A DNA stretch of 64,000 nt from Methanosarcina sp. MSH10X1. GTDB lineage: Archaea; Halobacteriota; Methanosarcinia; Methanosarcinales; Methanosarcinaceae. Of the stretch, positions 1 to 64,000 are shown one piece after another (position 1 is the stretch's first letter; every line of letters starts with the position of its first letter). The notes below the pieces were generated by a model that saw only the letters and a list, made by a program, of their open reading frames with translations, searched no databases and had not been told where the DNA came from. The DNA is taken from contig NZ_SCHL01000005.1 in NCBI RefSeq assembly GCF_004099695.1, positions 1 through 64,000 on the forward strand, given 5' to 3'. The position numbers and the translations under genes were made by a program.

Positions 1-1321
1 TACCAGTTCATTTGACAGTGTAACCTCAGGTCCTATGACTCTTTTTAACAATCCGGCAGTGGAAAGGGCTGCTTCAGCTCTAGGGGAGGATATGGGAATA
101 ATTTCCACGATGACTGTTACAGGTCAGCCGGAAAGCAAATACAACTGGATAGAAAACCTGACACTGATCGTTGACCAGAAACCGAACTACCTTTATCATG
201 ATCCTGATTTTGACCTCAGGAAAGAGTACGAATTAAAAGATCCAAAAGGAAAAACGATTTATCCTTTGGGCGTCAGAAATACCTGTATTTTCACAACAGG
301 TATCTCCGATGAAATTGCAGACGGTATTTCCTCAAGTAATGAATATGTAAAAACCGAAACCTCTCAGCAAATCAGCCAGAGTGTTTCTAATCTGAATGCA
401 GAGGTCCTCTTGCTTGAACAGAATCTCAGCGAGCAGAATATCCCCCTGGATACAACTAGTCTGACTAATGAAGTTTCTAACTTGAAACACACTTATGCTC
501 AGGAAATGAGAGTTCAAATAGTTGAAAATATAGTTGAAGAGATAGACTCGAATCCGGTTGTTTCGGACTGGATTAAAGTAGAAAGAGTCAGGGTGATTAC
601 ATCAAGCTATCTGACCAGCCTTTCTGACGACCAGATAATCCAGAAATCTACTACTAAAGAACTCGCAATTGAACTCTCTGCTATTGTAAAGTCTGAAATT
701 CGAGACTCAAATCCACCGGTTGGACACGATGAACTTGAAGTTACTCTGAACAGAGTAGACACCGACATCAGAATTGGGGTTGCAAACGGAATCTGTGAAG
801 TTACAATAAATAAAGGTGAAGTTATTGATGCTAATTTTAAGCGAGTCGATAACGAACTTAAAAACTTAGCAAATGAAACAGCTGATAGGTATTCCAGTGA
901 AGCAAAAGATAAGGTAACAAGAAGGCTGGATAGAACCATGGCAAGTATTCCGTGCGGACTGCCGGTGCTGCCGCCGCATTGGATTTTTACAATAAATGTA
1001 TGGACTTATGAGGTTATTGGAATATATGAAACATTTACACTTATAGATAACGATAATGAAGTGATTCCAAAGCCTTATTTTGGGCATAAGGGGCAAAAAT
1101 ATGTGAGGAAAGAGGATCGAGTCCGACATCCATACAAGGTTGACGAAATAGGAAATCCCATATGGTTAGGAAAGAATACTCGTATTGTTTTTAACTTAAA
1201 TGGTTATTGCAGTACAATTGTAGGTTCAGGTCCAAATGGTGTAGGAGACAAGACCGGCGGCAAGAACGAAAAGTCGTTTGCCTACGACAGTCTTGTGTTA
1301 GAAACGGGAGGACTAACATGA
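1..1321 (+). CDS. Large protein of tandem surface-protein array, copy 1 (5' partial)
   Basis: The reading frame is open from base 2, so the gene begins upstream of the window. The visible 439 residues match the second copy at 1983-3560 almost residue for residue up to a shared GHKGQKYVR stretch, after which the C-termini diverge. I do not recognise the family. The protein is polar and rich in Asn, Glu and Ser, with helical stretches in the middle and a more hydrophobic conserved part near residues 310-360 containing CGLPVLPPHWIF. The stop TGA overlaps the ATG of the small secreted-protein gene that follows, so the two are translationally coupled. The alternating large-small layout suggests that each pair works together at the cell surface. 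That role is inference. Confidence 0.75.
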   Translation, partial: TSSFDSVTSGPMTLFNNPAVERAASALGEDMGIISTMTVTGQPESKYNWIENLTLIVDQKPNYLYHDPDFDLRKEYELKDPKGKTIYPLGVRNTCIFTTGISDEIADGISSSNEYVKTETSQQISQSVSNLNAEVLLLEQNLSEQNIPLDTTSLTNEVSNLKHTYAQEMRVQIVENIVEEIDSNPVVSDWIKVERVRVITSSYLTSLSDDQIIQKSTTKELAIELSAIVKSEIRDSNPPVGHDELEVTLNRVDTDIRIGVANGICEVTINKGEVIDANFKRVDNELKNLANETADRYSSEAKDKVTRRLDRTMASIPCGLPVLPPHWIFTINVWTYEVIGIYETFTLIDNDNEVIPKPYFGHKGQKYVRKEDRVRHPYKVDEIGNPIWLGKNTRIVFNLNGYCSTIVGSGPNGVGDKTGGKNEKSFAYDSLVLETGGLT

Positions 1322-1965
1322 AGCTTTTTTTTAAAATATTACTTTTGACTTTGGGCTTAATTATATTTACAGAAGTAGGAACAGCATCGAATCCCTATGG
1401 AGATATTTATGAGTATGATCTTTATTTTAATGGAAAACTATTAGATGTCAATGAAGTTCCACATCTGACTTTAAAAATAGGAGAACCATTTAAAGTAAGG
1501 GTAGATTTCACGGTATATGAAAGATATTACGTATCTACAATGATATCCGAAATTGGGAAGGGTAATTTCGTTATAATAGATGGACCAACAAAAAGAACAA
1601 ATGATTATTGTGGAAAAGTTATTGAAAAAAACTCAACAGAAATTTTTGAATGGACAGTAGCACCTACTAAAAACTGGGCAGGAGGAAGTTTACCTATAGA
1701 TTTCGTTTACCAAATTGATGAACTCGGTGCAGGTGGTAAAACATTAGTAAACAGTGGGTTTACTATAGCATACCCTTCTATCTCTAACGAATATTACGAA
1801 GGCGAAACTCCTACTTCTGAGCAACATACGTCTGAAGATCAACCAACCCAAGAACAGTCAACCTCAGAAAACTCATCTTCTCCGACTGCATCTGCACCGG
1901 CTTTCAGTTTAGTAACTGCTATTCTGGCGCTTGCGCTTGCATTTTTCAGATTCTTCCATCAATAA
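1318..1965 (+). CDS. Small secreted membrane-anchored array protein (sarcinarray-like), copy 1
   Basis: This 215-residue protein starts at the ATG overlapping the upstream TGA. Residues 1-22 form a signal peptide (MKLFFKILLLTLGLIIF) ending near TASNPYG. The central part looks like a beta-sandwich with conserved LKIGEPFKV, FEWTV and GGS segments. A Ser/Thr/Glu/Gln/Pro-rich spacer (about 160-192) leads to a hydrophobic tail starting APAFSLVTAI and ending in a short basic end. This tripartite ending resembles archaeosortase-type sorting signals, with PAF where PGF-CTERM has PGF. Two paralogues follow at 3562 and 5001. The tandem layout fits the Methanosarcina sarcinarray family as I recall it. 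That family name is from memory and no function is known to me. Confidence 0.8.
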   Translation: MKLFFKILLLTLGLIIFTEVGTASNPYGDIYEYDLYFNGKLLDVNEVPHLTLKIGEPFKVRVDFTVYERYYVSTMISEIGKGNFVIIDGPTKRTNDYCGKVIEKNSTEIFEWTVAPTKNWAGGSLPIDFVYQIDELGAGGKTLVNSGFTIAYPSISNEYYEGETPTSEQHTSEDQPTQEQSTSENSSSPTASAPAFSLVTAILALALAFFRFFHQ

Positions 1966-1982
1966 ATTGATGAAAATATCAG

Positions 1983-3560
1983 GTGTTTACTGTTATTGAC
2001 AATAGAAGTAAAAAGTCCGACTCTTGCTGCTCTGATGCTGCCGACAAATACAGCGAAGCTTACGTAAACAGAGAGCAGTACCTCACTCCGTCAGGAAAAA
2101 TGTACGCTTCAAGCGATTTTGCCCGGTACATTGCTAAAAACGAGGTTTATAACAGGCTAATAGAAGATATAGATCGGAAGAACCGTAAACTGGACTCGGA
2201 TCTCAATGCTTACATTCTTAAAGCTCTGGAGAAGAAAGGCATTGACACCAGTTCATTTGACAGCGTGACCTCAGGTCCAATGACTCTTTTTAACAATCCG
2301 GCAGTGGAAAGGGCTGCTTCAGCTCTTGGTGGAGATATGGGTATAATCTCCACAATGATTGTTACCGGTCAGCCGGAAAGCAAATACAACTGGACAGAAA
2401 ACCTGACAATCATTGTTGACCAGAAACCCAACTATCTTTACCATGATCCTGATTTCGACCTCAGGAAAGAGTACGAATTAAAAGATCCAAAAGGAAAAAC
2501 GATTTATCCTCTTGGCGTTCGGAACACCTGTATTTTCACAACCGGAATTTCAGAGGAAATAGCAGACGGTATTTCTTCAAGCAATGAGTACGTAAAAACA
2601 GAAGCTTCCCAGCAAATCAGCCAGAGCATTTCCAACCTGAACATAGAAGTTTTCCTGCTTGAGCAGAATCTCAGTGAACAGAATATCTCAATGGATACAA
2701 CTCAACTTGACACAGAAGTTTACAACTTGAAGCATACTTATGCTCCGGAGATGAGGGCTCAGATAATTGAAAATGTAGTCAAAGAAATAAACTCGAATCC
2801 GGTTGTCTCAGACTGGATTAAAAAAGACGAAGTTAGAGCGGTTACAGCAAGTTACCTGAATAGCCTCTCTGACGATCAGATAATCCAGAAGTCTACTACT
2901 AATGAACTCGCAGTTGAACTCTCTGCGATCATAAAACCTGAAATCCGGAGTTCAAATTCACCCATTGAATCAGATGAACTTGAAGCTACTCTGAACAGAG
3001 TGGACACCGACATCAGAATTGGGGTTGCAAACGGAATCTGTGCAGTTACAATAAATAAAGGTGAAATTATTGATGCTAATTTTAAGCGAGTCGATAGCGA
3101 ACTTAAAAACCTAGCAAATGAAACAGTTGATGTGTATTCCAGTGAAGCAAAAGATAAGGTAACAAGAAGGCTGGACAGAACTATAGCAAGTATTCCGTGC
3201 GGACTGCCGGTGCTACCGCCGCATTGGATTTTTACAATAAATGTATGGACTTATGAGGTTATTGGAATATATGAGACATTTACACTTATCGATAACGATA
3301 ATGAAGTGATTCCAAAGCCTTATTTTGGGCATAAGGGGCAAAAATACGTAAGGGAAAGTTTAGAAATTTATGATCCTATAAAAAGAGACGAGTTCGGCTA
3401 TAATATAAAGTTAGGTGATAATAGGAAAATTAGATTTAAGTTTAACGGGTATGCAACTTCTATAGTTGGTCCCGGACTACGGGGAGTAGGAGATAAGATA
3501 GGAGAGTCTACTGAAGAATCAATTGCATTTGAAAGCCTCCTTACAGAATATGGTGTATAA
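1983..3560 (+). CDS. Large protein of tandem surface-protein array, copy 2
   Basis: Conceptual length is 525 residues from a GTG at 1983. The frame only opens at 1974, after a TGA, and contains no ATG there. No ribosome binding site precedes the GTG. The first residues (MFTVIDNRSKKSD) are polar, with no signal peptide or membrane helix, so the 5' end may have been lost in duplication. From about residue 86 it aligns with copy 1 at high DNA identity. The C-terminal 60 residues differ from copy 1. It is followed after one base by the second small secreted gene (ATG at 3562). Function unknown; a surface or envelope role is inferred from the partner gene. Confidence 0.7.
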   Translation: MFTVIDNRSKKSDSCCSDAADKYSEAYVNREQYLTPSGKMYASSDFARYIAKNEVYNRLIEDIDRKNRKLDSDLNAYILKALEKKGIDTSSFDSVTSGPMTLFNNPAVERAASALGGDMGIISTMIVTGQPESKYNWTENLTIIVDQKPNYLYHDPDFDLRKEYELKDPKGKTIYPLGVRNTCIFTTGISEEIADGISSSNEYVKTEASQQISQSISNLNIEVFLLEQNLSEQNISMDTTQLDTEVYNLKHTYAPEMRAQIIENVVKEINSNPVVSDWIKKDEVRAVTASYLNSLSDDQIIQKSTTNELAVELSAIIKPEIRSSNSPIESDELEATLNRVDTDIRIGVANGICAVTINKGEIIDANFKRVDSELKNLANETVDVYSSEAKDKVTRRLDRTIASIPCGLPVLPPHWIFTINVWTYEVIGIYETFTLIDNDNEVIPKPYFGHKGQKYVRESLEIYDPIKRDEFGYNIKLGDNRKIRFKFNGYATSIVGPGLRGVGDKIGESTEESIAFESLLTEYGV

Positions 3561-3561
3561 T

Positions 3562-4188
3562 ATGAAAGTAAAATACCTGATCATAATATCATTACTAATA
3601 GCAACTATTAGCCTGGCAAATGCATCTAATCCTTATGGGAAACTTTACACATATGATGTGTATTACAATGATAATCTTCTTCCCGGCGTGGAAGTGGCAA
3701 AACCTCTCCTTAAGATTGGAGAACCATTTAATCTCAAAATAAATATGACTGTCTATCAAGAATACAAAGTATCTGGTCAACTCACAACACTAGGTGAAGG
3801 TTACTTTGAGGTCATAGAAGGGCCTTCAAAAATGGATAAATATTCGAGCACAATTTTGAAGGCAAATGAATCCCACGTTTTTGAGTGGACAGTCATACCA
3901 ACAGATAAATGGGCCGGTGGATCAATTCCAATCAATTTTCACTATTCAATCGTAGAAAAAGGCAATCCTGAACCTGTAGTAAACAGCGAATTCACAGTCG
4001 CCTACTGCACTATTTCCAATGAATACTATGAAGGCGAAACTCCTGCTTCTGAGAATTCTGAATCCCAACCCACCCCAGAGCAGCCAACCTCAGAAAATTC
4101 TGCCCCAGTGGCATCTGCGCCAGCTTTCAGTTTGGTAACTGCTATTGTTGCGCTTGCGCTTGTATCCCTCAGATTCTTCCATCAGTAG
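3562..4188 (+). CDS. Small secreted membrane-anchored array protein, copy 2
   Basis: This is a 208-residue paralogue of the proteins at 1318 and 5001. I chose the ATG at 3562, which begins MKVKYLIIISLLIATISLA, a clear signal peptide. Earlier in-frame starts would add polar residues ahead of it and overlap the upstream gene. The mature part keeps LKIGEPFNL, FEWTV and GGSIPI, then a Glu/Pro/Ser-rich linker. The same APAFSLVTAIVALAL tail ends in a short basic segment. The middle of the protein is more diverged from copies 1 and 3 than they are from each other, which suggests diversifying change in the exposed part. Confidence 0.8.
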   Translation: MKVKYLIIISLLIATISLANASNPYGKLYTYDVYYNDNLLPGVEVAKPLLKIGEPFNLKINMTVYQEYKVSGQLTTLGEGYFEVIEGPSKMDKYSSTILKANESHVFEWTVIPTDKWAGGSIPINFHYSIVEKGNPEPVVNSEFTVAYCTISNEYYEGETPASENSESQPTPEQPTSENSAPVASAPAFSLVTAIVALALVSLRFFHQ

Positions 4189-4267
4189 AAACTCTGGGGG
4201 AATATTAAACTTGTTTCTAATTTTTGGATTGACTCAATTAATCTGAAGTTACACTGAATAAAGTTGA

Positions 4268-4996
4268 AGTGATATCGAGGCGGTTACAGAAAGTTACCTG
4301 AATAGCCTCTCTGACGATCAGATAATCCAGAAATCTACTAATGAACTCGCAGTTGAACTCTCTGCGATCATAAAATCTGAAATCCGAAATTCAAACCCAC
4401 CTGTTGAATCTGACGAGCTTGAAGCTACTCTAAACAGAGTGGACACTGACATCAGAATTGGGGTTGCAAATGGAATCTGTATAGTTACAGTAAACGAAGG
4501 TACAGTTATTGATGCCGGCTTTGGGAGAGTTGATAAGGAATTGAAAAACCTGGCAAATGAAACCGTTGACAGATATTCCGGTGAAGCAGGAGATAAGGTA
4601 ACAAAAAGGCTAGATAGGACGATGGCAGCTGTTCCGTGTGGATTGCCGTTGTTGCCTCCACACTGGATTTTCACAGTGAATCTATGGACATATGAAATTG
4701 TGGGAAAATATCAAACATTTACCGTTACTGATAATGATAATGAGGTGATTCCAAAGCCTTATTTTGGGCATAAGGGGCAGAGGTACGTGAGAAAAGATGA
4801 CCTTGTAAAGCATCCATTTAAACAGAATGTTGATGGATCCCCAATAATAATTGGAGAGAATATTCCCCTAAAGTTTCGGTTTAACGGATATGCCTCGACA
4901 ATTGTTGGAACAGGCCCGAAGGGTGTTGGAGATAAATTGGGCAGTCACACGGAAAAATCCATTGAGTATGATAATTTGATACTGGAAATGGGGTGA
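4268..4996 (+). pseudogene. 5'-truncated third copy of the large array protein
   Basis: The frame is closed by a TGA at 4265-4267 and opens at 4268. From about 4278 the DNA matches the interior of copy 2 (from about 2836), so roughly the N-terminal 285 residues are missing. The stretch just upstream (about 4240-4275) is a scrambled fragment resembling the ELEVTLNRV-coding part of the family, as expected at a recombination junction. The downstream frame is intact to TGA 4994-4996. A GTG at 4439 could in principle start a 185-residue product. The next small secreted gene begins four bases after the stop, so this remnant may persist as its translated leader. Confidence 0.7.
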
Positions 4997-5000
4997 AAGT

Positions 5001-5636
5001 ATGAGATATATCGGTTTGACTACTTTAGGAGTGATATTTATCTTCTTGGTAGGAATAGCTTCTGCTGGTAGTCCATATGGCTCTATAGATGTTTACTACA
5101 ACGACAAGATACTTCCTGGAAAAGAAATAGCAAAACCTCTTTTAAAGATTGGAGAACCCTTCAAAGTTAGGATTGATTTTACAGTGCATCAAAAATGTTA
5201 TGTTTCTGTCAAACTAAGTGAACTTGGAGACAAAGATTTTGTCATAGTAGATGGACCAACCTCAAGAATGGAAGAGTATTATGGGAAAATTATAGAAGAG
5301 AATTCAACGGAAGTTTTTGAATGGATAGTAAAACCAACTGAAAGTTGGGCAGGTGGAAGTGTACCTATAGATTTTGTATATCAAGTTGATGAGTTAGGTG
5401 CTGGTGGAAAAACACTAGTAAACGGAGGTTTTACTGTCGCCTACTGCACTATCTCCAACGAATACTACGAAGGCGAAACTCCTACTTCTGAGCAACCTGT
5501 GTCCGAAAGTCAATCCACCCAAGAGCAACAAGCCTCAGAAAACTCATCTACTCCAGCGGCATCTGCACCAGCTTCCAGTTTATTAACTGCTATTATGGCG
5601 CTTGCGCTTGTATTCTTCATATTCTCCCGCCAGTAG
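5001..5636 (+). CDS. Small secreted membrane-anchored array protein, copy 3
   Basis: This is a 211-residue paralogue of the genes at 1318 and 3562. Residues 1-23 (MRYIGLTTLGVIFIFLVGIA) are a signal peptide. The mature core has LKIGEPFKV, FEWIV, GGSVPIDF and an ELGAGGKTLVN segment shared with copy 1 but not copy 2. A Ser/Glu/Gln/Pro linker and an APASSLLTAIMALAL hydrophobic tail close the protein. The ATG lies four bases after the stop of the truncated large copy, within a GGGGTGAAAG ribosome-binding context. It ends the array; the next 190 bases hold no gene I can support. Confidence 0.8.
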   Translation: MRYIGLTTLGVIFIFLVGIASAGSPYGSIDVYYNDKILPGKEIAKPLLKIGEPFKVRIDFTVHQKCYVSVKLSELGDKDFVIVDGPTSRMEEYYGKIIEENSTEVFEWIVKPTESWAGGSVPIDFVYQVDELGAGGKTLVNGGFTVAYCTISNEYYEGETPTSEQPVSESQSTQEQQASENSSTPAASAPASSLLTAIMALALVFFIFSRQ

Positions 5637-5829
5637 AAATACTCCTTTCAGGAATATTTCTAATATATCTTTCGAGAAATTCTAGCTTTATGAAGGCAAA
5701 GAAATTAACTTCTGACGTTGATTTTCCCGAAAGAAAAGGACTTATCGCTTACGGTCATATCCTCTCTATAAGCTCAAAAATACAAGCTCAAAACCTGTTA
5801 AACTGAATATTAGCTGTAGGGGATAAGCA

Positions 5830-6192
5830 ATGGCAGAAACAAACGAGCAGAATAAACCCTTAATCTGGAAGGAACTCGTACTGGGGTTCGCTGTGGTTGA
5901 ATCATGTCTGTATCACTCGATCCGTACAATACCTATCGTGACCGCGAGCAGTGGCGAAGAAGTACTTTTTACGGACAATCTCACCAGGCTTACGAAACTG
6001 GAAATTGACGAAACTGTAAAAGGCGTCCTTCCGGTCCCGTTCCCGACCTATGAGATAACCGGCTCCATGCCGGTTGAAGGCGAAGAATTCAGTGAGGTGC
6101 TGCTTTTAGGATACGAATATCCCGGCATGGAGGCCCCGGACTGGATGGAAATTCTTAAAAGAGAGGTCGAAAATCCTAGAAGGTGTGTATAA
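5830..6192 (+). CDS. Conserved-looking hypothetical protein, 120 aa
   Basis: ATG at 5830 follows GTAGGGGATAAGCA, a good ribosome binding site. The protein is soluble and acidic, with no signal peptide or transmembrane helix, and has no Cys pair or other motif I can name. Codon use (many GTC, CTG, CCG, GGC) matches the nearby housekeeping genes rather than the AT-rich HNH gene downstream. It stands alone: an array on the left and an unrelated nuclease on the right. I do not recognise the family. Confidence 0.6.
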   Translation: MAETNEQNKPLIWKELVLGFAVVESCLYHSIRTIPIVTASSGEEVLFTDNLTRLTKLEIDETVKGVLPVPFPTYEITGSMPVEGEEFSEVLLLGYEYPGMEAPDWMEILKREVENPRRCV

Positions 6193-6450
6193 ATTAGCCT
6201 GTAAAATCTCCATTTTTATTTTTATAAAAATGAATTCCAGGGAAAATCTGTACTTTTTCCCTCTTTTCTGTGCTTTGAATTTAGAACGTATCAAAAGAAT
6301 GACTTTTCGGATATAATGGAATTTTTTATTTTCTCTATTTTTTGTTCAGGTGATATTGTTGTTCAAAACCTTGAAATTTTTCTTACTAACATTTTTATAT
6401 CAGTTTTGCATAAATATATACTAACAAATTTTTGTTACTTTGGGGGGATT

Positions 6451-6927
6451 TTGACGGAAAAAAGAAGAACAATTGATAAAAATACTAGAGACGCCGTTTG
6501 GATCAAATATATGGGTAACAAAGTTGAAGGGAAATGTTATTGTTGTAAGATAAGGACGATTCATGTAATGGATTTTCAAGTTGGACATAACAAAGCAGTA
6601 GCCAAGGGTGGTAATGATAACATCTCAAATCTAAGACCTATTTGTGGTCCTTGTAATAGAGGAATGGGCACGAAGTCAATTGAGAAATATCGTGAAAAAT
6701 TTGGTGATCCACATGTAAGTAAAAAAGAGCCCAGAACAAGTGAGAAAAAAGTTACGAAAAAAAATTTATTAGAGAACCTTGCAACAGCGAAACTTGAGAA
6801 ACTAGTAAGGATATTTGATCTCGAATCCAAATTGCCCGTATTTCCAAATAAGGAAGATTACATAAAGGTGTTATCAAGTTCTAGAAGAGTTACAGTTGAC
6901 GGCATTAAAAACATCCTTGTAATATGA
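6451..6927 (+). CDS. HNH endonuclease domain protein
   Basis: I place the start at TTG 6451, directly after TTTGGGGGGATT, a strong ribosome binding site. The open frame reaches back to 6316, but that part is very AT-rich and hydrophobic with no such site. The 158-residue product has a CxxC pair (KCYCCK), a GHNKAVAKGGNDNISNL core and a second CxxC-like pair (ICGPCN), which is the zinc-supported HNH nuclease fold. The roughly 80-residue tail is Lys-rich and unrecognised. HNH proteins of this kind occur in restriction systems, mobile elements and as stand-alone nucleases. No methylase or integrase lies nearby. Its AT content is higher than its neighbours, which hints at transfer. Confidence 0.75.
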   Translation: MTEKRRTIDKNTRDAVWIKYMGNKVEGKCYCCKIRTIHVMDFQVGHNKAVAKGGNDNISNLRPICGPCNRGMGTKSIEKYREKFGDPHVSKKEPRTSEKKVTKKNLLENLATAKLEKLVRIFDLESKLPVFPNKEDYIKVLSSSRRVTVDGIKNILVI

Positions 6928-7529
6928 TTATTGATATCTTTGCGATCTTTGTCTCTCGAAATCCTATAAGCGATAAATGTAATCAAAATTCGGTATCATG
7001 ATAATGCATGGGTCGACAGAACCCTTTAACAAGTATAATCCAAGGAACTGCCTTAACCTTTACATTATCTTCCCTTTTACCAGTCTGACTATCCAGAGAA
7101 ACACTAAAATTTTAATATAACTTTTTATGTAATTACGTAAATATTTTTGCTTTCTATAAACAAAATACCCTTCTGCCGCCTTTGTAGTGTATTTATCCTA
7201 CAGCTCTAATTACTGGCTTTTAGTAATGATTTCTCTAGCTTATGAAATTATTTCCGTTTGATTGAAGCTTGATTGCTCCAGCCGCGCACCTGCCAGGACA
7301 GCGATAACCGAAAATGCTACTCCGGCTCCCCTGGACTGATATCACTGTCTTAACCCCTGACCATCGGAAACCTGTTTTTGAATCTTATGTCAGATTTATG
7401 TCGATTCGCCACTTTTCCAGCGCGAAAGTTGTTAACTTCCTTACTTGGCTGGAGTCTGTTTTCTGTCTAAATGAGTTAAGTACTAATATAGAAAGCCTTA
7501 TAGGGTAAAAATTAGAGACTGATCGAAAC
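6928..7529. other. Gene-free stretch between HNH gene and mre11
   Basis: About 600 bases without a supportable gene. The first half is AT-rich; short frames in the second half (about 7314-7508) have no ribosome binding site. It presumably carries the terminator of the HNH gene and the promoter of mre11-rad50. I see no tRNA-like or repeated structure. Confidence 0.5.
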
Positions 7530-9341
7530 ATGGCCAGGGAAATAAGGATACTCCATACTGCTGACACGCATCTGGGATACAGGCAGTACCACAGTGAAGC
7601 TCGGAGACGGGATTTTTTTGCAGCTTTCGAGCTTGTCGTGAACGATGCGGTTGAGATGCAGGTCGATGCCGTAGTGCATGCGGGAGACCTTTTTGATTCG
7701 AGGAACCCGACCCTTGAAGACCTTCTTGAAACCATGAATATCCTGGCACGGCTCAGGGCGGCTGGCATACCTTTTTTCGGGATTGTCGGGAACCATGAGA
7801 GCAAGCAGAGTACCCAGTGGCTTGACCTTTTTGAAGAAATGGGACTTGCGGCAAGGCTTGGGAAAAAGCCGCTTATGGTGAGCAATGCAGCCATTTACGG
7901 GATCGACAGCGTCCCGAAATCAAAGATTCCAATATTCGATTATTCAGGGTTTGAGGAGCCGGACTCCACCCTTTCCACACTTTCTAACCCTTCTATCCCT
8001 GCGAAAAATTGCTGGAAATTGCTTGTAATGCATCAGATTGTGAATCCTTTCCCATATGCGGAGTGGGACTGTGATGAGGTACTTGAAAACCTTCCTTTCG
8101 GGGTTGATGCGATTCTTCTTGGCGACTACCATGAACATGCAATAACTAAAAACAAGACAGGGGAAACCTGGATCACTTATCCCGGCAGTACGGAGCGGAA
8201 TGCCGTTTCCGAAAAGGACGCCCGTTCCTACAATCTCATCACGCTTTCCGAAAAAGGAGTTGAAATCAGCAGGCGCACGATTCCGACTAGAAATTTCCTT
8301 TCTATCCCGGTAGAGCTGAACGGGGAAGATAAGCCCTATGAACAGATCTTTTCCAGAGTAAGCGAATATCTTGAAGAAATTCCGGAGTCCGTGGTTCATC
8401 TGGAGATTTCCGGAGATTCGGGGATAGTCCTGTCCCAGAGCGAGCTTGAGGAATACCTGCTTAAGAAAGGGGCTCTGGTGTCAAATGTCAAGGACAGGAG
8501 GACAAAAGAATCCATCCCGGAGGAGGTTTTAAAGGTCGCCTTTTCCGATCCTGACCATGCCGTTGCAGACGAGATAGGGAGAATGAGCTTAAACGACGGC
8601 GGGCTGATTATTGATGAAATTGTGCGGAGCCCAAACATTTCCAGGTCAAGAGTGGATGAAGAGACCGAAGGAATGCTCTCAAAGCTTATTGAAGCTAAAG
8701 CTGCGGACTTCAGAAGCCCAGATTTCGGGATAGAGATTCCAGCAAGCCCTGCCGTTGAATTCTCAGGAGAAACCGGGCTTGCGGGGAAATTCAGACCTGC
8801 CGGAATAATCGCCGGAGAACTTGAAATTACTGAACTCTCAGGTGTTCTCAGAACTTCAGACGGAAACGAGGACATTGAAAATAAGCTCCCCAGAAAGGGA
8901 ATTGAAGCTTTAGCCGCGAGCAATCCCGGAAACGAAATCGAGTTTCTGGAAGCCAAAGATAACGAAACTGAGAGTAAATCCGAAACTGAACTTGAGAGTA
9001 AATCCGATAGTAAACCTGAAACTGAACCTGAAACTGAACCTGAGAGTAAATCCGATAGTAAACCTGAAACTGAACCCGAGAGTAATATCGAGACTAAACC
9101 TGAAATTAAACCTGTTAGTGGGCTTGCTGAAAGTAAGCCTGAGAAGGAAACTCGGAAATTACCTGAGCTCGGGGATAAAGGCAAACCTGAAATGGAAACG
9201 CCAGGCAAAACCGAGAAGTTGCCTGAAGAAAAACCTGCCAGGGCTACGGAGTTAATCGAAAAAGGGGGAAAGACAGGGCAGAATAAGGGAAAAGGAAAAT
9301 CTGCCATACCCCGACAATATAACCTTGGTGATTACCTGTGA
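7530..9341 (+). CDS. mre11: DNA double-strand break repair nuclease Mre11
   Basis: 603 residues. The first 230 form a metallophosphoesterase domain with all the expected metal-binding motifs in order: DTHLGY, HAGDLFD, GNHE and LGDYHEHA. Mre11 acts as a Mn-dependent exo/endonuclease with Rad50 in break processing. The capping domain runs to about residue 370. The remainder, up to about residue 595, is a low-complexity tail rich in Glu, Lys, Ser and Pro, with a duplicated ESKSDSKPETEPETEP tract. The protein is longer than a typical archaeal Mre11 because of this tail. The last residues (IPRQYNLGDYL) are conserved in style and may dock partners. The stop overlaps the GTG of rad50 (GTGA), so the two are translationally coupled. 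Confidence 0.95.
   Translation: MAREIRILHTADTHLGYRQYHSEARRRDFFAAFELVVNDAVEMQVDAVVHAGDLFDSRNPTLEDLLETMNILARLRAAGIPFFGIVGNHESKQSTQWLDLFEEMGLAARLGKKPLMVSNAAIYGIDSVPKSKIPIFDYSGFEEPDSTLSTLSNPSIPAKNCWKLLVMHQIVNPFPYAEWDCDEVLENLPFGVDAILLGDYHEHAITKNKTGETWITYPGSTERNAVSEKDARSYNLITLSEKGVEISRRTIPTRNFLSIPVELNGEDKPYEQIFSRVSEYLEEIPESVVHLEISGDSGIVLSQSELEEYLLKKGALVSNVKDRRTKESIPEEVLKVAFSDPDHAVADEIGRMSLNDGGLIIDEIVRSPNISRSRVDEETEGMLSKLIEAKAADFRSPDFGIEIPASPAVEFSGETGLAGKFRPAGIIAGELEITELSGVLRTSDGNEDIENKLPRKGIEALAASNPGNEIEFLEAKDNETESKSETELESKSDSKPETEPETEPESKSDSKPETEPESNIETKPEIKPVSGLAESKPEKETRKLPELGDKGKPEMETPGKTEKLPEEKPARATELIEKGGKTGQNKGKGKSAIPRQYNLGDYL
8985..9115 (+). repeat. Coding tandem repeat in Mre11 tail
   Basis: A unit reading GAGAGTAAATCCGATAGTAAA followed by CCTGAAACTGAA steps is duplicated about 50 bases apart, with partial copies at both ends. 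It encodes alternating ESKSDSKP and ETEPETEP segments. All steps keep the frame, so copy-number change would alter tail length without breaking the gene. Confidence 0.7.
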
Positions 9342-12300
9342 AGCTCAAAAACCTGTATATCGAAAACATCCGAAGTTATAAAAAGCTGGATTTTACATTC
9401 GAAGACGGTGTTACGGTTATTTCCGGGGTTAACGGGAGCGGGAAATCCAGTTTGCTTGAAGCCTGCTTTATGGGGCTCTTCGGAAGCAAAATCCTCTCAA
9501 AAGATTTCGTACTTGCGGATGTAATTTTTAAAGGGGCTGAAAATGCCAAAATAAGCCTGGATTTTGAGCATCTGGGACAGGATTACCTTATCGAACAGGC
9601 TTTCAGGTATTCTTCTCGGAGTGAGAGCGCTTCGAATTCGAAATGCGTGCTCTATGCCGATGGGGAAAGTATTGTCGATCAGGCTACCCGGACGTATGAA
9701 GAGGTCTGTTCCCTTCTGAATATGGACGAGGAAGCATACCGAAACTGCGCTTATATCCGGCAGGGCGAAATTGATGTACTCATTAATGCAAAGCCAAAAG
9801 ACAGGCAGCGCATGATCGATGACCTGCTGCAGCTTGGAAAGCTTGAAGAGTACAGGGAAAGGGCAGGCAATGCGAAAACGGCTGTCCGAAGGCTTCAGAG
9901 GGATACCGGCAACAGTCTTTCGAGCGTAAAAGCCGAAATCGAAGGAATTGAAAATAAGGAACCGCATGCCGCACTGAACGGGCTAAGGCAGAAAATAAAG
10001 GAAAGCGATGTTGTCTTAAAAAAGCTTAATGAAAACAAAGAGACTGCAGCAGCCCAGAAAGAAAAGCTCGACCTCATGATTGCAGAGCACAGGGAACGGC
10101 TTCAGGAAATTCATGCCCTGAAACAGGCTCTGCTTAAATCCCAGGAAAGCAAAGCTGGCTGCATCCGTGACAGGGAAAACTTCTCAGGAGAATCTCATGA
10201 GCAGAGACAGGCCCTGCTCGGGTTGGGAGAAGAAAATAAATCTATCCGGGAAGAATGCGGCTTTGGAAACCTTGATATTGAGACTCTGATCTTGCAGCAG
10301 GAAAAGGAGGAATTCCTGGCCAGGGAAAAGGTTAATGGGATTTCAAAAGAACTTGCTCTACTTCTCAGGGAAGAAGAAGTGCACACTCAAGCCTTAAGCG
10401 ACCTCGAAAAGGAAAAAGCTGAAACCGAACTCACTTTCATGCAGTGCAGGGCGGATATAGGGGCTGCAAACGGGGAAATCGAAGGAAACAGGAAAGGTAT
10501 CCTGAGAATTGAAGAAGAGAACGAAAGGCTTAAAGAAACTGCAAAAGAAGGTACAGGTTTCTCCGAAACTTACGAGATTCCTTTATTCATAAAGGAACTG
10601 GAAGAAAAAGAAAACCTTCTGCGTGAAAGGAAAAACGAAGCCTCAACAAAGCTTGCCCTTGCCTTCAAAGAAAAGGAAACCGGAGACATAAACCTTCTCA
10701 CACTTGATAAAGAACTTCAAAATTACAGGATAGCAGTTCGGAAAGGTAAAACCGAAATTGAGATTCTTGAAGAAGAGCTCCGGGAGAAAGAAAGGGCAGC
10801 TCTGGAAGTCCAGGAACAGAAATCCGAAGCTTCCACGGGGCTAAAGGGGCTCGGGTTTACCGGGGAACAGCTTGAGGACCTTGAATATCTCAGTGAGTTA
10901 CTGCTGGAAAATAAAAACAGGCTTCATGGACAGGAAAAAGAGCGTGAGGCTACCATCAGGGAGCTTGAAAAGGTTCTCCGTAAAAACCAGCAATTGCTTG
11001 CCGAAGGAAAGTGCCCTACCTGTGGGCAGGAACTTAAAGGCTCTGAGATTGCCTGCACGACCGAGGAATCCGAGCAGAAGAGAGAAAAGCTTGCAGCAGA
11101 ACTTCTTGATATAAAGCTCCAGCAGGCTGAAATCGAGAAAAAAATCAACCGGCTCAAGGACGCAAAAAAGCTGGAGAAACGGATTTCGGATTATGACCTT
11201 GAAACCGAAAAACTAAGGAATAAGGCAAAAGAGCTCCAGGAAAGGATAAAGATCCATAGAATCCGGTTCGAGGAAGATTCCCTTAAACTTGAAAGCTTCA
11301 ATAAACAAAAACAGGAACTTGAGGCTAAGATGGGACAGCTCCTTCCAGATATAAAAGCTCTGCAGGGCTGGGAGGAAGCAGCCCTGAAAGCTCACAGCGA
11401 GAGCGAAAAAATGCTTCGAGACGCAAAAGCTTTTGAGAAAAAGCTTGCCGAAAACGCTTCGGAAATTGAGACCCTGAATGGAAAAATAAGGACTTTCCTT
11501 GCATTGATCGAAAATTACGGGCAAAGGCTTGAAGAGCTCAATGAGAAACTGAAAGGGCTTGCCGGAAGGGAAAATCTGGAAAAGGAGAAACTCAGGGTTC
11601 TGGAAGTTGAGCTTGAAGCCCTGAAGAAAAAAGAAGACCTGGCAAAAAAATCTCATCAGGAGAGCGAAAATCTCCTCCTGCAGGCGAAAAAGCTCAGGGC
11701 AAACCTTCTTCGCATGGACAATACAAAGCACAAAATCTCCGAGCTTGAGGCTTCTATCAGGAACCTTACGGAAAAGATCGGCTTCTTTGACCGGGAGATC
11801 CTTGAGAGAAACGAGCGGGTAAAACAGCTTGAAGGAAAGCTCCAGGGAAGCAGGTTCGAGGATCTGCAGGATAAACGCAGCAAGTTTGAAGCGTATCAGG
11901 CAAGCCTTTCCGAAAAAATCCGACAAATAACGGCTGCAAAAGATGCATTTTTGAAAGAAGCCGGTATGGTCGAGAACAGCTTAAAACGCCGCAATGAGCT
12001 GAAAGATGAACTAAGGGCTCTTGAAAACAGGAAATTATATCTCGAAGCCGTGTATAACAATGCTGAGGAACTTGAGAACATGTATATGCGTGTTCGGGCT
12101 GATATGCGGGCAAGAAATATAGGGGCTCTGTCTACCCTTTTGAATGAAATGTTCAGCTTCATGTATGCAAATAATGCCTATTCCCATATCGAACTCGACC
12201 CGGAATATAACCTTACGGTTTACAGAAAAGACGGCACTCCTCTTCAACCCAAACTCCTTAGCGGGGGAGAACGAGCCATTTTTAACCTGGTGCTGCGCTG

Positions 12301-12562
12301 TGCGATTTACAGGCTTCTTGCTCTCGGTTTTGGCGGAGACAGGGCAGATGGGCTTCCACCTATGATTCTTGATGAGCCCACCGTTTTTCTTGACCGCGGG
12401 CACATAAACCAGCTTTTGAAACTCATAGACCTGATGCGCAGCATAGGGGTAGGCCAGATTATTGTGGTCTCCCATGACGAGACGCTTATAGACTCTGCAG
12501 ACCACATCTTCCAGGTAGAAAAAGACCCTCTTACAAATATGTCGTCTATCGTAAAGGTTTAA
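9338..12562 (+). CDS. rad50: DNA double-strand break repair ATPase Rad50
   Basis: 1074 residues, an SMC-like ATPase. The N-terminal Walker A is GVNGSGKSS (about residues 32-40) and the Q-loop region includes YIRQGEID. A long heptad-rich coiled coil follows, interrupted near residue 559 by the zinc hook CPTCG. The second coil leads to the ABC signature LLSGGERAIF and Walker B MILDEPTVFLD, then a VVSHDE switch His. Two hooks coordinate one zinc to join Rad50 dimers. The start is GTG at 9338 inside the mre11 stop. Length and layout are normal for archaeal Rad50. The stop codon at 12560-12562 lies three bases before the inverted-repeat unit described below. Confidence 0.96.
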   Translation: MKLKNLYIENIRSYKKLDFTFEDGVTVISGVNGSGKSSLLEACFMGLFGSKILSKDFVLADVIFKGAENAKISLDFEHLGQDYLIEQAFRYSSRSESASNSKCVLYADGESIVDQATRTYEEVCSLLNMDEEAYRNCAYIRQGEIDVLINAKPKDRQRMIDDLLQLGKLEEYRERAGNAKTAVRRLQRDTGNSLSSVKAEIEGIENKEPHAALNGLRQKIKESDVVLKKLNENKETAAAQKEKLDLMIAEHRERLQEIHALKQALLKSQESKAGCIRDRENFSGESHEQRQALLGLGEENKSIREECGFGNLDIETLILQQEKEEFLAREKVNGISKELALLLREEEVHTQALSDLEKEKAETELTFMQCRADIGAANGEIEGNRKGILRIEEENERLKETAKEGTGFSETYEIPLFIKELEEKENLLRERKNEASTKLALAFKEKETGDINLLTLDKELQNYRIAVRKGKTEIEILEEELREKERAALEVQEQKSEASTGLKGLGFTGEQLEDLEYLSELLLENKNRLHGQEKEREATIRELEKVLRKNQQLLAEGKCPTCGQELKGSEIACTTEESEQKREKLAAELLDIKLQQAEIEKKINRLKDAKKLEKRISDYDLETEKLRNKAKELQERIKIHRIRFEEDSLKLESFNKQKQELEAKMGQLLPDIKALQGWEEAALKAHSESEKMLRDAKAFEKKLAENASEIETLNGKIRTFLALIENYGQRLEELNEKLKGLAGRENLEKEKLRVLEVELEALKKKEDLAKKSHQESENLLLQAKKLRANLLRMDNTKHKISELEASIRNLTEKIGFFDREILERNERVKQLEGKLQGSRFEDLQDKRSKFEAYQASLSEKIRQITAAKDAFLKEAGMVENSLKRRNELKDELRALENRKLYLEAVYNNAEELENMYMRVRADMRARNIGALSTLLNEMFSFMYANNAYSHIELDPEYNLTVYRKDGTPLQPKLLSGGERAIFNLVLRCAIYRLLALGFGGDRADGLPPMILDEPTVFLDRGHINQLLKLIDLMRSIGVGQIIVVSHDETLIDSADHIFQVEKDPLTNMSSIVKV

Positions 12563-12565
12563 CTT

Positions 12566-12770
12566 AAACCGTTGCGCCGGTTTATCACGCCGTTACATGG
12601 GGATTTTCGCTCAAGCCTTTTTTGAAAAGGCTTGCGTTGCGCCGGTTTATCACGCCGCTACGTTGTTTTCGATAAAACCTTTTCTCAAAAGGTTTTCGCT
12701 CAAGCCTTTTTTGAAAAGGCTTGCGATCAAACATTTTTTGAAAAAGTTTGTGAGAAAGGCTTGCGGATTA
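12566..12770 (+). repeat. Left inverted-repeat arm with hairpins
   Basis: It contains two copies of GCGCCGGTTTATCACGCC (12574-12591 and 12639-12656). It also contains two copies of the palindrome AAGCCTTTTTTGAAAAGGCTT (9-bp stem), one AAACCTTTTCTCAAAAGGTTT hairpin and one imperfect CAAACATTTTTTGAAAAAGTTTG hairpin. The hairpins could also act as terminators for rad50 and for the converging nuclease gene. Confidence 0.85.
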
Positions 12771-13556
12771 CCAGTATACCAGGTAATTAAACAGTCCGTC
12801 AATTTCCTCTTTGTATTCCTCAAAAAAGCTATAGTTCTTTACAAGATAGCCCTCGGCAGGAAGATCTTCGAGATACCCGTACCAGTAGACAACCATGCCT
12901 TCTCCGAAGATCTCGGCATACTCCCGAAACTGTTTCTTCGAATAGTGTTCGTGTTCGAAGTCGTCTCCGAAAAGGGCTTTGCTTTCAATCCAGTTGACCA
13001 TAAGGTTGTCTATACATACCGGGTCTGCCAGGACAAAGTCAGGGGTCTTGCCGTCTCCCTTGGCCCGAATCTCTGCTTCGGTGCAATAAGGAATTTCCCT
13101 ATCATCAAGCCATTTCTGGATAACGGCTTCTCCCATCTCGCCTTTCTTACACTGCATCTCATGTGCGTGAGGCGAAAAGAAGTGATCGGCTTCAAGGGCT
13201 CTTTTGACTTCCTTTCTAAGGCGGCGGTTTTCGATTAAATCCACGTTTTTGAAAAGCCAGTTTATACTTTTCTTGGAAATCTCACAGTTTTTCATTATAA
13301 GCGAAGCCATGAGAGTCGGAGGAAAGCCCGTGTATTCCGCAAGATCAAGGATAGTACGCCCCTGTCTCCATTTTAAAAAAAGTTCGTTCTCTCTGGAGTA
13401 AATCTTCCTGTGTTTGAATCTCGTCTTTTTTACGATTTTCTGGTTGAGAATTGTTGCAAGTACGCCTACAGGTTTGGAATATTCCTCCGAAAGGCGAAAA
13501 ACATCTTTAAAGTCGTGCAGTGAACTGTATATTTTCTGGTATGTCTGGCGGTCCAT
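12768..13556 (-). CDS. TPD-domain (CDIN1/C15orf41-like) PD-(D/E)XK nuclease-fold protein
   Basis: 262 residues, ATG at 13556. The C-terminal half shows the restriction-endonuclease-like core: a KKGEMGE helix (about 138-143), the family-defining GKTPDFVL strand (TPD at 171-173), then NWIESKALFGD (E191-x-K193). This gives the D...ExK spacing of a metal-dependent nuclease site. The N-terminal half has a helix-turn-helix-like segment (about 65-88, GRTILDLAEYTGFPPTLMA). The family is shared by archaea and animals; the human member CDIN1 is linked to dyserythropoietic anaemia and binds codanin-1. Its biochemical role in archaea is not known to me. It lies just downstream of mre11-rad50, on the opposite strand, between inverted repeats. 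A repair or structure-specific nuclease role is inference. Confidence 0.8.
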   Translation of the reverse strand: MDRQTYQKIYSSLHDFKDVFRLSEEYSKPVGVLATILNQKIVKKTRFKHRKIYSRENELFLKWRQGRTILDLAEYTGFPPTLMASLIMKNCEISKKSINWLFKNVDLIENRRLRKEVKRALEADHFFSPHAHEMQCKKGEMGEAVIQKWLDDREIPYCTEAEIRAKGDGKTPDFVLADPVCIDNLMVNWIESKALFGDDFEHEHYSKKQFREYAEIFGEGMVVYWYGYLEDLPAEGYLVKNYSFFEEYKEEIDGLFNYLVYW

Positions 13557-13807
13557 CCTGAATCATCATATCCCTTTTTTGTTTTCTTCCCGGGCACGCA
13601 ATGTGGAAGTTAAGCAGAATGAAAGACGGGAATCTTACGATATCAAAAGTCTCTCAGACGTGTAATTGATTTCCTCATGATTTCTTCTATGCTCATAGTT
13701 TATAATCATAATCAATGCCTTGAAACCCGGAGCAGCCGCATTTTTGATATGCTGAGCCGATTCGCTTCAGAAGCTCCGGAGTGGAGAAGACACTTTTTCG
13801 TCGCAGG

Positions 13808-14098
13808 TCCGAAGCCTTTCTCACAAACTTTTTCAAAAAAATCCTTGATCGCAAGCCTTTTCAAAAAAGGCTTGAGCGAAAACTTTTTCAAAAAAGTTTT
13901 GTCAAAAACGCATGCTTTATCGAAAACGGCTTGACGGCGTGATAAACCGGCGAAACGCAAGCCTTTTCAAAAAAGGCTTGAGCGAAAACCTTTTGAGAAA
14001 AGGTTTTATCGCAAACTTTTTCAAAAAAAGTTTGATCAAAAACCCATGCTCCATCTAGACCGGTGTAACCGGGGCGTGATAAACCGGCGCAACGGTTT
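13808..14098 (-). repeat. Right inverted-repeat arm with hairpins
   Basis: Read on the minus strand it repeats the left arm in the same order: the terminal motif (14073-14090), the AAACC/GGTTT hairpin, the AAGCC/GGCTT palindrome, the terminal core again (13936-13952), more hairpins, and the inner GTTTGTGAGAAAGG segment. It is about 85 bases longer than the left arm, owing to extra hairpin copies and a spacer around 14035-14070. The gap 13557-13807 holds no gene I can support. Confidence 0.85.
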
Positions 14099-14115
14099 CG
14101 GGTCAACGGTCGCGG

Positions 14116-14832
14116 TTAACTCCAGAACTCTTCATTATAAGTATCAGGGAGGTCTATTTCCATCGCTTCGTCAAGTTTCTTACGTTTTTCCTGGTTTTCA
14201 GGGGGCTTTTTTATTTTTTCTTCTCTTTCTGACAGGTAAGTGTTATCTTTTTTATCAATATCAAAAGGTGCAAAGATTGTCGTGTGCTTATCTCTTGAAA
14301 TGATTTTTTCCGGGGTCCGTGGTTTTTCCTGGATTCCTGGCTGGGTTTTTGCACAGATAACCGGGTTTTCTTCACCCGTCTCTTTCCTCAATCTGGACTC
14401 CAGCCTCATGGAGGCTTTTTCGGCGTCACTGGCAGTATACCGTTCTCTCAGCCTTTCTTCGTGGTTTCTCTCGGGCTTCGGGTCAGGAATTCTTACAACT
14501 GCTTCCTTGATATCCCGGACCTGAGTAAAGCCTGTCTCGTCTCTCCCACCAGGTTTTCCCAGAGTTTTTTCTGTGAGCCTTGTGGGAGTCCAGTCTCCTT
14601 TTTCGGAGACATTTTTTCTTTTAGAAAGTGGTTGCCTGCCTAGTTTGCGGAAAGTATCTTCGGCATACGTGTCCCTGTTGCGGTCAGGTTTCCCGGATTT
14701 AATTTTACTTGTTGTACTGTAGCCTATAAGGCAGGTGGGTTCTCTCGTTCTCCACTCAAGGCAGAAGAGGTGGCATTCCCGCCCTTTACACGTCTGGTTT
14801 TCATTAAGTGGACAGACTTCTGGAAGGGTCAT
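14116..14832 (-). CDS. Hypothetical protein with N-terminal Cys cluster
   Basis: 238 residues, ATG at 14832, with a TATA-like ATTTTTTATATT about 25-30 bases upstream and no strong ribosome binding site, which may indicate a short or absent leader. Residues 1-34 hold five cysteines (C7, C15, C20, C24, C34) in a CPLNENQTC...ECHLFCLEW pattern that could bind zinc or an iron-sulfur cluster. The rest is highly charged, rich in Lys, Arg, Glu and Pro, and probably disordered, ending in a short DLPDTYNEEFW segment. I do not recognise a characterised family. It sits between the inverted-repeat unit and prs. Confidence 0.6.
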   Translation of the reverse strand: MTLPEVCPLNENQTCKGRECHLFCLEWRTREPTCLIGYSTTSKIKSGKPDRNRDTYAEDTFRKLGRQPLSKRKNVSEKGDWTPTRLTEKTLGKPGGRDETGFTQVRDIKEAVVRIPDPKPERNHEERLRERYTASDAEKASMRLESRLRKETGEENPVICAKTQPGIQEKPRTPEKIISRDKHTTIFAPFDIDKKDNTYLSEREEKIKKPPENQEKRKKLDEAMEIDLPDTYNEEFWS

Positions 14833-14891
14833 ATTACTAAAAACAGCAGAATATAAAAAATAGTTAACGGTAATAAAAATTAGGTATTTAA

Positions 14892-15743
14892 TCAGAACCC
14901 ATTGAGGGTTTCTGCAATCAGGGGGGCTACACTCAGCCTGCTCTCGGCTTTTTCGAGGGTATCGGTTCCGATTATGTCCTTTACGCCTGCATTGAAGAGT
15001 CTCAAAGCCGCATTCCTTGCAAGTACAGGATGAACGCAGGCAATATAAACTCCGGCCGCTCCCTGATCTCTGAGCATTCTGATAGATTCTGCCATTGTCC
15101 CGCCTGTTGCGATCATATCATCCACAAGGACGACATGCCTGCCTGTCACCTCGAGATTCTTTGTCTTGATTACAACTGTATCTCCACTGAGCCTTGTTTT
15201 CTCAAGATGGTCATAATCAAAGCCCAGCCCTGAAGATACATTCTTCACAAGCCCTTCGGCTCCGGAGTCAGGGGCAATCAGAAGAGGGTCTTCAAGACCA
15301 AAACCTGCGATATATTCCCCGAGCAGTTTTGATGCATCAAGGTTTTCCGCAGGGCAAGGGAAATGTTCAAGCACGCTTTTTTCGTGGATGTTTACAGTAA
15401 AGATCCGGTCAGCCCTTACACAGCGGGCAACCGCGCGAGCACTGATCGGTTCTCCGGGCTTGAACTTCTTGTCCTGTCTGGCGTATCCCATGTAAGGAAT
15501 CACGACATTGAGCTCGCTAGCCCCTTCACAGGCATCGATAAGCTGGAGCAGGGATACAAGGTCCGAGTCGGTGGGCGTGCTCTGGATAAGGGTCACACGC
15601 TCGTTTTCGGTCTCTTCTGTAATTCGGAGATAAAGTTCCCCATCAGGGAAACGATTAAACTCACAAAGCACAGGCTCTGTGCCTAAAGCCCGGGCAGTGC
15701 GGCTGGCAAGTAATTGTGATGCTGGTCCACCTATAACTTTCAA
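14892..15743 (-). CDS. prs: Ribose-phosphate pyrophosphokinase (PRPP synthetase)
   Basis: 283 residues, the compact archaeal form. It transfers pyrophosphate from ATP to ribose 5-phosphate to make PRPP for nucleotide, His and Trp synthesis. The N-terminal half has the RFPDGELYLRI and PYMGYARQDKKFKPGEPISA segments (ATP-binding flexible loop). The C-terminal half has the PRPP-binding loop VVLVDDMIATGGTMAES. The ATG at 15743 follows a GAGGTATAT ribosome-binding context. The gene points the same way as moaC and the NAD(P)HX repair gene upstream of it, but gaps of 70-180 bases make a single operon uncertain. Confidence 0.95.
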   Translation of the reverse strand: MKVIGGPASQLLASRTARALGTEPVLCEFNRFPDGELYLRITEETENERVTLIQSTPTDSDLVSLLQLIDACEGASELNVVIPYMGYARQDKKFKPGEPISARAVARCVRADRIFTVNIHEKSVLEHFPCPAENLDASKLLGEYIAGFGLEDPLLIAPDSGAEGLVKNVSSGLGFDYDHLEKTRLSGDTVVIKTKNLEVTGRHVVLVDDMIATGGTMAESIRMLRDQGAAGVYIACVHPVLARNAALRLFNAGVKDIIGTDTLEKAESRLSVAPLIAETLNGF

Positions 15744-15819
15744 GATATATACCTCAGTCTGCCGTCTTGATATATCCCATCCTTTAAAAAGCTTATTTTT
15801 AATGCGCTTACCCTGGCCC

Positions 15820-16287
15820 TTACCCTTTAAGCTTTTCGAGCACCCGGATATTTTGTATTGAAGTGCCGGGATAATTCCCGCTCTCGTCTTTTTCTGCCGA
15901 TTTCACCATATCCCAGATAGTCAAAAGCGCTGCCGATACGCCTGTGAGGGCTTCCATCTCGACTCCCGTTTTCCCGATAGTTCTGACTTCAATCTCAGCC
16001 GAAATCGTTTTTTCTCCGATTTTAAAGTCCACATCTATGGCAGTAATCGGAATTTGATGGCACATGGGGATTATCTCAGGGGTTTTTTTAACCGCAAGCA
16101 CGGCTGCAACCCTAGCAGTTGCAAGCACATTGCCCTTTTCTACTGTTCCGGTTCTTATCTTCTCTATAGTCTCTCCGGAAAGTATAATTTCTCCTGCAGC
16201 CCGCGCCAGTCTGGGAATTTCCTGCTTTTCGCCTATATCTATCATGCGTGCTCTGCCGGACTCGATATGAGTAAATTGCTTTTCCAC
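15820..16287 (-). CDS. moaC: Cyclic pyranopterin monophosphate synthase MoaC
   Basis: MoaC converts the MoaA product into cyclic pyranopterin monophosphate for molybdopterin/tungstopterin, needed by formylmethanofuran dehydrogenase in methanogens. The family motifs are present: FTH near the start, MCHQIPI (substrate-binding His), and GVEMEALTGVSAALLTIWDM near the C-terminus. I place the start at GTG 16287 (reading VEKQFTHIES), about 155 residues, because CGGTGATTT lies just upstream and the family normally begins there. An ATG at 16341 would add 18 residues that do not look like MoaC. Confidence 0.92.
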   Translation of the reverse strand: MEKQFTHIESGRARMIDIGEKQEIPRLARAAGEIILSGETIEKIRTGTVEKGNVLATARVAAVLAVKKTPEIIPMCHQIPITAIDVDFKIGEKTISAEIEVRTIGKTGVEMEALTGVSAALLTIWDMVKSAEKDESGNYPGTSIQNIRVLEKLKG

Positions 16288-16463
16288 GAAATCACCGCGT
16301 TTTTCATACTTTATATTCACCTTACCGTGTATATTTTCCACGGTTTTTAGCCTATCTGGCTTTTACTTTCATTTATTGTGTCTTTTAAGTGCTTTTTTTG
16401 CTTACCGGCGCTTTCTCCGGTTTTGCAGGGCTTTTACCTGATTTTTAGCCTCTCTTTCCCGGA

Positions 16464-16649
16464 TCAGTCAATTCTGATCTGTTTTCTCTTTGAGTAATCT
16501 TCAATTGCTTTTTCCAGATCTTGCGCAAACGCTCTGGCTTCTTCAAGATTAAGTTTTATGACCTGTTCATCTTCCCCATGAAAAACCGTAAATCTTATTC
16601 TGTTCCTTTCTATTTCCAGCTCGATTTTCCTTTCTACTCCCTGCACCAT
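16464..16649 (-). CDS. Small hypothetical protein, 61 aa
   Basis: ATG at 16649 follows GGGGAGGCAATTTT, a near-perfect ribosome binding site. The product is soluble, beginning with a beta-rich segment (ERKIELEIERNRIRFTVF) and ending in an amphipathic helix (LEEARAFAQDLEKAIEDYSK). This resembles small conserved archaeal proteins of unknown role. It precedes moaC on the same strand with a gap of about 180 bases. Confidence 0.6.
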   Translation of the reverse strand: MVQGVERKIELEIERNRIRFTVFHGEDEQVIKLNLEEARAFAQDLEKAIEDYSKRKQIRID

Positions 16650-16689
16650 AAAATTGCCTCCCCGTTTATCATTTGTGTATCTCGATGAA

Positions 16690-16774
16690 TTTGTAGTATG
16701 ATTGAATTTGCAGTATGATTGAATTTGTAGTATGATTGAATTTGTAGCATGATTGAATTTGCAGTATGATTAAA
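16690..16774. repeat. 17-bp tandem repeat, five copies
   Basis: The unit is TTTGTAGTATGATTGAA, repeated five times with single-base changes (G/C at position 5, T/C at position 9). It lies just upstream of the 61-aa gene and, on the other side, merges into AT-rich sequence up to about 16930 in which I see no gene. Confidence 0.85.
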
Positions 16775-16936
16775 TTTGCATTATAATAGTATTAATTGCA
16801 ACTAATGTAGCTTTTAGTTGTATGGCAGTAGATCGAACAAAATGCTAAATTAATTGTAGTGTTAAATACGCTTCGGCACTAAATTAATTGGGATGTTAAG
16901 TTTCCAGCTGCAGGCTGGAAGCTTTAGAACTTACTT

Positions 16937-17048
16937 CTATTTCTTTTTCCCTAGCTCTCTTACCCTATTTCTTTTTCCCTAGCTCTCTTACCCTATTTCT
17001 TTTTCCCTAGCTCTCTTACCCTATTTCTTTTTCCCTATCTCTTTTACC
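16937..17048. repeat. 28-bp tandem repeat, four copies
   Basis: The unit begins CTATTTCTTTTTCCC and ends TAGCTCTCTTACC. There are three perfect or near-perfect copies and one diverged fourth copy that runs into the stop of the NAD(P)HX repair gene. It is pyrimidine-rich on the plus strand. It is unrelated in sequence to the 17-bp repeat 160 bases away. Confidence 0.85.
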
Positions 17049-18552
17049 CTATCCCTGCTTCTTTAATTATTTCAGGAATTTTTTCTATAACATCCGTTGC
17101 AAGCAGCCCGTTGCCTGCTTTCTCAAAAGCCAGATTCCCGGCTGCTCCGTTAATATATGCAGCACAGGCTGCCGCAAGGAATGGGGGATTTCTGGAAAAA
17201 AGCGATCCTGTAAGCCCTGCAAGCACGTCCCCTGTGCCTCCTACAGTCATGCCTGCATTTCCGGTTCTGTTCAGCAGGGTCTGTTTTCCGTCCGAGATAA
17301 TATCGATTTTTCCTTTGAGAAGCGTTACAACCCCCTCTTCCTCCGAGAATTCCCTGACGACTTTAATGCGGGATTCCTGGCTTTCAGGTGTTTCCATGCC
17401 TCTCAGTCGGGCAAACTCCCCTGAATGCGGGGTTACTATAAGTTCACAGTTGCCTGCAAGGCTTTCAAAGATAGTGCCTGACAGGGCTGAGAGTGCATCG
17501 GCATCAAGGACGGCTTTCCTGCAAAAGGGAAGAATTTTCCGAACGGCTTCCAGGGTTTCTGCCGCTCTTCCTAATCCCATTCCCATCACGACCACATCAT
17601 GGGAATTTATAAGGTCCAGAAGAATGGAAAGATCGTCAGGGCGGAGAATATCAGAAGAAAGTTTTCTGACAATAAGGTTCGGAGAATAAGATTCTACAAC
17701 CTCGGCTACAGGCATGGGAACTGCTACGGTTACAAGATCTGCCCCAGCCTTGAGGGCTGCAAGGGCTGCAAGGGCTGGAGCCCCTGAATACGGGCCGCCT
17801 CCTATAACAAGGATCTTTCCGGAATCTCCCTTATGTCCGCCGGATTCCCGCCTGTGGAGCATCATCAGGTCTCCGGGGCCGGCATATTGTTCGGCGTCGG
17901 CAAAGACTCCTATCTCGGCAACCTTTATCATGCCAGTGTATTCCTTTGCCTTCTCGCTAATAAGCCCTATTTTCATACGGTGGAAAGTAACTGTAAGCCC
18001 TGCACGCACGGCTTTCTCAAAGTATCCGCCGTCAGGGTCAAGTCCTGAAGGAATGTCAATCGAGATCACGGTTTTTCCGGCTTTACCTTCCCTGTTTATA
18101 AGATCGATAGCTGTGGACTCGGGCTCTTTTATTTTCCCTTTTATTCCTGTTCCGAATACGGCATCTACGAGCAGGTCAGCTTCTGAACACCAGCCCGAAG
18201 CCGCAGCTTCAAGCTGGCTTGAATCCGTTATTTCGAGCACCTCTACGCGGCTGAAATTCAGCAGGGAAAAATTGTGTAAAGCTTCCTTAGTTCCTATATC
18301 TCTGGCTTTTCCCAGCAGGATTACCTTTACAACATATCCCGGAGAGCCTGCCAGATGCCTGGCTGCAACAAAAGCATCTCCTCCGTTGTTTCCCCGGCCT
18401 GCGACAAAAAGTACCTTACCGCTCTCAAGTTTTTCCCGTACATGTTGTGCAATAGCTGCACCTGCATTTTCCATTAGCTGGACAGGTAGAAGTCCAAGGC
18501 ATTCGCAGTTTTTGTCTATTGCCTTCATTCTCAAGGAACTGATGCACCTCAT
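17044..18552 (-). CDS. nnrDE: Bifunctional NAD(P)HX epimerase/dehydratase
   Basis: About 502 residues. It repairs hydrated NAD(P)H. The N-terminal YjeF_N epimerase domain has LMENAGAAIA and VAGRGNNGGDAFVAARHL, and the C-terminal ribokinase-like dehydratase has TPHSGEFARL and GNAGMTVGGTGDVLAGLTG (ADP/ATP site). I favour the ATG at 18552 (MRCISSLRMKAID). A GTG at 18615 would add 21 residues with only a weak AGG upstream. The fused order is the usual bacterial and archaeal one. It is the first of the minus-strand genes leading to prs, and reads away from the DHH gene across a divergent promoter region. Confidence 0.92.
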   Translation of the reverse strand: MRCISSLRMKAIDKNCECLGLLPVQLMENAGAAIAQHVREKLESGKVLFVAGRGNNGGDAFVAARHLAGSPGYVVKVILLGKARDIGTKEALHNFSLLNFSRVEVLEITDSSQLEAAASGWCSEADLLVDAVFGTGIKGKIKEPESTAIDLINREGKAGKTVISIDIPSGLDPDGGYFEKAVRAGLTVTFHRMKIGLISEKAKEYTGMIKVAEIGVFADAEQYAGPGDLMMLHRRESGGHKGDSGKILVIGGGPYSGAPALAALAALKAGADLVTVAVPMPVAEVVESYSPNLIVRKLSSDILRPDDLSILLDLINSHDVVVMGMGLGRAAETLEAVRKILPFCRKAVLDADALSALSGTIFESLAGNCELIVTPHSGEFARLRGMETPESQESRIKVVREFSEEEGVVTLLKGKIDIISDGKQTLLNRTGNAGMTVGGTGDVLAGLTGSLFSRNPPFLAAACAAYINGAAGNLAFEKAGNGLLATDVIEKIPEIIKEAGIG

Positions 18553-18615
18553 ATTAATTGCCTGCCTGCCGATTTCATCCGGCTTCCCGTAACCTTTTAA
18601 TCTTTCAAATCTCAC

Positions 18616-19032
18616 TCAAAACCTGAAATCCTGGCTTATGTACTGTCATAGAAATCATTATATATCTCTAGAGTAATTGAAGTAATTTACTCTATATTTT
18701 TACACCGAGGAAAACCTATTTGATGTTATTAACTATATACGTTACATTCCGATATAACATAATATACCGGGGTTACTGAATTTTCCATAAAAACAATATC
18801 GATCCCCAAGAGCATGGTTCACAAAGTATAATTCCGCTTGAAAGCGATTCGTAAGAGATAATTTATATATGAATTTCATAAGGGTATTTAATCAGTAAGA
18901 AAAAAGGTCTAAAAACTACAGCTAGCCTTACAGTTAACTAACTGCAGTAAAACGTGAACAGGCAGGATTCTGATCAAATGTTTGCTTTCCTTTGCACGTA
19001 TCTGGACTTATATAAAGCAGGGAGGACTCTTT
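18616..19032. promoter_or_regulatory. Divergent promoter region
   Basis: About 415 bases between divergent genes, mostly AT-rich. Several TATA-like runs are visible (ATTATATATC near 18657, TTTATATATG near 18862, TTATATAAAG near 19008). The last lies about 25 bases before the TTG start chosen for the DHH gene, and GGAGG at 19021-19025 is its ribosome binding site. I see no gene here. Confidence 0.5.
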
Positions 19033-20499
19033 TTGGCTAATTTTTCAAAAGATGCGGATAGCAACCTTAAAAGTACAGTCAAACCCAGATACCTTGTTCT
19101 GGGCAGTGGAAGTGTCGGTTTCGCGCTTGCGAAAGAGCTCAGGGAAAGCAATAAGCTCGTAATTATCGTAGACAAAGACGAAGCTAAGGTCGAGACTCTC
19201 AGGGAGGAGGGCTTTGAAGCAATGGTAGGTGACATCTCCGATCCTGAGCTTGTCGATAAGATTGACCTTAAAAACGTTGTTGTTATACTTTTCCTGACTT
19301 CCAACAATGAGGCTAACAGGAAGGGCATCGAAAATTTCAAGAAGGCCATTAGCCCTGATGTTCAACTCTTTTCCAGAGCCTCGGATATTATTAATAAGGA
19401 AAAAATGGAAGACCTCGGGGCAGATTATGTCTTTATGCCTTCCAAGCTTGTTGCAACTTCACTTTCCCGTTCCCTTGAGAGAGCCGAGTCGGTTCACAGG
19501 GGCAACAGGCTTGCGCGGTGGCTGAAAGGAATTAGGGATAAAAAACTTGCCATTGTTATCCACGACAACCCTGATCCCGATGCCATTTCGAGCGGGCTTG
19601 CCCTGAAAGAGATTGCAAAGACCCTTGGCGTCGAAGCAAATATTCTCTACCATGGCAGGATCGGGCACCAGGAAAATAAAGCCTTTGTAAATCTGCTGGG
19701 GATTGACCTCGGCAAGATGGAAGAGCACGACCTCAGAGGTTTCGATGAAATTGCCCTGATAGACTGCTCGATTCCCGGTGTTAACAATATGGTTCCCCCC
19801 AATTCTTATGTGGGCATTGTAATTGACCATCACCCGCCGGGAGAAACCGAGATAAAGGCTGAGTATATAGACATCCGGCCAAATTTCGGGGCAACCGCTA
19901 CAATAATGACAAAGTACCTGCAGCAGCTCAATATCAATATTTCCAAGACCCTGGCAACAGCCCTGCTTTACGGGATTCGGACTGACACCCAGGATTTCAA
20001 GCGAAAGACCGACCCAGCAGACCTCTCAGCTGCTTCGTACCTTTACCCCCTTTCGAACCATGGGATTCTGGACCAGCTTGAGCAGCCCTCAATGGCTATT
20101 GAAACCCTTGAAGTTCTCGGGGAAGCCATCAGGAACAGGCAGGTGCTGGGAAGTTATCTTCTGTCAAATGTCGGGAACATAAGGGATAGGGATACCCTCC
20201 CGCAGGCTGCAGATTACCTGCTGAGTCTTGAAGGGATCTCAACAACCGTGGTTTTCGGGGTCACTGAAGACCGCATCTATATTTCCGGGCGCAGCAACGA
20301 TATCAGGATTAATCTCGGTGAAATTATGCGCCAGGCTTTCGGAGAAGACGCAGGCGGGCACGCAAATGCAGCAGGAGCACAGATTCCCCTGGGGGTTTTC
20401 AGTGCTACAAAAGACCGGCAGACCTTACTGAGGCTGGTTAATGAAGCCGTGGTCAAAAGGTTCCTGAGTGCTGTCGGAGTTGAAAGTGCGGGAGAATGA
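19033..20499 (+). CDS. TrkA-N / DHH-DHHA1 phosphodiesterase fusion
   Basis: 488 residues from TTG 19033, preceded at eight bases by GGAGG. An ATG at 18982 would add 17 residues without a ribosome binding site. The N-terminal RCK/TrkA-N domain has the Rossmann motif VLGSGSVGFALAKEL and an acidic VDKDE dinucleotide-binding strand. The C-terminal DHH domain has HDNPDPDAISSG (motif I), DCS (motif II) and DHHPPG (motif III). The DHHA1 domain ends with GGHANAAGA. DHH-DHHA1 enzymes of this subgroup cleave nanoRNA, pAp or cyclic dinucleotides. Fusion to an RCK nucleotide sensor makes c-di-AMP or ion-linked signalling a reasonable guess, not shown here. It is probably monocistronic. Confidence 0.88.
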   Translation: MANFSKDADSNLKSTVKPRYLVLGSGSVGFALAKELRESNKLVIIVDKDEAKVETLREEGFEAMVGDISDPELVDKIDLKNVVVILFLTSNNEANRKGIENFKKAISPDVQLFSRASDIINKEKMEDLGADYVFMPSKLVATSLSRSLERAESVHRGNRLARWLKGIRDKKLAIVIHDNPDPDAISSGLALKEIAKTLGVEANILYHGRIGHQENKAFVNLLGIDLGKMEEHDLRGFDEIALIDCSIPGVNNMVPPNSYVGIVIDHHPPGETEIKAEYIDIRPNFGATATIMTKYLQQLNINISKTLATALLYGIRTDTQDFKRKTDPADLSAASYLYPLSNHGILDQLEQPSMAIETLEVLGEAIRNRQVLGSYLLSNVGNIRDRDTLPQAADYLLSLEGISTTVVFGVTEDRIYISGRSNDIRINLGEIMRQAFGEDAGGHANAAGAQIPLGVFSATKDRQTLLRLVNEAVVKRFLSAVGVESAGE

Positions 20500-20867
20500 A
20501 AATTTTGAAATTTTCGGCTACAGCCCATAGCCGGAATCTTTCTCTCAAAACATTGAGTAAAATCCTTTCAGGAAATAAAAAAACGATATGAATAAGAGAA
20601 AAGAGAGGAAGAAGATAAAAAAGGTAAAGGAAGGAAGAGTGAGGGAAATAAATCTTTTCTTCCTCCAACCGAGTTTTAAAAGTTTCCAGAGCTTCTATTC
20701 CTACAGTTTCTTTTTAAGTTTTCTAAAGCTTTAATTTCTCCGTTTTCTCTAAAGCTCTAATTTCTCCGTTTTCTCTAAATTTTCCAGTTCTTTAAAGCCT
20801 CTTTTCTAAAGCCTCTAATCCTTCCGATTTCCTGCTTTTTGGCTTTAAAAATCCGGTTCAGCAAATT
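20500..20867. repeat. Convergent intergenic gap with 26-bp repeats
   Basis: This lies between the converging DHH and aglB genes. From about 20712 a unit reading TTTTCTCTAAAGCTCTAA plus TTTCTCCG is present two to three times and then decays toward 20835. The first part (20560-20640) is purine-rich. No gene is supported. T-rich runs on both strands could end transcription from both sides. Confidence 0.65.
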
Positions 20868-23363
20868 TCAGTTCGCTTCCGGAATTTTTACCTCTACCGG
20901 GTTCCCTTTCAAGATATCATTTTCCGTTACCTGGATTCCTGAGACTGTGGTGTTTTTTCCTGCACTAAGGGAGTAAGCTGACACAGCCCTGACCTCGCTT
21001 CCCGGATTCTCGGTCGAGTAAGGTACGGTTATTTCAAATGACCCGGTTTTATCCGATATTGCTGTATTCTGGTATGTGAATTTTCGGCCTGTATTCGAGC
21101 TGAGTTCAAGGGTGGCAGTAACGTTCTGCTCCGGGCTTGCAGTACCTGAAAGCCTGGCTCCCGGGACGAACTCGAATACCTTTACGTCATTTTTCTTTCC
21201 GTCCTTTTTGTCCGGGATAGAACTTTCATGGACAAGTCTCAGGTTCCCAAGATTTGTTCCGTCAAGTTCATGAAGTTTATATACTTCGGTATTTGCGAAT
21301 TCATTTGTAGCAGTCGCAACAGTTTCAAGCCCGTTTTTCCCATTGACGGTTTCAATTTTGAAGTACTGCTCGATATCCTTGCCTGCAAGCTCTACAATAG
21401 CCCCAAATTTACCGCTAGCCATCTGCTTGTCAGTTATTACGTATTTCACGTTGAGTTTTTCCATAATTGCCTTTGCTTCTTCCTCGGAATCGGTTGTGAA
21501 GAAATGTGCGGAATCCTGTATGCCAGTCTGGAAATTGTTTGAGACTGCAGGCCTTTCTGCCAGGTAGACAATCCAGTTACCGTAGTCCCACCAGCTCAGA
21601 ACCCCATATTCGGGAGTCTGAGAAGGCTCAGGGTAATAAGAGGTTTCAGGGCTTGAGGTTTCAAGCCAGGTGAGAGCTTCTTTCCATTCAGGATCAATTG
21701 AACTTCCTTCTTTTGCAAAAGCAAATCCTGCCCACAGGCAGGGTACAAACACAAGCCCTATCAGTACCACGGATGAGAAGATTTTGAAATAATCGGGTTG
21801 CAGGTTTTTTATCGAGCCCGATGGATTACTTGTTTTCGGCTTTGATTTTGCTTTTGACTTTGTTTCTTTTCCTGCCTTAAGTTCGGGCATGGAATTTTTC
21901 CCCGCCATCGGTCCGGATTTCAATAAATTCCTTGCTTCGGTCTCAAAATTAAAGGATTCAAGCAGGACCCAGAGGAAGTAAGCGGTAAGAATTGAAACGT
22001 TTACCGCGAATAGATAGGAAAAACGCCTCTGAGAGAGTGCTAAATACGCGAAAAAGACTGACCATAAGAGGAAAAATATCCCTTCAGGCTTTGATTTTTC
22101 CCCTTTCCACTCAAGGCCGAGCAGGAAAAGTCCTCCCAGCGCTGCGGGGAAGCAAAGACCCAGGCTTGACAGTACTGGCGAGAAGGTAAGTCTCCCCTGT
22201 GCGGTTAAAAATAACGGTACGGCTTCGGAAATTGTGCCTATGTATTCACCTTTTCCAAGGAAGAACCTCATACCTTCAATTACGAAAGCATAGGATTCGG
22301 TGGAAAAAATCTTGAGGGACAGGAGCCCTATCCCGGAAACCAGTATCAAGATTGCCGGATAGTATTTCCAGTCCACATCTTTTCTTGAGATATATGAGGA
22401 AAAGCCCCAGAGGACTAAGGTTCCTGCCAGCATGCTGAGCACATAAAATACCTGGAACCAGGAAAGGTACATTGCGCTCATTTCAAGTCCCGGGCGTGCG
22501 AAAGCCGCTGATAGGGGGATGGTAAAGAGAAGTGTTGCAAGAAGGCACGTAGTGGCACAGACAAGAAGATATTCCGAGTTTTTCCCTGCCCTGAAGTCAA
22601 GAGTGGATTGTATGAATACATAGAGTACGATAAAACTCACAAAAACCGGAGCTCCGACCCATGTGAAAATAAGGAGTGCGAAGAATAGCCCGGATGCTAC
22701 TGCGGAAGCCAGTGCTTTTGCAAGTTTCTTTTCTGAGGAGACGTTTCTAAGCGAAGCCAGGGAAAGCGCCCCCTCCCCTGCCCATTTTAAAGCAAGTATG
22801 AATAATGCATAAGCTGAAGTTGCGAGGAGAGTCTCTGCTACGTGATGGTCAACCGCACCGAACCGGGATATATATACATGTGCTGGAAGCACTGCAAAAA
22901 TCAAAGCTCCAAGGAATGCGTTTTTTCTGTCAAGTATCGAGACAGCCGCAATATACAGTGGAATTATAGTCAGAATCCCAAGAAGTACTGGCAGCAGGGC
23001 TCCTGCAAATTCGATGGTATGCAGATTAGGCTGCCCTCCTCCCAGGATTTTTGCAAGCAACCCGCCTAACAGGTCAAAAAAAGGAGGCCATCCGATTTCA
23101 AAACCCTGAGGATAATTAATGTAGGAATCGAAATTAAGGGAATGGGGAAAATTAGAAGCCGTATATACAATGCGCCGCATATGATAGAAGTCATCGAATC
23201 CATTGAAGGTTATGCTTCCGTTTGCAGTAACCGAGGCATATGACAGCATGCGCATGAGAAAAGCAACTACTACAACTGCGGTCAGAGCAATAATACTGAA
23301 TTTTAAATTATGAGCGGGCCGTTTTGCCACCGGACATCCCATGCCTTTGTTCGTTGTAACCAT
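20868..23363 (-). CDS. aglB: Oligosaccharyltransferase AglB (STT3 family)
   Basis: 831 residues, or 824 if the second ATG at 23342 is used. It transfers lipid-linked glycan to Asn in N-x-S/T sequons on the outer face. The N-terminal part has about a dozen membrane helices. The first external loop has the GFDDFYHMRR metal-binding motif and a GAVDHHVAETL motif follows. The catalytic WWDYGNW motif is near residue 590 in the soluble C-terminal domain, followed by a beta-rich end. A Lys/Ser-rich linker (about 490-515) precedes the last helix. It stands at the edge of the glycan cluster, converging on the DHH gene. It probably uses glycans made by the neighbouring transferases, which is inference. 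Confidence 0.94.
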   Translation of the reverse strand: MVTTNKGMGCPVAKRPAHNLKFSIIALTAVVVVAFLMRMLSYASVTANGSITFNGFDDFYHMRRIVYTASNFPHSLNFDSYINYPQGFEIGWPPFFDLLGGLLAKILGGGQPNLHTIEFAGALLPVLLGILTIIPLYIAAVSILDRKNAFLGALIFAVLPAHVYISRFGAVDHHVAETLLATSAYALFILALKWAGEGALSLASLRNVSSEKKLAKALASAVASGLFFALLIFTWVGAPVFVSFIVLYVFIQSTLDFRAGKNSEYLLVCATTCLLATLLFTIPLSAAFARPGLEMSAMYLSWFQVFYVLSMLAGTLVLWGFSSYISRKDVDWKYYPAILILVSGIGLLSLKIFSTESYAFVIEGMRFFLGKGEYIGTISEAVPLFLTAQGRLTFSPVLSSLGLCFPAALGGLFLLGLEWKGEKSKPEGIFFLLWSVFFAYLALSQRRFSYLFAVNVSILTAYFLWVLLESFNFETEARNLLKSGPMAGKNSMPELKAGKETKSKAKSKPKTSNPSGSIKNLQPDYFKIFSSVVLIGLVFVPCLWAGFAFAKEGSSIDPEWKEALTWLETSSPETSYYPEPSQTPEYGVLSWWDYGNWIVYLAERPAVSNNFQTGIQDSAHFFTTDSEEEAKAIMEKLNVKYVITDKQMASGKFGAIVELAGKDIEQYFKIETVNGKNGLETVATATNEFANTEVYKLHELDGTNLGNLRLVHESSIPDKKDGKKNDVKVFEFVPGARLSGTASPEQNVTATLELSSNTGRKFTYQNTAISDKTGSFEITVPYSTENPGSEVRAVSAYSLSAGKNTTVSGIQVTENDILKGNPVEVKIPEAN

Positions 23364-24045
23364 CTCTTTTAGTTTTTTAGCTGTTTGCTTTATTATACTT
23401 TTAAGTAAAATAATCTTTGATAGTATTCAAATTAATATAATAACTTTAAGGTTCTCTCGTCCAGATAAAAAAGTGTGTACGCCTGATTCGCGATTTCATC
23501 TGGCAAGTATTATATATACCTCTTCTAATGTTGATATGAATTTTTCAATATACTTATAACCGTTGAGCTTAATCAATTGTTGAAACCGGGAAAAGATCCT
23601 TAATACTTACGGAGATCTGTTATTAATATAAAATACCTGATGCTACCGATAAACGATCTGGTATTATTTATAAAAAGTCCTTTTGCGACTAATTGAAGCA
23701 CTAATACTATTAATACAACATCCAGCACTGGCAATAAAAAAACTCTGGTACTATCAATAAAAGCCCTGATGCTACTAATAAAAGCTTCGATGCCACCAAA
23801 CAAGGGTCTGGTATTACTTTATGGAGGTTCAAGACTACTGCTATTACTGATAGAATACTCGATACCACCAATAAATGATTGGCATCTTTAACAGAGCCCT
23901 GATAATGCTAATTTCAGAAATAGTTTAGAAATTCTGAGCGTTAGAATGGCCGGGTATATTACTTCCCACTGCCGGGGATCTGTACCGGATTCAGTTTCCG
24001 GTAGCCTCTTAAATCTGCTTAAAATCTAAAACAAGTGAGAAACCG
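23364..24045. repeat. Divergent gap with degenerate ~22-bp repeats
   Basis: 680 bases between divergent aglB and the first glycosyltransferase. From about 23605 to 23880 a degenerate unit of about 22 bases resembling GATGCTACTAATAAAAGCCCT recurs around ten times, with the core CTGGTATTA alternating with GATGCTAC. AT-rich promoter-like sequence lies on both sides. No gene is supported. Confidence 0.6.
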
Positions 24046-25149
24046 ATGAAAGTAGCCATATTTCATGATTATTTCGGAGCCATTGGCGGCGGAGAGAAGC
24101 TGGTGCTTATGCTGGCAAAATATTTCAATGCCGATGTAATTACTACTGACCTGAACCGGGAATCAGTAAAAAAAATGGGCTACTCCGATATCCGCATAAT
24201 CAGCCTGGGGAAAACCCCAAAAGTGCCTCCTCTCAAGCAGATTTCCGCATCTTTTCATTTTGCAGCCTGTGATTTCTCAAAGCAATACGATTTCTTCATC
24301 TTTTCAGGCAACTGGGCACACTTTGCGGCAAAGAAACACAAGCCCAACCTTTATTACTGCCACACTCCTACAAGAGCTTTCTATGACCTTTACGATACCT
24401 TTCTTAGCAGGCAGAGCCTACTGGTTTCTATCTTCTTCCGGATCTGGGTAAGGCTCCACAGGCCAGTTTCCGAATATTACCTTTCCCATGTCTGTAAAAT
24501 TGCCACTAATTCAAAGAATACCTCAAGAAGAATAGAAAAATACTTTAAAAGGGATGCTCAGGTAATCTATCCTCCCGTGGAAACTTCAAAGTTTATGTGC
24601 AGGGAATATGGAGATTTCTGGCTTTCAGTAAACCGACTTTACCCTGAAAAAAGAGTGGAAATCCAGATCGAAGCCTTCACGAAAATGCCGGACGAAGCGC
24701 TGGTTATCGTCGGCGGATACTCAAAAGGAGATCATGCGAAGAGTTACGCGGAAAATATAGTTAATAATTTACCGCAGAATGTGAAGGTGCTGGGCGAAAT
24801 TTCAGAGGCTGAACTGCTTGATATTTACTCCCGCTGTAAAGGCTTTATCTGTACTGCCATGGACGAGGACTTCGGGATGACACCCGTGGAGGCTATGGCA
24901 AGCGGAAAACCCGTAATAGCCGTAAATGAAGGAGGATTTAAGGAAACGGTAATTGACAGGAAGACAGGCATGCTTGTCAATGCTGACAGCCAGAGCATAA
25001 TCGAAGCGGTAAAATCAATATCCTGCAGACCGGACGCTTACAGAGATGAATGTTTTGATAGGGCTAAAGGGTTTGATATTTCCATTTTTACTGAAAAAAT
25101 AAAAAATGTGATTTACGATGATTCTCAAACATCTAAACGAGTTATATGA
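24046..25149 (+). CDS. Glycosyltransferase, GT4 family
   Basis: 367 residues, ATG at 24046. It begins [19 protein letters not shown], the Gly-rich N-terminal loop of retaining GT-B enzymes. The C-terminal Rossmann half has the donor-sugar motif [19 protein letters not shown], the E-x7-E signature. No signal peptide or membrane helix is present, so it should be cytoplasmic and act on a lipid-linked acceptor. Its last 32 bases overlap the ABC permease gene, and the two following genes are also tightly packed, so this is one operon with the exporter. The sugar and linkage cannot be told from sequence. Confidence 0.9.
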
Positions 25150-25897
25150 TTACCGGGACCTGATCTGGAAATTGTCCTGGGGAGAGTTCAAGCTCCGGTA
25201 TAAAAACTCCGTACTCGGGTACTTCTGGTCCCTTCTTGAACCCCTTTTAATGCTTACAGTCCTGTACCTTGTATTTTCCAATCTCATGAGGGTTCAGGTA
25301 GAGCACTACCAGTTATTTTTGTTAATGGGAATAATCCTGTGGAACTTCCTGAGCAGATCCACAACTATCGGGATGTTTGCTATAGTAGGAAGACCGGATA
25401 TGATTAAGAAAATCTATTTTCCAAGAGACATTTTCGTGATCTCATCCTGTATCACAGCTCTGCTTATGAGCCTCTTCGAATCTGTAGTATTCTTTATATT
25501 CATGGCAGTTTTCAGGGTTCCCATATCCGTTAATTTAGTGTACGCGCCTTTAATCCTGATTTTCCTTTTCACGCTGGCACTGGGCATTTCCATGGCGCTT
25601 TCAGCACTGAACGTTTACTACAGGGACGTGCAGTTTATCTGGGATGTGCTCATGCAGGCAGGCTTTTTTGCAACCCCGATCCTCTACAGTATGGATATCC
25701 TGCCTGAGACCCTGCAGAAAATCGTCCTTCTCAATCCCATGTCAAGGATCATAATTTCTGCGCGGGATACTGTAATCTATTCTACCCCGGCAAGCCCTGA
25801 GGATCTACTGTTCATGTTCGCCTCATCCGCTATTTTCCTGATAATAGGCTACGCTGTCTTTTCAAGACTGGAACCAGGCTTTGCGGAGGAAATTTAA
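25118..25897 (+). CDS. ABC-2 type polysaccharide export permease (Wzm-like)
   Basis: 259 residues with six predicted membrane helices. The N-terminal cytoplasmic segment [25 protein letters not shown] matches the LPS/teichoic-acid exporter permease family (Wzm/TagG). It should pair with the ATPase directly downstream, whose ATG shares a base with this gene's stop. The substrate is predicted to be a lipid-linked polysaccharide moved across the membrane. The start ATG lies inside the preceding glycosyltransferase gene. Confidence 0.92.
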
Positions 25898-27108
25898 TGC
25901 CTACGATAGAAGTTGAACACCTTCAAAAAGTCTTCCGGATACCCCACGAAAAAAGAAATACCATTTTTGAGTCTCTGGCAGGCTCGTTCAAGCCTCCCCA
26001 GTACGAGACATTCCAGGCTTTAAACGACATTAATTTTACGGTAGAAGAGGGGGAAGCCCTGGGAATTATAGGGGAAAACGGCAGTGGTAAAAGTACCCTG
26101 CTGAAAATAATAGCAAATATTCTGCGCCCTACCCGGGGGAATGTGAAAGTACATAAGAAAATCACTCCTTTCCTTGAGCTTGGTGTGGGTTTTCAGCCAA
26201 ACTTTACAGCGTCTGAGAATGTAAAGACTTATGCAACGATAATGGGGATTTCCAGAAGGGAAATTGAAAGTAAACTTGACGATGTGCTTGAATTTGCAGG
26301 GCTTGAAAAGTTCAGGGACACCAAATTGAAGAATTTCTCATCAGGCATGCAGGTCAGGTTAGCCTTCTCCACAGCAATCCAGACTGACCCCGAGATTCTT
26401 TTGATGGACGAAGTGCTGGCTGTAGGAGATATGGAATTCCAGCAGAAATGCCTCGATGTCCTTAACCAGTACAGGAAAGAAGGAGTGACAATAGTTTTCG
26501 TATCCCATGACCTGGGGTCTGTAAGAAGGTTCTGTGATAAGACCCTGCTGCTTAATAAAGGCGTGCAGGTAGCGCTCGGAAACACGGGAGATGTAATAGA
26601 CAGGTACGTATATGGCGGAAATCAGGCTTCGGAGCAGGTAGTTTCCGAAACCGAGCAGGTTGAAGTCGAAGGGGAGCCCGAAACGAAAAACCGCTGGGGT
26701 GATAAAGAAGTAGAAATAACCGGCGTCGAGTTCTATGACAAGTTTGGTAATTCAGGCTCCCGGTTTAATTCCTTTGATCCGGTAACAATCAGGATCTTCT
26801 ACCAGGCTCACAAAAAGATTTTTGACCCGGTTTTCGGGATTGCGCTTTATTCGGAAAAAGGAGATAATCTGTTCGGAACCAATACTGAGCTGAAAAATCT
26901 GACCATTGATTCGATTGAAGGAAGCGGGTACATTGACCTGGTAATAGATCGGCTTCCGATACTTACCGGAAGATTTTCATTAACTGTCGCGGTACACTCA
27001 CATGATCACAAGCCTTATGACTGGCACGACAGGCTGTACTCGTTTGATGTAATGCCAACTTCAAGAGATGCAGGATTTTTCGAAATCCCCTGTAACTGGA
27101 AGCTGTAA
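25897..27108 (+). CDS. ABC polysaccharide exporter ATPase with Wzt-like C-terminal domain
   Basis: 403 residues. The nucleotide-binding domain (1-240) has Walker A GENGSGKSTLL, signature FSSGMQVRLA, Walker B ILLMDEVLAVGD and switch FVSHD. After an acidic linker (about 250-265), residues 265-403 form a beta-sandwich resembling the carbohydrate-binding C-terminus of E. coli Wzt, which reads the capped end of the O-antigen before export (known for Wzt O9a). That extra domain and the methyltransferase gene 16 bases downstream both point to export of a terminally modified polymer. Confidence 0.92.
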   Translation: MPTIEVEHLQKVFRIPHEKRNTIFESLAGSFKPPQYETFQALNDINFTVEEGEALGIIGENGSGKSTLLKIIANILRPTRGNVKVHKKITPFLELGVGFQPNFTASENVKTYATIMGISRREIESKLDDVLEFAGLEKFRDTKLKNFSSGMQVRLAFSTAIQTDPEILLMDEVLAVGDMEFQQKCLDVLNQYRKEGVTIVFVSHDLGSVRRFCDKTLLLNKGVQVALGNTGDVIDRYVYGGNQASEQVVSETEQVEVEGEPETKNRWGDKEVEITGVEFYDKFGNSGSRFNSFDPVTIRIFYQAHKKIFDPVFGIALYSEKGDNLFGTNTELKNLTIDSIEGSGYIDLVIDRLPILTGRFSLTVAVHSHDHKPYDWHDRLYSFDVMPTSRDAGFFEIPCNWKL

Positions 27109-27124
27109 TTCGAGGTAGGTCGAG

Positions 27125-28528
27125 ATGGGTACTCTTGAATCCGAGGAAAAAGAGATTAAGGTCGAGGAAATAATGGAAAAAGTCCGAGAAAATATAAGTA
27201 AACGCAAGCATACCGGTACAGGTTACACGCCCGGATCTTTGGAAAATCCTGCAGATTCTCCTGAGGAATGCTTTGAAGAATATGTCCCTCAGGATGAACT
27301 TAATTACCTCGCTTCAAACTGGAGAATGGATAATTATAGTTATTCTATAAGCTCGCATCGACCATTTGCAGGCGCAATTCTTGTTAAAGGCAGAGAACTT
27401 GTTCACGGGGAAGTTAAAAGATATGTCGACTCTATCATCTCGAAACAAAACGAATTCAACAGGACTGTGGCATCGGCTCTGAATAAATTATCAAGGCAGG
27501 TCAGGTCAGAGGTAAACAGGGAAGTAACCGGCAAAATTGAAAGTCTGAAGGCTGATCTCTACAATCAGATGGATCAGGGAATCGAGAACCTTAAAACTGA
27601 AGTCAATAAAGAGTTAACTTCTGAAAAGGACAGCCTGAAGCTCGAAATCCGTAAAGAGATCAATAATGGGGCCGCCAGCCTGAAACCCGAGGTCTGTAAA
27701 GAAGTAGATACGGTTCTCAATTCTTTTATTTACTCTCTGAATACGGAACTCGAAAATAAGATCTGGCTGCGCAGCGTGCTGGATAAAAAGATTGGAGAAT
27801 CCTATGAGCTGCAAGAAATTAAGCTGTCTGAGCCCGAGGAACTGGGTATAAATTATTTCAAGTTTGAAGAAAGGTTCCGCGGCTCGTGCGAAGATATAAA
27901 GGGCAGGCAGAGCAAGTTTTTTAAATATTTCGAGGGACGCTCGAATGTTCTTGATATCGGATGCGGAAGGGGAGAATTTCTGGAACTCTTAAAGGAGAAA
28001 GGGGTAGATGCAAAAGGCGTGGACCTGGATGAGGATATGATTGCACAGTGCAGGTCCAGAGGGCTCTGCGTAGAGCTGAATGATGCGGTTTCGTATCTTG
28101 AGCAGCTTCCGGACGGATCCCTTGACGGCATTTTTATTGACCAGGTAGTTGAGCACCTCAAACCCGAGTATTTGACAAAACTATTACGTTTGTGCTACCG
28201 GAAACTCGGTTTCGGGCACTATATTCTCATCGAAACGGTAAACCCGCTTTCGCTTTTCTCCTTTGCGAACTTTTACATCGATCTCACGCATGTAAAGCCC
28301 GTACATCCCGAAACCCTGAAATTCTTGCTTGAATCGACAGGCTTTACCGAGCTTGAGGTTTTCTTTATTTCCCCGGTCTCTGAGGAAGCAAGGCTGGAAA
28401 AACTTCCTGTGTTTGAGGGAGTAACTGATAAAGAAAAAGCCATAACGGAAATTTATAACCGTAACATCGATTTACTGAACAGCAGGCTTTACGGGGCTCA
28501 GGACTATGCAGTAATAGGAAAGAAGTAA
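27125..28528 (+). CDS. Coiled-coil SAM-dependent methyltransferase, possible glycan-capping ruler
   Basis: 467 residues, ATG at 27125. Residues about 90-210 are a long charged coiled coil with a loose repeat built on SLKxEVxKEV and LKxEINKE steps. Residues 235-467 are a class I methyltransferase with VLDIGCGRGEFLELLKEKG, then VDLDEDM and the post-motif FIDQVVEHL. In E. coli the methyltransferase/kinase WbdD caps O9a chains, and its coiled coil sets their length; Wzt then recognises the cap. Here the coil precedes the catalytic domain rather than following it, and I see no kinase domain. The operon position after permease and ATPase supports a capping role. The ruler role is inference. Confidence 0.85.
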   Translation: MGTLESEEKEIKVEEIMEKVRENISKRKHTGTGYTPGSLENPADSPEECFEEYVPQDELNYLASNWRMDNYSYSISSHRPFAGAILVKGRELVHGEVKRYVDSIISKQNEFNRTVASALNKLSRQVRSEVNREVTGKIESLKADLYNQMDQGIENLKTEVNKELTSEKDSLKLEIRKEINNGAASLKPEVCKEVDTVLNSFIYSLNTELENKIWLRSVLDKKIGESYELQEIKLSEPEELGINYFKFEERFRGSCEDIKGRQSKFFKYFEGRSNVLDIGCGRGEFLELLKEKGVDAKGVDLDEDMIAQCRSRGLCVELNDAVSYLEQLPDGSLDGIFIDQVVEHLKPEYLTKLLRLCYRKLGFGHYILIETVNPLSLFSFANFYIDLTHVKPVHPETLKFLLESTGFTELEVFFISPVSEEARLEKLPVFEGVTDKEKAITEIYNRNIDLLNSRLYGAQDYAVIGKK

Positions 28529-28596
28529 ATCCGAGAAAAGCAACCATAAAAAAGTAGGTCTGAGAGCACCGGATCCAGAAAAACTAACTCTGGAAT

Positions 28597-28736
28597 AAGT
28601 TATCTGGAATAAGTTATCTGGAAAAAGTTATCTGGAAAAAGTTATCTGGAAAAAATGTTCTGGAGAACGTGATCTGGAAAAAATGTTCTGGAGAACGTGA
28701 TCTGGAGAACGTGATCTGGAAAAAGTGACTCCGGAA
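28597..28736. repeat. 14-bp tandem repeat, about ten copies
   Basis: The unit is AAGTTATCTGGAAA, repeated exactly every 14 bases. The first four copies are nearly identical, and later ones alternate between AAATGTTCTGGAGA and ACGTGATCTGGAAA. A diverged copy at 28583-28596 may be an eleventh. It lies between the methyltransferase and the DUF1796 gene, so an in-frame GTG at 28725 inside it is unlikely to be the true start of the latter. Confidence 0.88.
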
Positions 28737-28787
28737 CAAATAAACATCGTGCCGGCTCTGAGCAGTTTTCTGATATTACCTGAAGTA

Positions 28788-29852
28788 ATGATACCTATGA
28801 TACAAAACCCAGAAACAAAGTCTTATGATTTTATTGTAAGTTTGGGGTCTGCGTGTATTGTTGCAGACAAAATCCAGAAGAATAACCTGAGGCTATTTTC
28901 AAGTCCTGTTGACTGGATAGTCAGCAATCCGGATAGTACTGCCCAGTTTATAAAATCGAATTTTAAGGATTTTTTTAACCTGGATAATTTGAAGATAAAG
29001 GGCATTCACGACAATAACACCACTTATCTGGTTCAGGATACAAAGCATGATTTACTGTTTGTCCACGATTTCGTCAAGGGCATTCCTTTAAGCCTCCAGT
29101 ATCCCCATCTCAGGAAGAAGTTCAGCCGGCGAATCCTTAACTTCTACAGATGGTGTTCCGAAGCCGAAAGCGCTCTTTTTGTCATGTATTTCCCGGAGGC
29201 TGACAACTATTTGAACCGCATCAAAGAGCTGGAGCTCATCTTAAGGGAGAATTTCCCGAATCTGGATTTCGACCTGCTGATTGTATTTTTATCGGACAAA
29301 AAAGAAGCCAGGGTTTTGAAAGTCCTGGAAAATGCATACATAGCTTATGTATACCACGATGAAAGCAACTGGATTGATTCCGATCCTTTCTGGAGGCATA
29401 TTTTACGGCATTTTTCAATTAATTTCTCGCCGAAGACAATTGAACTTGCAAAGCTCGCATATCTCGAAAAGAAGCGCCTGAACTTCAAAAATACGGCGCA
29501 GTTTGTTTATACCGGGCTGGAGCAGTATGAAAGTAATGGAAGGTGGGCTACGGGAAACCGAACCCGGATTGGTGTAAAAATTCCCGGCAAAGTTTCCAGA
29601 ATGCTTGTAAAATGCAGTACTTATAAAAATAAATACTCTTTTGTATATGTAAACGGGGAATACGCAGGAGCTCTCGATTTCACGAAAAATAATTATCTTG
29701 AAAAAGAATTTGACATATCCTCGATTCCCGCGCCTGAAGAGAAATTTATCCTGGAATTCATCCATGATATGCCGGTTTCGCCACTGTATACAGGAGAATC
29801 CGGGGATTCAAGGGATCTGACAGTATACTTTAATAACATAAAATTTTCATGA
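28788..29852 (+). CDS. DUF1796 papain-like protein with C-terminal beta-sandwich module
   Basis: About 354 residues from ATG 28788 (28797 is also possible). The N-terminal domain has SYDFIVSLGSACIVADKI and FSSPVDWIVSN, typical of the DUF1796 family predicted to have a papain-like cysteine peptidase fold. The candidate nucleophile is the Cys in GSAC, with a later VHDF His. Residues about 240-354 are a separate beta-rich module starting TGLEQYESNGRWATG and ending SRDLTVYFNNIKF. Similar segments occur in three glycan-cluster neighbours. Bacterial relatives often sit in capsule or O-antigen loci. Activity is unknown; it may modify or handle glycan carriers. Confidence 0.75.
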   Translation: MIPMIQNPETKSYDFIVSLGSACIVADKIQKNNLRLFSSPVDWIVSNPDSTAQFIKSNFKDFFNLDNLKIKGIHDNNTTYLVQDTKHDLLFVHDFVKGIPLSLQYPHLRKKFSRRILNFYRWCSEAESALFVMYFPEADNYLNRIKELELILRENFPNLDFDLLIVFLSDKKEARVLKVLENAYIAYVYHDESNWIDSDPFWRHILRHFSINFSPKTIELAKLAYLEKKRLNFKNTAQFVYTGLEQYESNGRWATGNRTRIGVKIPGKVSRMLVKCSTYKNKYSFVYVNGEYAGALDFTKNNYLEKEFDISSIPAPEEKFILEFIHDMPVSPLYTGESGDSRDLTVYFNNIKFS

Positions 29853-29888
29853 AGGCTAAATCCTGAACCTTACATGAACTCTCATTTT

Positions 29889-31613
29889 TCAGGAGTTAGC
29901 TTCCGCCTTTGCAAATTCTTTACACACCTTCATAAGTTTATTTGTGACTATATCCCAGGTATGGTTCTCAATTACCTTTTTCAGCCCGTTTTCCCCAAAC
30001 CTGACAGCTAATTCTCTGTCCTTTAACAATTTCTCAATTTTTTCCACGATTTCATTTTCGTTTCCACACAGGAACCCGTCTTTTCCGTCCTCTATAAGGT
30101 TTGAAACCGCTCCGCAATAGAGATTTCCGATAACTGGCTTTTTCCGGGTCCAGGCTTCGCAGAATACCATCCCGAAACTCTCACTTTCGGACATCATGGC
30201 AAAAATTTCACAGGCTTCATAGGCATTTACGAGATCTTCCTGCGAGACTTTCCCCAGATATGAGACAAACTCGGAATTGATGGGCTGCTTATCATCATCA
30301 GGACCTATCATAACAAGATGAGAACTCTCAAAATCCCGATTTATCTTTTCCATAGCCTTAACCAGCAGGTCGTATCTCTTGCTCGGGTTTTTGCGGGAAA
30401 CGGTCAGGATTATCCTTTTGCCCTCAAGTTTATATTTCTTCAGGAAAGCTTTTCCGCTTATATTTTCCCTGAAAAATTCCTCCTTGCTTATGCCGGGCCC
30501 TATAAACAGGCTCTTAGCCCCGATCCTGTCATAAAAAGCCCGCTTTGAATAGGTTGAGTTTGCAAGCACCAGGTCTCCGGTTTTTATTGTTTCGTAGTAA
30601 TGTTTCCAGTGATAGAATTCATCGTCTATATGCATTAACGGCAGGAGTAGTACAGGGATATTGTGTTTTTTAGCAATTAAGGATGCCTGGAGCGTGTTAA
30701 AAGGGAGCATCTGCGATATTACGATATCATATTTCCCTGCATTATTTTCAAGCCATTCAAGCATTTCAGGCGACCTCGGACCTCTCATGTAATCGAAGAA
30801 TTTCCCGTACATGTCCGCTCTTTTCTCCGCATTGTCTCTGAAGTGCTCAATAAATAGTCCGCTTTTAATCAGGATTTTCCTGTAGTCGTTTTCCAGATCA
30901 ACCTGCTTCTCTGTATCCCCTGCAAGGTAACGGATTTGAGACACTCCTGTGCCGAGAGTCCTGAAGTCTTTAAGGGGTTTCCAACCCTGATTCAGTTTTA
31001 TGTATATCAGGAGTTCTCCTGAGATTTCCGGAAATTCGAAACTTACCTCTTCCCAATCCTTTGTTGCGGGTAGAGGATAGCGTAATTCTCTGTCTGAAGC
31101 GAGAAGAAGGATTTCTCCTCCGATTTTCTTCCTGTTCTGAATCGTCAGGCTTACTTTCGTAATCCTTCCGTCCTTAATTAAAATAATGGGATTCTTTTTT
31201 GTCCATCTCATTGAAAAGCTGCCATATCTTTCCAGTTGATTCCATCCGGTTAATAATGCCCCGTTTCCTTCTTCCAGGTGTTCCTTACAGATTCCGGTTA
31301 TTTTGGCTTCGGCTGTGCTTTCTTCTTCATCAAGTTCAGCCTGTATAAGCTTCTCCAGGGTAATTGAAACGTATCGATTGGGATTTTTTACAGGAAACCT
31401 GATCACTCTGACACCGTTAATTTCCTCATTTTCAAGGGTATTATCCCAGAGTTCTCCTGTTTTTATCAAATGGTTTATTCCCTGTGACCTGGTTGTACAG
31501 ATATCAACTTCCGCACCAAGCCTTCCGAGCCCTTCGGCTAATTCCCTCATATGGATTTCGGCTCCACCGTATACATCCTTCCCGTACCTGAATGTAACAC
31601 CTAAGATTCTCAT
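29889..31613 (-). CDS. GT4 glycosyltransferase with inserted beta-sandwich module
   Basis: 574 residues, about 180 longer than usual for GT4. The start reads MRILGVTFRYGKDVYGGAEIH. The donor-site half has SESESFGMVFCEAWTRKKPVIG (E-x7-E type). The extra length lies in the N-terminal Rossmann half: residues about 118-230 read as beta strands, with GWNQLERYGSFSMRWTKKN near the start and RTLGTGVSQIRYL near the end. This matches the module in neighbouring genes. The gene is transcribed divergently from the GT4 gene at 31653, with only 39 bases between start codons, so they must share a compact promoter region. Sugar specificity is unknown. Confidence 0.85.
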   Translation of the reverse strand: MRILGVTFRYGKDVYGGAEIHMRELAEGLGRLGAEVDICTTRSQGINHLIKTGELWDNTLENEEINGVRVIRFPVKNPNRYVSITLEKLIQAELDEEESTAEAKITGICKEHLEEGNGALLTGWNQLERYGSFSMRWTKKNPIILIKDGRITKVSLTIQNRKKIGGEILLLASDRELRYPLPATKDWEEVSFEFPEISGELLIYIKLNQGWKPLKDFRTLGTGVSQIRYLAGDTEKQVDLENDYRKILIKSGLFIEHFRDNAEKRADMYGKFFDYMRGPRSPEMLEWLENNAGKYDIVISQMLPFNTLQASLIAKKHNIPVLLLPLMHIDDEFYHWKHYYETIKTGDLVLANSTYSKRAFYDRIGAKSLFIGPGISKEEFFRENISGKAFLKKYKLEGKRIILTVSRKNPSKRYDLLVKAMEKINRDFESSHLVMIGPDDDKQPINSEFVSYLGKVSQEDLVNAYEACEIFAMMSESESFGMVFCEAWTRKKPVIGNLYCGAVSNLIEDGKDGFLCGNENEIVEKIEKLLKDRELAVRFGENGLKKVIENHTWDIVTNKLMKVCKEFAKAEANS

Positions 31614-31652
31614 AGCAGTCTTTATATTACATGAGACTTTACTTTTAAACTT

Positions 31653-33260
31653 ATGTCATGTGTGCTTGCTTTAAGCTTTCATCCTGCGTTTTACCCTCCA
31701 AAGAGCGGAGGAGAAGAGCGCTTATATAATATTTATAACAACCTTTCCAGGCACTTTAAGGTTAAACTTATTACATTTACCTATCCTAATGCTAAAAATT
31801 CCGTAGAAAGAGTCAATCACAATGAGAGCTTTACTGAAATAAGAATTCCAAAAACAAAACTAAATGCAGTTTTTCATCATCTTATCAACAGGTGTTCCGA
31901 TATCAAAGAGTGCTCGGCTGTTGTTACATCTCTGGAAAGCCGGTTCAACAGGAACTTTAAAAAAGTTCTTGAAGGTGAAATCGAGAATGCCGATACTATA
32001 ATTTTTGTATATCCTTTTTTATATACTGTTCCGGGCCGACTTTTAAACGGTAAAAAAATTATTTACGAATCACATAACCTCGAATACGAGTTAATGAAAG
32101 AAGCCTTCTCAAATTCGCTGCTCGGGAAACTTTTACTGGCTTATGTGTTCTATCTGGAAAAATCCTTATCCACAAAAAGCAGTTTTATCTTTGCGGTTTC
32201 GGAAGAGAATAAGGCTAAATTTTCCAGCCTTTATGGAATTGGAAGAAATAAAGTCTATGTCTCGCCCAATGGAGTAAATCCTGACGTATATAACAGCCTT
32301 TTTAAAGAAAACTCCTCTTTGAGCGGTTCCAGAATCTGTGCTTTTATAGGAAGCTATCACCCCCCAAATATTGAAGCTATAGAGAATATAGCAGAAATCG
32401 CATGCAAAATGCCTGACACTCTTTTTTATGTAGCCGGGAACGTTTCTCAATATTTTGTCAGCTCCAACCTCGTTGAGAAAACCGATCTGGATGTCCATAG
32501 CATCCTTAGCCCTCAGAAAGTAACTTTAGCAGACGGTTTTTATGGTGTGGAGTACTGGAATTCAGTCCCGACAGTCTGGTGTATGCCCGAATTCAGGATA
32601 AAAGTCCCGGAAACAGTCGAATCACTGGAATTGAAAGCTTATTCTCCTGATAATAAAACCCTTAAGGCAAGGATAGGGAGCAGGTCAGATTCATTCAGCC
32701 TGAAAGCCGGCTGGAACCCGGTTAAAATCAAAGACCTGAAGGATAAAAGTCCTGATATCCTGTTCGGCTGTGAGCCTTTTAAAAACGACACACGGTCTCT
32801 CGGAGTTGCTGTGCAGGAAATCCGTTACTCTGAAAACGGAAATACCTTCAAGTTTGATCTGAACCAGGGCTCAAACCAGCTGTATGCTCTTAAAAACGCT
32901 AAAAATGTCATATTTCTGGGCAGGGTAAGTGACGAAGAAAAACAGGCATTATATAGAGTTGCGGATATAGCCTTAAACCCGATGACAAGCGGTTCGGGTA
33001 CCAATATCAAAATGCTGGACTATATGGCAGCCGGCCTGCCGGTCGTCTCGACATCGGTAGGTGCGAGAGGGCTGAATCTGGAGAACTATGAAAATGCAAT
33101 AATCTGTGATATTCCGGATTTCCCCGTAAGAATCAATCAAATTTTAAGTGATAGTAAACTTTATTCGAAAATCAGTTCTAATGGGCGCAGGACTGTTGAA
33201 GACAACTTTGACTGGAGTAAAATAGCATCCGAGATGGTTAAGGTACTGGGTCAGACATGA
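31653..33260 (+). CDS. GT4 glycosyltransferase with inserted module (long paralogue)
   Basis: 535 residues. It is a paralogue of the next gene (395 residues), sharing FHPAFYPPKSGGEERLYNIY-like N-termini, GxYHPPN and GSGTNIKMLDYMAAGLPVVST. The length difference is almost entirely an insert at residues about 285-392, between the first strands of the C-terminal Rossmann domain and the FLGRVSDEEK segment. The insert starts ADGFYGVEYWNSVPTVW and ends TRSLGVAVQEIRYS, the same module as in three other cluster proteins. The stop overlaps the next ATG by four bases. It should be a cytoplasmic transferase on a lipid carrier. Confidence 0.87.
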   Translation: MSCVLALSFHPAFYPPKSGGEERLYNIYNNLSRHFKVKLITFTYPNAKNSVERVNHNESFTEIRIPKTKLNAVFHHLINRCSDIKECSAVVTSLESRFNRNFKKVLEGEIENADTIIFVYPFLYTVPGRLLNGKKIIYESHNLEYELMKEAFSNSLLGKLLLAYVFYLEKSLSTKSSFIFAVSEENKAKFSSLYGIGRNKVYVSPNGVNPDVYNSLFKENSSLSGSRICAFIGSYHPPNIEAIENIAEIACKMPDTLFYVAGNVSQYFVSSNLVEKTDLDVHSILSPQKVTLADGFYGVEYWNSVPTVWCMPEFRIKVPETVESLELKAYSPDNKTLKARIGSRSDSFSLKAGWNPVKIKDLKDKSPDILFGCEPFKNDTRSLGVAVQEIRYSENGNTFKFDLNQGSNQLYALKNAKNVIFLGRVSDEEKQALYRVADIALNPMTSGSGTNIKMLDYMAAGLPVVSTSVGARGLNLENYENAIICDIPDFPVRINQILSDSKLYSKISSNGRRTVEDNFDWSKIASEMVKVLGQT

Positions 33261-34444
33261 GAAAAATAGTTGTATTTAATGATTTTCCGATATTTCCCCC
33301 CAGGTTCGGGGGACAGATCAGGATTTACAATATTTACAGGAATTTATCCCGGCAATATAATGTAACCTATATCTGCTTTGGAGAATCGAAAATTGTTGAA
33401 GAAACCGAAATCTGCAACAATTTCCTGGAAGTGAGAATCCCCAAAAGTTTGTTTCATAAAAACATAAACGCGGTAGCAGGAAAATTATTAGGGGTATCCG
33501 TTGATGATATTTCTGCCATGTTCCTGTGCAGGTATAACCGGAAGCTTGACTCGGTTGCAAAGGACTATCTCAAAGATTCGGATCTTGTAATTCTGTCTCA
33601 CCCATATATGTTCCCCCTTATAAAGGACTATGCAAAAAATAAACCCTTAGTTTATGAAGCCCATAATGTCGAATCCTCCTTGAAGAAATCTTTGCTGGGT
33701 AACGGTCTTTTAAGAAATTACATTTCCGGTGAAGTTGAAAAGGTTGAAAGTGAACTTTCTCTCAGATCGGATTTGCTATTTGTTACATCAGAAGAAGACC
33801 GGAGCAGCATTAAAAAAATTTATGGGCTCGACGGAAATAAAATCCATGTATCCCCAAACGGGGTTGACACCGATATTTTCGATTCCATTTATAAGGAAGG
33901 GCAGCCTGTAAAAGAAAGAATAGTAGATCGCCCCCTTGTTATTTTCCTGGGAAGCGGTCATCCCCCCAATGTTCAGGCTGCAAAAATAATTATTAAAGAG
34001 ATTGCTCCGAAATTGAAAGATATCTATTTCCTGATTTGCGGAGGTGTTTGCTGGGGGGTAAAAGATGAGAATAAAGGCAAAAACGTAGGCTTAACATTCG
34101 AAGTTACTGAGGAAGAAAAACTTGAGTTGTACAGAGTCTCGGACGTTGCCATAAACCCGATGGTCAGCGGCTCCGGCACAAATATCAAGATGCTGGACTA
34201 TATGTCTGCTTCTCTACCTGTTATCTCCACGCCCGTAGGAGCCAGAGGGCTGAACCTGGTAAACTATGAAAATGTAATCGTCTGTGATATTCCTGAAATG
34301 CCTGAAAAGATCCGGGAAATTCTCCTGAACAAAGAATTGTACGCAAGTATTAGCACAAGCGGGCGCAGAGTAGTTGAGGGTGAGTATAACTGGAGAATAA
34401 TTGCACGGAACATGTGCAGGGCTCTGGACAAAGTGGTTGATTAA
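33257..34444 (+). CDS. GT4 glycosyltransferase (short paralogue)
   Basis: 395 residues, ATG at 33257 overlapping the upstream stop. It has normal GT4 length with NDFPIFPPRFGGQIRIYNIY at the N-terminus, VYEAHNVE in the middle and NPMVSGSGTNIKMLDYM in the donor site. It aligns end to end with the upstream protein except for the latter's ~110-140-residue insert, where this one has only a short loop (GGVCWGVKDENKGKNVG). The pair shows that the module was gained or lost after duplication. It converges on the PMT-like gene at 34505-36859. Confidence 0.9.
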   Translation: MRKIVVFNDFPIFPPRFGGQIRIYNIYRNLSRQYNVTYICFGESKIVEETEICNNFLEVRIPKSLFHKNINAVAGKLLGVSVDDISAMFLCRYNRKLDSVAKDYLKDSDLVILSHPYMFPLIKDYAKNKPLVYEAHNVESSLKKSLLGNGLLRNYISGEVEKVESELSLRSDLLFVTSEEDRSSIKKIYGLDGNKIHVSPNGVDTDIFDSIYKEGQPVKERIVDRPLVIFLGSGHPPNVQAAKIIIKEIAPKLKDIYFLICGGVCWGVKDENKGKNVGLTFEVTEEEKLELYRVSDVAINPMVSGSGTNIKMLDYMSASLPVISTPVGARGLNLVNYENVIVCDIPEMPEKIREILLNKELYASISTSGRRVVEGEYNWRIIARNMCRALDKVVD

Positions 34445-34504
34445 AAACCATCTTCAGTGCTCTAAACCTTATTTTTTGGGCATTTACATCCTTAAACTCA
34501 AATT

Positions 34505-36859
34505 TTAATTAAGCCTGATGTCCTGTATAGCAACACTTAAGTCTCTGGTATCCTCGGGGTTCGAATCTGCCAGATCGCAGGGCTTATTACTGCCTTCAAC
34601 AGTTGCGAGCTTGATAAGGTTCATTCCTTTCTCAAGATTTACAGCCGACTCTACGGTCACAAAACTGGTTGGTATCATGTTTGTAGAGACCGGGTTCACG
34701 TTTCCATTTACATATACCTCCAGGGTTCTTTGACAGTAAAAGCTTTCAGCCTTCATACTGAGGGTTGTATTCATATTTTTATCAGAGTATATGTAAAGAG
34801 TAGAGCTATTTCCCATCCACCTTGTGGGTTTGTTGTCCCAGTATTCTACAGTGTAAAAACCATCCCTCAAGACTATTGAACCTCTCTCAGGCTTTAATAT
34901 ATAAACCGAATTAACAGTTTCTTCTGTAGTTGCAGTGGAGAGAGGGCTTAATAAATACGTTTTAGCCTCTATTTTTTTGCTATTAAAGTCAACCAGCCTA
35001 TCGGGAGTGTAACAATAAGTATCAAAAAGAAGGAAGGTCCTATCTTCGGTAGAATTAAAATAATTAGAGTGAATATCTTTAACTGTTATATTATCTTTCA
35101 CCCAGGCGAATTTCCCTATATCGTATCCACTTCCGTAGTAAAAGGGCCAGTGGGTATATACTACTTCGGGACTCTGTTCCTGAAGTTCTTTATATCCTTC
35201 CGCACGAAGATTCCCCGAATTAGCATAATAAAACGTCGAATTTGTTGCAATTATGAAGTTAAATATCAGGGTTAGGGCGAGGACTAGAAGAACAATATGT
35301 TTACTTTTTTCAGAGTAAACCTTCGATCCGACTATTTTTGAAATGCCTGAGGAAAACAGAATTATTAAAGCCGGCATGGCAGGCATTAAGTATCTGAAAT
35401 CCAGGACACTGACATCAAGCAGGGGTTTCAAACCGTAGTCGATTACCCTGCCGTTGATTATGAAAAAGGCAGTTAAGGAAGCAGCCCAGATTAACATTGC
35501 TACTCCCCTCTTATCAATACTGATTTCAGTCTGGCGTAAACTGATGGAGACCAGTAAACACATTACTGACAATCCCAGCAGGATATAGTATGGTACGTAA
35601 TTTCCCCAGGGAAAAAGAGGAAATGAGAAAATTAGTTTGCTGGGATAGTTTTCAGAGATTATTAGTAACAGAATCTGAATTAATAACAATGCATAGAGGA
35701 ACATCTCACTCTTTTTCTCGGTTTTCAAGAACGCAAATACCGATAGAAAAAATATTCCGGTGTAAATATATTGTGCGATTTCGTGCCTTAAAAATCCTGC
35801 CCATATTGCTACGGTGTCTCCTCCAAAAGTCAATGGGGTAATAACTGAGAATTCGGCCATTATTGCTGAGTAATACATCACTTTAAAATAGTAAAGTACA
35901 GAGATCAAAAGCATAAAACCGATTGATATCAGGGCTTTTCGATCTACCCGATGGTATATAAAGAGACAGGCTAAAATTGCAGGAAATAATACAAGACCGG
36001 GATCCTTCGTTCCATAGGAAATAAAGGCAAAAATCAGAGATGAATAAAAGAACCGATCAGATCCGGTATTAAGGTACTTAAACAAAAAGAAGAAGGTTAT
36101 TATCACAAAGGACGTAAAGGGCATATCAAGATAAGCCCATTTATTAACCAGGAAGAACGCCGGAAAGGTAAGAGAGACTAACAGGGCTATGAATGCCGTG
36201 AAATCGTCATATAACTCTCTGGAAATAGCATATATTCCAAAAATTCCGCAAATACCCAGGGACATATTTATTAAATGTGTTAGGGTTTCGGATTCTCCAA
36301 ACAGCCTGTAAAATCCTCCCCATATAAGATACAGGAAGGAATGCCTTTCTTCCGTGCTGCCAAAATAGGAATGGGTAAGATAATATTTGGAGCGTACGAC
36401 ATGCTGTACCGCGTCCCAGCGGTACGCAAAGTCAAAACCCCAGAACCAGGTAACTAAAAGTGAGAATAGAAGAGTAAAAAATATGACTTTCGACCGTGTT
36501 TTGTAATACCTGTATATGCATAAAGAAAGTATCGGAATTACCAGGAATTTCAACAAATTTAGCGCATGAAGCAGCTGGTAATTTTTGAAATAGTGTCCTG
36601 CAAATAAGGATAAGAAAAAGCCTGAACATATAATTGCAAGAATTATATCAAAATAATGCGTTTCCGGCAATTTATTATACTGGCGTGTAGATGTTTGATT
36701 GCCATATATTTGATTATCTAGCTGATTATCTAGCTGATTATCTAGCTGATTATCTAACTGATTATCTAACTGATTATCTAGCTGATTATCTAACTGATTA
36801 TCTGCCTGGTTGTCTACCCGGCTGTCTGCCTGATTAGCCCGACTGCATATTTGATTCAA
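34505..36859 (-). CDS. PMT/ArnT-like membrane glycosyltransferase with C-terminal module
   Basis: 784 residues. After a repetitive N-terminus (about residues 16-50, DNQL repeats) come about eleven membrane helices with GFDFAYRWDAVQHV in the first external loop, where GT39/GT83 enzymes carry their catalytic acidic residues. These use polyprenyl-phosphate sugars on the outer face. Residues about 657-784 form a soluble beta module starting RDGFYTVEYWDNKPTRW and ending TRDLSVAIQDIRLN, matching the insert in the GT4 at 31653. No Met lies between the repeat tract and the first helix, so the repeats are probably translated, unless a TTG just before the helix is used. Confidence 0.82.
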   Translation of the reverse strand: MNQICSRANQADSRVDNQADNQLDNQLDNQLDNQLDNQLDNQLDNQLDNQIYGNQTSTRQYNKLPETHYFDIILAIICSGFFLSLFAGHYFKNYQLLHALNLLKFLVIPILSLCIYRYYKTRSKVIFFTLLFSLLVTWFWGFDFAYRWDAVQHVVRSKYYLTHSYFGSTEERHSFLYLIWGGFYRLFGESETLTHLINMSLGICGIFGIYAISRELYDDFTAFIALLVSLTFPAFFLVNKWAYLDMPFTSFVIITFFFLFKYLNTGSDRFFYSSLIFAFISYGTKDPGLVLFPAILACLFIYHRVDRKALISIGFMLLISVLYYFKVMYYSAIMAEFSVITPLTFGGDTVAIWAGFLRHEIAQYIYTGIFFLSVFAFLKTEKKSEMFLYALLLIQILLLIISENYPSKLIFSFPLFPWGNYVPYYILLGLSVMCLLVSISLRQTEISIDKRGVAMLIWAASLTAFFIINGRVIDYGLKPLLDVSVLDFRYLMPAMPALIILFSSGISKIVGSKVYSEKSKHIVLLVLALTLIFNFIIATNSTFYYANSGNLRAEGYKELQEQSPEVVYTHWPFYYGSGYDIGKFAWVKDNITVKDIHSNYFNSTEDRTFLLFDTYCYTPDRLVDFNSKKIEAKTYLLSPLSTATTEETVNSVYILKPERGSIVLRDGFYTVEYWDNKPTRWMGNSSTLYIYSDKNMNTTLSMKAESFYCQRTLEVYVNGNVNPVSTNMIPTSFVTVESAVNLEKGMNLIKLATVEGSNKPCDLADSNPEDTRDLSVAIQDIRLN
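36711..36830. repeat. 12-bp coding tandem repeat (DNQL repeats)
   Basis: About ten units of TGATTATCTAGC, with C/A change near the end and diverged copies toward 36830. Read on the minus strand each unit gives Asp-Asn-Gln-Leu. All are in frame within the cytoplasmic N-terminus of the PMT-like protein. Confidence 0.88.
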
Positions 36860-37069
36860 TAAACTCTTATAAAAATCTAACTCTCCCAGTTAACTCTCCC
36901 CTTAGTTTTTCTTTCCTGATATAAACCTGCCAGCACCGCACTTTTGGAACTTAATTGCTAATACCTGGATTTCAGGAATAAACATTTGAGCGGCATGTTT
37001 CAAAAATTTATCTCTTGTTTAAAACCAGTCTTATTTCCTGTATTACACATTTCCAGTACCAGACCTGTT

Positions 37070-37678
37070 TTACTTCCTGCACAGTACCATTGTCCAGGGG
37101 AAGGGCTTCCGCACCTCTAAAACCTTAAAATATTTTCCTACTAGTTTCACGAATTCTTCCGAACTCCAGTTCTGGACATGTTCAATATCATTCCCAAAAC
37201 GTTTCAGGTTTTTACCTCTTAGGAAGTTCATGGTGCGAAAATAAGGCTCATTGGGTACACTGAGCAGGCAATAATCCCTGGACACCCGCCGGATTTCCTT
37301 AAGAGCCGAATCCGGTTTCTCCAGGTGTTCCAGAATCTCGGTTGCGATAGCAAGGTCAAAACTATCTTTTTTGAATGAAAGTTCATATACGCTTCCTGCA
37401 CACAGGTTGCAGTTCCGATTTCTATCCCTTGCAAGCTTAAGTGCGTTTTTAGAAATATCCACGCCTGTAACATCAGGCAGGTCGAGACAGTTAATGATAA
37501 ATCCTTCCCCGCAACCAATGTCGATAACTTTGTTTATGTTATCCAGCGGGGCTATCGCAGCTTTCAGGTTTTCCGTAAAATTAGATATAACCATACCCAT
37601 AAGCGGATTTCTGGAATTGTACTTTTTATAATTTCCACTTCGCAAGTCCGGATTTATCGGATTGTCCACCTTATTCAT
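37070..37678 (-). CDS. Class I SAM-dependent methyltransferase
   Basis: 202 residues, ATG at 37678. Motif I is VIDIGCGEGFIINCL, followed by GVDISKNALKLA and IATEILEHLEKPDSALKEI. This is a small Methyltransf_11-type enzyme with no membrane segment. Its place among glycosyltransferase genes suggests a sugar or lipid-carrier methyltransferase. It is separated from the PMT-like gene by a 210-base gap and from the flippase-like gene by a repeat region, so it may have its own promoter. Confidence 0.85.
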   Translation of the reverse strand: MNKVDNPINPDLRSGNYKKYNSRNPLMGMVISNFTENLKAAIAPLDNINKVIDIGCGEGFIINCLDLPDVTGVDISKNALKLARDRNRNCNLCAGSVYELSFKKDSFDLAIATEILEHLEKPDSALKEIRRVSRDYCLLSVPNEPYFRTMNFLRGKNLKRFGNDIEHVQNWSSEEFVKLVGKYFKVLEVRKPFPWTMVLCRK

Positions 37679-37767
37679 TTATCTCCCACCGAGTTAAATT
37701 CAGCCCTATCTTTATTATAATTTCAGATTTTTTACTCCTATCTGCGCCCAGTGATTCTAAATTAAGT

Positions 37768-37907
37768 CTCGATATGGTCAAGTGTCTTACTTCTATCGAT
37801 TCTTGATACTGGTTAAGTGTTTTAATTCTATCGATTCTTGATACCGGTTAAGTGTCTTACTTCTATCGATTCTTGATACCGGTTAAGTGTCTTACTTCTA
37901 TCGGTTC
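37768..37907. repeat. 35-bp tandem repeat, four copies
   Basis: The unit begins TTGATACCGGTTAAGTG and ends TACTTCTATCGATTC. Copies start at 37768 (diverged), 37803, 37838 and 37873, exactly 35 bases apart. The gap 37679-37940 around it holds no gene I can support. Confidence 0.88.
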
Positions 37908-37940
37908 CTTTTTCTGTTTTATAATTATTTACCAGGCTTT

Positions 37941-38843
37941 TCAGGACCGCTTTTTTAGAGTGAGCAGGAATCCGAAAAGTGCCGGAGATAGTGACGTCAG
38001 AAGATAAAGAACTACAGGACAGGAAAACCCGTAAGCTGCGTTCTCATCCAGCATATTGAAAATCGTGACGCTCACAAATTCTCGAATCCCAAAGCCTGAT
38101 ATTGATATAGGAAAATTGCCTAAAACTACGATTATTGGCAGAGAAAAGGTAAGAACGTTATTTAAAGCCGGGCTCAGGGATTTTATTACTATCCAGTATA
38201 CTATCAGGTTTAGCAAATAATATCCTAAAGTCAACGAAAAAACCGTGAGAAGAACTTTTCTATTTTTTGTAATTTCCCTCATGGTTTTGATGTAATTTTC
38301 CTTATGTTCTTGCTTCTTGAAAAACATATTAAAAAAAGCAGACACTGCTTTTTCGTTTGTAATAACGACTATTCCAGCGATGGAAAGTGACATTACAAAC
38401 GTCATCAGATAAATTAAATTCCTATCTTTGAAAAAGAATACAATCGCCAGTATACTTAAGATCATCAGGCAGACAACGTCTATAATTCGGTCCATTATTA
38501 CGGTTGGTATACTTCTTGATTTCTCCGAATCCAGATAAAAAGCTCTCGAAACTTCCCCTGTCCTTCCCGGAGTGAGCGCCCCGTAGAAGGTACCTATCAG
38601 AATGATTTCCAGCGACCTGAGGATCGGAATCCTGATATCTATGCAATTAAGCAGGGTCTGCCACTTTTTCGCTTTCATCAGGTACATGAGAACAACAAAA
38701 GGCAGGGAGAATGAGAGCAAAACCAGGTTCACTTCAGTAAACACTTCGTAGATAGCTTTTACATCGAGTTTACTTAACAGATACGAAAGCAACCCCACGC
38801 TAACTACAAATTTACCTGCCGTTTTCCAGTTCATAGCTATCAA
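37941..38843 (-). CDS. Flippase-like membrane protein (UPF0104/LPG synthetase TM family)
   Basis: 300 residues with seven or eight membrane helices and the family's LTPGRTGEVSRAFYLDSEKSRS cytosolic loop and ISGFGIRE segment. In Haloferax AglD a GT2 domain and a domain of this family are fused. Here the GT2 gene immediately upstream overlaps it by 32 bases, giving a split version. A role in moving or using lipid-linked sugars is inference. Confidence 0.85.
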   Translation of the reverse strand: MIAMNWKTAGKFVVSVGLLSYLLSKLDVKAIYEVFTEVNLVLLSFSLPFVVLMYLMKAKKWQTLLNCIDIRIPILRSLEIILIGTFYGALTPGRTGEVSRAFYLDSEKSRSIPTVIMDRIIDVVCLMILSILAIVFFFKDRNLIYLMTFVMSLSIAGIVVITNEKAVSAFFNMFFKKQEHKENYIKTMREITKNRKVLLTVFSLTLGYYLLNLIVYWIVIKSLSPALNNVLTFSLPIIVVLGNFPISISGFGIREFVSVTIFNMLDENAAYGFSCPVVLYLLTSLSPALFGFLLTLKKRS

Positions 38844-39777
38844 ACTTTATGATATAATCATCGTTGTTTCTGGTGTTTGTGATCAATTCTCCGATCAATC
38901 CCAGGGAGACAAATTGGGCTCCTATAACTGTGAGCAATATCCCAAGCATAAGAAGAGGCCTGTCCCCAATTGGCGTACCTGTGATCCATAATAGGAGAAG
39001 GTACAGGGAAATAGCTATCCCTGAAAAACTCAGAACCAGACCTATGCCGCCGAACATGTGCAAAGGTCTCTTCTTGTATAGCATTAAAAATGTGACTGTC
39101 ATCAGGTCAAGACAGCCTTTCAGAAGCCTTTCAACTCCATATTTTGACTTTCCGTGGATTCTCGGATGGTGCTCGACCTCTATCTCCCCGACAGAATAAC
39201 CTTTCCAGTGAGCCAGAGCCGGGATATAGCGGTGAAAATCCCCATATAAGCTTATATTTTTTACAACTTCTCTTCGGTATCCTTTGTACCCGCAGTTGAA
39301 ATCATTAATTTTAACTCCTGTAATAAGGCGGGTTAATTTATTGAAGCATTTTGAAGGAAAGGTTTTTGATAGAGGGTCTTGCCTTTTGACCTTCCAGCCA
39401 GAAACCATATCAAACTCTTTCAGTTTCTCAAGAAATCTTGGGATTTCTTTGGGGTCGTCCTGCAGGTCTCCATCCAGAGTAATAACAAACTCTCCTCTAG
39501 ATTTTCTAAACCCGCAGGAGAGAGCTGCGGCTTTCCCATAATTCCGCTGAAATCTCACAATTCTTATATTACTGTTCTGAATTGCTTTTATTTCCTGGAA
39601 AGTATTGTCGGTCGATCCGTCGTCGACGAAAATTATCTCATATGTTCGGTCCAATTCCGAAAGAATGCTGTACAGATTCTCATAGAGCTCAACTATATTT
39701 TCCTCTTCATCATAAACCGGAATTATAATCGAAAGATCAGGCTTATTGAATATATTGTCGTCTTGAATTGAATACAT
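38812..39777 (-). CDS. GT2 polyprenyl-phosphate sugar transferase (DPM/GtrB-like)
   Basis: 321 residues. The GT-A domain (1-235) has SIIIPVYDEEENI, IFVDDGSTDNT and a TLDGDLQDDP metal site. Two C-terminal membrane helices (about 240-305) make it GtrB-like. It should transfer a sugar from a nucleotide donor to dolichyl phosphate on the inner face. The reading frame overlaps the flippase-like gene that follows, so the two proteins are probably made together. The PMT-like transferase at 34505-36859 is a plausible user of its product. Confidence 0.9.
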   Translation of the reverse strand: MYSIQDDNIFNKPDLSIIIPVYDEEENIVELYENLYSILSELDRTYEIIFVDDGSTDNTFQEIKAIQNSNIRIVRFQRNYGKAAALSCGFRKSRGEFVITLDGDLQDDPKEIPRFLEKLKEFDMVSGWKVKRQDPLSKTFPSKCFNKLTRLITGVKINDFNCGYKGYRREVVKNISLYGDFHRYIPALAHWKGYSVGEIEVEHHPRIHGKSKYGVERLLKGCLDLMTVTFLMLYKKRPLHMFGGIGLVLSFSGIAISLYLLLLWITGTPIGDRPLLMLGILLTVIGAQFVSLGLIGELITNTRNNDDYIIKFDSYELENGR

Positions 39778-40315
39778 TGTTGGAAAGTTAGTTGGAACTT
39801 CTATAGTATAAACTTCTCTATTTTTTAATTGATCTCTCGAACCGTACGTAACATCTCCCCCACAACCTTGAAAAGTATTACTGATATAACTATTTCTCCG
39901 AAAGCCGCATTCGAAATAAATCAGGTCTTCAATAGTCCAGACTGCCAGGATAGCCTAAAAACAGCATATTCAGGTTACTGACAAATGGGCTATTAACTTA
40001 CTCCCGTCTCCGTACTCCCCTCTAATAATATGAATAGGAATTTAACTACTTTTCTTATAAAAGTTAGGATTTAATTAATTTCTTTATGAAAGTAAGGTAA
40101 ACTGATTTTATCATACAGTTCAACTAGCTGAATTTGCATGAAAGCTAAGAATAACTGGCTTTATTTTCAAGTTTTGAGTATCTTGTTTTTCTAATAAATT
40201 GCAAATTCTAACTTCTATAAGATAACCTGAGTTCATTATTTCCTGTGAAAAAATGTACTCCTGATCGTTTTACTGATATTTCCCATCATTCCGAGAAAGG
40301 CAAGCGGATACGAAT
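39778..40315. other. AT-rich gene-free stretch
   Basis: About 540 bases between two minus-strand genes. AT-rich with several TATA-like runs near 40030-40110, likely including the promoter of the GT2/flippase pair and the end of the upstream operon. I see no repeat or gene in it. Confidence 0.4.
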
Positions 40316-41485
40316 TTAAGATTTTTTCATATAATCGTCATAAACTAAATCAATTTTTTCCACTATTTCTTCCCAGTCATAATTTTCAGCTTTCCGGAAT
40401 GCGGCTTCCGAGATCTTTCTATATTCCGGGTTGTTCCTGATTATTTTTTGTATAGCCTTTGCAATTTCTCCCTCTTCCGGTTCCACAACAAGCCCGTCCA
40501 TTCCGTTTTCAACCAGTCCCTGTGCGGCATTGTACTTCGCCTCCACAGTCACTACAGGCACCCCGCAGGCAAAAGCCTCTATAACAACCATCCCGAAGCC
40601 TTCGCGGCTTGAAGGCAGTACAAGTACCTTCGAAGCCTTGATTTTCCCTATCAGAGCCCCGTACTCCTGAAAGCCCGCAAACTCGATGTTCCCGCAAACT
40701 CCGGTCCTCTTTGCAAGTTCAACCAGTTCTGTCTTTTCAGGCCCGTCTCCAACAACACAGCATCTGATTTCCGGAAAAGCGGCTTTAAGGACGGCTACAG
40801 CTTTAATCAGCATGTCGACATTTTTTTCCTTTATAAGCCTGCCTGCAAAAATAATATCGTATTTCTTATCCTCAAGTCCTCCAGGAGTTTTTCCGGTTTC
40901 GGGCTCAATCGCGGTAATCCTTTCAAGATCTATCCCATTGGGGACGACTGCAATCCTTTCTCCGGAAACCCCGAGTTTATCAAGCCTGTCCTTTGTCCAG
41001 CCCGAAACCGCAATATTATTCGCTGATAATTTGGAAACCGCTTTTTCTACCAGCTGCCCGAAAAACCCCGCCTTCCCTAAATATTCATACCAGTAATCAT
41101 TCCATACTTCATGCCAGGTAAGCACTAACCGGGCTTCTTTCAGGATTGAGACCGCTTTTGCGGTAAAACAGGAAAAATAAGGAAATACGCTCACATCTAT
41201 AAGGTCAAAGTTTTCTTTCCTTAGCTCAGGGAACAATTCCACAGCGAAGATTATTGCTTCGGAAATTGAACGCCTGCCGTTTACATACAGATTTCGAGCT
41301 TTGCAGACGCCGTGAAGGGTCATGCCTTCGTACTCAAAGGTATCTTCGCCTTCCCACCATTTAATTCCGAAAATATGTACTTCATGCCCCCTGGCCGAGA
41401 GCCGCTTTCCCAGCTCGTGGATGCGCATTTCTGCGCCGCCTTTGACCCATGGGTAGACAGCATCGTATACAAAGGCGATTTTCAT
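40316..41485 (-). CDS. Glycosyltransferase, GT4 family
   Basis: 389 residues, ATG at 41485. The start KIAFVYDAVYPWVKGGAEMRIHELGKRL is the classic GT-B Gly-rich loop, and the C-terminal half has SSREGFGMVVIEAFACGVPVVT (E-x7-E). It lies eight bases after the GT2 gene stop, so the two are one transcription unit. No membrane helix is present. It probably extends a lipid-linked glycan started by the GT2 enzyme. Confidence 0.92.
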   Translation of the reverse strand: MKIAFVYDAVYPWVKGGAEMRIHELGKRLSARGHEVHIFGIKWWEGEDTFEYEGMTLHGVCKARNLYVNGRRSISEAIIFAVELFPELRKENFDLIDVSVFPYFSCFTAKAVSILKEARLVLTWHEVWNDYWYEYLGKAGFFGQLVEKAVSKLSANNIAVSGWTKDRLDKLGVSGERIAVVPNGIDLERITAIEPETGKTPGGLEDKKYDIIFAGRLIKEKNVDMLIKAVAVLKAAFPEIRCCVVGDGPEKTELVELAKRTGVCGNIEFAGFQEYGALIGKIKASKVLVLPSSREGFGMVVIEAFACGVPVVTVEAKYNAAQGLVENGMDGLVVEPEEGEIAKAIQKIIRNNPEYRKISEAAFRKAENYDWEEIVEKIDLVYDDYMKKS

Positions 41486-41493
41486 TGCATCAC

Positions 41494-42642
41494 TTACCAG
41501 TCCGTATCCACTTCGAGTAGCATTACGCTCAGGACAATTGCCGAAAAAATCATCTGCAGACCGATAAAAGCAAAAACCATTGAAATAGCTGCACTTCTCA
41601 CTTCCGAGAGAGACCCGTATCCCGAGCTGATCCAGGTGTATACTACTTTTAGCCCCAGCAGTAAGCCTGCCCCAAGAATAAGTGAGCCTGCAAGCAGCTC
41701 TTTTTCAAGGGAATGATAATTCAACCATTTTGCAGTACCGCCCCTCTTCTTAGGGTATACGCCGCGGACGATACCGTATGTTTTCATATAGCCGCCGGTA
41801 GATAGTATCTGTCCTCCGAGGATGAGAAGCATACAACCTAAAATGAAGGAATGCAGCCTGCTCTCTGCCGCATCCCCACTGAGCAGGAGAGAACCGGTTA
41901 TCAGGGCTCCAAGGACAAAAACCACTGCTCCCGGCAGAAAGAGAAACGGCAGAGGGCGGTAGAGCATCATAAATCTCATATGCCTCCAGCCGTCCTGGAA
42001 AGAACGCAGTTTGGAGGGAGCCCGGCGGGAGTAATAGGTTATGGGGACTTCTTTAATCCTCAGGCCGCATTTTGCGGCTTCGATTACCATTTCGGATGCA
42101 AGTTCCATGCCGTGCGTTTTAAGATTCATTTTTTCAAGGGCTTCTTTTGTGAAAGCCCGCATCCCGCAGTGAGCATCCGAAATTTTCGTCCTGAAAAGGA
42201 AATTCAACATTGCTGTCAGGATAGGATTGCCTATATACTGGTGCAGCCAGGGCATAGCTCCTTTTTTGATATCGCCTTTAAGCCGCGTGCCCATTATGAA
42301 ATCCGCTTCTCCTGCCATAAGGGGATCAAGGAATTTATCAAGCTCAAGCAGGTCGTAGGTATTATCGGCATCCGCAATCGCAATATAGTCTCCTTTTGCT
42401 TCAGCCAGCCCTTTAAGGTAAGCGTTTCCATACCCTTTTATCGGACCTATTACCTTTGCACCCATTGACGCTGCAATTTCTGCGGTCCGGTCCGAAGAAT
42501 TGTCAGCAATTATTATCTCCCCTTCTATACCATATTTCTTAAATATAGACTGAGCTTTCTCTATACAAATTCGGATGGTTTCTTCTTCATTCATGGAAGG
42601 CATTACGATAGAAAGAGAGGGCATGTCCAGCCTATACAGCAT
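41494..42642 (-). CDS. GT2 dolichyl-phosphate sugar synthase-like with membrane tail
   Basis: 382 residues. The GT-A domain has SIVMPSMNEEETI, IIADNSSDRTAEIAA and ADADNTYDLLELD (metal site). The C-terminal 150 residues hold four membrane helices. This matches dolichyl-phosphate-glucose-type synthases of archaea. A second ATG at 42624 gives a start directly at the first strand and may be the true one. It heads a two-gene unit with the GT4 gene. Confidence 0.88.
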   Translation of the reverse strand: MLYRLDMPSLSIVMPSMNEEETIRICIEKAQSIFKKYGIEGEIIIADNSSDRTAEIAASMGAKVIGPIKGYGNAYLKGLAEAKGDYIAIADADNTYDLLELDKFLDPLMAGEADFIMGTRLKGDIKKGAMPWLHQYIGNPILTAMLNFLFRTKISDAHCGMRAFTKEALEKMNLKTHGMELASEMVIEAAKCGLRIKEVPITYYSRRAPSKLRSFQDGWRHMRFMMLYRPLPFLFLPGAVVFVLGALITGSLLLSGDAAESRLHSFILGCMLLILGGQILSTGGYMKTYGIVRGVYPKKRGGTAKWLNYHSLEKELLAGSLILGAGLLLGLKVVYTWISSGYGSLSEVRSAAISMVFAFIGLQMIFSAIVLSVMLLEVDTDW

Positions 42643-42997
42643 ATAGACTAATAACTATTTTGATACGTATCATCTATCAGAAACCGGCATTCCTGAAATT
42701 TATTTTTTATAATTTTTCCTGGCAGGGCAAAGCAGAAAGCAGGAATTATAAACTCAGACCGTCAGAAACAGGGACGCAAGAAGCCAGAATAAAGAGGCAG
42801 AAAGTCAGGGATACAGGATTGAGGGTCAGGAATACAGGACCGGGAAAAGAAAATTAACTTCTGCTAACAAATTATATAAGGCATCACAAAGCTATTTTTA
42901 AAAAGGGATCCGGGTTTTTTCTGCGGATTATCAACCCATTCCATTATGGTTGAAACCGCTTTATCTGTATTTCAATAAGTTTTAATGGGGGATTTGA
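42643..42997. promoter_or_regulatory. Divergent promoter region upstream of wrbA
   Basis: It contains a TATA-like ATTATATAAG at 42871-42880, which would give a leader of about 90 bases for wrbA, and GGGGGATT at 42986-42993 as its ribosome binding site. The middle (42725-42850) is purine-rich with loose repeats of CAGGGATACAGGA. No gene is supported. Confidence 0.5.
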
Positions 42998-43627
42998 ATG
43001 GTTAAAGTAAGCGTGATATTCCACAGTATTTATGGTCACAACTACACAATGGCAGAAGCTGTAGCTGAAGGGGCAAGAGAGGTCGAAGGAGCCGAAGTGG
43101 AGATTTATCAGGTGCCTGAGACTCTACCATATGAGGTTCTGGAAAAGATGGGAGCAATTGAAACAAAAAATCTTTTTGCCCATATCCCTGTACTGACCAG
43201 AAGCATGTATGAAGATGTACTCGCAGGTGCAGATGCCATTATCTTCGGGACGCCAACGCGTTACGGAAATATGACTGCTCAGATGCGTACGGTTTTTGAC
43301 GGCCTTGGAGGTTTATGGAGTAGAGATGCTCTTGTCGGGAAGGTAGGAAGCGTCTTCACCTCCAGTGGAACGCAGCATGGGGGCCAGGAATCCACAATCC
43401 TCACTACGCATGTAACCCTGCTCCATCTCGGTATGATCATTGTCGGGCTCCCGTATTCAGAAACACGGCAGAGGAGGATGGACGAAATTACAGGAGGCAG
43501 CCCATACGGAGTTTCAACAATTGCAGGAGATGATAACAGCCGCCAGCCTTCAGAGAATGAGCTTGCAATGGCTCGTTATCAGGGAAAACATGTAACCCGG
43601 ATTGCAAAAAAGCTCGCCGGAAAATAA
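42998..43627 (+). CDS. wrbA: NAD(P)H:quinone oxidoreductase WrbA
   Basis: 209 residues, a flavodoxin-fold FMN enzyme that reduces quinones by two electrons. Visible motifs are SIYGHNYTMAEAVAEGA (FMN phosphate loop), GTPTRYGNMTAQMRTVFDGLGGLW and TSSGTQHGGQE, all as in WrbA. ATG at 42998 with a strong GGGGG ribosome binding site. It probably serves oxidative-stress defence. It is monocistronic, followed by a hairpin and T-rich stretch. Confidence 0.93.
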   Translation: MVKVSVIFHSIYGHNYTMAEAVAEGAREVEGAEVEIYQVPETLPYEVLEKMGAIETKNLFAHIPVLTRSMYEDVLAGADAIIFGTPTRYGNMTAQMRTVFDGLGGLWSRDALVGKVGSVFTSSGTQHGGQESTILTTHVTLLHLGMIIVGLPYSETRQRRMDEITGGSPYGVSTIAGDDNSRQPSENELAMARYQGKHVTRIAKKLAGK

Positions 43628-43654
43628 AAGGAATTTAAAAATAAAAAGATTGGA

Positions 43655-43704
43655 AAACGTCTCCCTCTGTGAGGGTGTTCTCCGGATTTTTGATTTTTTA
43701 TTTT
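43655..43704 (+). terminator. Probable terminator after wrbA
   Basis: CCCTCTGTGAGGG can form a short hairpin (five-base stem), followed within 15 bases by ATTTTTGATTTTTTATTTTA. It lies between wrbA and a converging small gene. Confidence 0.45.
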
Positions 43705-43867
43705 ACAAATGATCGACCAAGCCCGGAAAGGCTACACTTCTGGACTCAAATTTATCCTGAGCTTTTGTCAGGCACGCCAGAGTACAGTAAATGGCCTTTT
43801 CCTCAGCCTTTCTAAGGACAAAAAACTCTTTCCCACAAACGGGGCATGCTTTTTTCACGTAAGACAT
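43703..43867 (-). CDS. 54-residue zinc-finger protein
   Basis: The frame ATG 43867 to TAA 43703 encodes 54 residues starting MSYVKKACPVCGKEFFVL, with CPVC (C8, C11) and a second YCTLAC pair (C28, C32). This is a four-Cys zinc ribbon or treble-clef pattern. A TATA-like ATATATAAAAAC (43911-43922, minus strand) lies about 45 bases upstream, but I see no ribosome binding site, so the leader may be very short. The longer frame on the opposite strand is its shadow. Small zinc-finger proteins of this sort are common in Methanosarcina and usually uncharacterised. Confidence 0.72.
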   Translation of the reverse strand: MSYVKKACPVCGKEFFVLRKAEEKAIYCTLACLTKAQDKFESRSVAFPGLVDHL

Positions 43868-44345
43868 TGTAAACACGCATTCTCTGTATGTGAGTACTTT
43901 TTTAATATTCGTTTTTATATATCACCTACTAAGATAACGCAATAAAATATAAACTTTCTTATTAAATTTATATATATCTTTGGTAAGAAATTAAATTCAT
44001 TTTACTGGAAAACTCAATCGCATTTAATAAAACGTTATACAGGAAAACAGACTGCTGCTCAGATATAATTTAACTGCTAAAAACTTTAGATACTCAAATT
44101 CAGTCAAATTTATTTATTAATGCAGTTATAAGGAAACTTTTGAGGTTAAACTCAGTTCTCACCGTAACTCTTTATACTAAACTATTTGAGGTAATACATT
44201 TATCTCTCGTGATGGGTTATATTCAAGAAAAAATGATTCAACCTGTAGAGTCGTTATATTTTGAGAAACAAGGTTGAAGCTGATGCCTGAGCAGGCTATT
44301 AATTTTAAAAGCATAAAATTCAGAGGAATGCAGGAGGTATCCTGA
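43868..44345. promoter_or_regulatory. AT-rich promoter region; strong RBS at 44333-44338
   Basis: About 480 AT-rich bases between divergent genes. GGAGGT at 44333-44338 sits seven bases before the ATT at 44346 that I take as the start of the glucoamylase-like gene. TTATATATA-like runs near 43965 may be promoter elements. No gene supported. Confidence 0.5.
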
Positions 44346-46358
44346 ATTAGGCCGTTAATTTTTGGAAATGGGAGAATCCTGATCTGTGAGGACGAAAGGG
44401 GAACGATAAGAGACATTTATTTCCCATATGTGGGGCTTGAGAATCATGGGAATACGATAAAGGCTGGCATATGCGATCTTGACTCCCTTTACTGCAGCTG
44501 GCTTGAAAACTGGAAAATTCAGCAGAGGTATAAGTCCGAGTTTAAGGAAAATTTCTGTGAACGTATTCTTGAAATCTCAGAGAGGAGCAGGGAGGTCGGA
44601 AGAGGGGAAACCAGTACTGAGAGAGGCAATCAGGAAGTTCCTGAGGTTTGCAGGGGAATTATCTCGAATATAGGGGAAACAGTATTCGAAAATCCTGAAA
44701 TAGGGCTCAAAATTACGGTCTGGGAGGCTGTCCACCCCTCAGTGAATATCTTTTACAGGACTTTTGAGGTCAGGAATACTTCAAATTCGGTCAAGCACCT
44801 GCGCTTTTTCTCAAACCAGAATTACCGGATTCTCGAGACTAAAATCGGAGAAACTGCTGTAATTGATAAACATACGCTTATCCATTACAAGCGCGACCGT
44901 TATTTCCTGCATGCGAGTGACCCCGCATTCGACCAGTATGCGGTCGGGACTGCAGAGTGGAAAGGGCTTGAAGGCACCTGGAGAGATATGGAGAGTGATG
45001 CTTCCCTCAGTGGAAATCCTGTAGCTCATGGCTCGGTAGATTCCACTCTTGGCTGGACCCTTCCCGAACTGAAGCCCGGAGAATCGACAAGGCTGCACTA
45101 CTGGATAGTGCTTGGAAAAAAGTACTGCAGTGTACTTCAGATTCATAAACGGGTGAAGGAAGCCGGAAGAAAAGCCCTTTTCCATCATAACTTCAATTTC
45201 TGGAATTCATTTACTGAGCAAGTATCGGTCCTCCCGGAGTCTGCCAGGATGTCGCAACTGCCTGAGCGTGTTTCAAAGTGCTTTTACAGAAGTCTGCTTG
45301 CAGTTGTCGCCCATATGGACATTACAGGCTCGATAATTGCGTCCTGCGACTCCGATATAAAGCAGTTCGGGGCAGACCTTTACAGTTACTGCTGGCCCAG
45401 GGATGCAGCCTGGGTCTGCCTTGCTCTAGACAGGGCACGGTATCATCATCTGACCGCCGAGACCTTTGAGTTTTTTTCGAAAATCATCACGCCCAGAGGC
45501 AACTTCCTTCATAAATACACGCCTGCCGGGGATTTCGGGAGCACATGGCATCCCGTGCCTATGATTCAGATCGATGAGACCGGGCTTCCTCTTTATGCCC
45601 TCTATAATAACTGGGAGATTGAAAAGAGTGTCTGGACCACAGGCAGGTACTACAGACAGCTTATAATCCCAACGGCTAATTATCTTGCTAAATCGATTGA
45701 CAGGGAAACAGACCTCCCGATTTCGAGTTTCGACCTCTGGGAGGAGCGAAAAGGCGTGCATACCTACAGCGCATGTACGGTCTATGCCGGCCTTAACGGA
45801 GCCTACGAACTCTCCCGCTCGCTTGGCGATTACGACAATGCAAATCTCTGGAAGGAAGCTGCCGAGCGCGTCCGGAAGTCTATCCTTGAGAAGCTTTATG
45901 ATGAAAGGCTGAGGCGCTTCCGCCGGGGGCTTGACGACGCCACTCTTGATTCCTCGGTCTTTGCCGTCTGGTACCTCGGAATTCTTCCTCCCGACGACCT
46001 CAGGGTAGTCCAGACAATGGAAGCTATCGAACGCGATCTTAAGCGTCCCTCAGGCGGAATTGCTAGGTATCTTCACGACACCTACTTCGGCTACATGAAC
46101 AGCTGGATTATCTGCACGCTCTGGCTGTCCCAGTGGCATTCCGCCGTCGGCAACCTGGACCGCGCCCTCGAACTCCTTGACTGGTGTGCAGCCCATGCCC
46201 ATTCCGCAGGCCTCTTCTCCGAACAGGTCGACGACAGAGGTAACCCTCTTTCCGTCCTCCCCCTGGCCTGGTCCCACTCCGCCTACATCCTCGCAGTCCT
46301 GGAATACCTGCAAGCCCTTGAGAAAAAAGAAGGCGGTGTCTGTGATTATCCTGGATAA
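44346..46358 (+). CDS. GH15 glucoamylase-like glycoside hydrolase, apparent ATT start
   Basis: About 670 residues. The N-terminal beta-sandwich (to about 270) begins RPLIFGNGRILICEDERG, as in archaeal GH15 proteins, and the (alpha/alpha)6 domain follows. Motifs are YCWPRDAAWVC, FDLWEERKGVH (a catalytic Glu) and FSEQVDDRGNPLSVLPLAWSH (the second Glu). It should hydrolyse alpha-glucans from the end and is cytoplasmic (no signal peptide). The conserved N-terminus reads in frame back to a stop at 44343-44345, and the only codon before it is ATT 44346, seven bases after GGAGGT. The next standard start, GTG 44430, would delete 28 conserved residues. A sequencing error or mutation of ATG is the alternative. 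Confidence 0.85.
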   Translation: MRPLIFGNGRILICEDERGTIRDIYFPYVGLENHGNTIKAGICDLDSLYCSWLENWKIQQRYKSEFKENFCERILEISERSREVGRGETSTERGNQEVPEVCRGIISNIGETVFENPEIGLKITVWEAVHPSVNIFYRTFEVRNTSNSVKHLRFFSNQNYRILETKIGETAVIDKHTLIHYKRDRYFLHASDPAFDQYAVGTAEWKGLEGTWRDMESDASLSGNPVAHGSVDSTLGWTLPELKPGESTRLHYWIVLGKKYCSVLQIHKRVKEAGRKALFHHNFNFWNSFTEQVSVLPESARMSQLPERVSKCFYRSLLAVVAHMDITGSIIASCDSDIKQFGADLYSYCWPRDAAWVCLALDRARYHHLTAETFEFFSKIITPRGNFLHKYTPAGDFGSTWHPVPMIQIDETGLPLYALYNNWEIEKSVWTTGRYYRQLIIPTANYLAKSIDRETDLPISSFDLWEERKGVHTYSACTVYAGLNGAYELSRSLGDYDNANLWKEAAERVRKSILEKLYDERLRRFRRGLDDATLDSSVFAVWYLGILPPDDLRVVQTMEAIERDLKRPSGGIARYLHDTYFGYMNSWIICTLWLSQWHSAVGNLDRALELLDWCAAHAHSAGLFSEQVDDRGNPLSVLPLAWSHSAYILAVLEYLQALEKKEGGVCDYPG

Positions 46359-46426
46359 TGAGCAGTTATAACTTTGAAAGGGTGGGCAGAGAGAGTGAAA
46401 TAATTCTAACGCAAAATGTTTCTAAG

Positions 46427-47029
46427 TTAAATCGATGCGATCCTTCCGGCATCAGTTATAATATACCCGCTTTCCCCGTCGGCTATGTAGCCCATTGCTT
46501 TGAGTTCCCGAAGGTGGTTGTAGGTCATGCCCTTGGAAATCCCGGCAGTTGCGGCTATCTGGGGAACCGAGGATACTCCTTTCTGGATCTCTTCGAGTAT
46601 CAGTTTTTTTGTTTCCGACAGATTGAAACTCAGCACCGGAAAATCAATCATGAAACTATCCTCTTCGGTCACATACACAACTCTCTGAACCATATCATTC
46701 CTCGCATACGCCCCGAAAAGCGCCCCAAAAGCCTGCGGCTTCCGCCCGCCCGACACGTTGACAATTACCTGGTTGCCCCTGGCATGTTCCTGCTCAATAA
46801 GCTCAGCAACATCTTTTGCCACGCGCACCGTGTCATAAACAGATGTGTACTTTTTCTCAATCTCAAGCGCATTTTTAAACGTTTTTTCAATCATTTCCTC
46901 AGACTGCACCTTCTTATCAGGCGCCCCTTCTTCTGACAGCAATATGATTTTCGAAGGGGAAAGCCGTGTCACGCAGATAATAACAGGCTCAAGGGAATAG
47001 ATTGTGGAGATAAGTGTAAGCTTTGACAT
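46427..47029 (-). CDS. csa3: Csa3-type CARF / winged-helix CRISPR regulator
   Basis: 200 residues. The N-terminal CARF domain has an opening ISTIYSLEPVIICV strand and the ligand loop VNVSGGRKPQAFGALFGAYARN. The C-terminal winged helix (about 140-200) has VPQIAATAGISKGMTYNHLRELKAMGYI. Csa3 proteins bind cyclic oligoadenylate or related ligands and regulate cas genes and adaptation (known in Sulfolobus). It is divergent from the cas operon across about 220 bases, so it probably controls that promoter. Confidence 0.88.
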   Translation of the reverse strand: MSKLTLISTIYSLEPVIICVTRLSPSKIILLSEEGAPDKKVQSEEMIEKTFKNALEIEKKYTSVYDTVRVAKDVAELIEQEHARGNQVIVNVSGGRKPQAFGALFGAYARNDMVQRVVYVTEEDSFMIDFPVLSFNLSETKKLILEEIQKGVSSVPQIAATAGISKGMTYNHLRELKAMGYIADGESGYIITDAGRIASI

Positions 47030-47130
47030 TAAGTGTTTATTATTGTGGAGGGGGGTTAAATGTTTTACTGTGTGAGTGTTATCCTATTTTTCAGTTAAAT
47101 CTATTGATTATTATAATTAATTTTAGAAAT

Positions 47131-47252
47131 GCATATATAAGATGTAGACAATGAATGTCTTAGGTTCACAAGTATAATCTAAATTTAAAAAAGATATTCT
47201 TAATAAATTGGCTTTAATTATTTATTATATTTTTTATGAGGGTGTAATTTCT
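47131..47252 (+). promoter_or_regulatory. cas operon promoter and leader
   Basis: GCATATATAA at 47131-47140 is the best TATA box in the csa3-cas8b gap. It would start transcription near 47165. GAGGGTG at 47238-47244 is the ribosome binding site for cas8b. The region is very AT-rich. Confidence 0.5.
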
Positions 47253-49127
47253 GTGATCGAAGCGATGAAAGAAATTGGTGAATATGCGCTCGAAAAAGAA
47301 AATAAAGATTTAAGCGATATCGTATCAATATTGGTCGAAGATCCTGCAACCAATGAAAGTTATAAGCATGTATTCTTTATCAAGTTGGTCTCGATCAATG
47401 ATAGTTTCGAGTTTAAAGGAATTGAACATCAAGAGTATTCAAAAGAAAAAATTAAAAAATACCTCTATAAAAGCGGGTCATCTAGAGGGCCGGACATTAC
47501 TCCTACTTCAAGAATCACTGAAGTTAAAAAAACTTTTTCTAACAAGATCATAGGTTGGTTTTCAAAGCCTTTGGATGAAGCAAAGCCTATACTAGATAAT
47601 AATGAAGTACAATATTTGGAAATTCTTGGACAGTACATAAAAGAAAACGAAGAAGCAATACTCTCTGAGCTTGAATCTAAAGTAACTTCTGTTGATGCAA
47701 AGGAAAAGTCGATATTATCCTTGATGTTTGAAGAGAATGGTTCCATCAAATATATTGGAGATATTGAAGCATTTAGGAAGATTCTTAAAAATAATGGAGC
47801 TTTAAAATTCTACAGCAAATATGGTGTTGTTTCTAAGGATGAAAATAAGGTATGCTCTATTTGTAAATTATGTAAAGAAGTTTATGGTTTTGTTACCCCT
47901 TATGAGTTCTACACCGTAGATAAGCCTGGTTTTGTTAGCGGTGGATTTGACCAGAGTAAAGCATGGAAGAATAACCCTGTTTGTCTTGAATGTGCTTTGA
48001 AAATTACAGCAGGAAAAGAATATATCGAGAAATATATGTCTTTTAAGCTGTATCGTTTTAATTATCTTTTAATTCCAAAGTTCATTACTAAAGAACATAA
48101 AAAAGATGAAGAAAACCTGTTTAGGATATTCCAACAGTTTAAAAATAAAAAGTTCAATTTTGATAAAGATTATCAATACTTTTTACAGGAAAATGAAGAA
48201 GATATATTGGAAATCTTAAGTAAACAGGAAAATTTCCTCAATCTAAATTTCCAATTTTATGAAAAATCAAACTCTGCATATAGAATTCTTTTGTACGTTG
48301 AAGATATTCTTCCTTCAAGGTTGAATAAACTTTTTGATATTAAGGGAGCAGTTGACAAAAAAAGTATTTTCACTAAGAACTATGATAACAATGATACTAA
48401 ACCTATCAGATTTACACTAGGAAATATTGGACACTTTTTCTTAAATGGCCGCGGAAATTCTAATATGGATAAATATTTTTTAGAAATTATAAATGGAATA
48501 TTTACTTTCAAAGCTATTGACTACGATTTTTTACTGAAGCATATCATGGATCGCATAAGAGAAGATTTCCTGGCGGACAAGTCTACAAATTTATCTTTAT
48601 TATTGGGATTTCAAATGTTAGATTTCTTAAACCAGTTAAAATTATTAGCAAACTATGAAGGAGGCAAATATTTGAGCTCTAAGGATTTAGTGGCTTTATT
48701 AGAAGATGTCGAGTTTAAAGAAGAAAATAAATATGAGGAACATATAAATAAAATTTTTTCGGAATTTGAAAGCTTCTTCAATACAGATGCAAAAAGAGCT
48801 ATATTTTTAGAGGGCATACTTACACAATATTTACTTAATGTACAGTGGCATAACAGGAATAATACGCCTTTTAGAGCAAAGCTTAGAGGGTTAAATCTCG
48901 ATGAGCGTTATGTGAAGAGACTTTTACCTGAAATACAAAATAAGCTTGAAGAGTACAATGCAAATTATTACAAAGATCTTGAGTCATTAATCGCGAAATA
49001 CATGGTTCAGTCAGGAACCAACTGGAAAATGCCAAATGATGAAATAAGTTTTTACTTTGTTCTCGGCATGAACTTATCTAATTATCTAAAATCCTTTATG
49101 AACAATAAGGAGGAAAACAATGACTGA
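47253..49127 (+). CDS. cas8b: Cas8b (Csh1/TM1802 family), type I-B Cascade large subunit
   Basis: About 624 residues from GTG 47253, eight bases after GAGGGTG; a TTG at 47208 would add 15 residues without a ribosome binding site. Two zinc-binding Cys pairs lie in the first half (VCSICKLC and NPVCLECA), as in Csh1-type Cas8b. The protein should recognise the PAM and hold the Cascade complex at target DNA. It is strongly Lys/Asn/Ile-rich with AT-rich codons. The stop overlaps the ATG of cas7 by eight bases. Confidence 0.9.
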   Translation: MIEAMKEIGEYALEKENKDLSDIVSILVEDPATNESYKHVFFIKLVSINDSFEFKGIEHQEYSKEKIKKYLYKSGSSRGPDITPTSRITEVKKTFSNKIIGWFSKPLDEAKPILDNNEVQYLEILGQYIKENEEAILSELESKVTSVDAKEKSILSLMFEENGSIKYIGDIEAFRKILKNNGALKFYSKYGVVSKDENKVCSICKLCKEVYGFVTPYEFYTVDKPGFVSGGFDQSKAWKNNPVCLECALKITAGKEYIEKYMSFKLYRFNYLLIPKFITKEHKKDEENLFRIFQQFKNKKFNFDKDYQYFLQENEEDILEILSKQENFLNLNFQFYEKSNSAYRILLYVEDILPSRLNKLFDIKGAVDKKSIFTKNYDNNDTKPIRFTLGNIGHFFLNGRGNSNMDKYFLEIINGIFTFKAIDYDFLLKHIMDRIREDFLADKSTNLSLLLGFQMLDFLNQLKLLANYEGGKYLSSKDLVALLEDVEFKEENKYEEHINKIFSEFESFFNTDAKRAIFLEGILTQYLLNVQWHNRNNTPFRAKLRGLNLDERYVKRLLPEIQNKLEEYNANYYKDLESLIAKYMVQSGTNWKMPNDEISFYFVLGMNLSNYLKSFMNNKEENND

Positions 49128-50148
49128 AATAAAAAATAGATCTGAAATTATCTTTTTATATGATATAAAGGACGGGAATCCAAACGGCGACCCACTGGAT
49201 GAAAATAAGCCAAGAATTGATGAAGAAACTGGAATTAACCTCGTGACCGATGTCAGACTTAAGAGAACAATCCGCGATTATCTGTACAAATTTAAAAATC
49301 AGGAAATTTTCGTGCGAGAAATTCCTGATGAAATGGGAAATATTCAAGATGCAAAACTAAGAGCTAGAGATTTTTTAACCATTAAAGAGCCTTTCAAAGC
49401 TCTTGAAATCGGAAAAAAGGACATTGATGAAAACATTCTTAATGGATGTATTGATGTTCGTCTCTTTGGTTGCACAATCCCTATTGAATTGAAAGTAGAA
49501 AATAAAAAAGATAAAAATAAAGACAAAGATAAAGATAACGACAAAGATAAAGACAAAGATAAGTCTGGCTCAATAACTCACACTGGGCCTGTACAGTTTA
49601 AAATTGGAAGATCAATGCATAAAGTTTTTATGAAACACTTCCGAGGAACTGGAGCCTTTGCTTCTAAAGAAGGAGCAAGTAAAAAGACTTTCCGTGAGGA
49701 AGATTTTCTACCATATTCTCTTATCAATTTTTATGGAATAATAAACGAGAATGTGGCAAAGGAAACTCGTATCTCTGAAGATGATGTCAAACTGCTTTTC
49801 GATGGAATGTGGAATGGAACTAAAAATTTGATTTCAAGATCAAAAATTGGACAGATCCCACGTTTTCTATTCGTAGTAAACTACAAAGAAGGAAATTACC
49901 ACATTGGAGATTTAAACAATTTCATTTCTTTGCAGTCCGAGATAATTGATGAAGAGATCCGAGATATTTCACAGGTAAGAATTGAAGTTCAAAAACTGGT
50001 CGATAAATTGGTTGAAAACAAGACCAAAATTAAAAATGTCCAGTTATGTAAAGACGAAGCTCTTGTATTTACATACAATGGTGAAAAGAAGGATCTCAAA
50101 GGATGCCTTAAAGACGCTGAAATTGAAATTGAAGAGTTATCACTGTGA
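49120..50148 (+). CDS. cas7: Cas7 (Csh2 family), Cascade backbone
   Basis: 342 residues, ATG at 49120. It begins EIIFLYDIKDGNPNGDP and continues with ETGINLVTDVRLKRTIRDYL, the hallmark of Csh2/Cas7. It coats the crRNA spacer in Cascade. An unusual insert at about residues 127-147 is made of repeated KDKDKDND units followed by GSITHTGPVQF, the loop before a conserved strand. The cas5 gene starts ten bases downstream. Confidence 0.93.
   Translation: MTEIKNRSEIIFLYDIKDGNPNGDPLDENKPRIDEETGINLVTDVRLKRTIRDYLYKFKNQEIFVREIPDEMGNIQDAKLRARDFLTIKEPFKALEIGKKDIDENILNGCIDVRLFGCTIPIELKVENKKDKNKDKDKDNDKDKDKDKSGSITHTGPVQFKIGRSMHKVFMKHFRGTGAFASKEGASKKTFREEDFLPYSLINFYGIINENVAKETRISEDDVKLLFDGMWNGTKNLISRSKIGQIPRFLFVVNYKEGNYHIGDLNNFISLQSEIIDEEIRDISQVRIEVQKLVDKLVENKTKIKNVQLCKDEALVFTYNGEKKDLKGCLKDAEIEIEELSL
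49501..49563 (+). repeat. 6-bp coding repeat in cas7 (Lys-Asp tract)
   Basis: About ten copies of AAAGAT/AAAGAC in frame, giving an alternating Lys-Asp tract in Cas7. It probably forms an exposed flexible loop and is likely to vary in length between strains. Confidence 0.8.
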
Positions 50149-50157
50149 GCTAAAACT

Positions 50158-50859
50158 ATGAGGGTATTAGTATTCGATATATGGGGAGAGTTTGGACATT
50201 TCCGGAAACAATACACAACAACTTCTCCTCTTACTTTTTCTATTCCTCCGAGAACCTCAATTGCTGGTATGATTGGTGCAATTATAGGACTCGAAAAAGA
50301 TGAATATTTGAAGTATTTTTCGAAAAATAATGCAAGTATTGCAGTAAGAATAATATGCCCAATCAAAAAAACTAGGATTGCGGAAAATCTTATCGACACA
50401 AAATCTGCAGATTTGATGAGTAAAATTAAAAATAGGACTCAAATAAGATTTGAATTATTAAAAGATGTGAAGTATAGAATTTATTTTTCTCATACCTCTG
50501 AAGAAATATACAATAAACTGCACTCTCTGTTAAAGGATCACAAGTCAGTATACACTTTATGTCTAGGTCTAAGTGAACACATTGCTAATTACAAATTTAT
50601 AGGAGAAATGGAGGGTGTCAGTGAATTTTCGGACTCTGAAAAAGAAGTCCATTCTATAATCCTCGAAAAAGAACTCTTGAAAATCAATTTCGAGGAAGGA
50701 AAAGAATATTTTTCAGAAACTATACCATTAGAGATGTTACCTGAAAGAGAGGTATCAGAGTACGGCAAAGTTCTATTCGAAAGAAACGGAAAAAGTATAG
50801 TTGCGAATGTAAAAAACTTATGGAGACTTGAGAATGGGGAAGGAATTGTCTTCATGTGA
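50158..50859 (+). CDS. cas5: Cas5 (type I-B), Cascade 5'-handle subunit
   Basis: 233 residues, ATG at 50158. The N-terminal RAMP strand reads VLVFDIWGEFGHFRKQYTTTSPLTF and is followed by PPRTSIAGMIGAIIGL, the Gly-rich Cas5 pattern. It binds the crRNA handle. It ends inside the start of cas3 (26-base overlap), so expression is coupled. Confidence 0.9.
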   Translation: MRVLVFDIWGEFGHFRKQYTTTSPLTFSIPPRTSIAGMIGAIIGLEKDEYLKYFSKNNASIAVRIICPIKKTRIAENLIDTKSADLMSKIKNRTQIRFELLKDVKYRIYFSHTSEEIYNKLHSLLKDHKSVYTLCLGLSEHIANYKFIGEMEGVSEFSDSEKEVHSIILEKELLKINFEEGKEYFSETIPLEMLPEREVSEYGKVLFERNGKSIVANVKNLWRLENGEGIVFM

Positions 50860-53284
50860 TTTCTATCTTCATTCACATCCAAAAAAAACATTATTTGAAC
50901 ACTTATCTAACGTAGGTAATAAATCTATTTTAACTAGTGATGCAAAAAACTTATCTCTAGAAAAATTTGGGATTGATCAAAATACTTTTTCTGAAATTGC
51001 GTTTCTTATCGGAATTTGTCATGATTTTGGGAAAGGTACGAAATATTTCCAGAGATATATTTTAGAGACAGATCCAGCCATACAGAGGAGCTTAAAAAAC
51101 AGAAAAGAATATCATCATGGACTTATTTCAGCTATTTTCACATATTATATTTTAAGAAAATACATAAGCTCGATAAATGGTAATAAAAATCTGGAGCTTA
51201 TTCCTACTATAGGGTACTTAACTGTAAAAAGACATCATGGTAACTTAAAAGATGCCGAGGATGAGATTAGAGAGTTGAGAGATGAAGATACCCTTCAAGT
51301 TATTGATCTTCAAATAAAGTCGCTAGAAACAAACGAGTTGAAGTTAATATATGAGCGGCTACTGCATAGTTATAGTATTCCTTTTGATATTGATATTTTT
51401 TGCAACGAATATCGTTCCATTGCTAAAGAAATCTTAAAAAATAGAAATACGTTTGTTGCATTGCTCCAGAAAGAGCAGTTTACAGGCTATTATCTAATGA
51501 CATTAACTCTTTATTCAATTCTTATAAACTCTGATAAAATTGATGCATCTTCTATTGACGTTTCCAGTAAAACAAATATCCCACCTGATCTTGTAGATCG
51601 GTACAAGGTAAAAAGGGGTTTCCAGAGTAATGAAAGCGTAATCAATAGAATGCGTAACGAAATTTATAACGAAGTAACAGAAAACATTGAAAAGCTTGAT
51701 CTCGATAATAAAATTTATTCGATAAGTGTCCCTACAGGATCAGGAAAAACTCTCACATCACTTTCATTTGCGCTAAAATTGAAAGCAAGATTAAAAGAGG
51801 AAAAAAGAATTAACTCAAAAATAATTTATTCGTTGCCTTTCTTGAGCATAATAGACCAAAACTATGATGCTTTTGAAGATGTTTTTAAGACAGTTTATAT
51901 GGTAAATCCTACTGAGGATATATTACTTAAACATCATCATCTTGCCGATATTTTTTACAAAACGCAAGATGAAGAAGAATTTGAAGGGCTTAAAAGTTTA
52001 TTTTTAATTGAAGGGTGGAATTCTGAAATAATCGTTACTACTTTTGCCCAGTTTTTCCACACAATAATATCTAATAAAAATCGCTCAATCAGGAAATTTC
52101 ACACAATTGCGAATTCGATTGTAATACTTGATGAAGTCCAGTCGATTCCCCACAAGTACTGGTTATTGCTAAGACAGATAATTTCGGGGTTTGCTGAGTA
52201 CTTTAATACTTACTTTATCTTTGTGACAGCTACTCAACCTCTTATCTTCGACCCCGAAAAGAAGGAGATAATTGAGCTGGTAAAAAACAAAGATAAGTAT
52301 TTTGGGGAACTTGATCGAATTAAATTGGAAATAGACCTAAATCCAATGAATTTGGATGAATTTAAGGAGATAGTTGAATCTGAAGCGAGAAATGAACCAA
52401 AAAAAGACTTATTGGTTGTGTTAAATACAATTAAATCTTCTCTATATATCTTTAATTATCTAAACAATCTGAAACTTGAAAATACAGATTACTATTATCT
52501 TTCAACTAACATAATCCCAAAAGAAAGACTTAAAAAAATTAAGGAAATAAAAGCAAAGTCAAACGAAAGGAAAATTATTGTTAGCACTCAGCTTATCGAA
52601 GCTGGTGTAGATATAGACGTCGATATTGTCTACAGAGATTTTGCTACGATTGACTCAATAAATCAGGTTGCTGGGAGATGTAATAGAAATTTTTCCACAG
52701 ATGAAAGAGGAAGTGTAAAAAGGGGAAAAGTGAAGATCATAGTACTGAAAGATAAAACGAAAGAACTCAGTCGATATATATACTCAAGTTTTCTCATTGA
52801 TAACACAAAAGATGCTTTGAAAGAAAGCTCCTCTGAAATCTTCGAAAAAGACTTAGTCTTTTTAAACAATAATTATTTCCGGAAAGTCAAAGATTTCTCA
52901 AGTGAGGACGAATCAAAGGAACTACTTTCATGTGTTAACGAGCTTAAATTTGAAGCTCTCACTTCAGATTTCAGGTTAATAGATGATAAAGCAGAATATG
53001 AAAAAATAGACGTATTTGTCGAATTAGATGATAAAGCGGTTGAAACTTGGAAAAATTACATCTTGCTAAAATCTATTAAAAATCCTTTGGAAAGAAAAGA
53101 AAGGTATCTAACAATCCGGAAGGATTTTAATGAATACCTGATCTCCGTACCCAAAAAAGATTTTTCCTGTGAAGAACTAGAGGATCTCAATATCGGATAT
53201 ATTCCTTTTGAACAAACAAAACATTATTATGATCCTGAAACTGGTTTTGTCTTTGAATTAAAACCTACCCTAATGGGTGATTGA
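50834..53284 (+). CDS. cas3: Cas3 HD nuclease-helicase
   Basis: 816 residues from ATG 50834, with GGAG eight bases upstream; a TTG at 50828 is also in frame. The HD domain (about 1-230) has a His near residue 24 (LFEHL) and ICHDFGKGTKYFQ. The helicase has SVPTGSGKTLTS (Walker A), VILDEVQSIP (DEVQ-type motif II), VTATQP (III), and STQLIEAGVDIDVD through QVAGRCNR (V-VI). It unwinds and degrades target DNA recruited by Cascade. HD and helicase parts are both intact and in the usual order. Confidence 0.95.
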   Translation: MGKELSSCDFYLHSHPKKTLFEHLSNVGNKSILTSDAKNLSLEKFGIDQNTFSEIAFLIGICHDFGKGTKYFQRYILETDPAIQRSLKNRKEYHHGLISAIFTYYILRKYISSINGNKNLELIPTIGYLTVKRHHGNLKDAEDEIRELRDEDTLQVIDLQIKSLETNELKLIYERLLHSYSIPFDIDIFCNEYRSIAKEILKNRNTFVALLQKEQFTGYYLMTLTLYSILINSDKIDASSIDVSSKTNIPPDLVDRYKVKRGFQSNESVINRMRNEIYNEVTENIEKLDLDNKIYSISVPTGSGKTLTSLSFALKLKARLKEEKRINSKIIYSLPFLSIIDQNYDAFEDVFKTVYMVNPTEDILLKHHHLADIFYKTQDEEEFEGLKSLFLIEGWNSEIIVTTFAQFFHTIISNKNRSIRKFHTIANSIVILDEVQSIPHKYWLLLRQIISGFAEYFNTYFIFVTATQPLIFDPEKKEIIELVKNKDKYFGELDRIKLEIDLNPMNLDEFKEIVESEARNEPKKDLLVVLNTIKSSLYIFNYLNNLKLENTDYYYLSTNIIPKERLKKIKEIKAKSNERKIIVSTQLIEAGVDIDVDIVYRDFATIDSINQVAGRCNRNFSTDERGSVKRGKVKIIVLKDKTKELSRYIYSSFLIDNTKDALKESSSEIFEKDLVFLNNNYFRKVKDFSSEDESKELLSCVNELKFEALTSDFRLIDDKAEYEKIDVFVELDDKAVETWKNYILLKSIKNPLERKERYLTIRKDFNEYLISVPKKDFSCEELEDLNIGYIPFEQTKHYYDPETGFVFELKPTLMGD

Positions 53285-53285
53285 C

Positions 53286-53945
53286 ATGAGAGTCAAAACG
53301 CTAACTTTAACTCTTGTTCCTGACCGAAAAGTAAGGACAAACGCCTCAAAGCTACGAGGGTTTTTCGCAACCCGGTTTAATGAATATACACTTTTACATC
53401 AACATAACTGCGATAAAGTAATTTACATGTATCCTTTAGTCCAATATAAAATTTTGAACGGCATTCCTCTAGTTTTCGGAATAAACGAAGGTGTAGAAGT
53501 CCTCCAAGAAATTTTCAATAAATATGAGAAAATCGAGCTAGGCGAATCCACTTATGAAATTCAAGAAAAAAAAATATCATTTAAAGAACAGGAGTTTGGC
53601 CTTTCCGACAAATTCCACACTTACAGCTTTGAAACTCCCTGGTTTGCCCTCAATCAGGAAAATTTTACTGATAAATATCAGAGAATGAATCCTGAAGAAC
53701 AAAAAGAACTCCTTCGGAGAACTCTGGTCGGAAACATTCTTTCTATGTCCAAGTCTCTTGGATATACTGTTCCCAGCCAGATAAAATGTGAGCCAGACCT
53801 TCAGCCCGGCGTAGGCAGCATGAAAGGAGTAAAAATTGCTACGTTCAAAGGGAAATTTATGGTAAATTTCCTCATCCCTGACTATTTCGGCCTTGGAAAA
53901 TCCGTATCGCGTGGTTTCGGGACGGTGAAAAGATGCAGCTTGTAA
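53286..53945 (+). CDS. cas6: Cas6 (Cas6b) crRNA-processing endonuclease
   Basis: 219 residues from ATG 53286, which sits two bases after the cas3 stop in a GGGTGATTGAC context. The C-terminal Gly-rich loop LIPDYFGLGKSVSRGFGTVKR is typical of Cas6. The N-terminal half with NASKLRGFFATRF resembles the Cas6b N-domain. It should cut inside each repeat, leaving an ATTGAAAC handle on crRNAs. Its position between cas3 and cas1, rather than first in the operon, is unusual for I-B. The last 13 bases overlap cas1. Confidence 0.88.
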   Translation: MRVKTLTLTLVPDRKVRTNASKLRGFFATRFNEYTLLHQHNCDKVIYMYPLVQYKILNGIPLVFGINEGVEVLQEIFNKYEKIELGESTYEIQEKKISFKEQEFGLSDKFHTYSFETPWFALNQENFTDKYQRMNPEEQKELLRRTLVGNILSMSKSLGYTVPSQIKCEPDLQPGVGSMKGVKIATFKGKFMVNFLIPDYFGLGKSVSRGFGTVKRCSL

Positions 53946-54904
53946 TCAATTCTCACGGTTCATTTTTAAAAAAGCAAAACAATTGTTTCCTTGTTAAAAA
54001 CGAAGACAAGATTTTCGAAGTCTCGGAAAAGAAAGTTGAAAGTATTTTAATTACTACTTCTGCAACCATTACTACCGATGCGATCAAATTTGCGGTGGAA
54101 AACAATATCGATATTGTTTTTCTGGATAATTTCGGGGACCCTTACGGGAGGGTGTGGCATTCGAAGCTGGGAAGCACGACTTATATAAGAAGAAGGCAGC
54201 TTCAGATTTCGGAAGAGCAAGAGGGATTCAGGCTGGCAAAAGGGTGGGTTGAGCAGAAAATCGAGAACCAGATTCTTTTCCTGAAAGACCTTAAAAAGAA
54301 CAGGCCTGAGCAAAAAGACGAACTCGATGATTATATTGCTGCAATGATAGAAACCAAAGCCCAGCTTGAAGCGCTTGAAGGAACTCTTGATGAGATGCGC
54401 GGGAAAATTATGGGGTTTGAAGGAATGGCTTCCAGAAATTATTTTGGGGCTTTGAGTTTCCTTTTGCCTGATAAATGGAAATTCAATGGCAGAAGCCGGA
54501 ACCCTGCAAAGGATGAATTTAACTGTCTTTTGAACTATGGGTACGGGGTTCTGTATTCGAAAGTGGAAAAAGCGTGCATTATAGCAGGGCTTGATCCTTA
54601 TGTTGGTTTTAACCATACGGACGACTATAACAAGAAATCTTTTGTGTTTGACCTGATAGAGATGTACCGCATCCATATCGATAGGACTGTTTTCAACCTT
54701 TTCTCGAAAAAACAGGTAATGGATAGCTTCTTTGATGCGATTCCGAACGGAATGACCCTTAATAAAGAGGGAAAAGCTGTACTGATCCAGGCTGTCAATG
54801 AAACCTTCGAGAAAGAAATAAGTTACGGAGGGAGGAACATAAAAATCGGAAACACAATCCAGTTCGACTGCCACAGGATTGCAAACAGCTTGATTGGGAA
54901 ATGA
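53933..54904 (+). CDS. cas1: Cas1 spacer-acquisition integrase
   Basis: 323 residues, ATG at 53933. The catalytic Glu is in GFEGMASRNYFGAL, the His in YVGFNHTDDYNK, and the acidic residue in VFDLIEMYRI. Cas1 integrates spacers at the leader end with Cas2. Codon use becomes visibly more GC-rich here than in cas8b-cas3. It overlaps cas6 by 13 bases and precedes cas2 with a gap of about 80 bases. Confidence 0.95.
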   Translation: MQLVINSHGSFLKKQNNCFLVKNEDKIFEVSEKKVESILITTSATITTDAIKFAVENNIDIVFLDNFGDPYGRVWHSKLGSTTYIRRRQLQISEEQEGFRLAKGWVEQKIENQILFLKDLKKNRPEQKDELDDYIAAMIETKAQLEALEGTLDEMRGKIMGFEGMASRNYFGALSFLLPDKWKFNGRSRNPAKDEFNCLLNYGYGVLYSKVEKACIIAGLDPYVGFNHTDDYNKKSFVFDLIEMYRIHIDRTVFNLFSKKQVMDSFFDAIPNGMTLNKEGKAVLIQAVNETFEKEISYGGRNIKIGNTIQFDCHRIANSLIGK

Positions 54905-54955
54905 AACAGTAAAACAATGAGTCATATAATGAGATTCTAAAATATTATAATATGA

Positions 54956-55276
<321 letters not shown>

Positions 55277-55331
55277 AATCTTTTATTTTTTCTAAATTTC
55301 TCCGAATTTCTCTAAGTTTTCGAGGGAAGAT

Positions 55332-56021
55332 ATGACAAAATCTGAGTCCATAATAGCTGAGAACGATCTGGGAGCAGGCACTCAAAAAGATATTGGAAAC
55401 GACATCGGAGGCGATGATGGTGTATATGCTGAAACTGATTCCGGAACAATAATCCGAATTTCAGACGTGCTTGAATACCTGTTCTGTTCCCGTTTCATTT
55501 ACTATATGTACTGTCTGGATATCCCTCAACATGAAGAGAAAAGGTTTAAGGTCTTAAAAGGTCGCGAAGTTCACGAAACCAGAAAGCTTACAAACAAGGA
55601 TTACCTGCGGAGAAGTCTGGACTGCATCAGGAAAGAAAGCAATGTTTTTATTGCCTCAAAAGAGCGCCATATAAAGGGGATCGTGGATGAAGTCCTGTTT
55701 CTGGAAGACGGCACAGCTGCTCCGCTTGAATACAAGTTTGCCGAATACAAAGAAAAGGTCTTTAAAACCTATAAGTTTCAACTCGTCTTGCAGGCGCTTT
55801 TGATACGGGAAAACTACAATATTGAAGTAAATCGTGCATACATTTGTTTTACACGCAGCAACAGCCTGGTTAAAGAAATCGAAATTACCACCACTGATTT
55901 AAAAAAAGCTGATAAAATAATACAGGAAATACTCGATATCATTCAAAAAGGTTTATATCCCAAGACCTCCAGATCTTCTAGAAAGTGCGTAGATTGCTGT
56001 TACCGGAATATCTGCGTATGA
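55332..56021 (+). CDS. cas4: Cas4 adaptation nuclease
   Basis: 229 residues, ATG at 55332. An acidic N-terminal extension of about 35 residues precedes VLEYLFCSRFIYYMY, whose Cys is the first ligand of the iron-sulfur cluster. The RecB-type nuclease core has GIVDEVLFLEDG and APLEYKFAEYKEK. The C-terminus has RKCVDCCYRNICV with the other Cys ligands. Cas4 trims prespacers and selects the PAM. It is the last cas gene before the leader and array. Confidence 0.92.
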   Translation: MTKSESIIAENDLGAGTQKDIGNDIGGDDGVYAETDSGTIIRISDVLEYLFCSRFIYYMYCLDIPQHEEKRFKVLKGREVHETRKLTNKDYLRRSLDCIRKESNVFIASKERHIKGIVDEVLFLEDGTAAPLEYKFAEYKEKVFKTYKFQLVLQALLIRENYNIEVNRAYICFTRSNSLVKEIEITTTDLKKADKIIQEILDIIQKGLYPKTSRSSRKCVDCCYRNICV

Positions 56022-56134
56022 AGTGGTTTTTCTTGTATTTATAAAGGGTTTGATAATATCCCAACAAGAATTTTAGTTTTAATATAGGGCTGATCTCAGG
56101 CTTTTTCTAGCCAAATAACGGAAAATTTTGCCCT
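56022..56134 (+). promoter_or_regulatory. CRISPR leader
   Basis: 113 bases between the cas4 stop and the first repeat, AT-rich, with TTTTAATATAGGG near 56080 as a possible promoter element. I call it the leader because the repeats at the other end are degenerate and because the repeat strand ending in ATTGAAAC reads away from it. Confidence 0.7.
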
Positions 56135-59100
56135 ATTCGCGAGCAAGATCCATTAAAACAAGGATTGAAACCAAACACCTGCAGCAAAAATAGCTCCAAA
56201 GATACAGTATTCGCGAGCAAGATCCATTAAAACAAGGATTGAAACTAAAATAAAATATTCTGTTATATAAACAGTTTAAAATTCGCGAGCAAGATCCATT
56301 AAAACAAGGATTGAAACAAGGAAAAAGAGAAAAAGAGAAAGTGATTATAAAGATTCGCGAGCAAGATCCATTAAAACAAGGATTGAAACAAAAAGATGTT
56401 GAAAGTGGGCGTGGAATAAATGGCCATTCGCGAGCAAGATCCATTAAAACAAGGATTGAAACCTCATACGCTTTTTTTCGTGCATCTCCAAAAAATCATT
56501 CGCGAGCAAGATCCATTAAAACAAGGATTGAAACTAATATTATTGCTCTTGACATTTATAGTGGTAGAATTCGCGAGCAAGATCCATTAAAACAAGGATT
56601 GAAACCCTGAAGCTCGTCCTTTGCGGCTTGATTTGTAATTATTCGCGAGCAAGATCCATTAAAACAAGGATTGAAACTTTTCCCGCCTTCTATTGGTACG
56701 GGTTTTTTAGAGTATTCGCGAGCAAGATCCATTAAAACAAGGATTGAAACAATATCTTTGAAGATATATAGGATAGTACACAGAAAATTCGCGAGCAAGA
56801 TCCATTAAAACAAGGATTGAAACGAATATACATCGAGCCCGTCTGAATCTATGAAGAATTCGCGAGCAAGATCCATTAAAACAAGGATTGAAACCCTGGA
56901 TGTCAGCGGCTGCGCTTGCTGCACTTACGGATTCGCGAGCAAGATCCATTAAAACAAGGATTGAAACATTACAGTTCCTTCCTGAATTCCTGTTGCGTTT
57001 GACAATTCGCGAGCAAGATCCATTAAAACAAGGATTGAAACTTACCATTTATCCACCTGTCGCCTTTTTCATTTTTATTCGCGAGCAAGATCCATTAAAA
57101 CAAGGATTGAAACAGAGTACACAAACCGGACAAAGAGATGGGGGGGAAGAATTCGCGAGCAAGATCCATTAAAACAAGGATTGAAACAACAAAAACTGGG
57201 GACCTCTCAATAAACAGCTTGATTCGCGAGCAAGATCCATTAAAACAAGGATTGAAACTCAACAGTTCAGAAAATGTATCACAAGGACTATTCATTCGCG
57301 AGCAAGATCCATTAAAACAAGGATTGAAACCTGTTAATTAGGGAGTAGAATATTATGGTTAATATTCGCGAGCAAGATCCATTAAAACAAGGATTGAAAC
57401 CATTTGTTACAGGTTGAAAGTGTTGTTCCATCAGTATTCGCGAGCAAGATCCATTAAAACAAGGATTGAAACGTGAGTATATTGATCTTAGGGTTCATTG
57501 GTTGAGAATTCGCGAGCAAGATCCATTAAAACAAGGATTGAAACTAGCTATCCAATGCGTTCCACATATCCCACAAACCATTCGCGAGCAAGATCCATTA
57601 AAACAAGGATTGAAACAGTTAAAGGCACTAAACCTGTAGTTGGAGTACATTCGCGAGCAAGATCCATTAAAACAAGGATTGAAACAAATCGGTAAAAATG
57701 CAGATGAAGCGCAGGGAGCTATTCGCGAGCAAGATCCATTAAAACAAGGATTGAAACTGAGACATTTTATAGCCTTTCTTTTTAAAGGCGTTGATTCGCG
57801 AGCAAGATCCATTAAAACAAGGATTGAAACAAGAAAATGTCTGATGCCTGTATTAATGTTAGTAATCATTCGCGAGCAAGATCCATTAAAACAAGGATTG
57901 AAACAACTTTTCTTTGCACTACTGGCGGCTTGCTTAAATTCGCGAGCAAGATCCATTAAAACAAGGATTGAAACTAATGCTGGAAAAGACGTAGTCCAGA
58001 AACTCATAGAATTCGCGAGCAAGATCCATTAAAACAAGGATTGAAACTCAAATATTATAAATGATTTCATTAACAGACGGCTAATTCGCGAGCAAGATCC
58101 ATTAAAACAAGGATTGAAACTTGCTGTGTATGCAGGATAGCCGGCTGGATGGAGCATTCGCGAGCAAGATCCATTAAAACAAGGATTGAAACAGTGGCGG
58201 GATTACGGGACCATAGAAAACCCAGACTATTCGCGAGCAAGATCCATTAAAACAAGGATTGAAACTCTTCATATGCCCGCGCCCGGTCCTCAATTGTGCC
58301 TATTCGCGAGCAAGATCCATTAAAACAAGGATTGAAACGGAAACTGGACGAAGAGAAAGCAGAAATTCAGAAAAATTCGCGAGCAAGATCCATTAAAACA
58401 AGGATTGAAACAAAAGCAGCAGGAAAGTCTGACTAAAAAGCTTGAAGAAATTCGCGAGCAAGATCCATTAAAACAAGGATTGAAACTATTTAGTAATTAG
58501 ATGCCTGCTTGCTTCAAGTTATTCGCGAGCAAGATCCATTAAAACAAGGATTGAAACCATCAAGGAAAGGTACTACCAGAAGGAAAAGACAAATTCGCGA
58601 GCAAGATCCATTAAAACAAGGATTGAAACGCATTTTTTTGATTGAGAGGGAAAGCGAGTCCCTCGATAAAAAGATTCGCGAGCAAGATCCATTAAAACAA
58701 GGATTGAAACTAATTAGGAATGTATTCTATAATCACAACATTATGATTCGCGAGCAAGATCCATTAAAACAAGGATTGAAACCGGATTATATGGTAAAAT
58801 CCCTGGAATACGGGGAAATTCGCGAGCAAGATCCATTAAAACAAGGATTGAAACCAGCTTTCCAGAATTCTTGAAGTCCTTGAAAAGATATTCGCGAGCA
58901 AGATCCATTAAAACAAGGATTGAAACCAGTCGAAGGAGAGGACGATATAGAAGTTATCCGATTCGCGAGCAAGATCCATTAAAACAAGGATTGAAACCAA
59001 AAGATGGAGCTAACAATCTAGTAACAGATACAGAGATTCGCGAGCAAGATCCATTAAAACAAGGATTGAAACGCAAGTGCCGGGTACGACGTCGCGGCCA

Positions 59101-59799
59101 TGACCGCCCATTCGCGAGCAAGATCCATTAAAACAAGGATTGAAACCAATGTAACTGCTTCACTTGCTACTTCGGCTCAGATTATTCGCGAGCAAGATCC
59201 ATTAAAACAAGGATTGAAACAAATTGCGACCGTCTTGCCGTTGCTCCCCTTGTTGGTTATTCGCGAGCAAGATCCATTAAAACAAGGATTGAAACTGTCA
59301 GATAAGGTTGCCAATGTTCCCATTGTCGCATATTCGCGAGCAAGATCCATTAAAACAAGGATTGAAACCATTAATGCTGTGGGGGATGTCCTAACCGATT
59401 GCGAATTCGCGAGCAAGATCCATTAAAACAAGGATTGAAACGTTCCAGTAGAATGTTTTATCCTTCTGATAATAGTATTCGCGAGCAAGATCCATTAAAA
59501 CAAGGATTGAAACTGTGGTCCTGATCTTTTTCACAGTAGGAACGATATACAATTCGCGAGCAAGATCCATTAAAACAAGGATTGAAACTGAGAGAAAATG
59601 AAGAAGAGTACCCCCATACATATTCGCGAGCAAGATCCATTAAAACAAGGATTGAAACTAGGAGTACAATTCAAGACCGGCACTAAGCAGAAATTCGCGA
59701 GCAAGATCCATTAAAATAAGGATTGAAACATCCTCACAGATAGTTATGGAGATAGCAAAGATTTATTCATAAGCGAGATATTAAAACAGGGATAGAAAC
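56135..59799 (+). CRISPR. Type I-B CRISPR array, 50 repeats plus one degenerate terminal repeat
   Basis: The repeat is 37 bases, beginning ATTCGCGAGCAAGATCC and ending ACAAGGATTGAAAC. By hand count 49 copies are identical in all 37 bases (56135 to 59658). The fiftieth (59693-59729) has one change (AAAACAAGG to AAAATAAGG), and a strongly decayed one ends at 59799. Spacers are 33-38 bases, mostly 35-37, and I saw no duplicates. The degenerate repeats lie at the leader-distal end, as expected for the oldest units. Processed crRNAs would carry the 8-base ATTGAAAC handle. I recall this repeat from M. mazei, without being able to check. Confidence 0.97.
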
Positions 59800-59824
59800 C
59801 GGACTGTGGAAGAGGAATAAAAAC

Positions 59825-60091
59825 ATGACTGAAGACATGGATAAAATAGCATTGGAAGGTCAGATAAAAAACATTCAAACTTTGATCGAGCTTGACGAAG
59901 AAGACATTAAAGGCTATACAGAAGATCTGGCTACCCAAAATATAACAGAAGGGCCTTATTATGACGAAACAATGGAGATCATAAGAGAGAAAAAAATCCA
60001 TGTAGATGGATTATATAAAAAACTTGAAATTTTAAAGGATGAAACCCTATCATCTCAAGAAAGGATGATACGTTCCTTAAGGGTATCTTAA
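59825..60091 (+). CDS. Small helical hypothetical protein, 88 aa
   Basis: ATG at 59825 is preceded by AGAGGAATAAAAAC, a possible ribosome binding site. The product is almost wholly charged helix (LEGQIKNIQTLIELDEEDI and similar) and could form a coiled coil. The frame starts only 25 bases after the last degenerate CRISPR repeat. Composition looks coding, but there is no motif. It could be a real small gene or a chance frame. Confidence 0.4.
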   Translation: MTEDMDKIALEGQIKNIQTLIELDEEDIKGYTEDLATQNITEGPYYDETMEIIREKKIHVDGLYKKLEILKDETLSSQERMIRSLRVS

Positions 60092-60218
60092 TCCCTTTAA
60101 GATTACTGAAAACAATAAAATTACTCTCAGGACACATCTGATAGAATCGAAATGGCATGTTTCCGGAGTATGCTGCTATTATTTGAGCCGCAAGGTCGCC
60201 TGGGCGCTCAGTAAAATC

Positions 60219-60245
60219 ATGTTCGCAAGCAAAATCCATTAAAAG
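60219..60245 (+). repeat. Relic CRISPR-like half repeat
   Basis: ATGTTCGCAAGCAAAATCC then ATTAAAAG matches the first 25 bases of the array repeat with about three changes, then departs. It is 420 bases beyond the array end and overlaps the end of the GNAT gene region. It may be the remains of an older array end. Confidence 0.6.
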
Positions 60246-60250
60246 TTTGA

Positions 60251-60709
60251 TCATGCCGTTTCAGGTTTTTGATCAAACTTTCTCTCGAAATACAGGTACC
60301 CTGTCTCTTCTTTCAGGAAAGTGAAGCCGTGCTTTAGATACATGCCGATTGCTTTCGTGAGGGTTGAGTCGGTCTTAAGGATCACGCCCGAGCAGTTTTT
60401 TTCCGCAAAGTCAAGGGCAGTCCTGAAGAGCTGTTTCCCGTTGCCTTTGCTCCGGAAGGCTTTTTTAAGGTAAATGCGCCGGATCTCGCACTGGTTCCGG
60501 TCGAGTTTTCGGACGCCTGCCGTGCCTATGACTTTGCCGTCGGCAATTCCTACGAAAAACGCGCCTCCGCTTCCAAAGTAATAACCATTTATGTCGTTGA
60601 GGTCGGCATCTTTTAGCCTGTCGGGCTCAAAACCGTGCTCCTTCAATACTTCAAGGACAACCTCACGAACTTCTCCCTTTCTGGAAGCATCGTAACTCTC
60701 GATAATCAT
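60251..60709 (-). CDS. GNAT family N-acetyltransferase
   Basis: 152 residues, ATG at 60709. The acetyl-CoA-binding motif A is present as IYLKKAFRSKGNGKQLF, preceded by the beta strand CEIRRI. A later FLKEETGYLYFERKF strand closes the fold. The substrate is not evident. It follows the M20 amidohydrolase gene on the same strand with a gap of about 35 bases, so the two may be co-transcribed. Confidence 0.88.
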   Translation of the reverse strand: MIIESYDASRKGEVREVVLEVLKEHGFEPDRLKDADLNDINGYYFGSGGAFFVGIADGKVIGTAGVRKLDRNQCEIRRIYLKKAFRSKGNGKQLFRTALDFAEKNCSGVILKTDSTLTKAIGMYLKHGFTFLKEETGYLYFERKFDQKPETA

Positions 60710-60745
60710 TCATTTCCTCCGTAAACCTGGCAGTGCCGCTATTGT

Positions 60746-62023
60746 TCACCTGTCGGTTTTCAGGCTTTTTCTCAATGGTTCGGGATTGAAGTAGTTCCGG
60801 GAATTGAGATATTTCTCCGGGTTATTAAGGAAATCCAGCGAAAGGGTATAAAATATTTCGGTACCGGTAATAAGGATCGGTTCATCAATATCGAACGTGC
60901 ACGAATGGTTGATTTCCACGATTCTTTTTTCCGGATTCCGGGTGCCCAGGGAAATGAAAATTCCCGGAAGTTTCTGCAGGTAATTTGCAAAATCTTCCGC
61001 AGCAAAGGTTTTTTCGATTTCAGGATAGACCGTAAGTTCCGGGAAACTCTCCTGCAATTTTGAATTTACCGCAGCCGTGAAAGCAGGGTCATTCACAAGG
61101 ACATGATAACCGTGCAGTACATCAAGCTCGTAGTCAGGATAGCCTGAAAATTCCTCTCCCGGTTTCTCATATCTTTTTACGATCTCGTCCAGGCATTCCT
61201 TTATTGTCCTGTCAATAATGTCTGTAGTCTCCCGATCAAAGGTCCGATAACTCCCAAGAATCTCTACCGTGTCAGGAAACCTGTTGAACTGAGCTCCTCC
61301 TTGAATCCTTCCCACCCCAATGATATACTTATCCGGATCGAGCTGCCTTTCCAGGGCAGGATAGAGGTCGCTTATAAAATCCGTTGCCATCCGGACGGAA
61401 TCGATGCATTTTTGAGGTAGTGATATATGGCCGCCTTTTCCTTTGAGGACTATTTCAAATCGGTTGGTGCTTGCCATAAAAGGCCCCGGGCGGAAACCCA
61501 CGCTTCCTGATTCGTGATTGGTAAAGATGTGCATCCCTATGATCGCATCCACACCTTCAAGCCCTCCCTCTGCAATTACCCTTGCCGAGCCGCCAGGAGG
61601 GATTTCTTCCGCAGGCTGGAAGATAAGGCGAACCTCACCCGGAAAATTCCGATTCTCCTGAAATAGCCGCGCAGCTCCAAGAAGCATTGCCATATGCCCG
61701 TCGTGCCCGCAGGCGTGCATAACTCCCGTGTTTCTTGAGATGTAGTCACTATTTCTTTCAGTTAATTCTTCCTGTACCTGTAATCCGTCCGTATCGGTGC
61801 GAAGGGCAATACAGGGGCCGGGTAAAGTCCCCTTGATACTTGCAAGTACGCCGGTATCTGCAATTTTTCTGGCTTCTATCCCCAGTTCTCCAAGTATTTT
61901 CAGGATTCGCTTCTGGGTCTCATATTCTTTAAAACTGAGTTCGGGGTATCTGTGAAATTCGCGCCTGAGCTGTATAATCCAGGTTTCAAGCGCTTCTGCA
62001 CTCGGGTTCTCTCTCAAAAGCAT
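60746..62023 (-). CDS. M20 family amidohydrolase
   Basis: 425 residues, ATG at 62023. The peptidase M20D family motifs are present: LRTDTDGL, MHACGHDGHMAMLLGAA (metal-binding Cys/His/Asp), the PAEEIPPGGS catalytic Glu pair, and GMHIF. Members hydrolyse N-acyl amino acids (hippurate, IAA-amino acid, aminobenzoyl-glutamate); the substrate here is unknown. No signal peptide. It probably heads a two-gene unit with the GNAT acetyltransferase. Confidence 0.9.
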   Translation of the reverse strand: MLLRENPSAEALETWIIQLRREFHRYPELSFKEYETQKRILKILGELGIEARKIADTGVLASIKGTLPGPCIALRTDTDGLQVQEELTERNSDYISRNTGVMHACGHDGHMAMLLGAARLFQENRNFPGEVRLIFQPAEEIPPGGSARVIAEGGLEGVDAIIGMHIFTNHESGSVGFRPGPFMASTNRFEIVLKGKGGHISLPQKCIDSVRMATDFISDLYPALERQLDPDKYIIGVGRIQGGAQFNRFPDTVEILGSYRTFDRETTDIIDRTIKECLDEIVKRYEKPGEEFSGYPDYELDVLHGYHVLVNDPAFTAAVNSKLQESFPELTVYPEIEKTFAAEDFANYLQKLPGIFISLGTRNPEKRIVEINHSCTFDIDEPILITGTEIFYTLSLDFLNNPEKYLNSRNYFNPEPLRKSLKTDR

Positions 62024-62461
62024 TACCTCGGATGTTCTGCACTTGCAGTCTATTCCGTCTACTGGTATGTAACGTATACTATCGGTTACATCTACTGTCC
62101 GTAATATCCATTGATCGTAACCTTACATGTTTTTAACTTCAGGAGGTTCTATTTCAATATAGTTTATTTGTGTTTTATTTAATTCCTTCCTTATATTTTC
62201 TTAAATATTAGTAAATCCAGGTATATTATTCCATTTTATTAAGTTATTCAGCGCAGAACTTTTTTCAAAAGGCTTTTACCAGAGCTTTTCGCTAAAGCCT
62301 TTTTTCAAAAGGCTTTGAGCTAAGATACCTGATAATTATATACATGAATGGTACAATACATTTCTTGCTATTTATTATAAATTCTTATAAAGCCCGGCCG
62401 TCGAAATTCCTTAAAATCCGGGTACTCTTTGGCACTCTTATAAATTACAGAGATGGTATAA
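62024..62461. other. Divergent gap with hairpin repeats
   Basis: 438 bases. Between about 62253 and 62325 lie hairpins of the same type as those near 12.6 and 13.9 kb: AAAGCCTTTTTTCAAAAGGCTTT and a CTTTTTTCAAAAGGCTTTTACC copy, but without the GCGCCGGTTTATC motif. TTATAAATT at 62439 and GAGATGGT before the ATG serve the nucleotidyltransferase gene. No gene supported. Confidence 0.6.
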
Positions 62462-63403
62462 ATGCTTAAAACACGCCTGAGGGATTTTCTTGTCACGAAA
62501 GACAACTGGCTCTTTGCAGTTTCCGACTATTTCCGAACTGATGGAATCCGGGCCACGCTCCGCTATGTGCCCGATGAAAAAGGGGAGAGGGAGTTAAACG
62601 GGTTACGATACAAAAAATACGATTTTGGCCCGGCTTTTGAATTCATGAGGGAGCACAGGCCCGAATGGGTGCAGGATGTTCATGTGGTTCCCGAGGCTGA
62701 GGTAAAAAAGGTGCTTCGCCCCTCCGATGTAATTCCCGAACTTGTAAACTCGGACAGCCGCGTAAGAGCAATTGTAAAAACACTTGATCTGGCAGGCATT
62801 CCCAGGACCAGCATGGGAGTTACGGGCTCAATGCTTGCAGGTCTCCAGAACGAAAGCTCGGACATTGACTTTGTTGTATACGGTCCTATGTGGTTCAGGG
62901 CAAGGGATGCAATAACTGCTGCAAAGCAGCAGGAAGGTCCAGTTGGGGAAATCGACGAGGAGATGTGGCAAAGAATCTACAGGAAGAGAATTCCCGATAT
63001 TTCTTTCGACGAATTCATGCTGCACGAATCCAGGAAAGGTAACAGGGGCATGGTTGAGGGTACTTACTTTGACCTTCTTTTCGTAAGGGAGTGGGACCAG
63101 ATAAAAGAGCCTCTTCTGCGCGGAAAGGATACCGTAAATCTGAAAATCGAGGCAAGGGTCGAAAATGCTGATTTCGCTTTTGACAGCCCTGCTTATTATA
63201 AAATCGAACACGATGAAATAGACCATGTGCTCTCATATACTCATACCTATGCAGGTCAGGCTCTTCCCGGAGAACTTATAGAAGCCCGGGGCATTGTCGA
63301 AGAAGTAGGGGATATCAAGCGGCTTGTCGTGGGAACTTCAAGAGAGCCAAAAGGGGAATGGATAAAGTCTCTGACCTGGCTTGAACAGTGCGGATACATA
63401 TGA
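62462..63403 (+). CDS. Nucleotidyltransferase-fold protein
   Basis: 313 residues, ATG at 62462. The middle contains MGVTGSMLAGLQNESSDIDFVVYG, the GS...DxD pattern of the polymerase-beta nucleotidyltransferase fold. The C-terminal third is beta-rich (GQALPGELIEARGIVEEVGDIKRLVVG). I do not recognise a characterised family. Such stand-alone proteins are common in archaea. It is monocistronic as far as I can see. Confidence 0.7.
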   Translation: MLKTRLRDFLVTKDNWLFAVSDYFRTDGIRATLRYVPDEKGERELNGLRYKKYDFGPAFEFMREHRPEWVQDVHVVPEAEVKKVLRPSDVIPELVNSDSRVRAIVKTLDLAGIPRTSMGVTGSMLAGLQNESSDIDFVVYGPMWFRARDAITAAKQQEGPVGEIDEEMWQRIYRKRIPDISFDEFMLHESRKGNRGMVEGTYFDLLFVREWDQIKEPLLRGKDTVNLKIEARVENADFAFDSPAYYKIEHDEIDHVLSYTHTYAGQALPGELIEARGIVEEVGDIKRLVVGTSREPKGEWIKSLTWLEQCGYI

Positions 63404-63557
63404 AAAACAAAAGGTAACTAAAGAAATTCTGACTTCTTTTCCGGACAGTCCGGGCTGAAAGAAATGGTTTGAAAGAAAAATGAAATCCGGAAAAAAGGCC
63501 TTACAGGAAATTATTTATAGCCTGGCTTCTGTCCCATTTGCTTCTTCTTTCCCCGGC

Positions 63558-64000
63558 CTACATCCTTTTCTTTAATACAACATACAAAAACATTAATTCA
63601 GCGGCAGCAAAGGCTGCTTCAAACCCCGGGGAGCTTTCTTCTTTTTCCATGTTTGAAGCAGGAGTTCCCTGTTTTACCTCTTCAGGGACCTTTTCCCTAT
63701 CAGATATTTTCTCCTCGTTCAGGGCCTGGTTTTCTCTTATTCTGGCTGGAGAAATTTCAACCGATTGAATTTTCTCTTCAGTGCTCGAAATTGCAAAAGG
63801 AGAAAAACCCGGAGTTTCTGCGGTAAAATAGAAGTAATTTTCATTTTCTCCAGTGAGAGCTGCAGGCAGTGGTCTCCATGAGTCTTTACTGTACCGGTAC
63901 AGGGTTACGGTATTTTCGCTCACTCCCTGTTCGGTAATCCAGTCCCTGCTCACTCTGAAATTTATAACAGCATTTTCAAGGTTTTCCGGGCTTGAAAAAC
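63558..64000 (-). CDS. PGF-pre-PGF / PGF-CTERM surface protein (C-terminal part)
   Basis: The frame is open to the window edge on the minus strand, so the N-terminus lies beyond 64000. The visible 147 residues start SSPENLENAVINFRVSRDWI and continue with VTLYRYSKDSWRPL, ETPGFSPFAIS, typical of the PGF-pre-PGF domain found before archaeal sorting signals. A Glu/Lys-rich spacer follows, then SSPGFEAAFAAAELMFLYVV and a KKRM end, a classic PGF-CTERM signal for archaeosortase A. The mature protein should be lipid-anchored at the cell surface after cleavage. Confidence 0.88.
   Translation of the reverse strand, partial: FSSPENLENAVINFRVSRDWITEQGVSENTVTLYRYSKDSWRPLPAALTGENENYFYFTAETPGFSPFAISSTEEKIQSVEISPARIRENQALNEEKISDREKVPEEVKQGTPASNMEKEESSPGFEAAFAAAELMFLYVVLKKRM

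Follow-up and report, generated by a model that had tools for sequence, protein, structure and literature searches.

In ABC-transporter-dependent and archaeal glycan pathways, it is largely an open question how separate enzymes retain a single lipid-linked chain; the known carbohydrate-binding modules (CBMs) in these systems are single cases on Wzt or GT-C enzymes. The question is raised by a glycan cluster of Methanosarcina sp. MSH10X1 in which four proteins carry one common module of 100-119 residues. No other protein in the window (the whole stretch of DNA that was analysed, positions 1 to 64,000 of contig NZ_SCHL01000005.1) carries it. At the edge of the cluster lies the AglB oligosaccharyltransferase (20868..23363, minus strand; PF02516, PF22627, PF18079), which was considered as a hidden carrier and rejected, as it gave no match. 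Export functions are encoded by a Wzm-type ABC-2 permease (25118..25897, plus strand; PF01061) and a Wzt-type ATPase with a C-terminal Wzt_C glycan-cap-binding domain (25897..27108, plus strand; PF00005, PF14524). A Wzm homologue is present in 10 of the 11 archaeal genomes checked; in most of the genomes checked, Wzm and a module gene are separated by about 6-15 kb. The next gene in the window encodes a methyltransferase without the module (27125..28528, plus strand; MetW/Methyltransf_23). Its N-terminal half is helical and probably forms a coiled coil, and the enzyme is a possible chain terminator. A methyltransferase next to Wzt is also conserved in genomes G025 and G296.

The first copy of the module (29511..29849, plus strand; 113 aa), defined by profiles built without the window copies, forms the C-terminus of a DUF1796 protein (gene 28725-29852) that matches PF08795 at E 3e-17 (63.3 bits; cut-off, 23). 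The second (30927..31250, minus strand; 108 aa), supported by profiles and AlphaFold2, is embedded in the N-terminal Rossmann half of the GT4 enzyme GT4N (gene 29889-31613). Profiles and a paralogue alignment place the third (32532..32831, plus strand; 100 aa) inside the C-terminal Rossmann half of another GT4 enzyme, GT4C (gene 31653-33260). Adjoining GT4C is GT4x (33257..34444, plus strand), a GT4 paralogue that is 43% identical and has no module, and thus represents a natural empty site. The fourth copy (34508..34864, minus strand; 119 aa), supported by profiles, AlphaFold2 and Foldseek, is the C-terminus of a PMT_2/GT-C membrane protein (gene 34505-36859) for which PMT_2 is the sole Pfam match. 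These are the places at which the first-pass annotation had located four segments with similar starts and ends; all were recovered, although they are slightly shorter than the 110-130 residues it had estimated. No additional copy, direct or permuted, was found when the window was searched.

Pairwise identity to the PMT copy is low for the GT4N (19%) and DUF1796 (24%) copies, as might be expected if short beta-rich segments merely resembled each other by chance. A profile of 54 copies that excludes those from the window nevertheless matches the four host genes and no other of the 691 open reading frames in the window, with E-values of 7e-36, 8e-13, 1.9e-9 and 1.2e-7 (next best, 0.084). A stricter profile, restricted to 49 GT-C, Wzt and methyltransferase copies and leaving out both the window copies and the other three host classes, matches PMT at E 1e-36, GT4N at 3e-6, GT4C at 3e-5 and DUF1796 at 9e-4, whereas none of 5,000 shuffled decoys does better than 0.32. 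Orthologues of the DUF1796 copy score 2e-7 and 2e-5 with this profile, and profile-profile probabilities are 97.4 for GT4N, 96.9 for GT4C and 94.3 for DUF1796. Of the four, the DUF1796 copy has the weakest support from sequence. These profile tests, together with the structures described below and orthologues in other genera, refute chance likeness, to which we assign practically no weight. They bear out the earlier proposal of a single homologous beta-sandwich module that is joined to the end of some unrelated glycan enzymes and lies within others.

The module is recognised by a signature consisting of E..., RW and DxRxLSVAxQxI, with E7, W16, R107 and L109 as conserved residues. The first-pass annotation had mentioned RxLG endings in O-antigen enzymes, and this fits the Wzt and methyltransferase copies of Chloroflexota (DTRxLGVAV). 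No family in Pfam, NCBIfam, PHROGs or the PDB sequence collection covers the module. Judged on its sequence, it is an uncatalogued domain family of archaeal and Chloroflexota glycan loci.

Two models were computed, one of the PMT copy alone and one of the whole GT4N protein. AlphaFold2 folds the PMT copy into a nine-strand sandwich (pLDDT 97). In GT4N, residues 124-231 are all beta (pLDDT about 85-97) and lie between helices of the N-terminal Rossmann half. A Foldseek search with the PMT model retrieves PDB neighbours that are overwhelmingly CBMs. Among its 31 matches at E<=1e-3, the best are CBM6, CBM35, CBM22, CBM4 and CBM-bearing glucanotransferases. Matches to CBM6 and CBM35 (2cdp, 2w3j, 2w1w) have E-values of about 1e-4, TM scores of about 0.6 and identities of 10-19%, and the module has the jelly-roll beta-sandwich of these families. 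At this level of similarity, a CBM-like fold does not prove function. By sequence the module belongs to no recognised CBM family: Pfam gives no match, and none of the PDB sequences reaches E<0.1; a weak echo of the CBM35 2w3j is found at E 0.19. It also differs from CBM6 and CBM35 in having its own signature and in residing on biosynthetic and export proteins rather than hydrolases.

We think it reasonably probable that the module is a new CBM6/CBM35-like jelly-roll family that serves as a glycan handle. In the archaeal AglB/Wzm-Wzt locus, separate copies are borne by GT4N and GT4C, which are expected to be cytosolic, by the DUF1796 protein and by the GT-C enzyme, whose copy is predicted to face outward. 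Each copy would grip the growing lipid-linked glycan, or some motif within it, so that acceptor is concentrated near the enzyme and the chain end is oriented towards its active site. Analogous CBMs in EmbC, AftD, ORF12 and Wzt count in favor of such a role. In EmbC, AftD and ORF12, a C-terminal CBM binds the acceptor polysaccharide (PMC7341804, PMC11127046), and in the GT-C arabinosyltransferases EmbA/B/C and AftD and in the GT136 enzyme ORF12 it follows the last transmembrane helix, outside the membrane. The module has the same predicted placement in GT-C enzymes. Hydropathy alone indicates that in the window PMT protein the hydrophobic segments are odd in number and are followed by a tail of 245 residues, and in other multi-transmembrane hosts the module follows the transmembrane region. 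Unlike the CBMs of these enzymes, it is also found in cytosolic GT4, GT2, methyltransferase, DUF1796 and Wzt proteins. Copies are predicted on both membrane faces, which accords with the glycan being the ligand. Because the GT-C copy is predicted to be outside and those of the GT4 enzymes are probably in the cytosol, a single complex holding all four window proteins is unlikely. The first-pass annotation had suggested that a shared ligand, perhaps the growing glycan or its carrier, recruits all four to one assembly. The CBM-like folds and the glycan-related function of every identifiable host agree with the first part of this idea, as do the domains of Wzt, EmbC, AftD and ORF12 and the DUF1975 inserts, which bind either the glycan or some other polymeric acceptor.

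Other beta domains of glycan systems provide instructive comparisons. Wzt_C is a jelly-roll that recognises the glycan (the capped chain) in ABC-dependent O-antigen export (PMC9445017), and it shares loci and even one protein with the module. It was rejected as a homologue (hhalign probability 5.6 against eight Wzt_C sequences), and the Wzt_C Pfam match and the module occupy separate stretches of that protein. The DUF1975 insert of TarM, SdgB/SdgA and GtfA/GtfB, for which ten antiparallel strands are described, has roles in both oligomerisation and the binding of polymeric acceptor (PMC8561734). TarM, SdgB and GtfA are among the Foldseek matches of the GT4N model. Like them, GT4N, but not GT4C, has its beta domain in the N-terminal (acceptor) Rossmann half. 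GT4N has no DUF1975-type Pfam match, and the module differs in being a CBM-like sandwich whose insertion sites and host enzymes are more varied.

The precedent of DUF1975, which mediates trimer formation in TarM and heterodimer formation in GtfA/GtfB (PMC8561734), suggests that module copies might instead hold a multi-enzyme complex together, by binding one another or a protein common to all. That jelly-roll sandwiches can also serve in protein contacts weighs against the glycan handle. Chloroflexota Wzm-Wzt-GT2-GT4-methyltransferase operons have the distribution that a scaffolded complex needs, with the module in Wzt, GT4, methyltransferase and GT2. Such docking is nonetheless unlikely: the nearest folds are CBMs rather than docking domains, GT-C copies are predicted to be across the membrane from those of GT4, methyltransferase and Wzt, and most module-bearing archaeal genomes have the module only on GT-C-like proteins, leaving no cytosolic partner copy. 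Moreover, the insert of SdgB binds acceptor too, making the two roles compatible.

Beyond the window, the module is C-terminal on multi-transmembrane GT-C-like proteins in Halobacteriota and Chloroflexota. Archaeal hosts comprise GT-C, GT4, DUF1796 and methyltransferase proteins. In the Chloroflexota operons, it is an extra domain after Wzt_C in Wzt, occupies another insertion site in GT4 than in the window enzymes, and is circularly permuted where it is inserted in GT2. Every host of identifiable type functions in glycan assembly or export. Plasmid records gave no match in sequence searches, whether the query was a single module or a whole GT-C protein, and viral contigs yielded pattern matches without a confirmed relative. 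The relative of GT4N in genome G288 lacks its N-terminal half and thus gives no information on the insertion site. In the WOR-3 phylum only the seed genome matches (1 of 147), on a 3.6-kb contig, and this is therefore possibly mis-binned archaeal DNA.

The module has been acquired at no fewer than three GT4 insertion sites, at one GT2 insertion and in four kinds of C-terminal fusion. Its absence from GT4x and from the GT4C orthologue of G302 implies that it is dispensable in evolution. Such module-free relatives would suit a structural or allosteric add-on that has no glycan ligand and acts by stabilising the fold, touching the membrane or restricting the length of the acceptor. Conservation is highest close to the chain ends, where the residues may be structural rather than ligand-facing, simply keeping the sandwich closed. 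We regard this explanation as quite improbable, since it does not account for the glycan-only hosts, the repeated acquisition at different sites or the permuted retention in GT2.

In a tree, module copies group by host enzyme class and not by genome, and recent copying of one module tag within a genome or cluster was rejected on this basis. The fusions are thus old, specialised and inherited with their enzymes. Deep splits separate cytosolic transferase and exporter copies from those of GT-C and DUF1796 proteins (support 96/84). This sorting is compatible with copies that share fold and ancestry but bind a different ligand in each host, for example glycan in GT-C and protein, lipid carrier or donor elsewhere, with no common handle. 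Identities of only about 15-40% between hosts likewise weaken the case for one common ligand per locus. We consider such divergence of ligands doubtful, and the Chloroflexota Wzt and methyltransferase copies, which are close sisters (98/92) with flanking motifs in common, suggest that a ligand is shared at least there.

If the module is a glycan handle, its copies on bacterial Wzt, methyltransferase, GT2 and GT4 proteins would likewise grip the chain from polymerisation through capping to export. A single-protein counterpart, likened here by description, is the Klebsiella O7 terminator ORF6, a chain-terminating methyltransferase-kinase with a predicted CBM; the authors of that study were aware of no second CBM-bearing terminator (PMC11231755). 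A more tentative extension, which we rate as possible but not favored, is that one homologous glycan-gripping module, gained repeatedly in archaea and bacteria, marks an entire assembly line of polymerising transferases, capping methyltransferase, exporter and outward GT-C enzyme, with the chain handed from copy to copy. CBMs on GT-C enzymes and Wzt were already known; one homologous module throughout a pathway appears to be new. With the module on one enzyme after another of a locus, chain hand-over can be tested directly. Used as a tag, the module could identify likely members of glycan pathways, and it adds a new family to be annotated.

Four proteins of the window's glycan cluster carry a module of 113, 108, 100 and 119 residues: a DUF1796 protein (28725-29852), two GT4 enzymes termed GT4N (29889-31613) and GT4C (31653-33260), and a PMT-like GT-C protein (34505-36859). 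The first-pass annotation had quoted start and end strings for each copy, and both these strings and all four ORFs were found in the window as described. Aligned alone, the copies are weakly similar (19-38% identity to the PMT copy), and sequences from outside were therefore brought into the test. A profile built from the window PMT copy and GT-C copies of further archaea, with all other host classes left out, picks up the GT4N and GT4C copy types and gives a weaker match to the DUF1796 type. When 54 copies from outside the window are compared with its 691 ORFs, matches are exactly the four expected ORFs (E values of 7e-36, 8e-13, 1.9e-9 and 1.2e-7; next best 0.084). The strictest profile, which excludes every GT4N, GT4C, DUF1796 and window copy, still detects all four (1e-36, 3e-6, 3e-5 and 9e-4); among 5,000 shuffled decoys no value is better than 0.32. 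Profile-profile probabilities for the three other classes (GT4N, GT4C, DUF1796) are 97, 97 and 94. The proposal that these proteins have one module in common is borne out by window-independent profiles, beyond 5,000 decoys, and by the profile-profile comparison.

An AlphaFold2 model of the PMT copy (58-sequence alignment) has nine strands, with a pLDDT of 97.1 and a pTM of 0.88. Its Foldseek matches in the PDB down to E 1e-3 are nearly all CBM6, CBM35, CBM22, CBM4 and CBM-bearing glucanotransferases, with TM values of about 0.5-0.6, in agreement with the beta-sandwich predicted earlier. No Pfam family covers the module, NCBIfam and PHROGs give zero matches in this stretch, and no PDB sequence matches at E<0.1. 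In the full-length GT4N model (pLDDT 87.9), residues 124-231 are all beta and are flanked by helices of the N-terminal Rossmann half. Structures matched by the whole model include GT-B enzymes, MshA for example, as well as TarM, SdgB and GtfA, which have a beta-insert of their own at the same region.

A natural empty site exists in GT4x (33257-34444), a 43% identical paralogue directly adjoining GT4C, which aligns with it on both module flanks without the module itself. Three-genome alignments place a module-bearing GT4C beside a module-less GT4x in two other archaeal genomes, G025 and G308. In a further genome, G302, the module is missing from the GT4C orthologue, either through loss or because it was never gained, and linker sequence is still present. 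At this locus (L112:14845-15654 and L112:10852-12174) the exporter ATPase Wzt is short, seemingly without its glycan-binding domain Wzt_C, and GT4N retains its module.

The module occurs in 24 of 296 sampled Halobacteriota genomes and in 20 of 31 from the window's genus. Most copies sit after the TM region of multi-TM proteins, some in tandem; a PMT_2 or DUF2079 match is present in only part of these hosts, and others, which have no Pfam match, are named GT-C-like from layout and length alone. Two GT-C-like proteins (L048:1138-1848 and L027:1120-2250) carry two or three module-like domains in tandem, the first more divergent. DUF1796 is rare in the phylum (3/393 genomes, all of the window's genus and all module-bearing), and matches to plasmid-borne bacterial DUF1796 proteins end ahead of the module. 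Further module matches come from Lokiarchaeota, Methanoregula, one WOR-3 MAG and 28 of 301 Chloroflexota genomes, where the other hosts are SAM methyltransferases and Wzt ATPases with the module after Wzt_C.

Chloroflexota loci hold additional, more divergent copies, and in six Wzm-Wzt loci nearly every enzyme is a host. A doubled profile, two module alignments end to end, catches both direct and circularly permuted copies. It places the module at the Wzt end in all six (L103, L104 and L119-L122), where a GT4 also has it within its N-terminal half; a C-terminal module on the methyltransferase is found in four, and in the other two none is detected or the contig end cuts the locus. The same loci encode a GT2 whose internal module, set between one half of the GT-A domain and the other, has its strands in rotated order (L103:6565-8013, L104:8061-9656, L119:11398-12855, L120:6566-7960, L121:8498-10108 and L122:1134-2729). 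The GT2 group match runs across the junction between the two copies in this profile (probability 95.9, score 66.9); 60 column-shuffled controls score at most 19.9, the reversed profile 17.5 and a doubled Wzt_C 18.1. Taken singly, the GT2 proteins give weak scores (E 2e-5 to 5e-3 per protein), so it is the group that carries the permutation call. A domain whose two ends are near each other, as they are in jelly rolls, would most easily explain both rotation and insertion.

The window cluster (20868-42642) encodes AglB, the exporter permease Wzm, Wzt with Wzt_C, a methyltransferase whose helical N-terminal half is probably a coiled coil, and GT4 and GT2 enzymes. It looks like an archaeal ABC-dependent glycan pathway, possibly capped, that feeds N-glycosylation. 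The order GT4a-Wzm-Wzt-methyltransferase-variable GTs-GT-C is kept in G025 and G296 and mostly kept in G308. The variable part in G296 instead holds a methyltransferase with a C-terminal module (L125:7895-8974), adjoining a module-bearing GT-C gene. Among archaeal genomes that bear the module or share the locus, 10 of 11 have a Wzm homologue, and in the majority its distance to a module gene is about 6-15 kb. Several repeats were also observed. Ten 14-bp tandem repeats (TCTGGAAAAAGTGA; 28589-28728) lie in the gap ahead of the DUF1796 gene and extend to its listed GTG, and the true start may lie further in. A 12-bp repeat (7.8 copies; 36711-36803) codes for an N-terminal (DNQL)n stretch of the PMT-like protein, and may be upstream of its true start. 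A 35-bp tandem repeat (3.8 copies; 37776-37907) occupies an intergenic gap within the cluster, and a large CRISPR-like array with a 37-bp repeat (ATTCGCGAGCAAGATCCATTAAAACAAGGATTGAAAC) and spacers of roughly 35 bp lies at 56135-59659.

In a tree of 70 copies, whose 117 columns limit resolution, each host class is a single group, apart from GT-C and Wzt, which take two changes each. The six host-class changes in total are the minimum possible (26 when labels are shuffled). The GT4 and methyltransferase copies and most of those on Wzt split from GT-C and DUF1796 copies (96/84). The module was thus gained on a limited number of occasions, after which each enzyme kept its own. Three different sites are used in GT4s: those of archaeal GT4N, archaeal GT4C and the Chloroflexota GT4, the last compared by eye.

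GT-C enzymes and Wzt are already known to carry CBMs. In a 2024 study, a CBM was predicted on the terminator of Klebsiella O7, and according to its authors no other terminator was known to have one (PMC11231755). Searches of open-access papers turned up no account of one homologous module common to GT4, GT2, methyltransferase, DUF1796, Wzt and GT-C proteins, nor of a circularly permuted copy.

All identified hosts are glycan assembly or export proteins. Judging from this restriction, the modelled fold and analogous systems, we favour a role in which each copy would hold the nascent lipid-linked glycan. The CBMs of EmbC and AftD (PMC7341804) and of ORF12 (PMC11127046) bind acceptor polymer, and Wzt_C binds the capped chain (PMC9445017). 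Copies are predicted on both membrane faces, where the glycan could be reached by all of them and a single protein complex could not, which argues for a glycan ligand. The chief rival is a docking role, which could apply to the cytosolic copies. Glycan holding and docking could coexist in one module, as the SdgB insert both binds its own acceptor and dimerises (PMC8561734). Since deletion of the ORF12 CBM does not abolish activity (PMC11127046), a modest role for the module in raising concentration is plausible.
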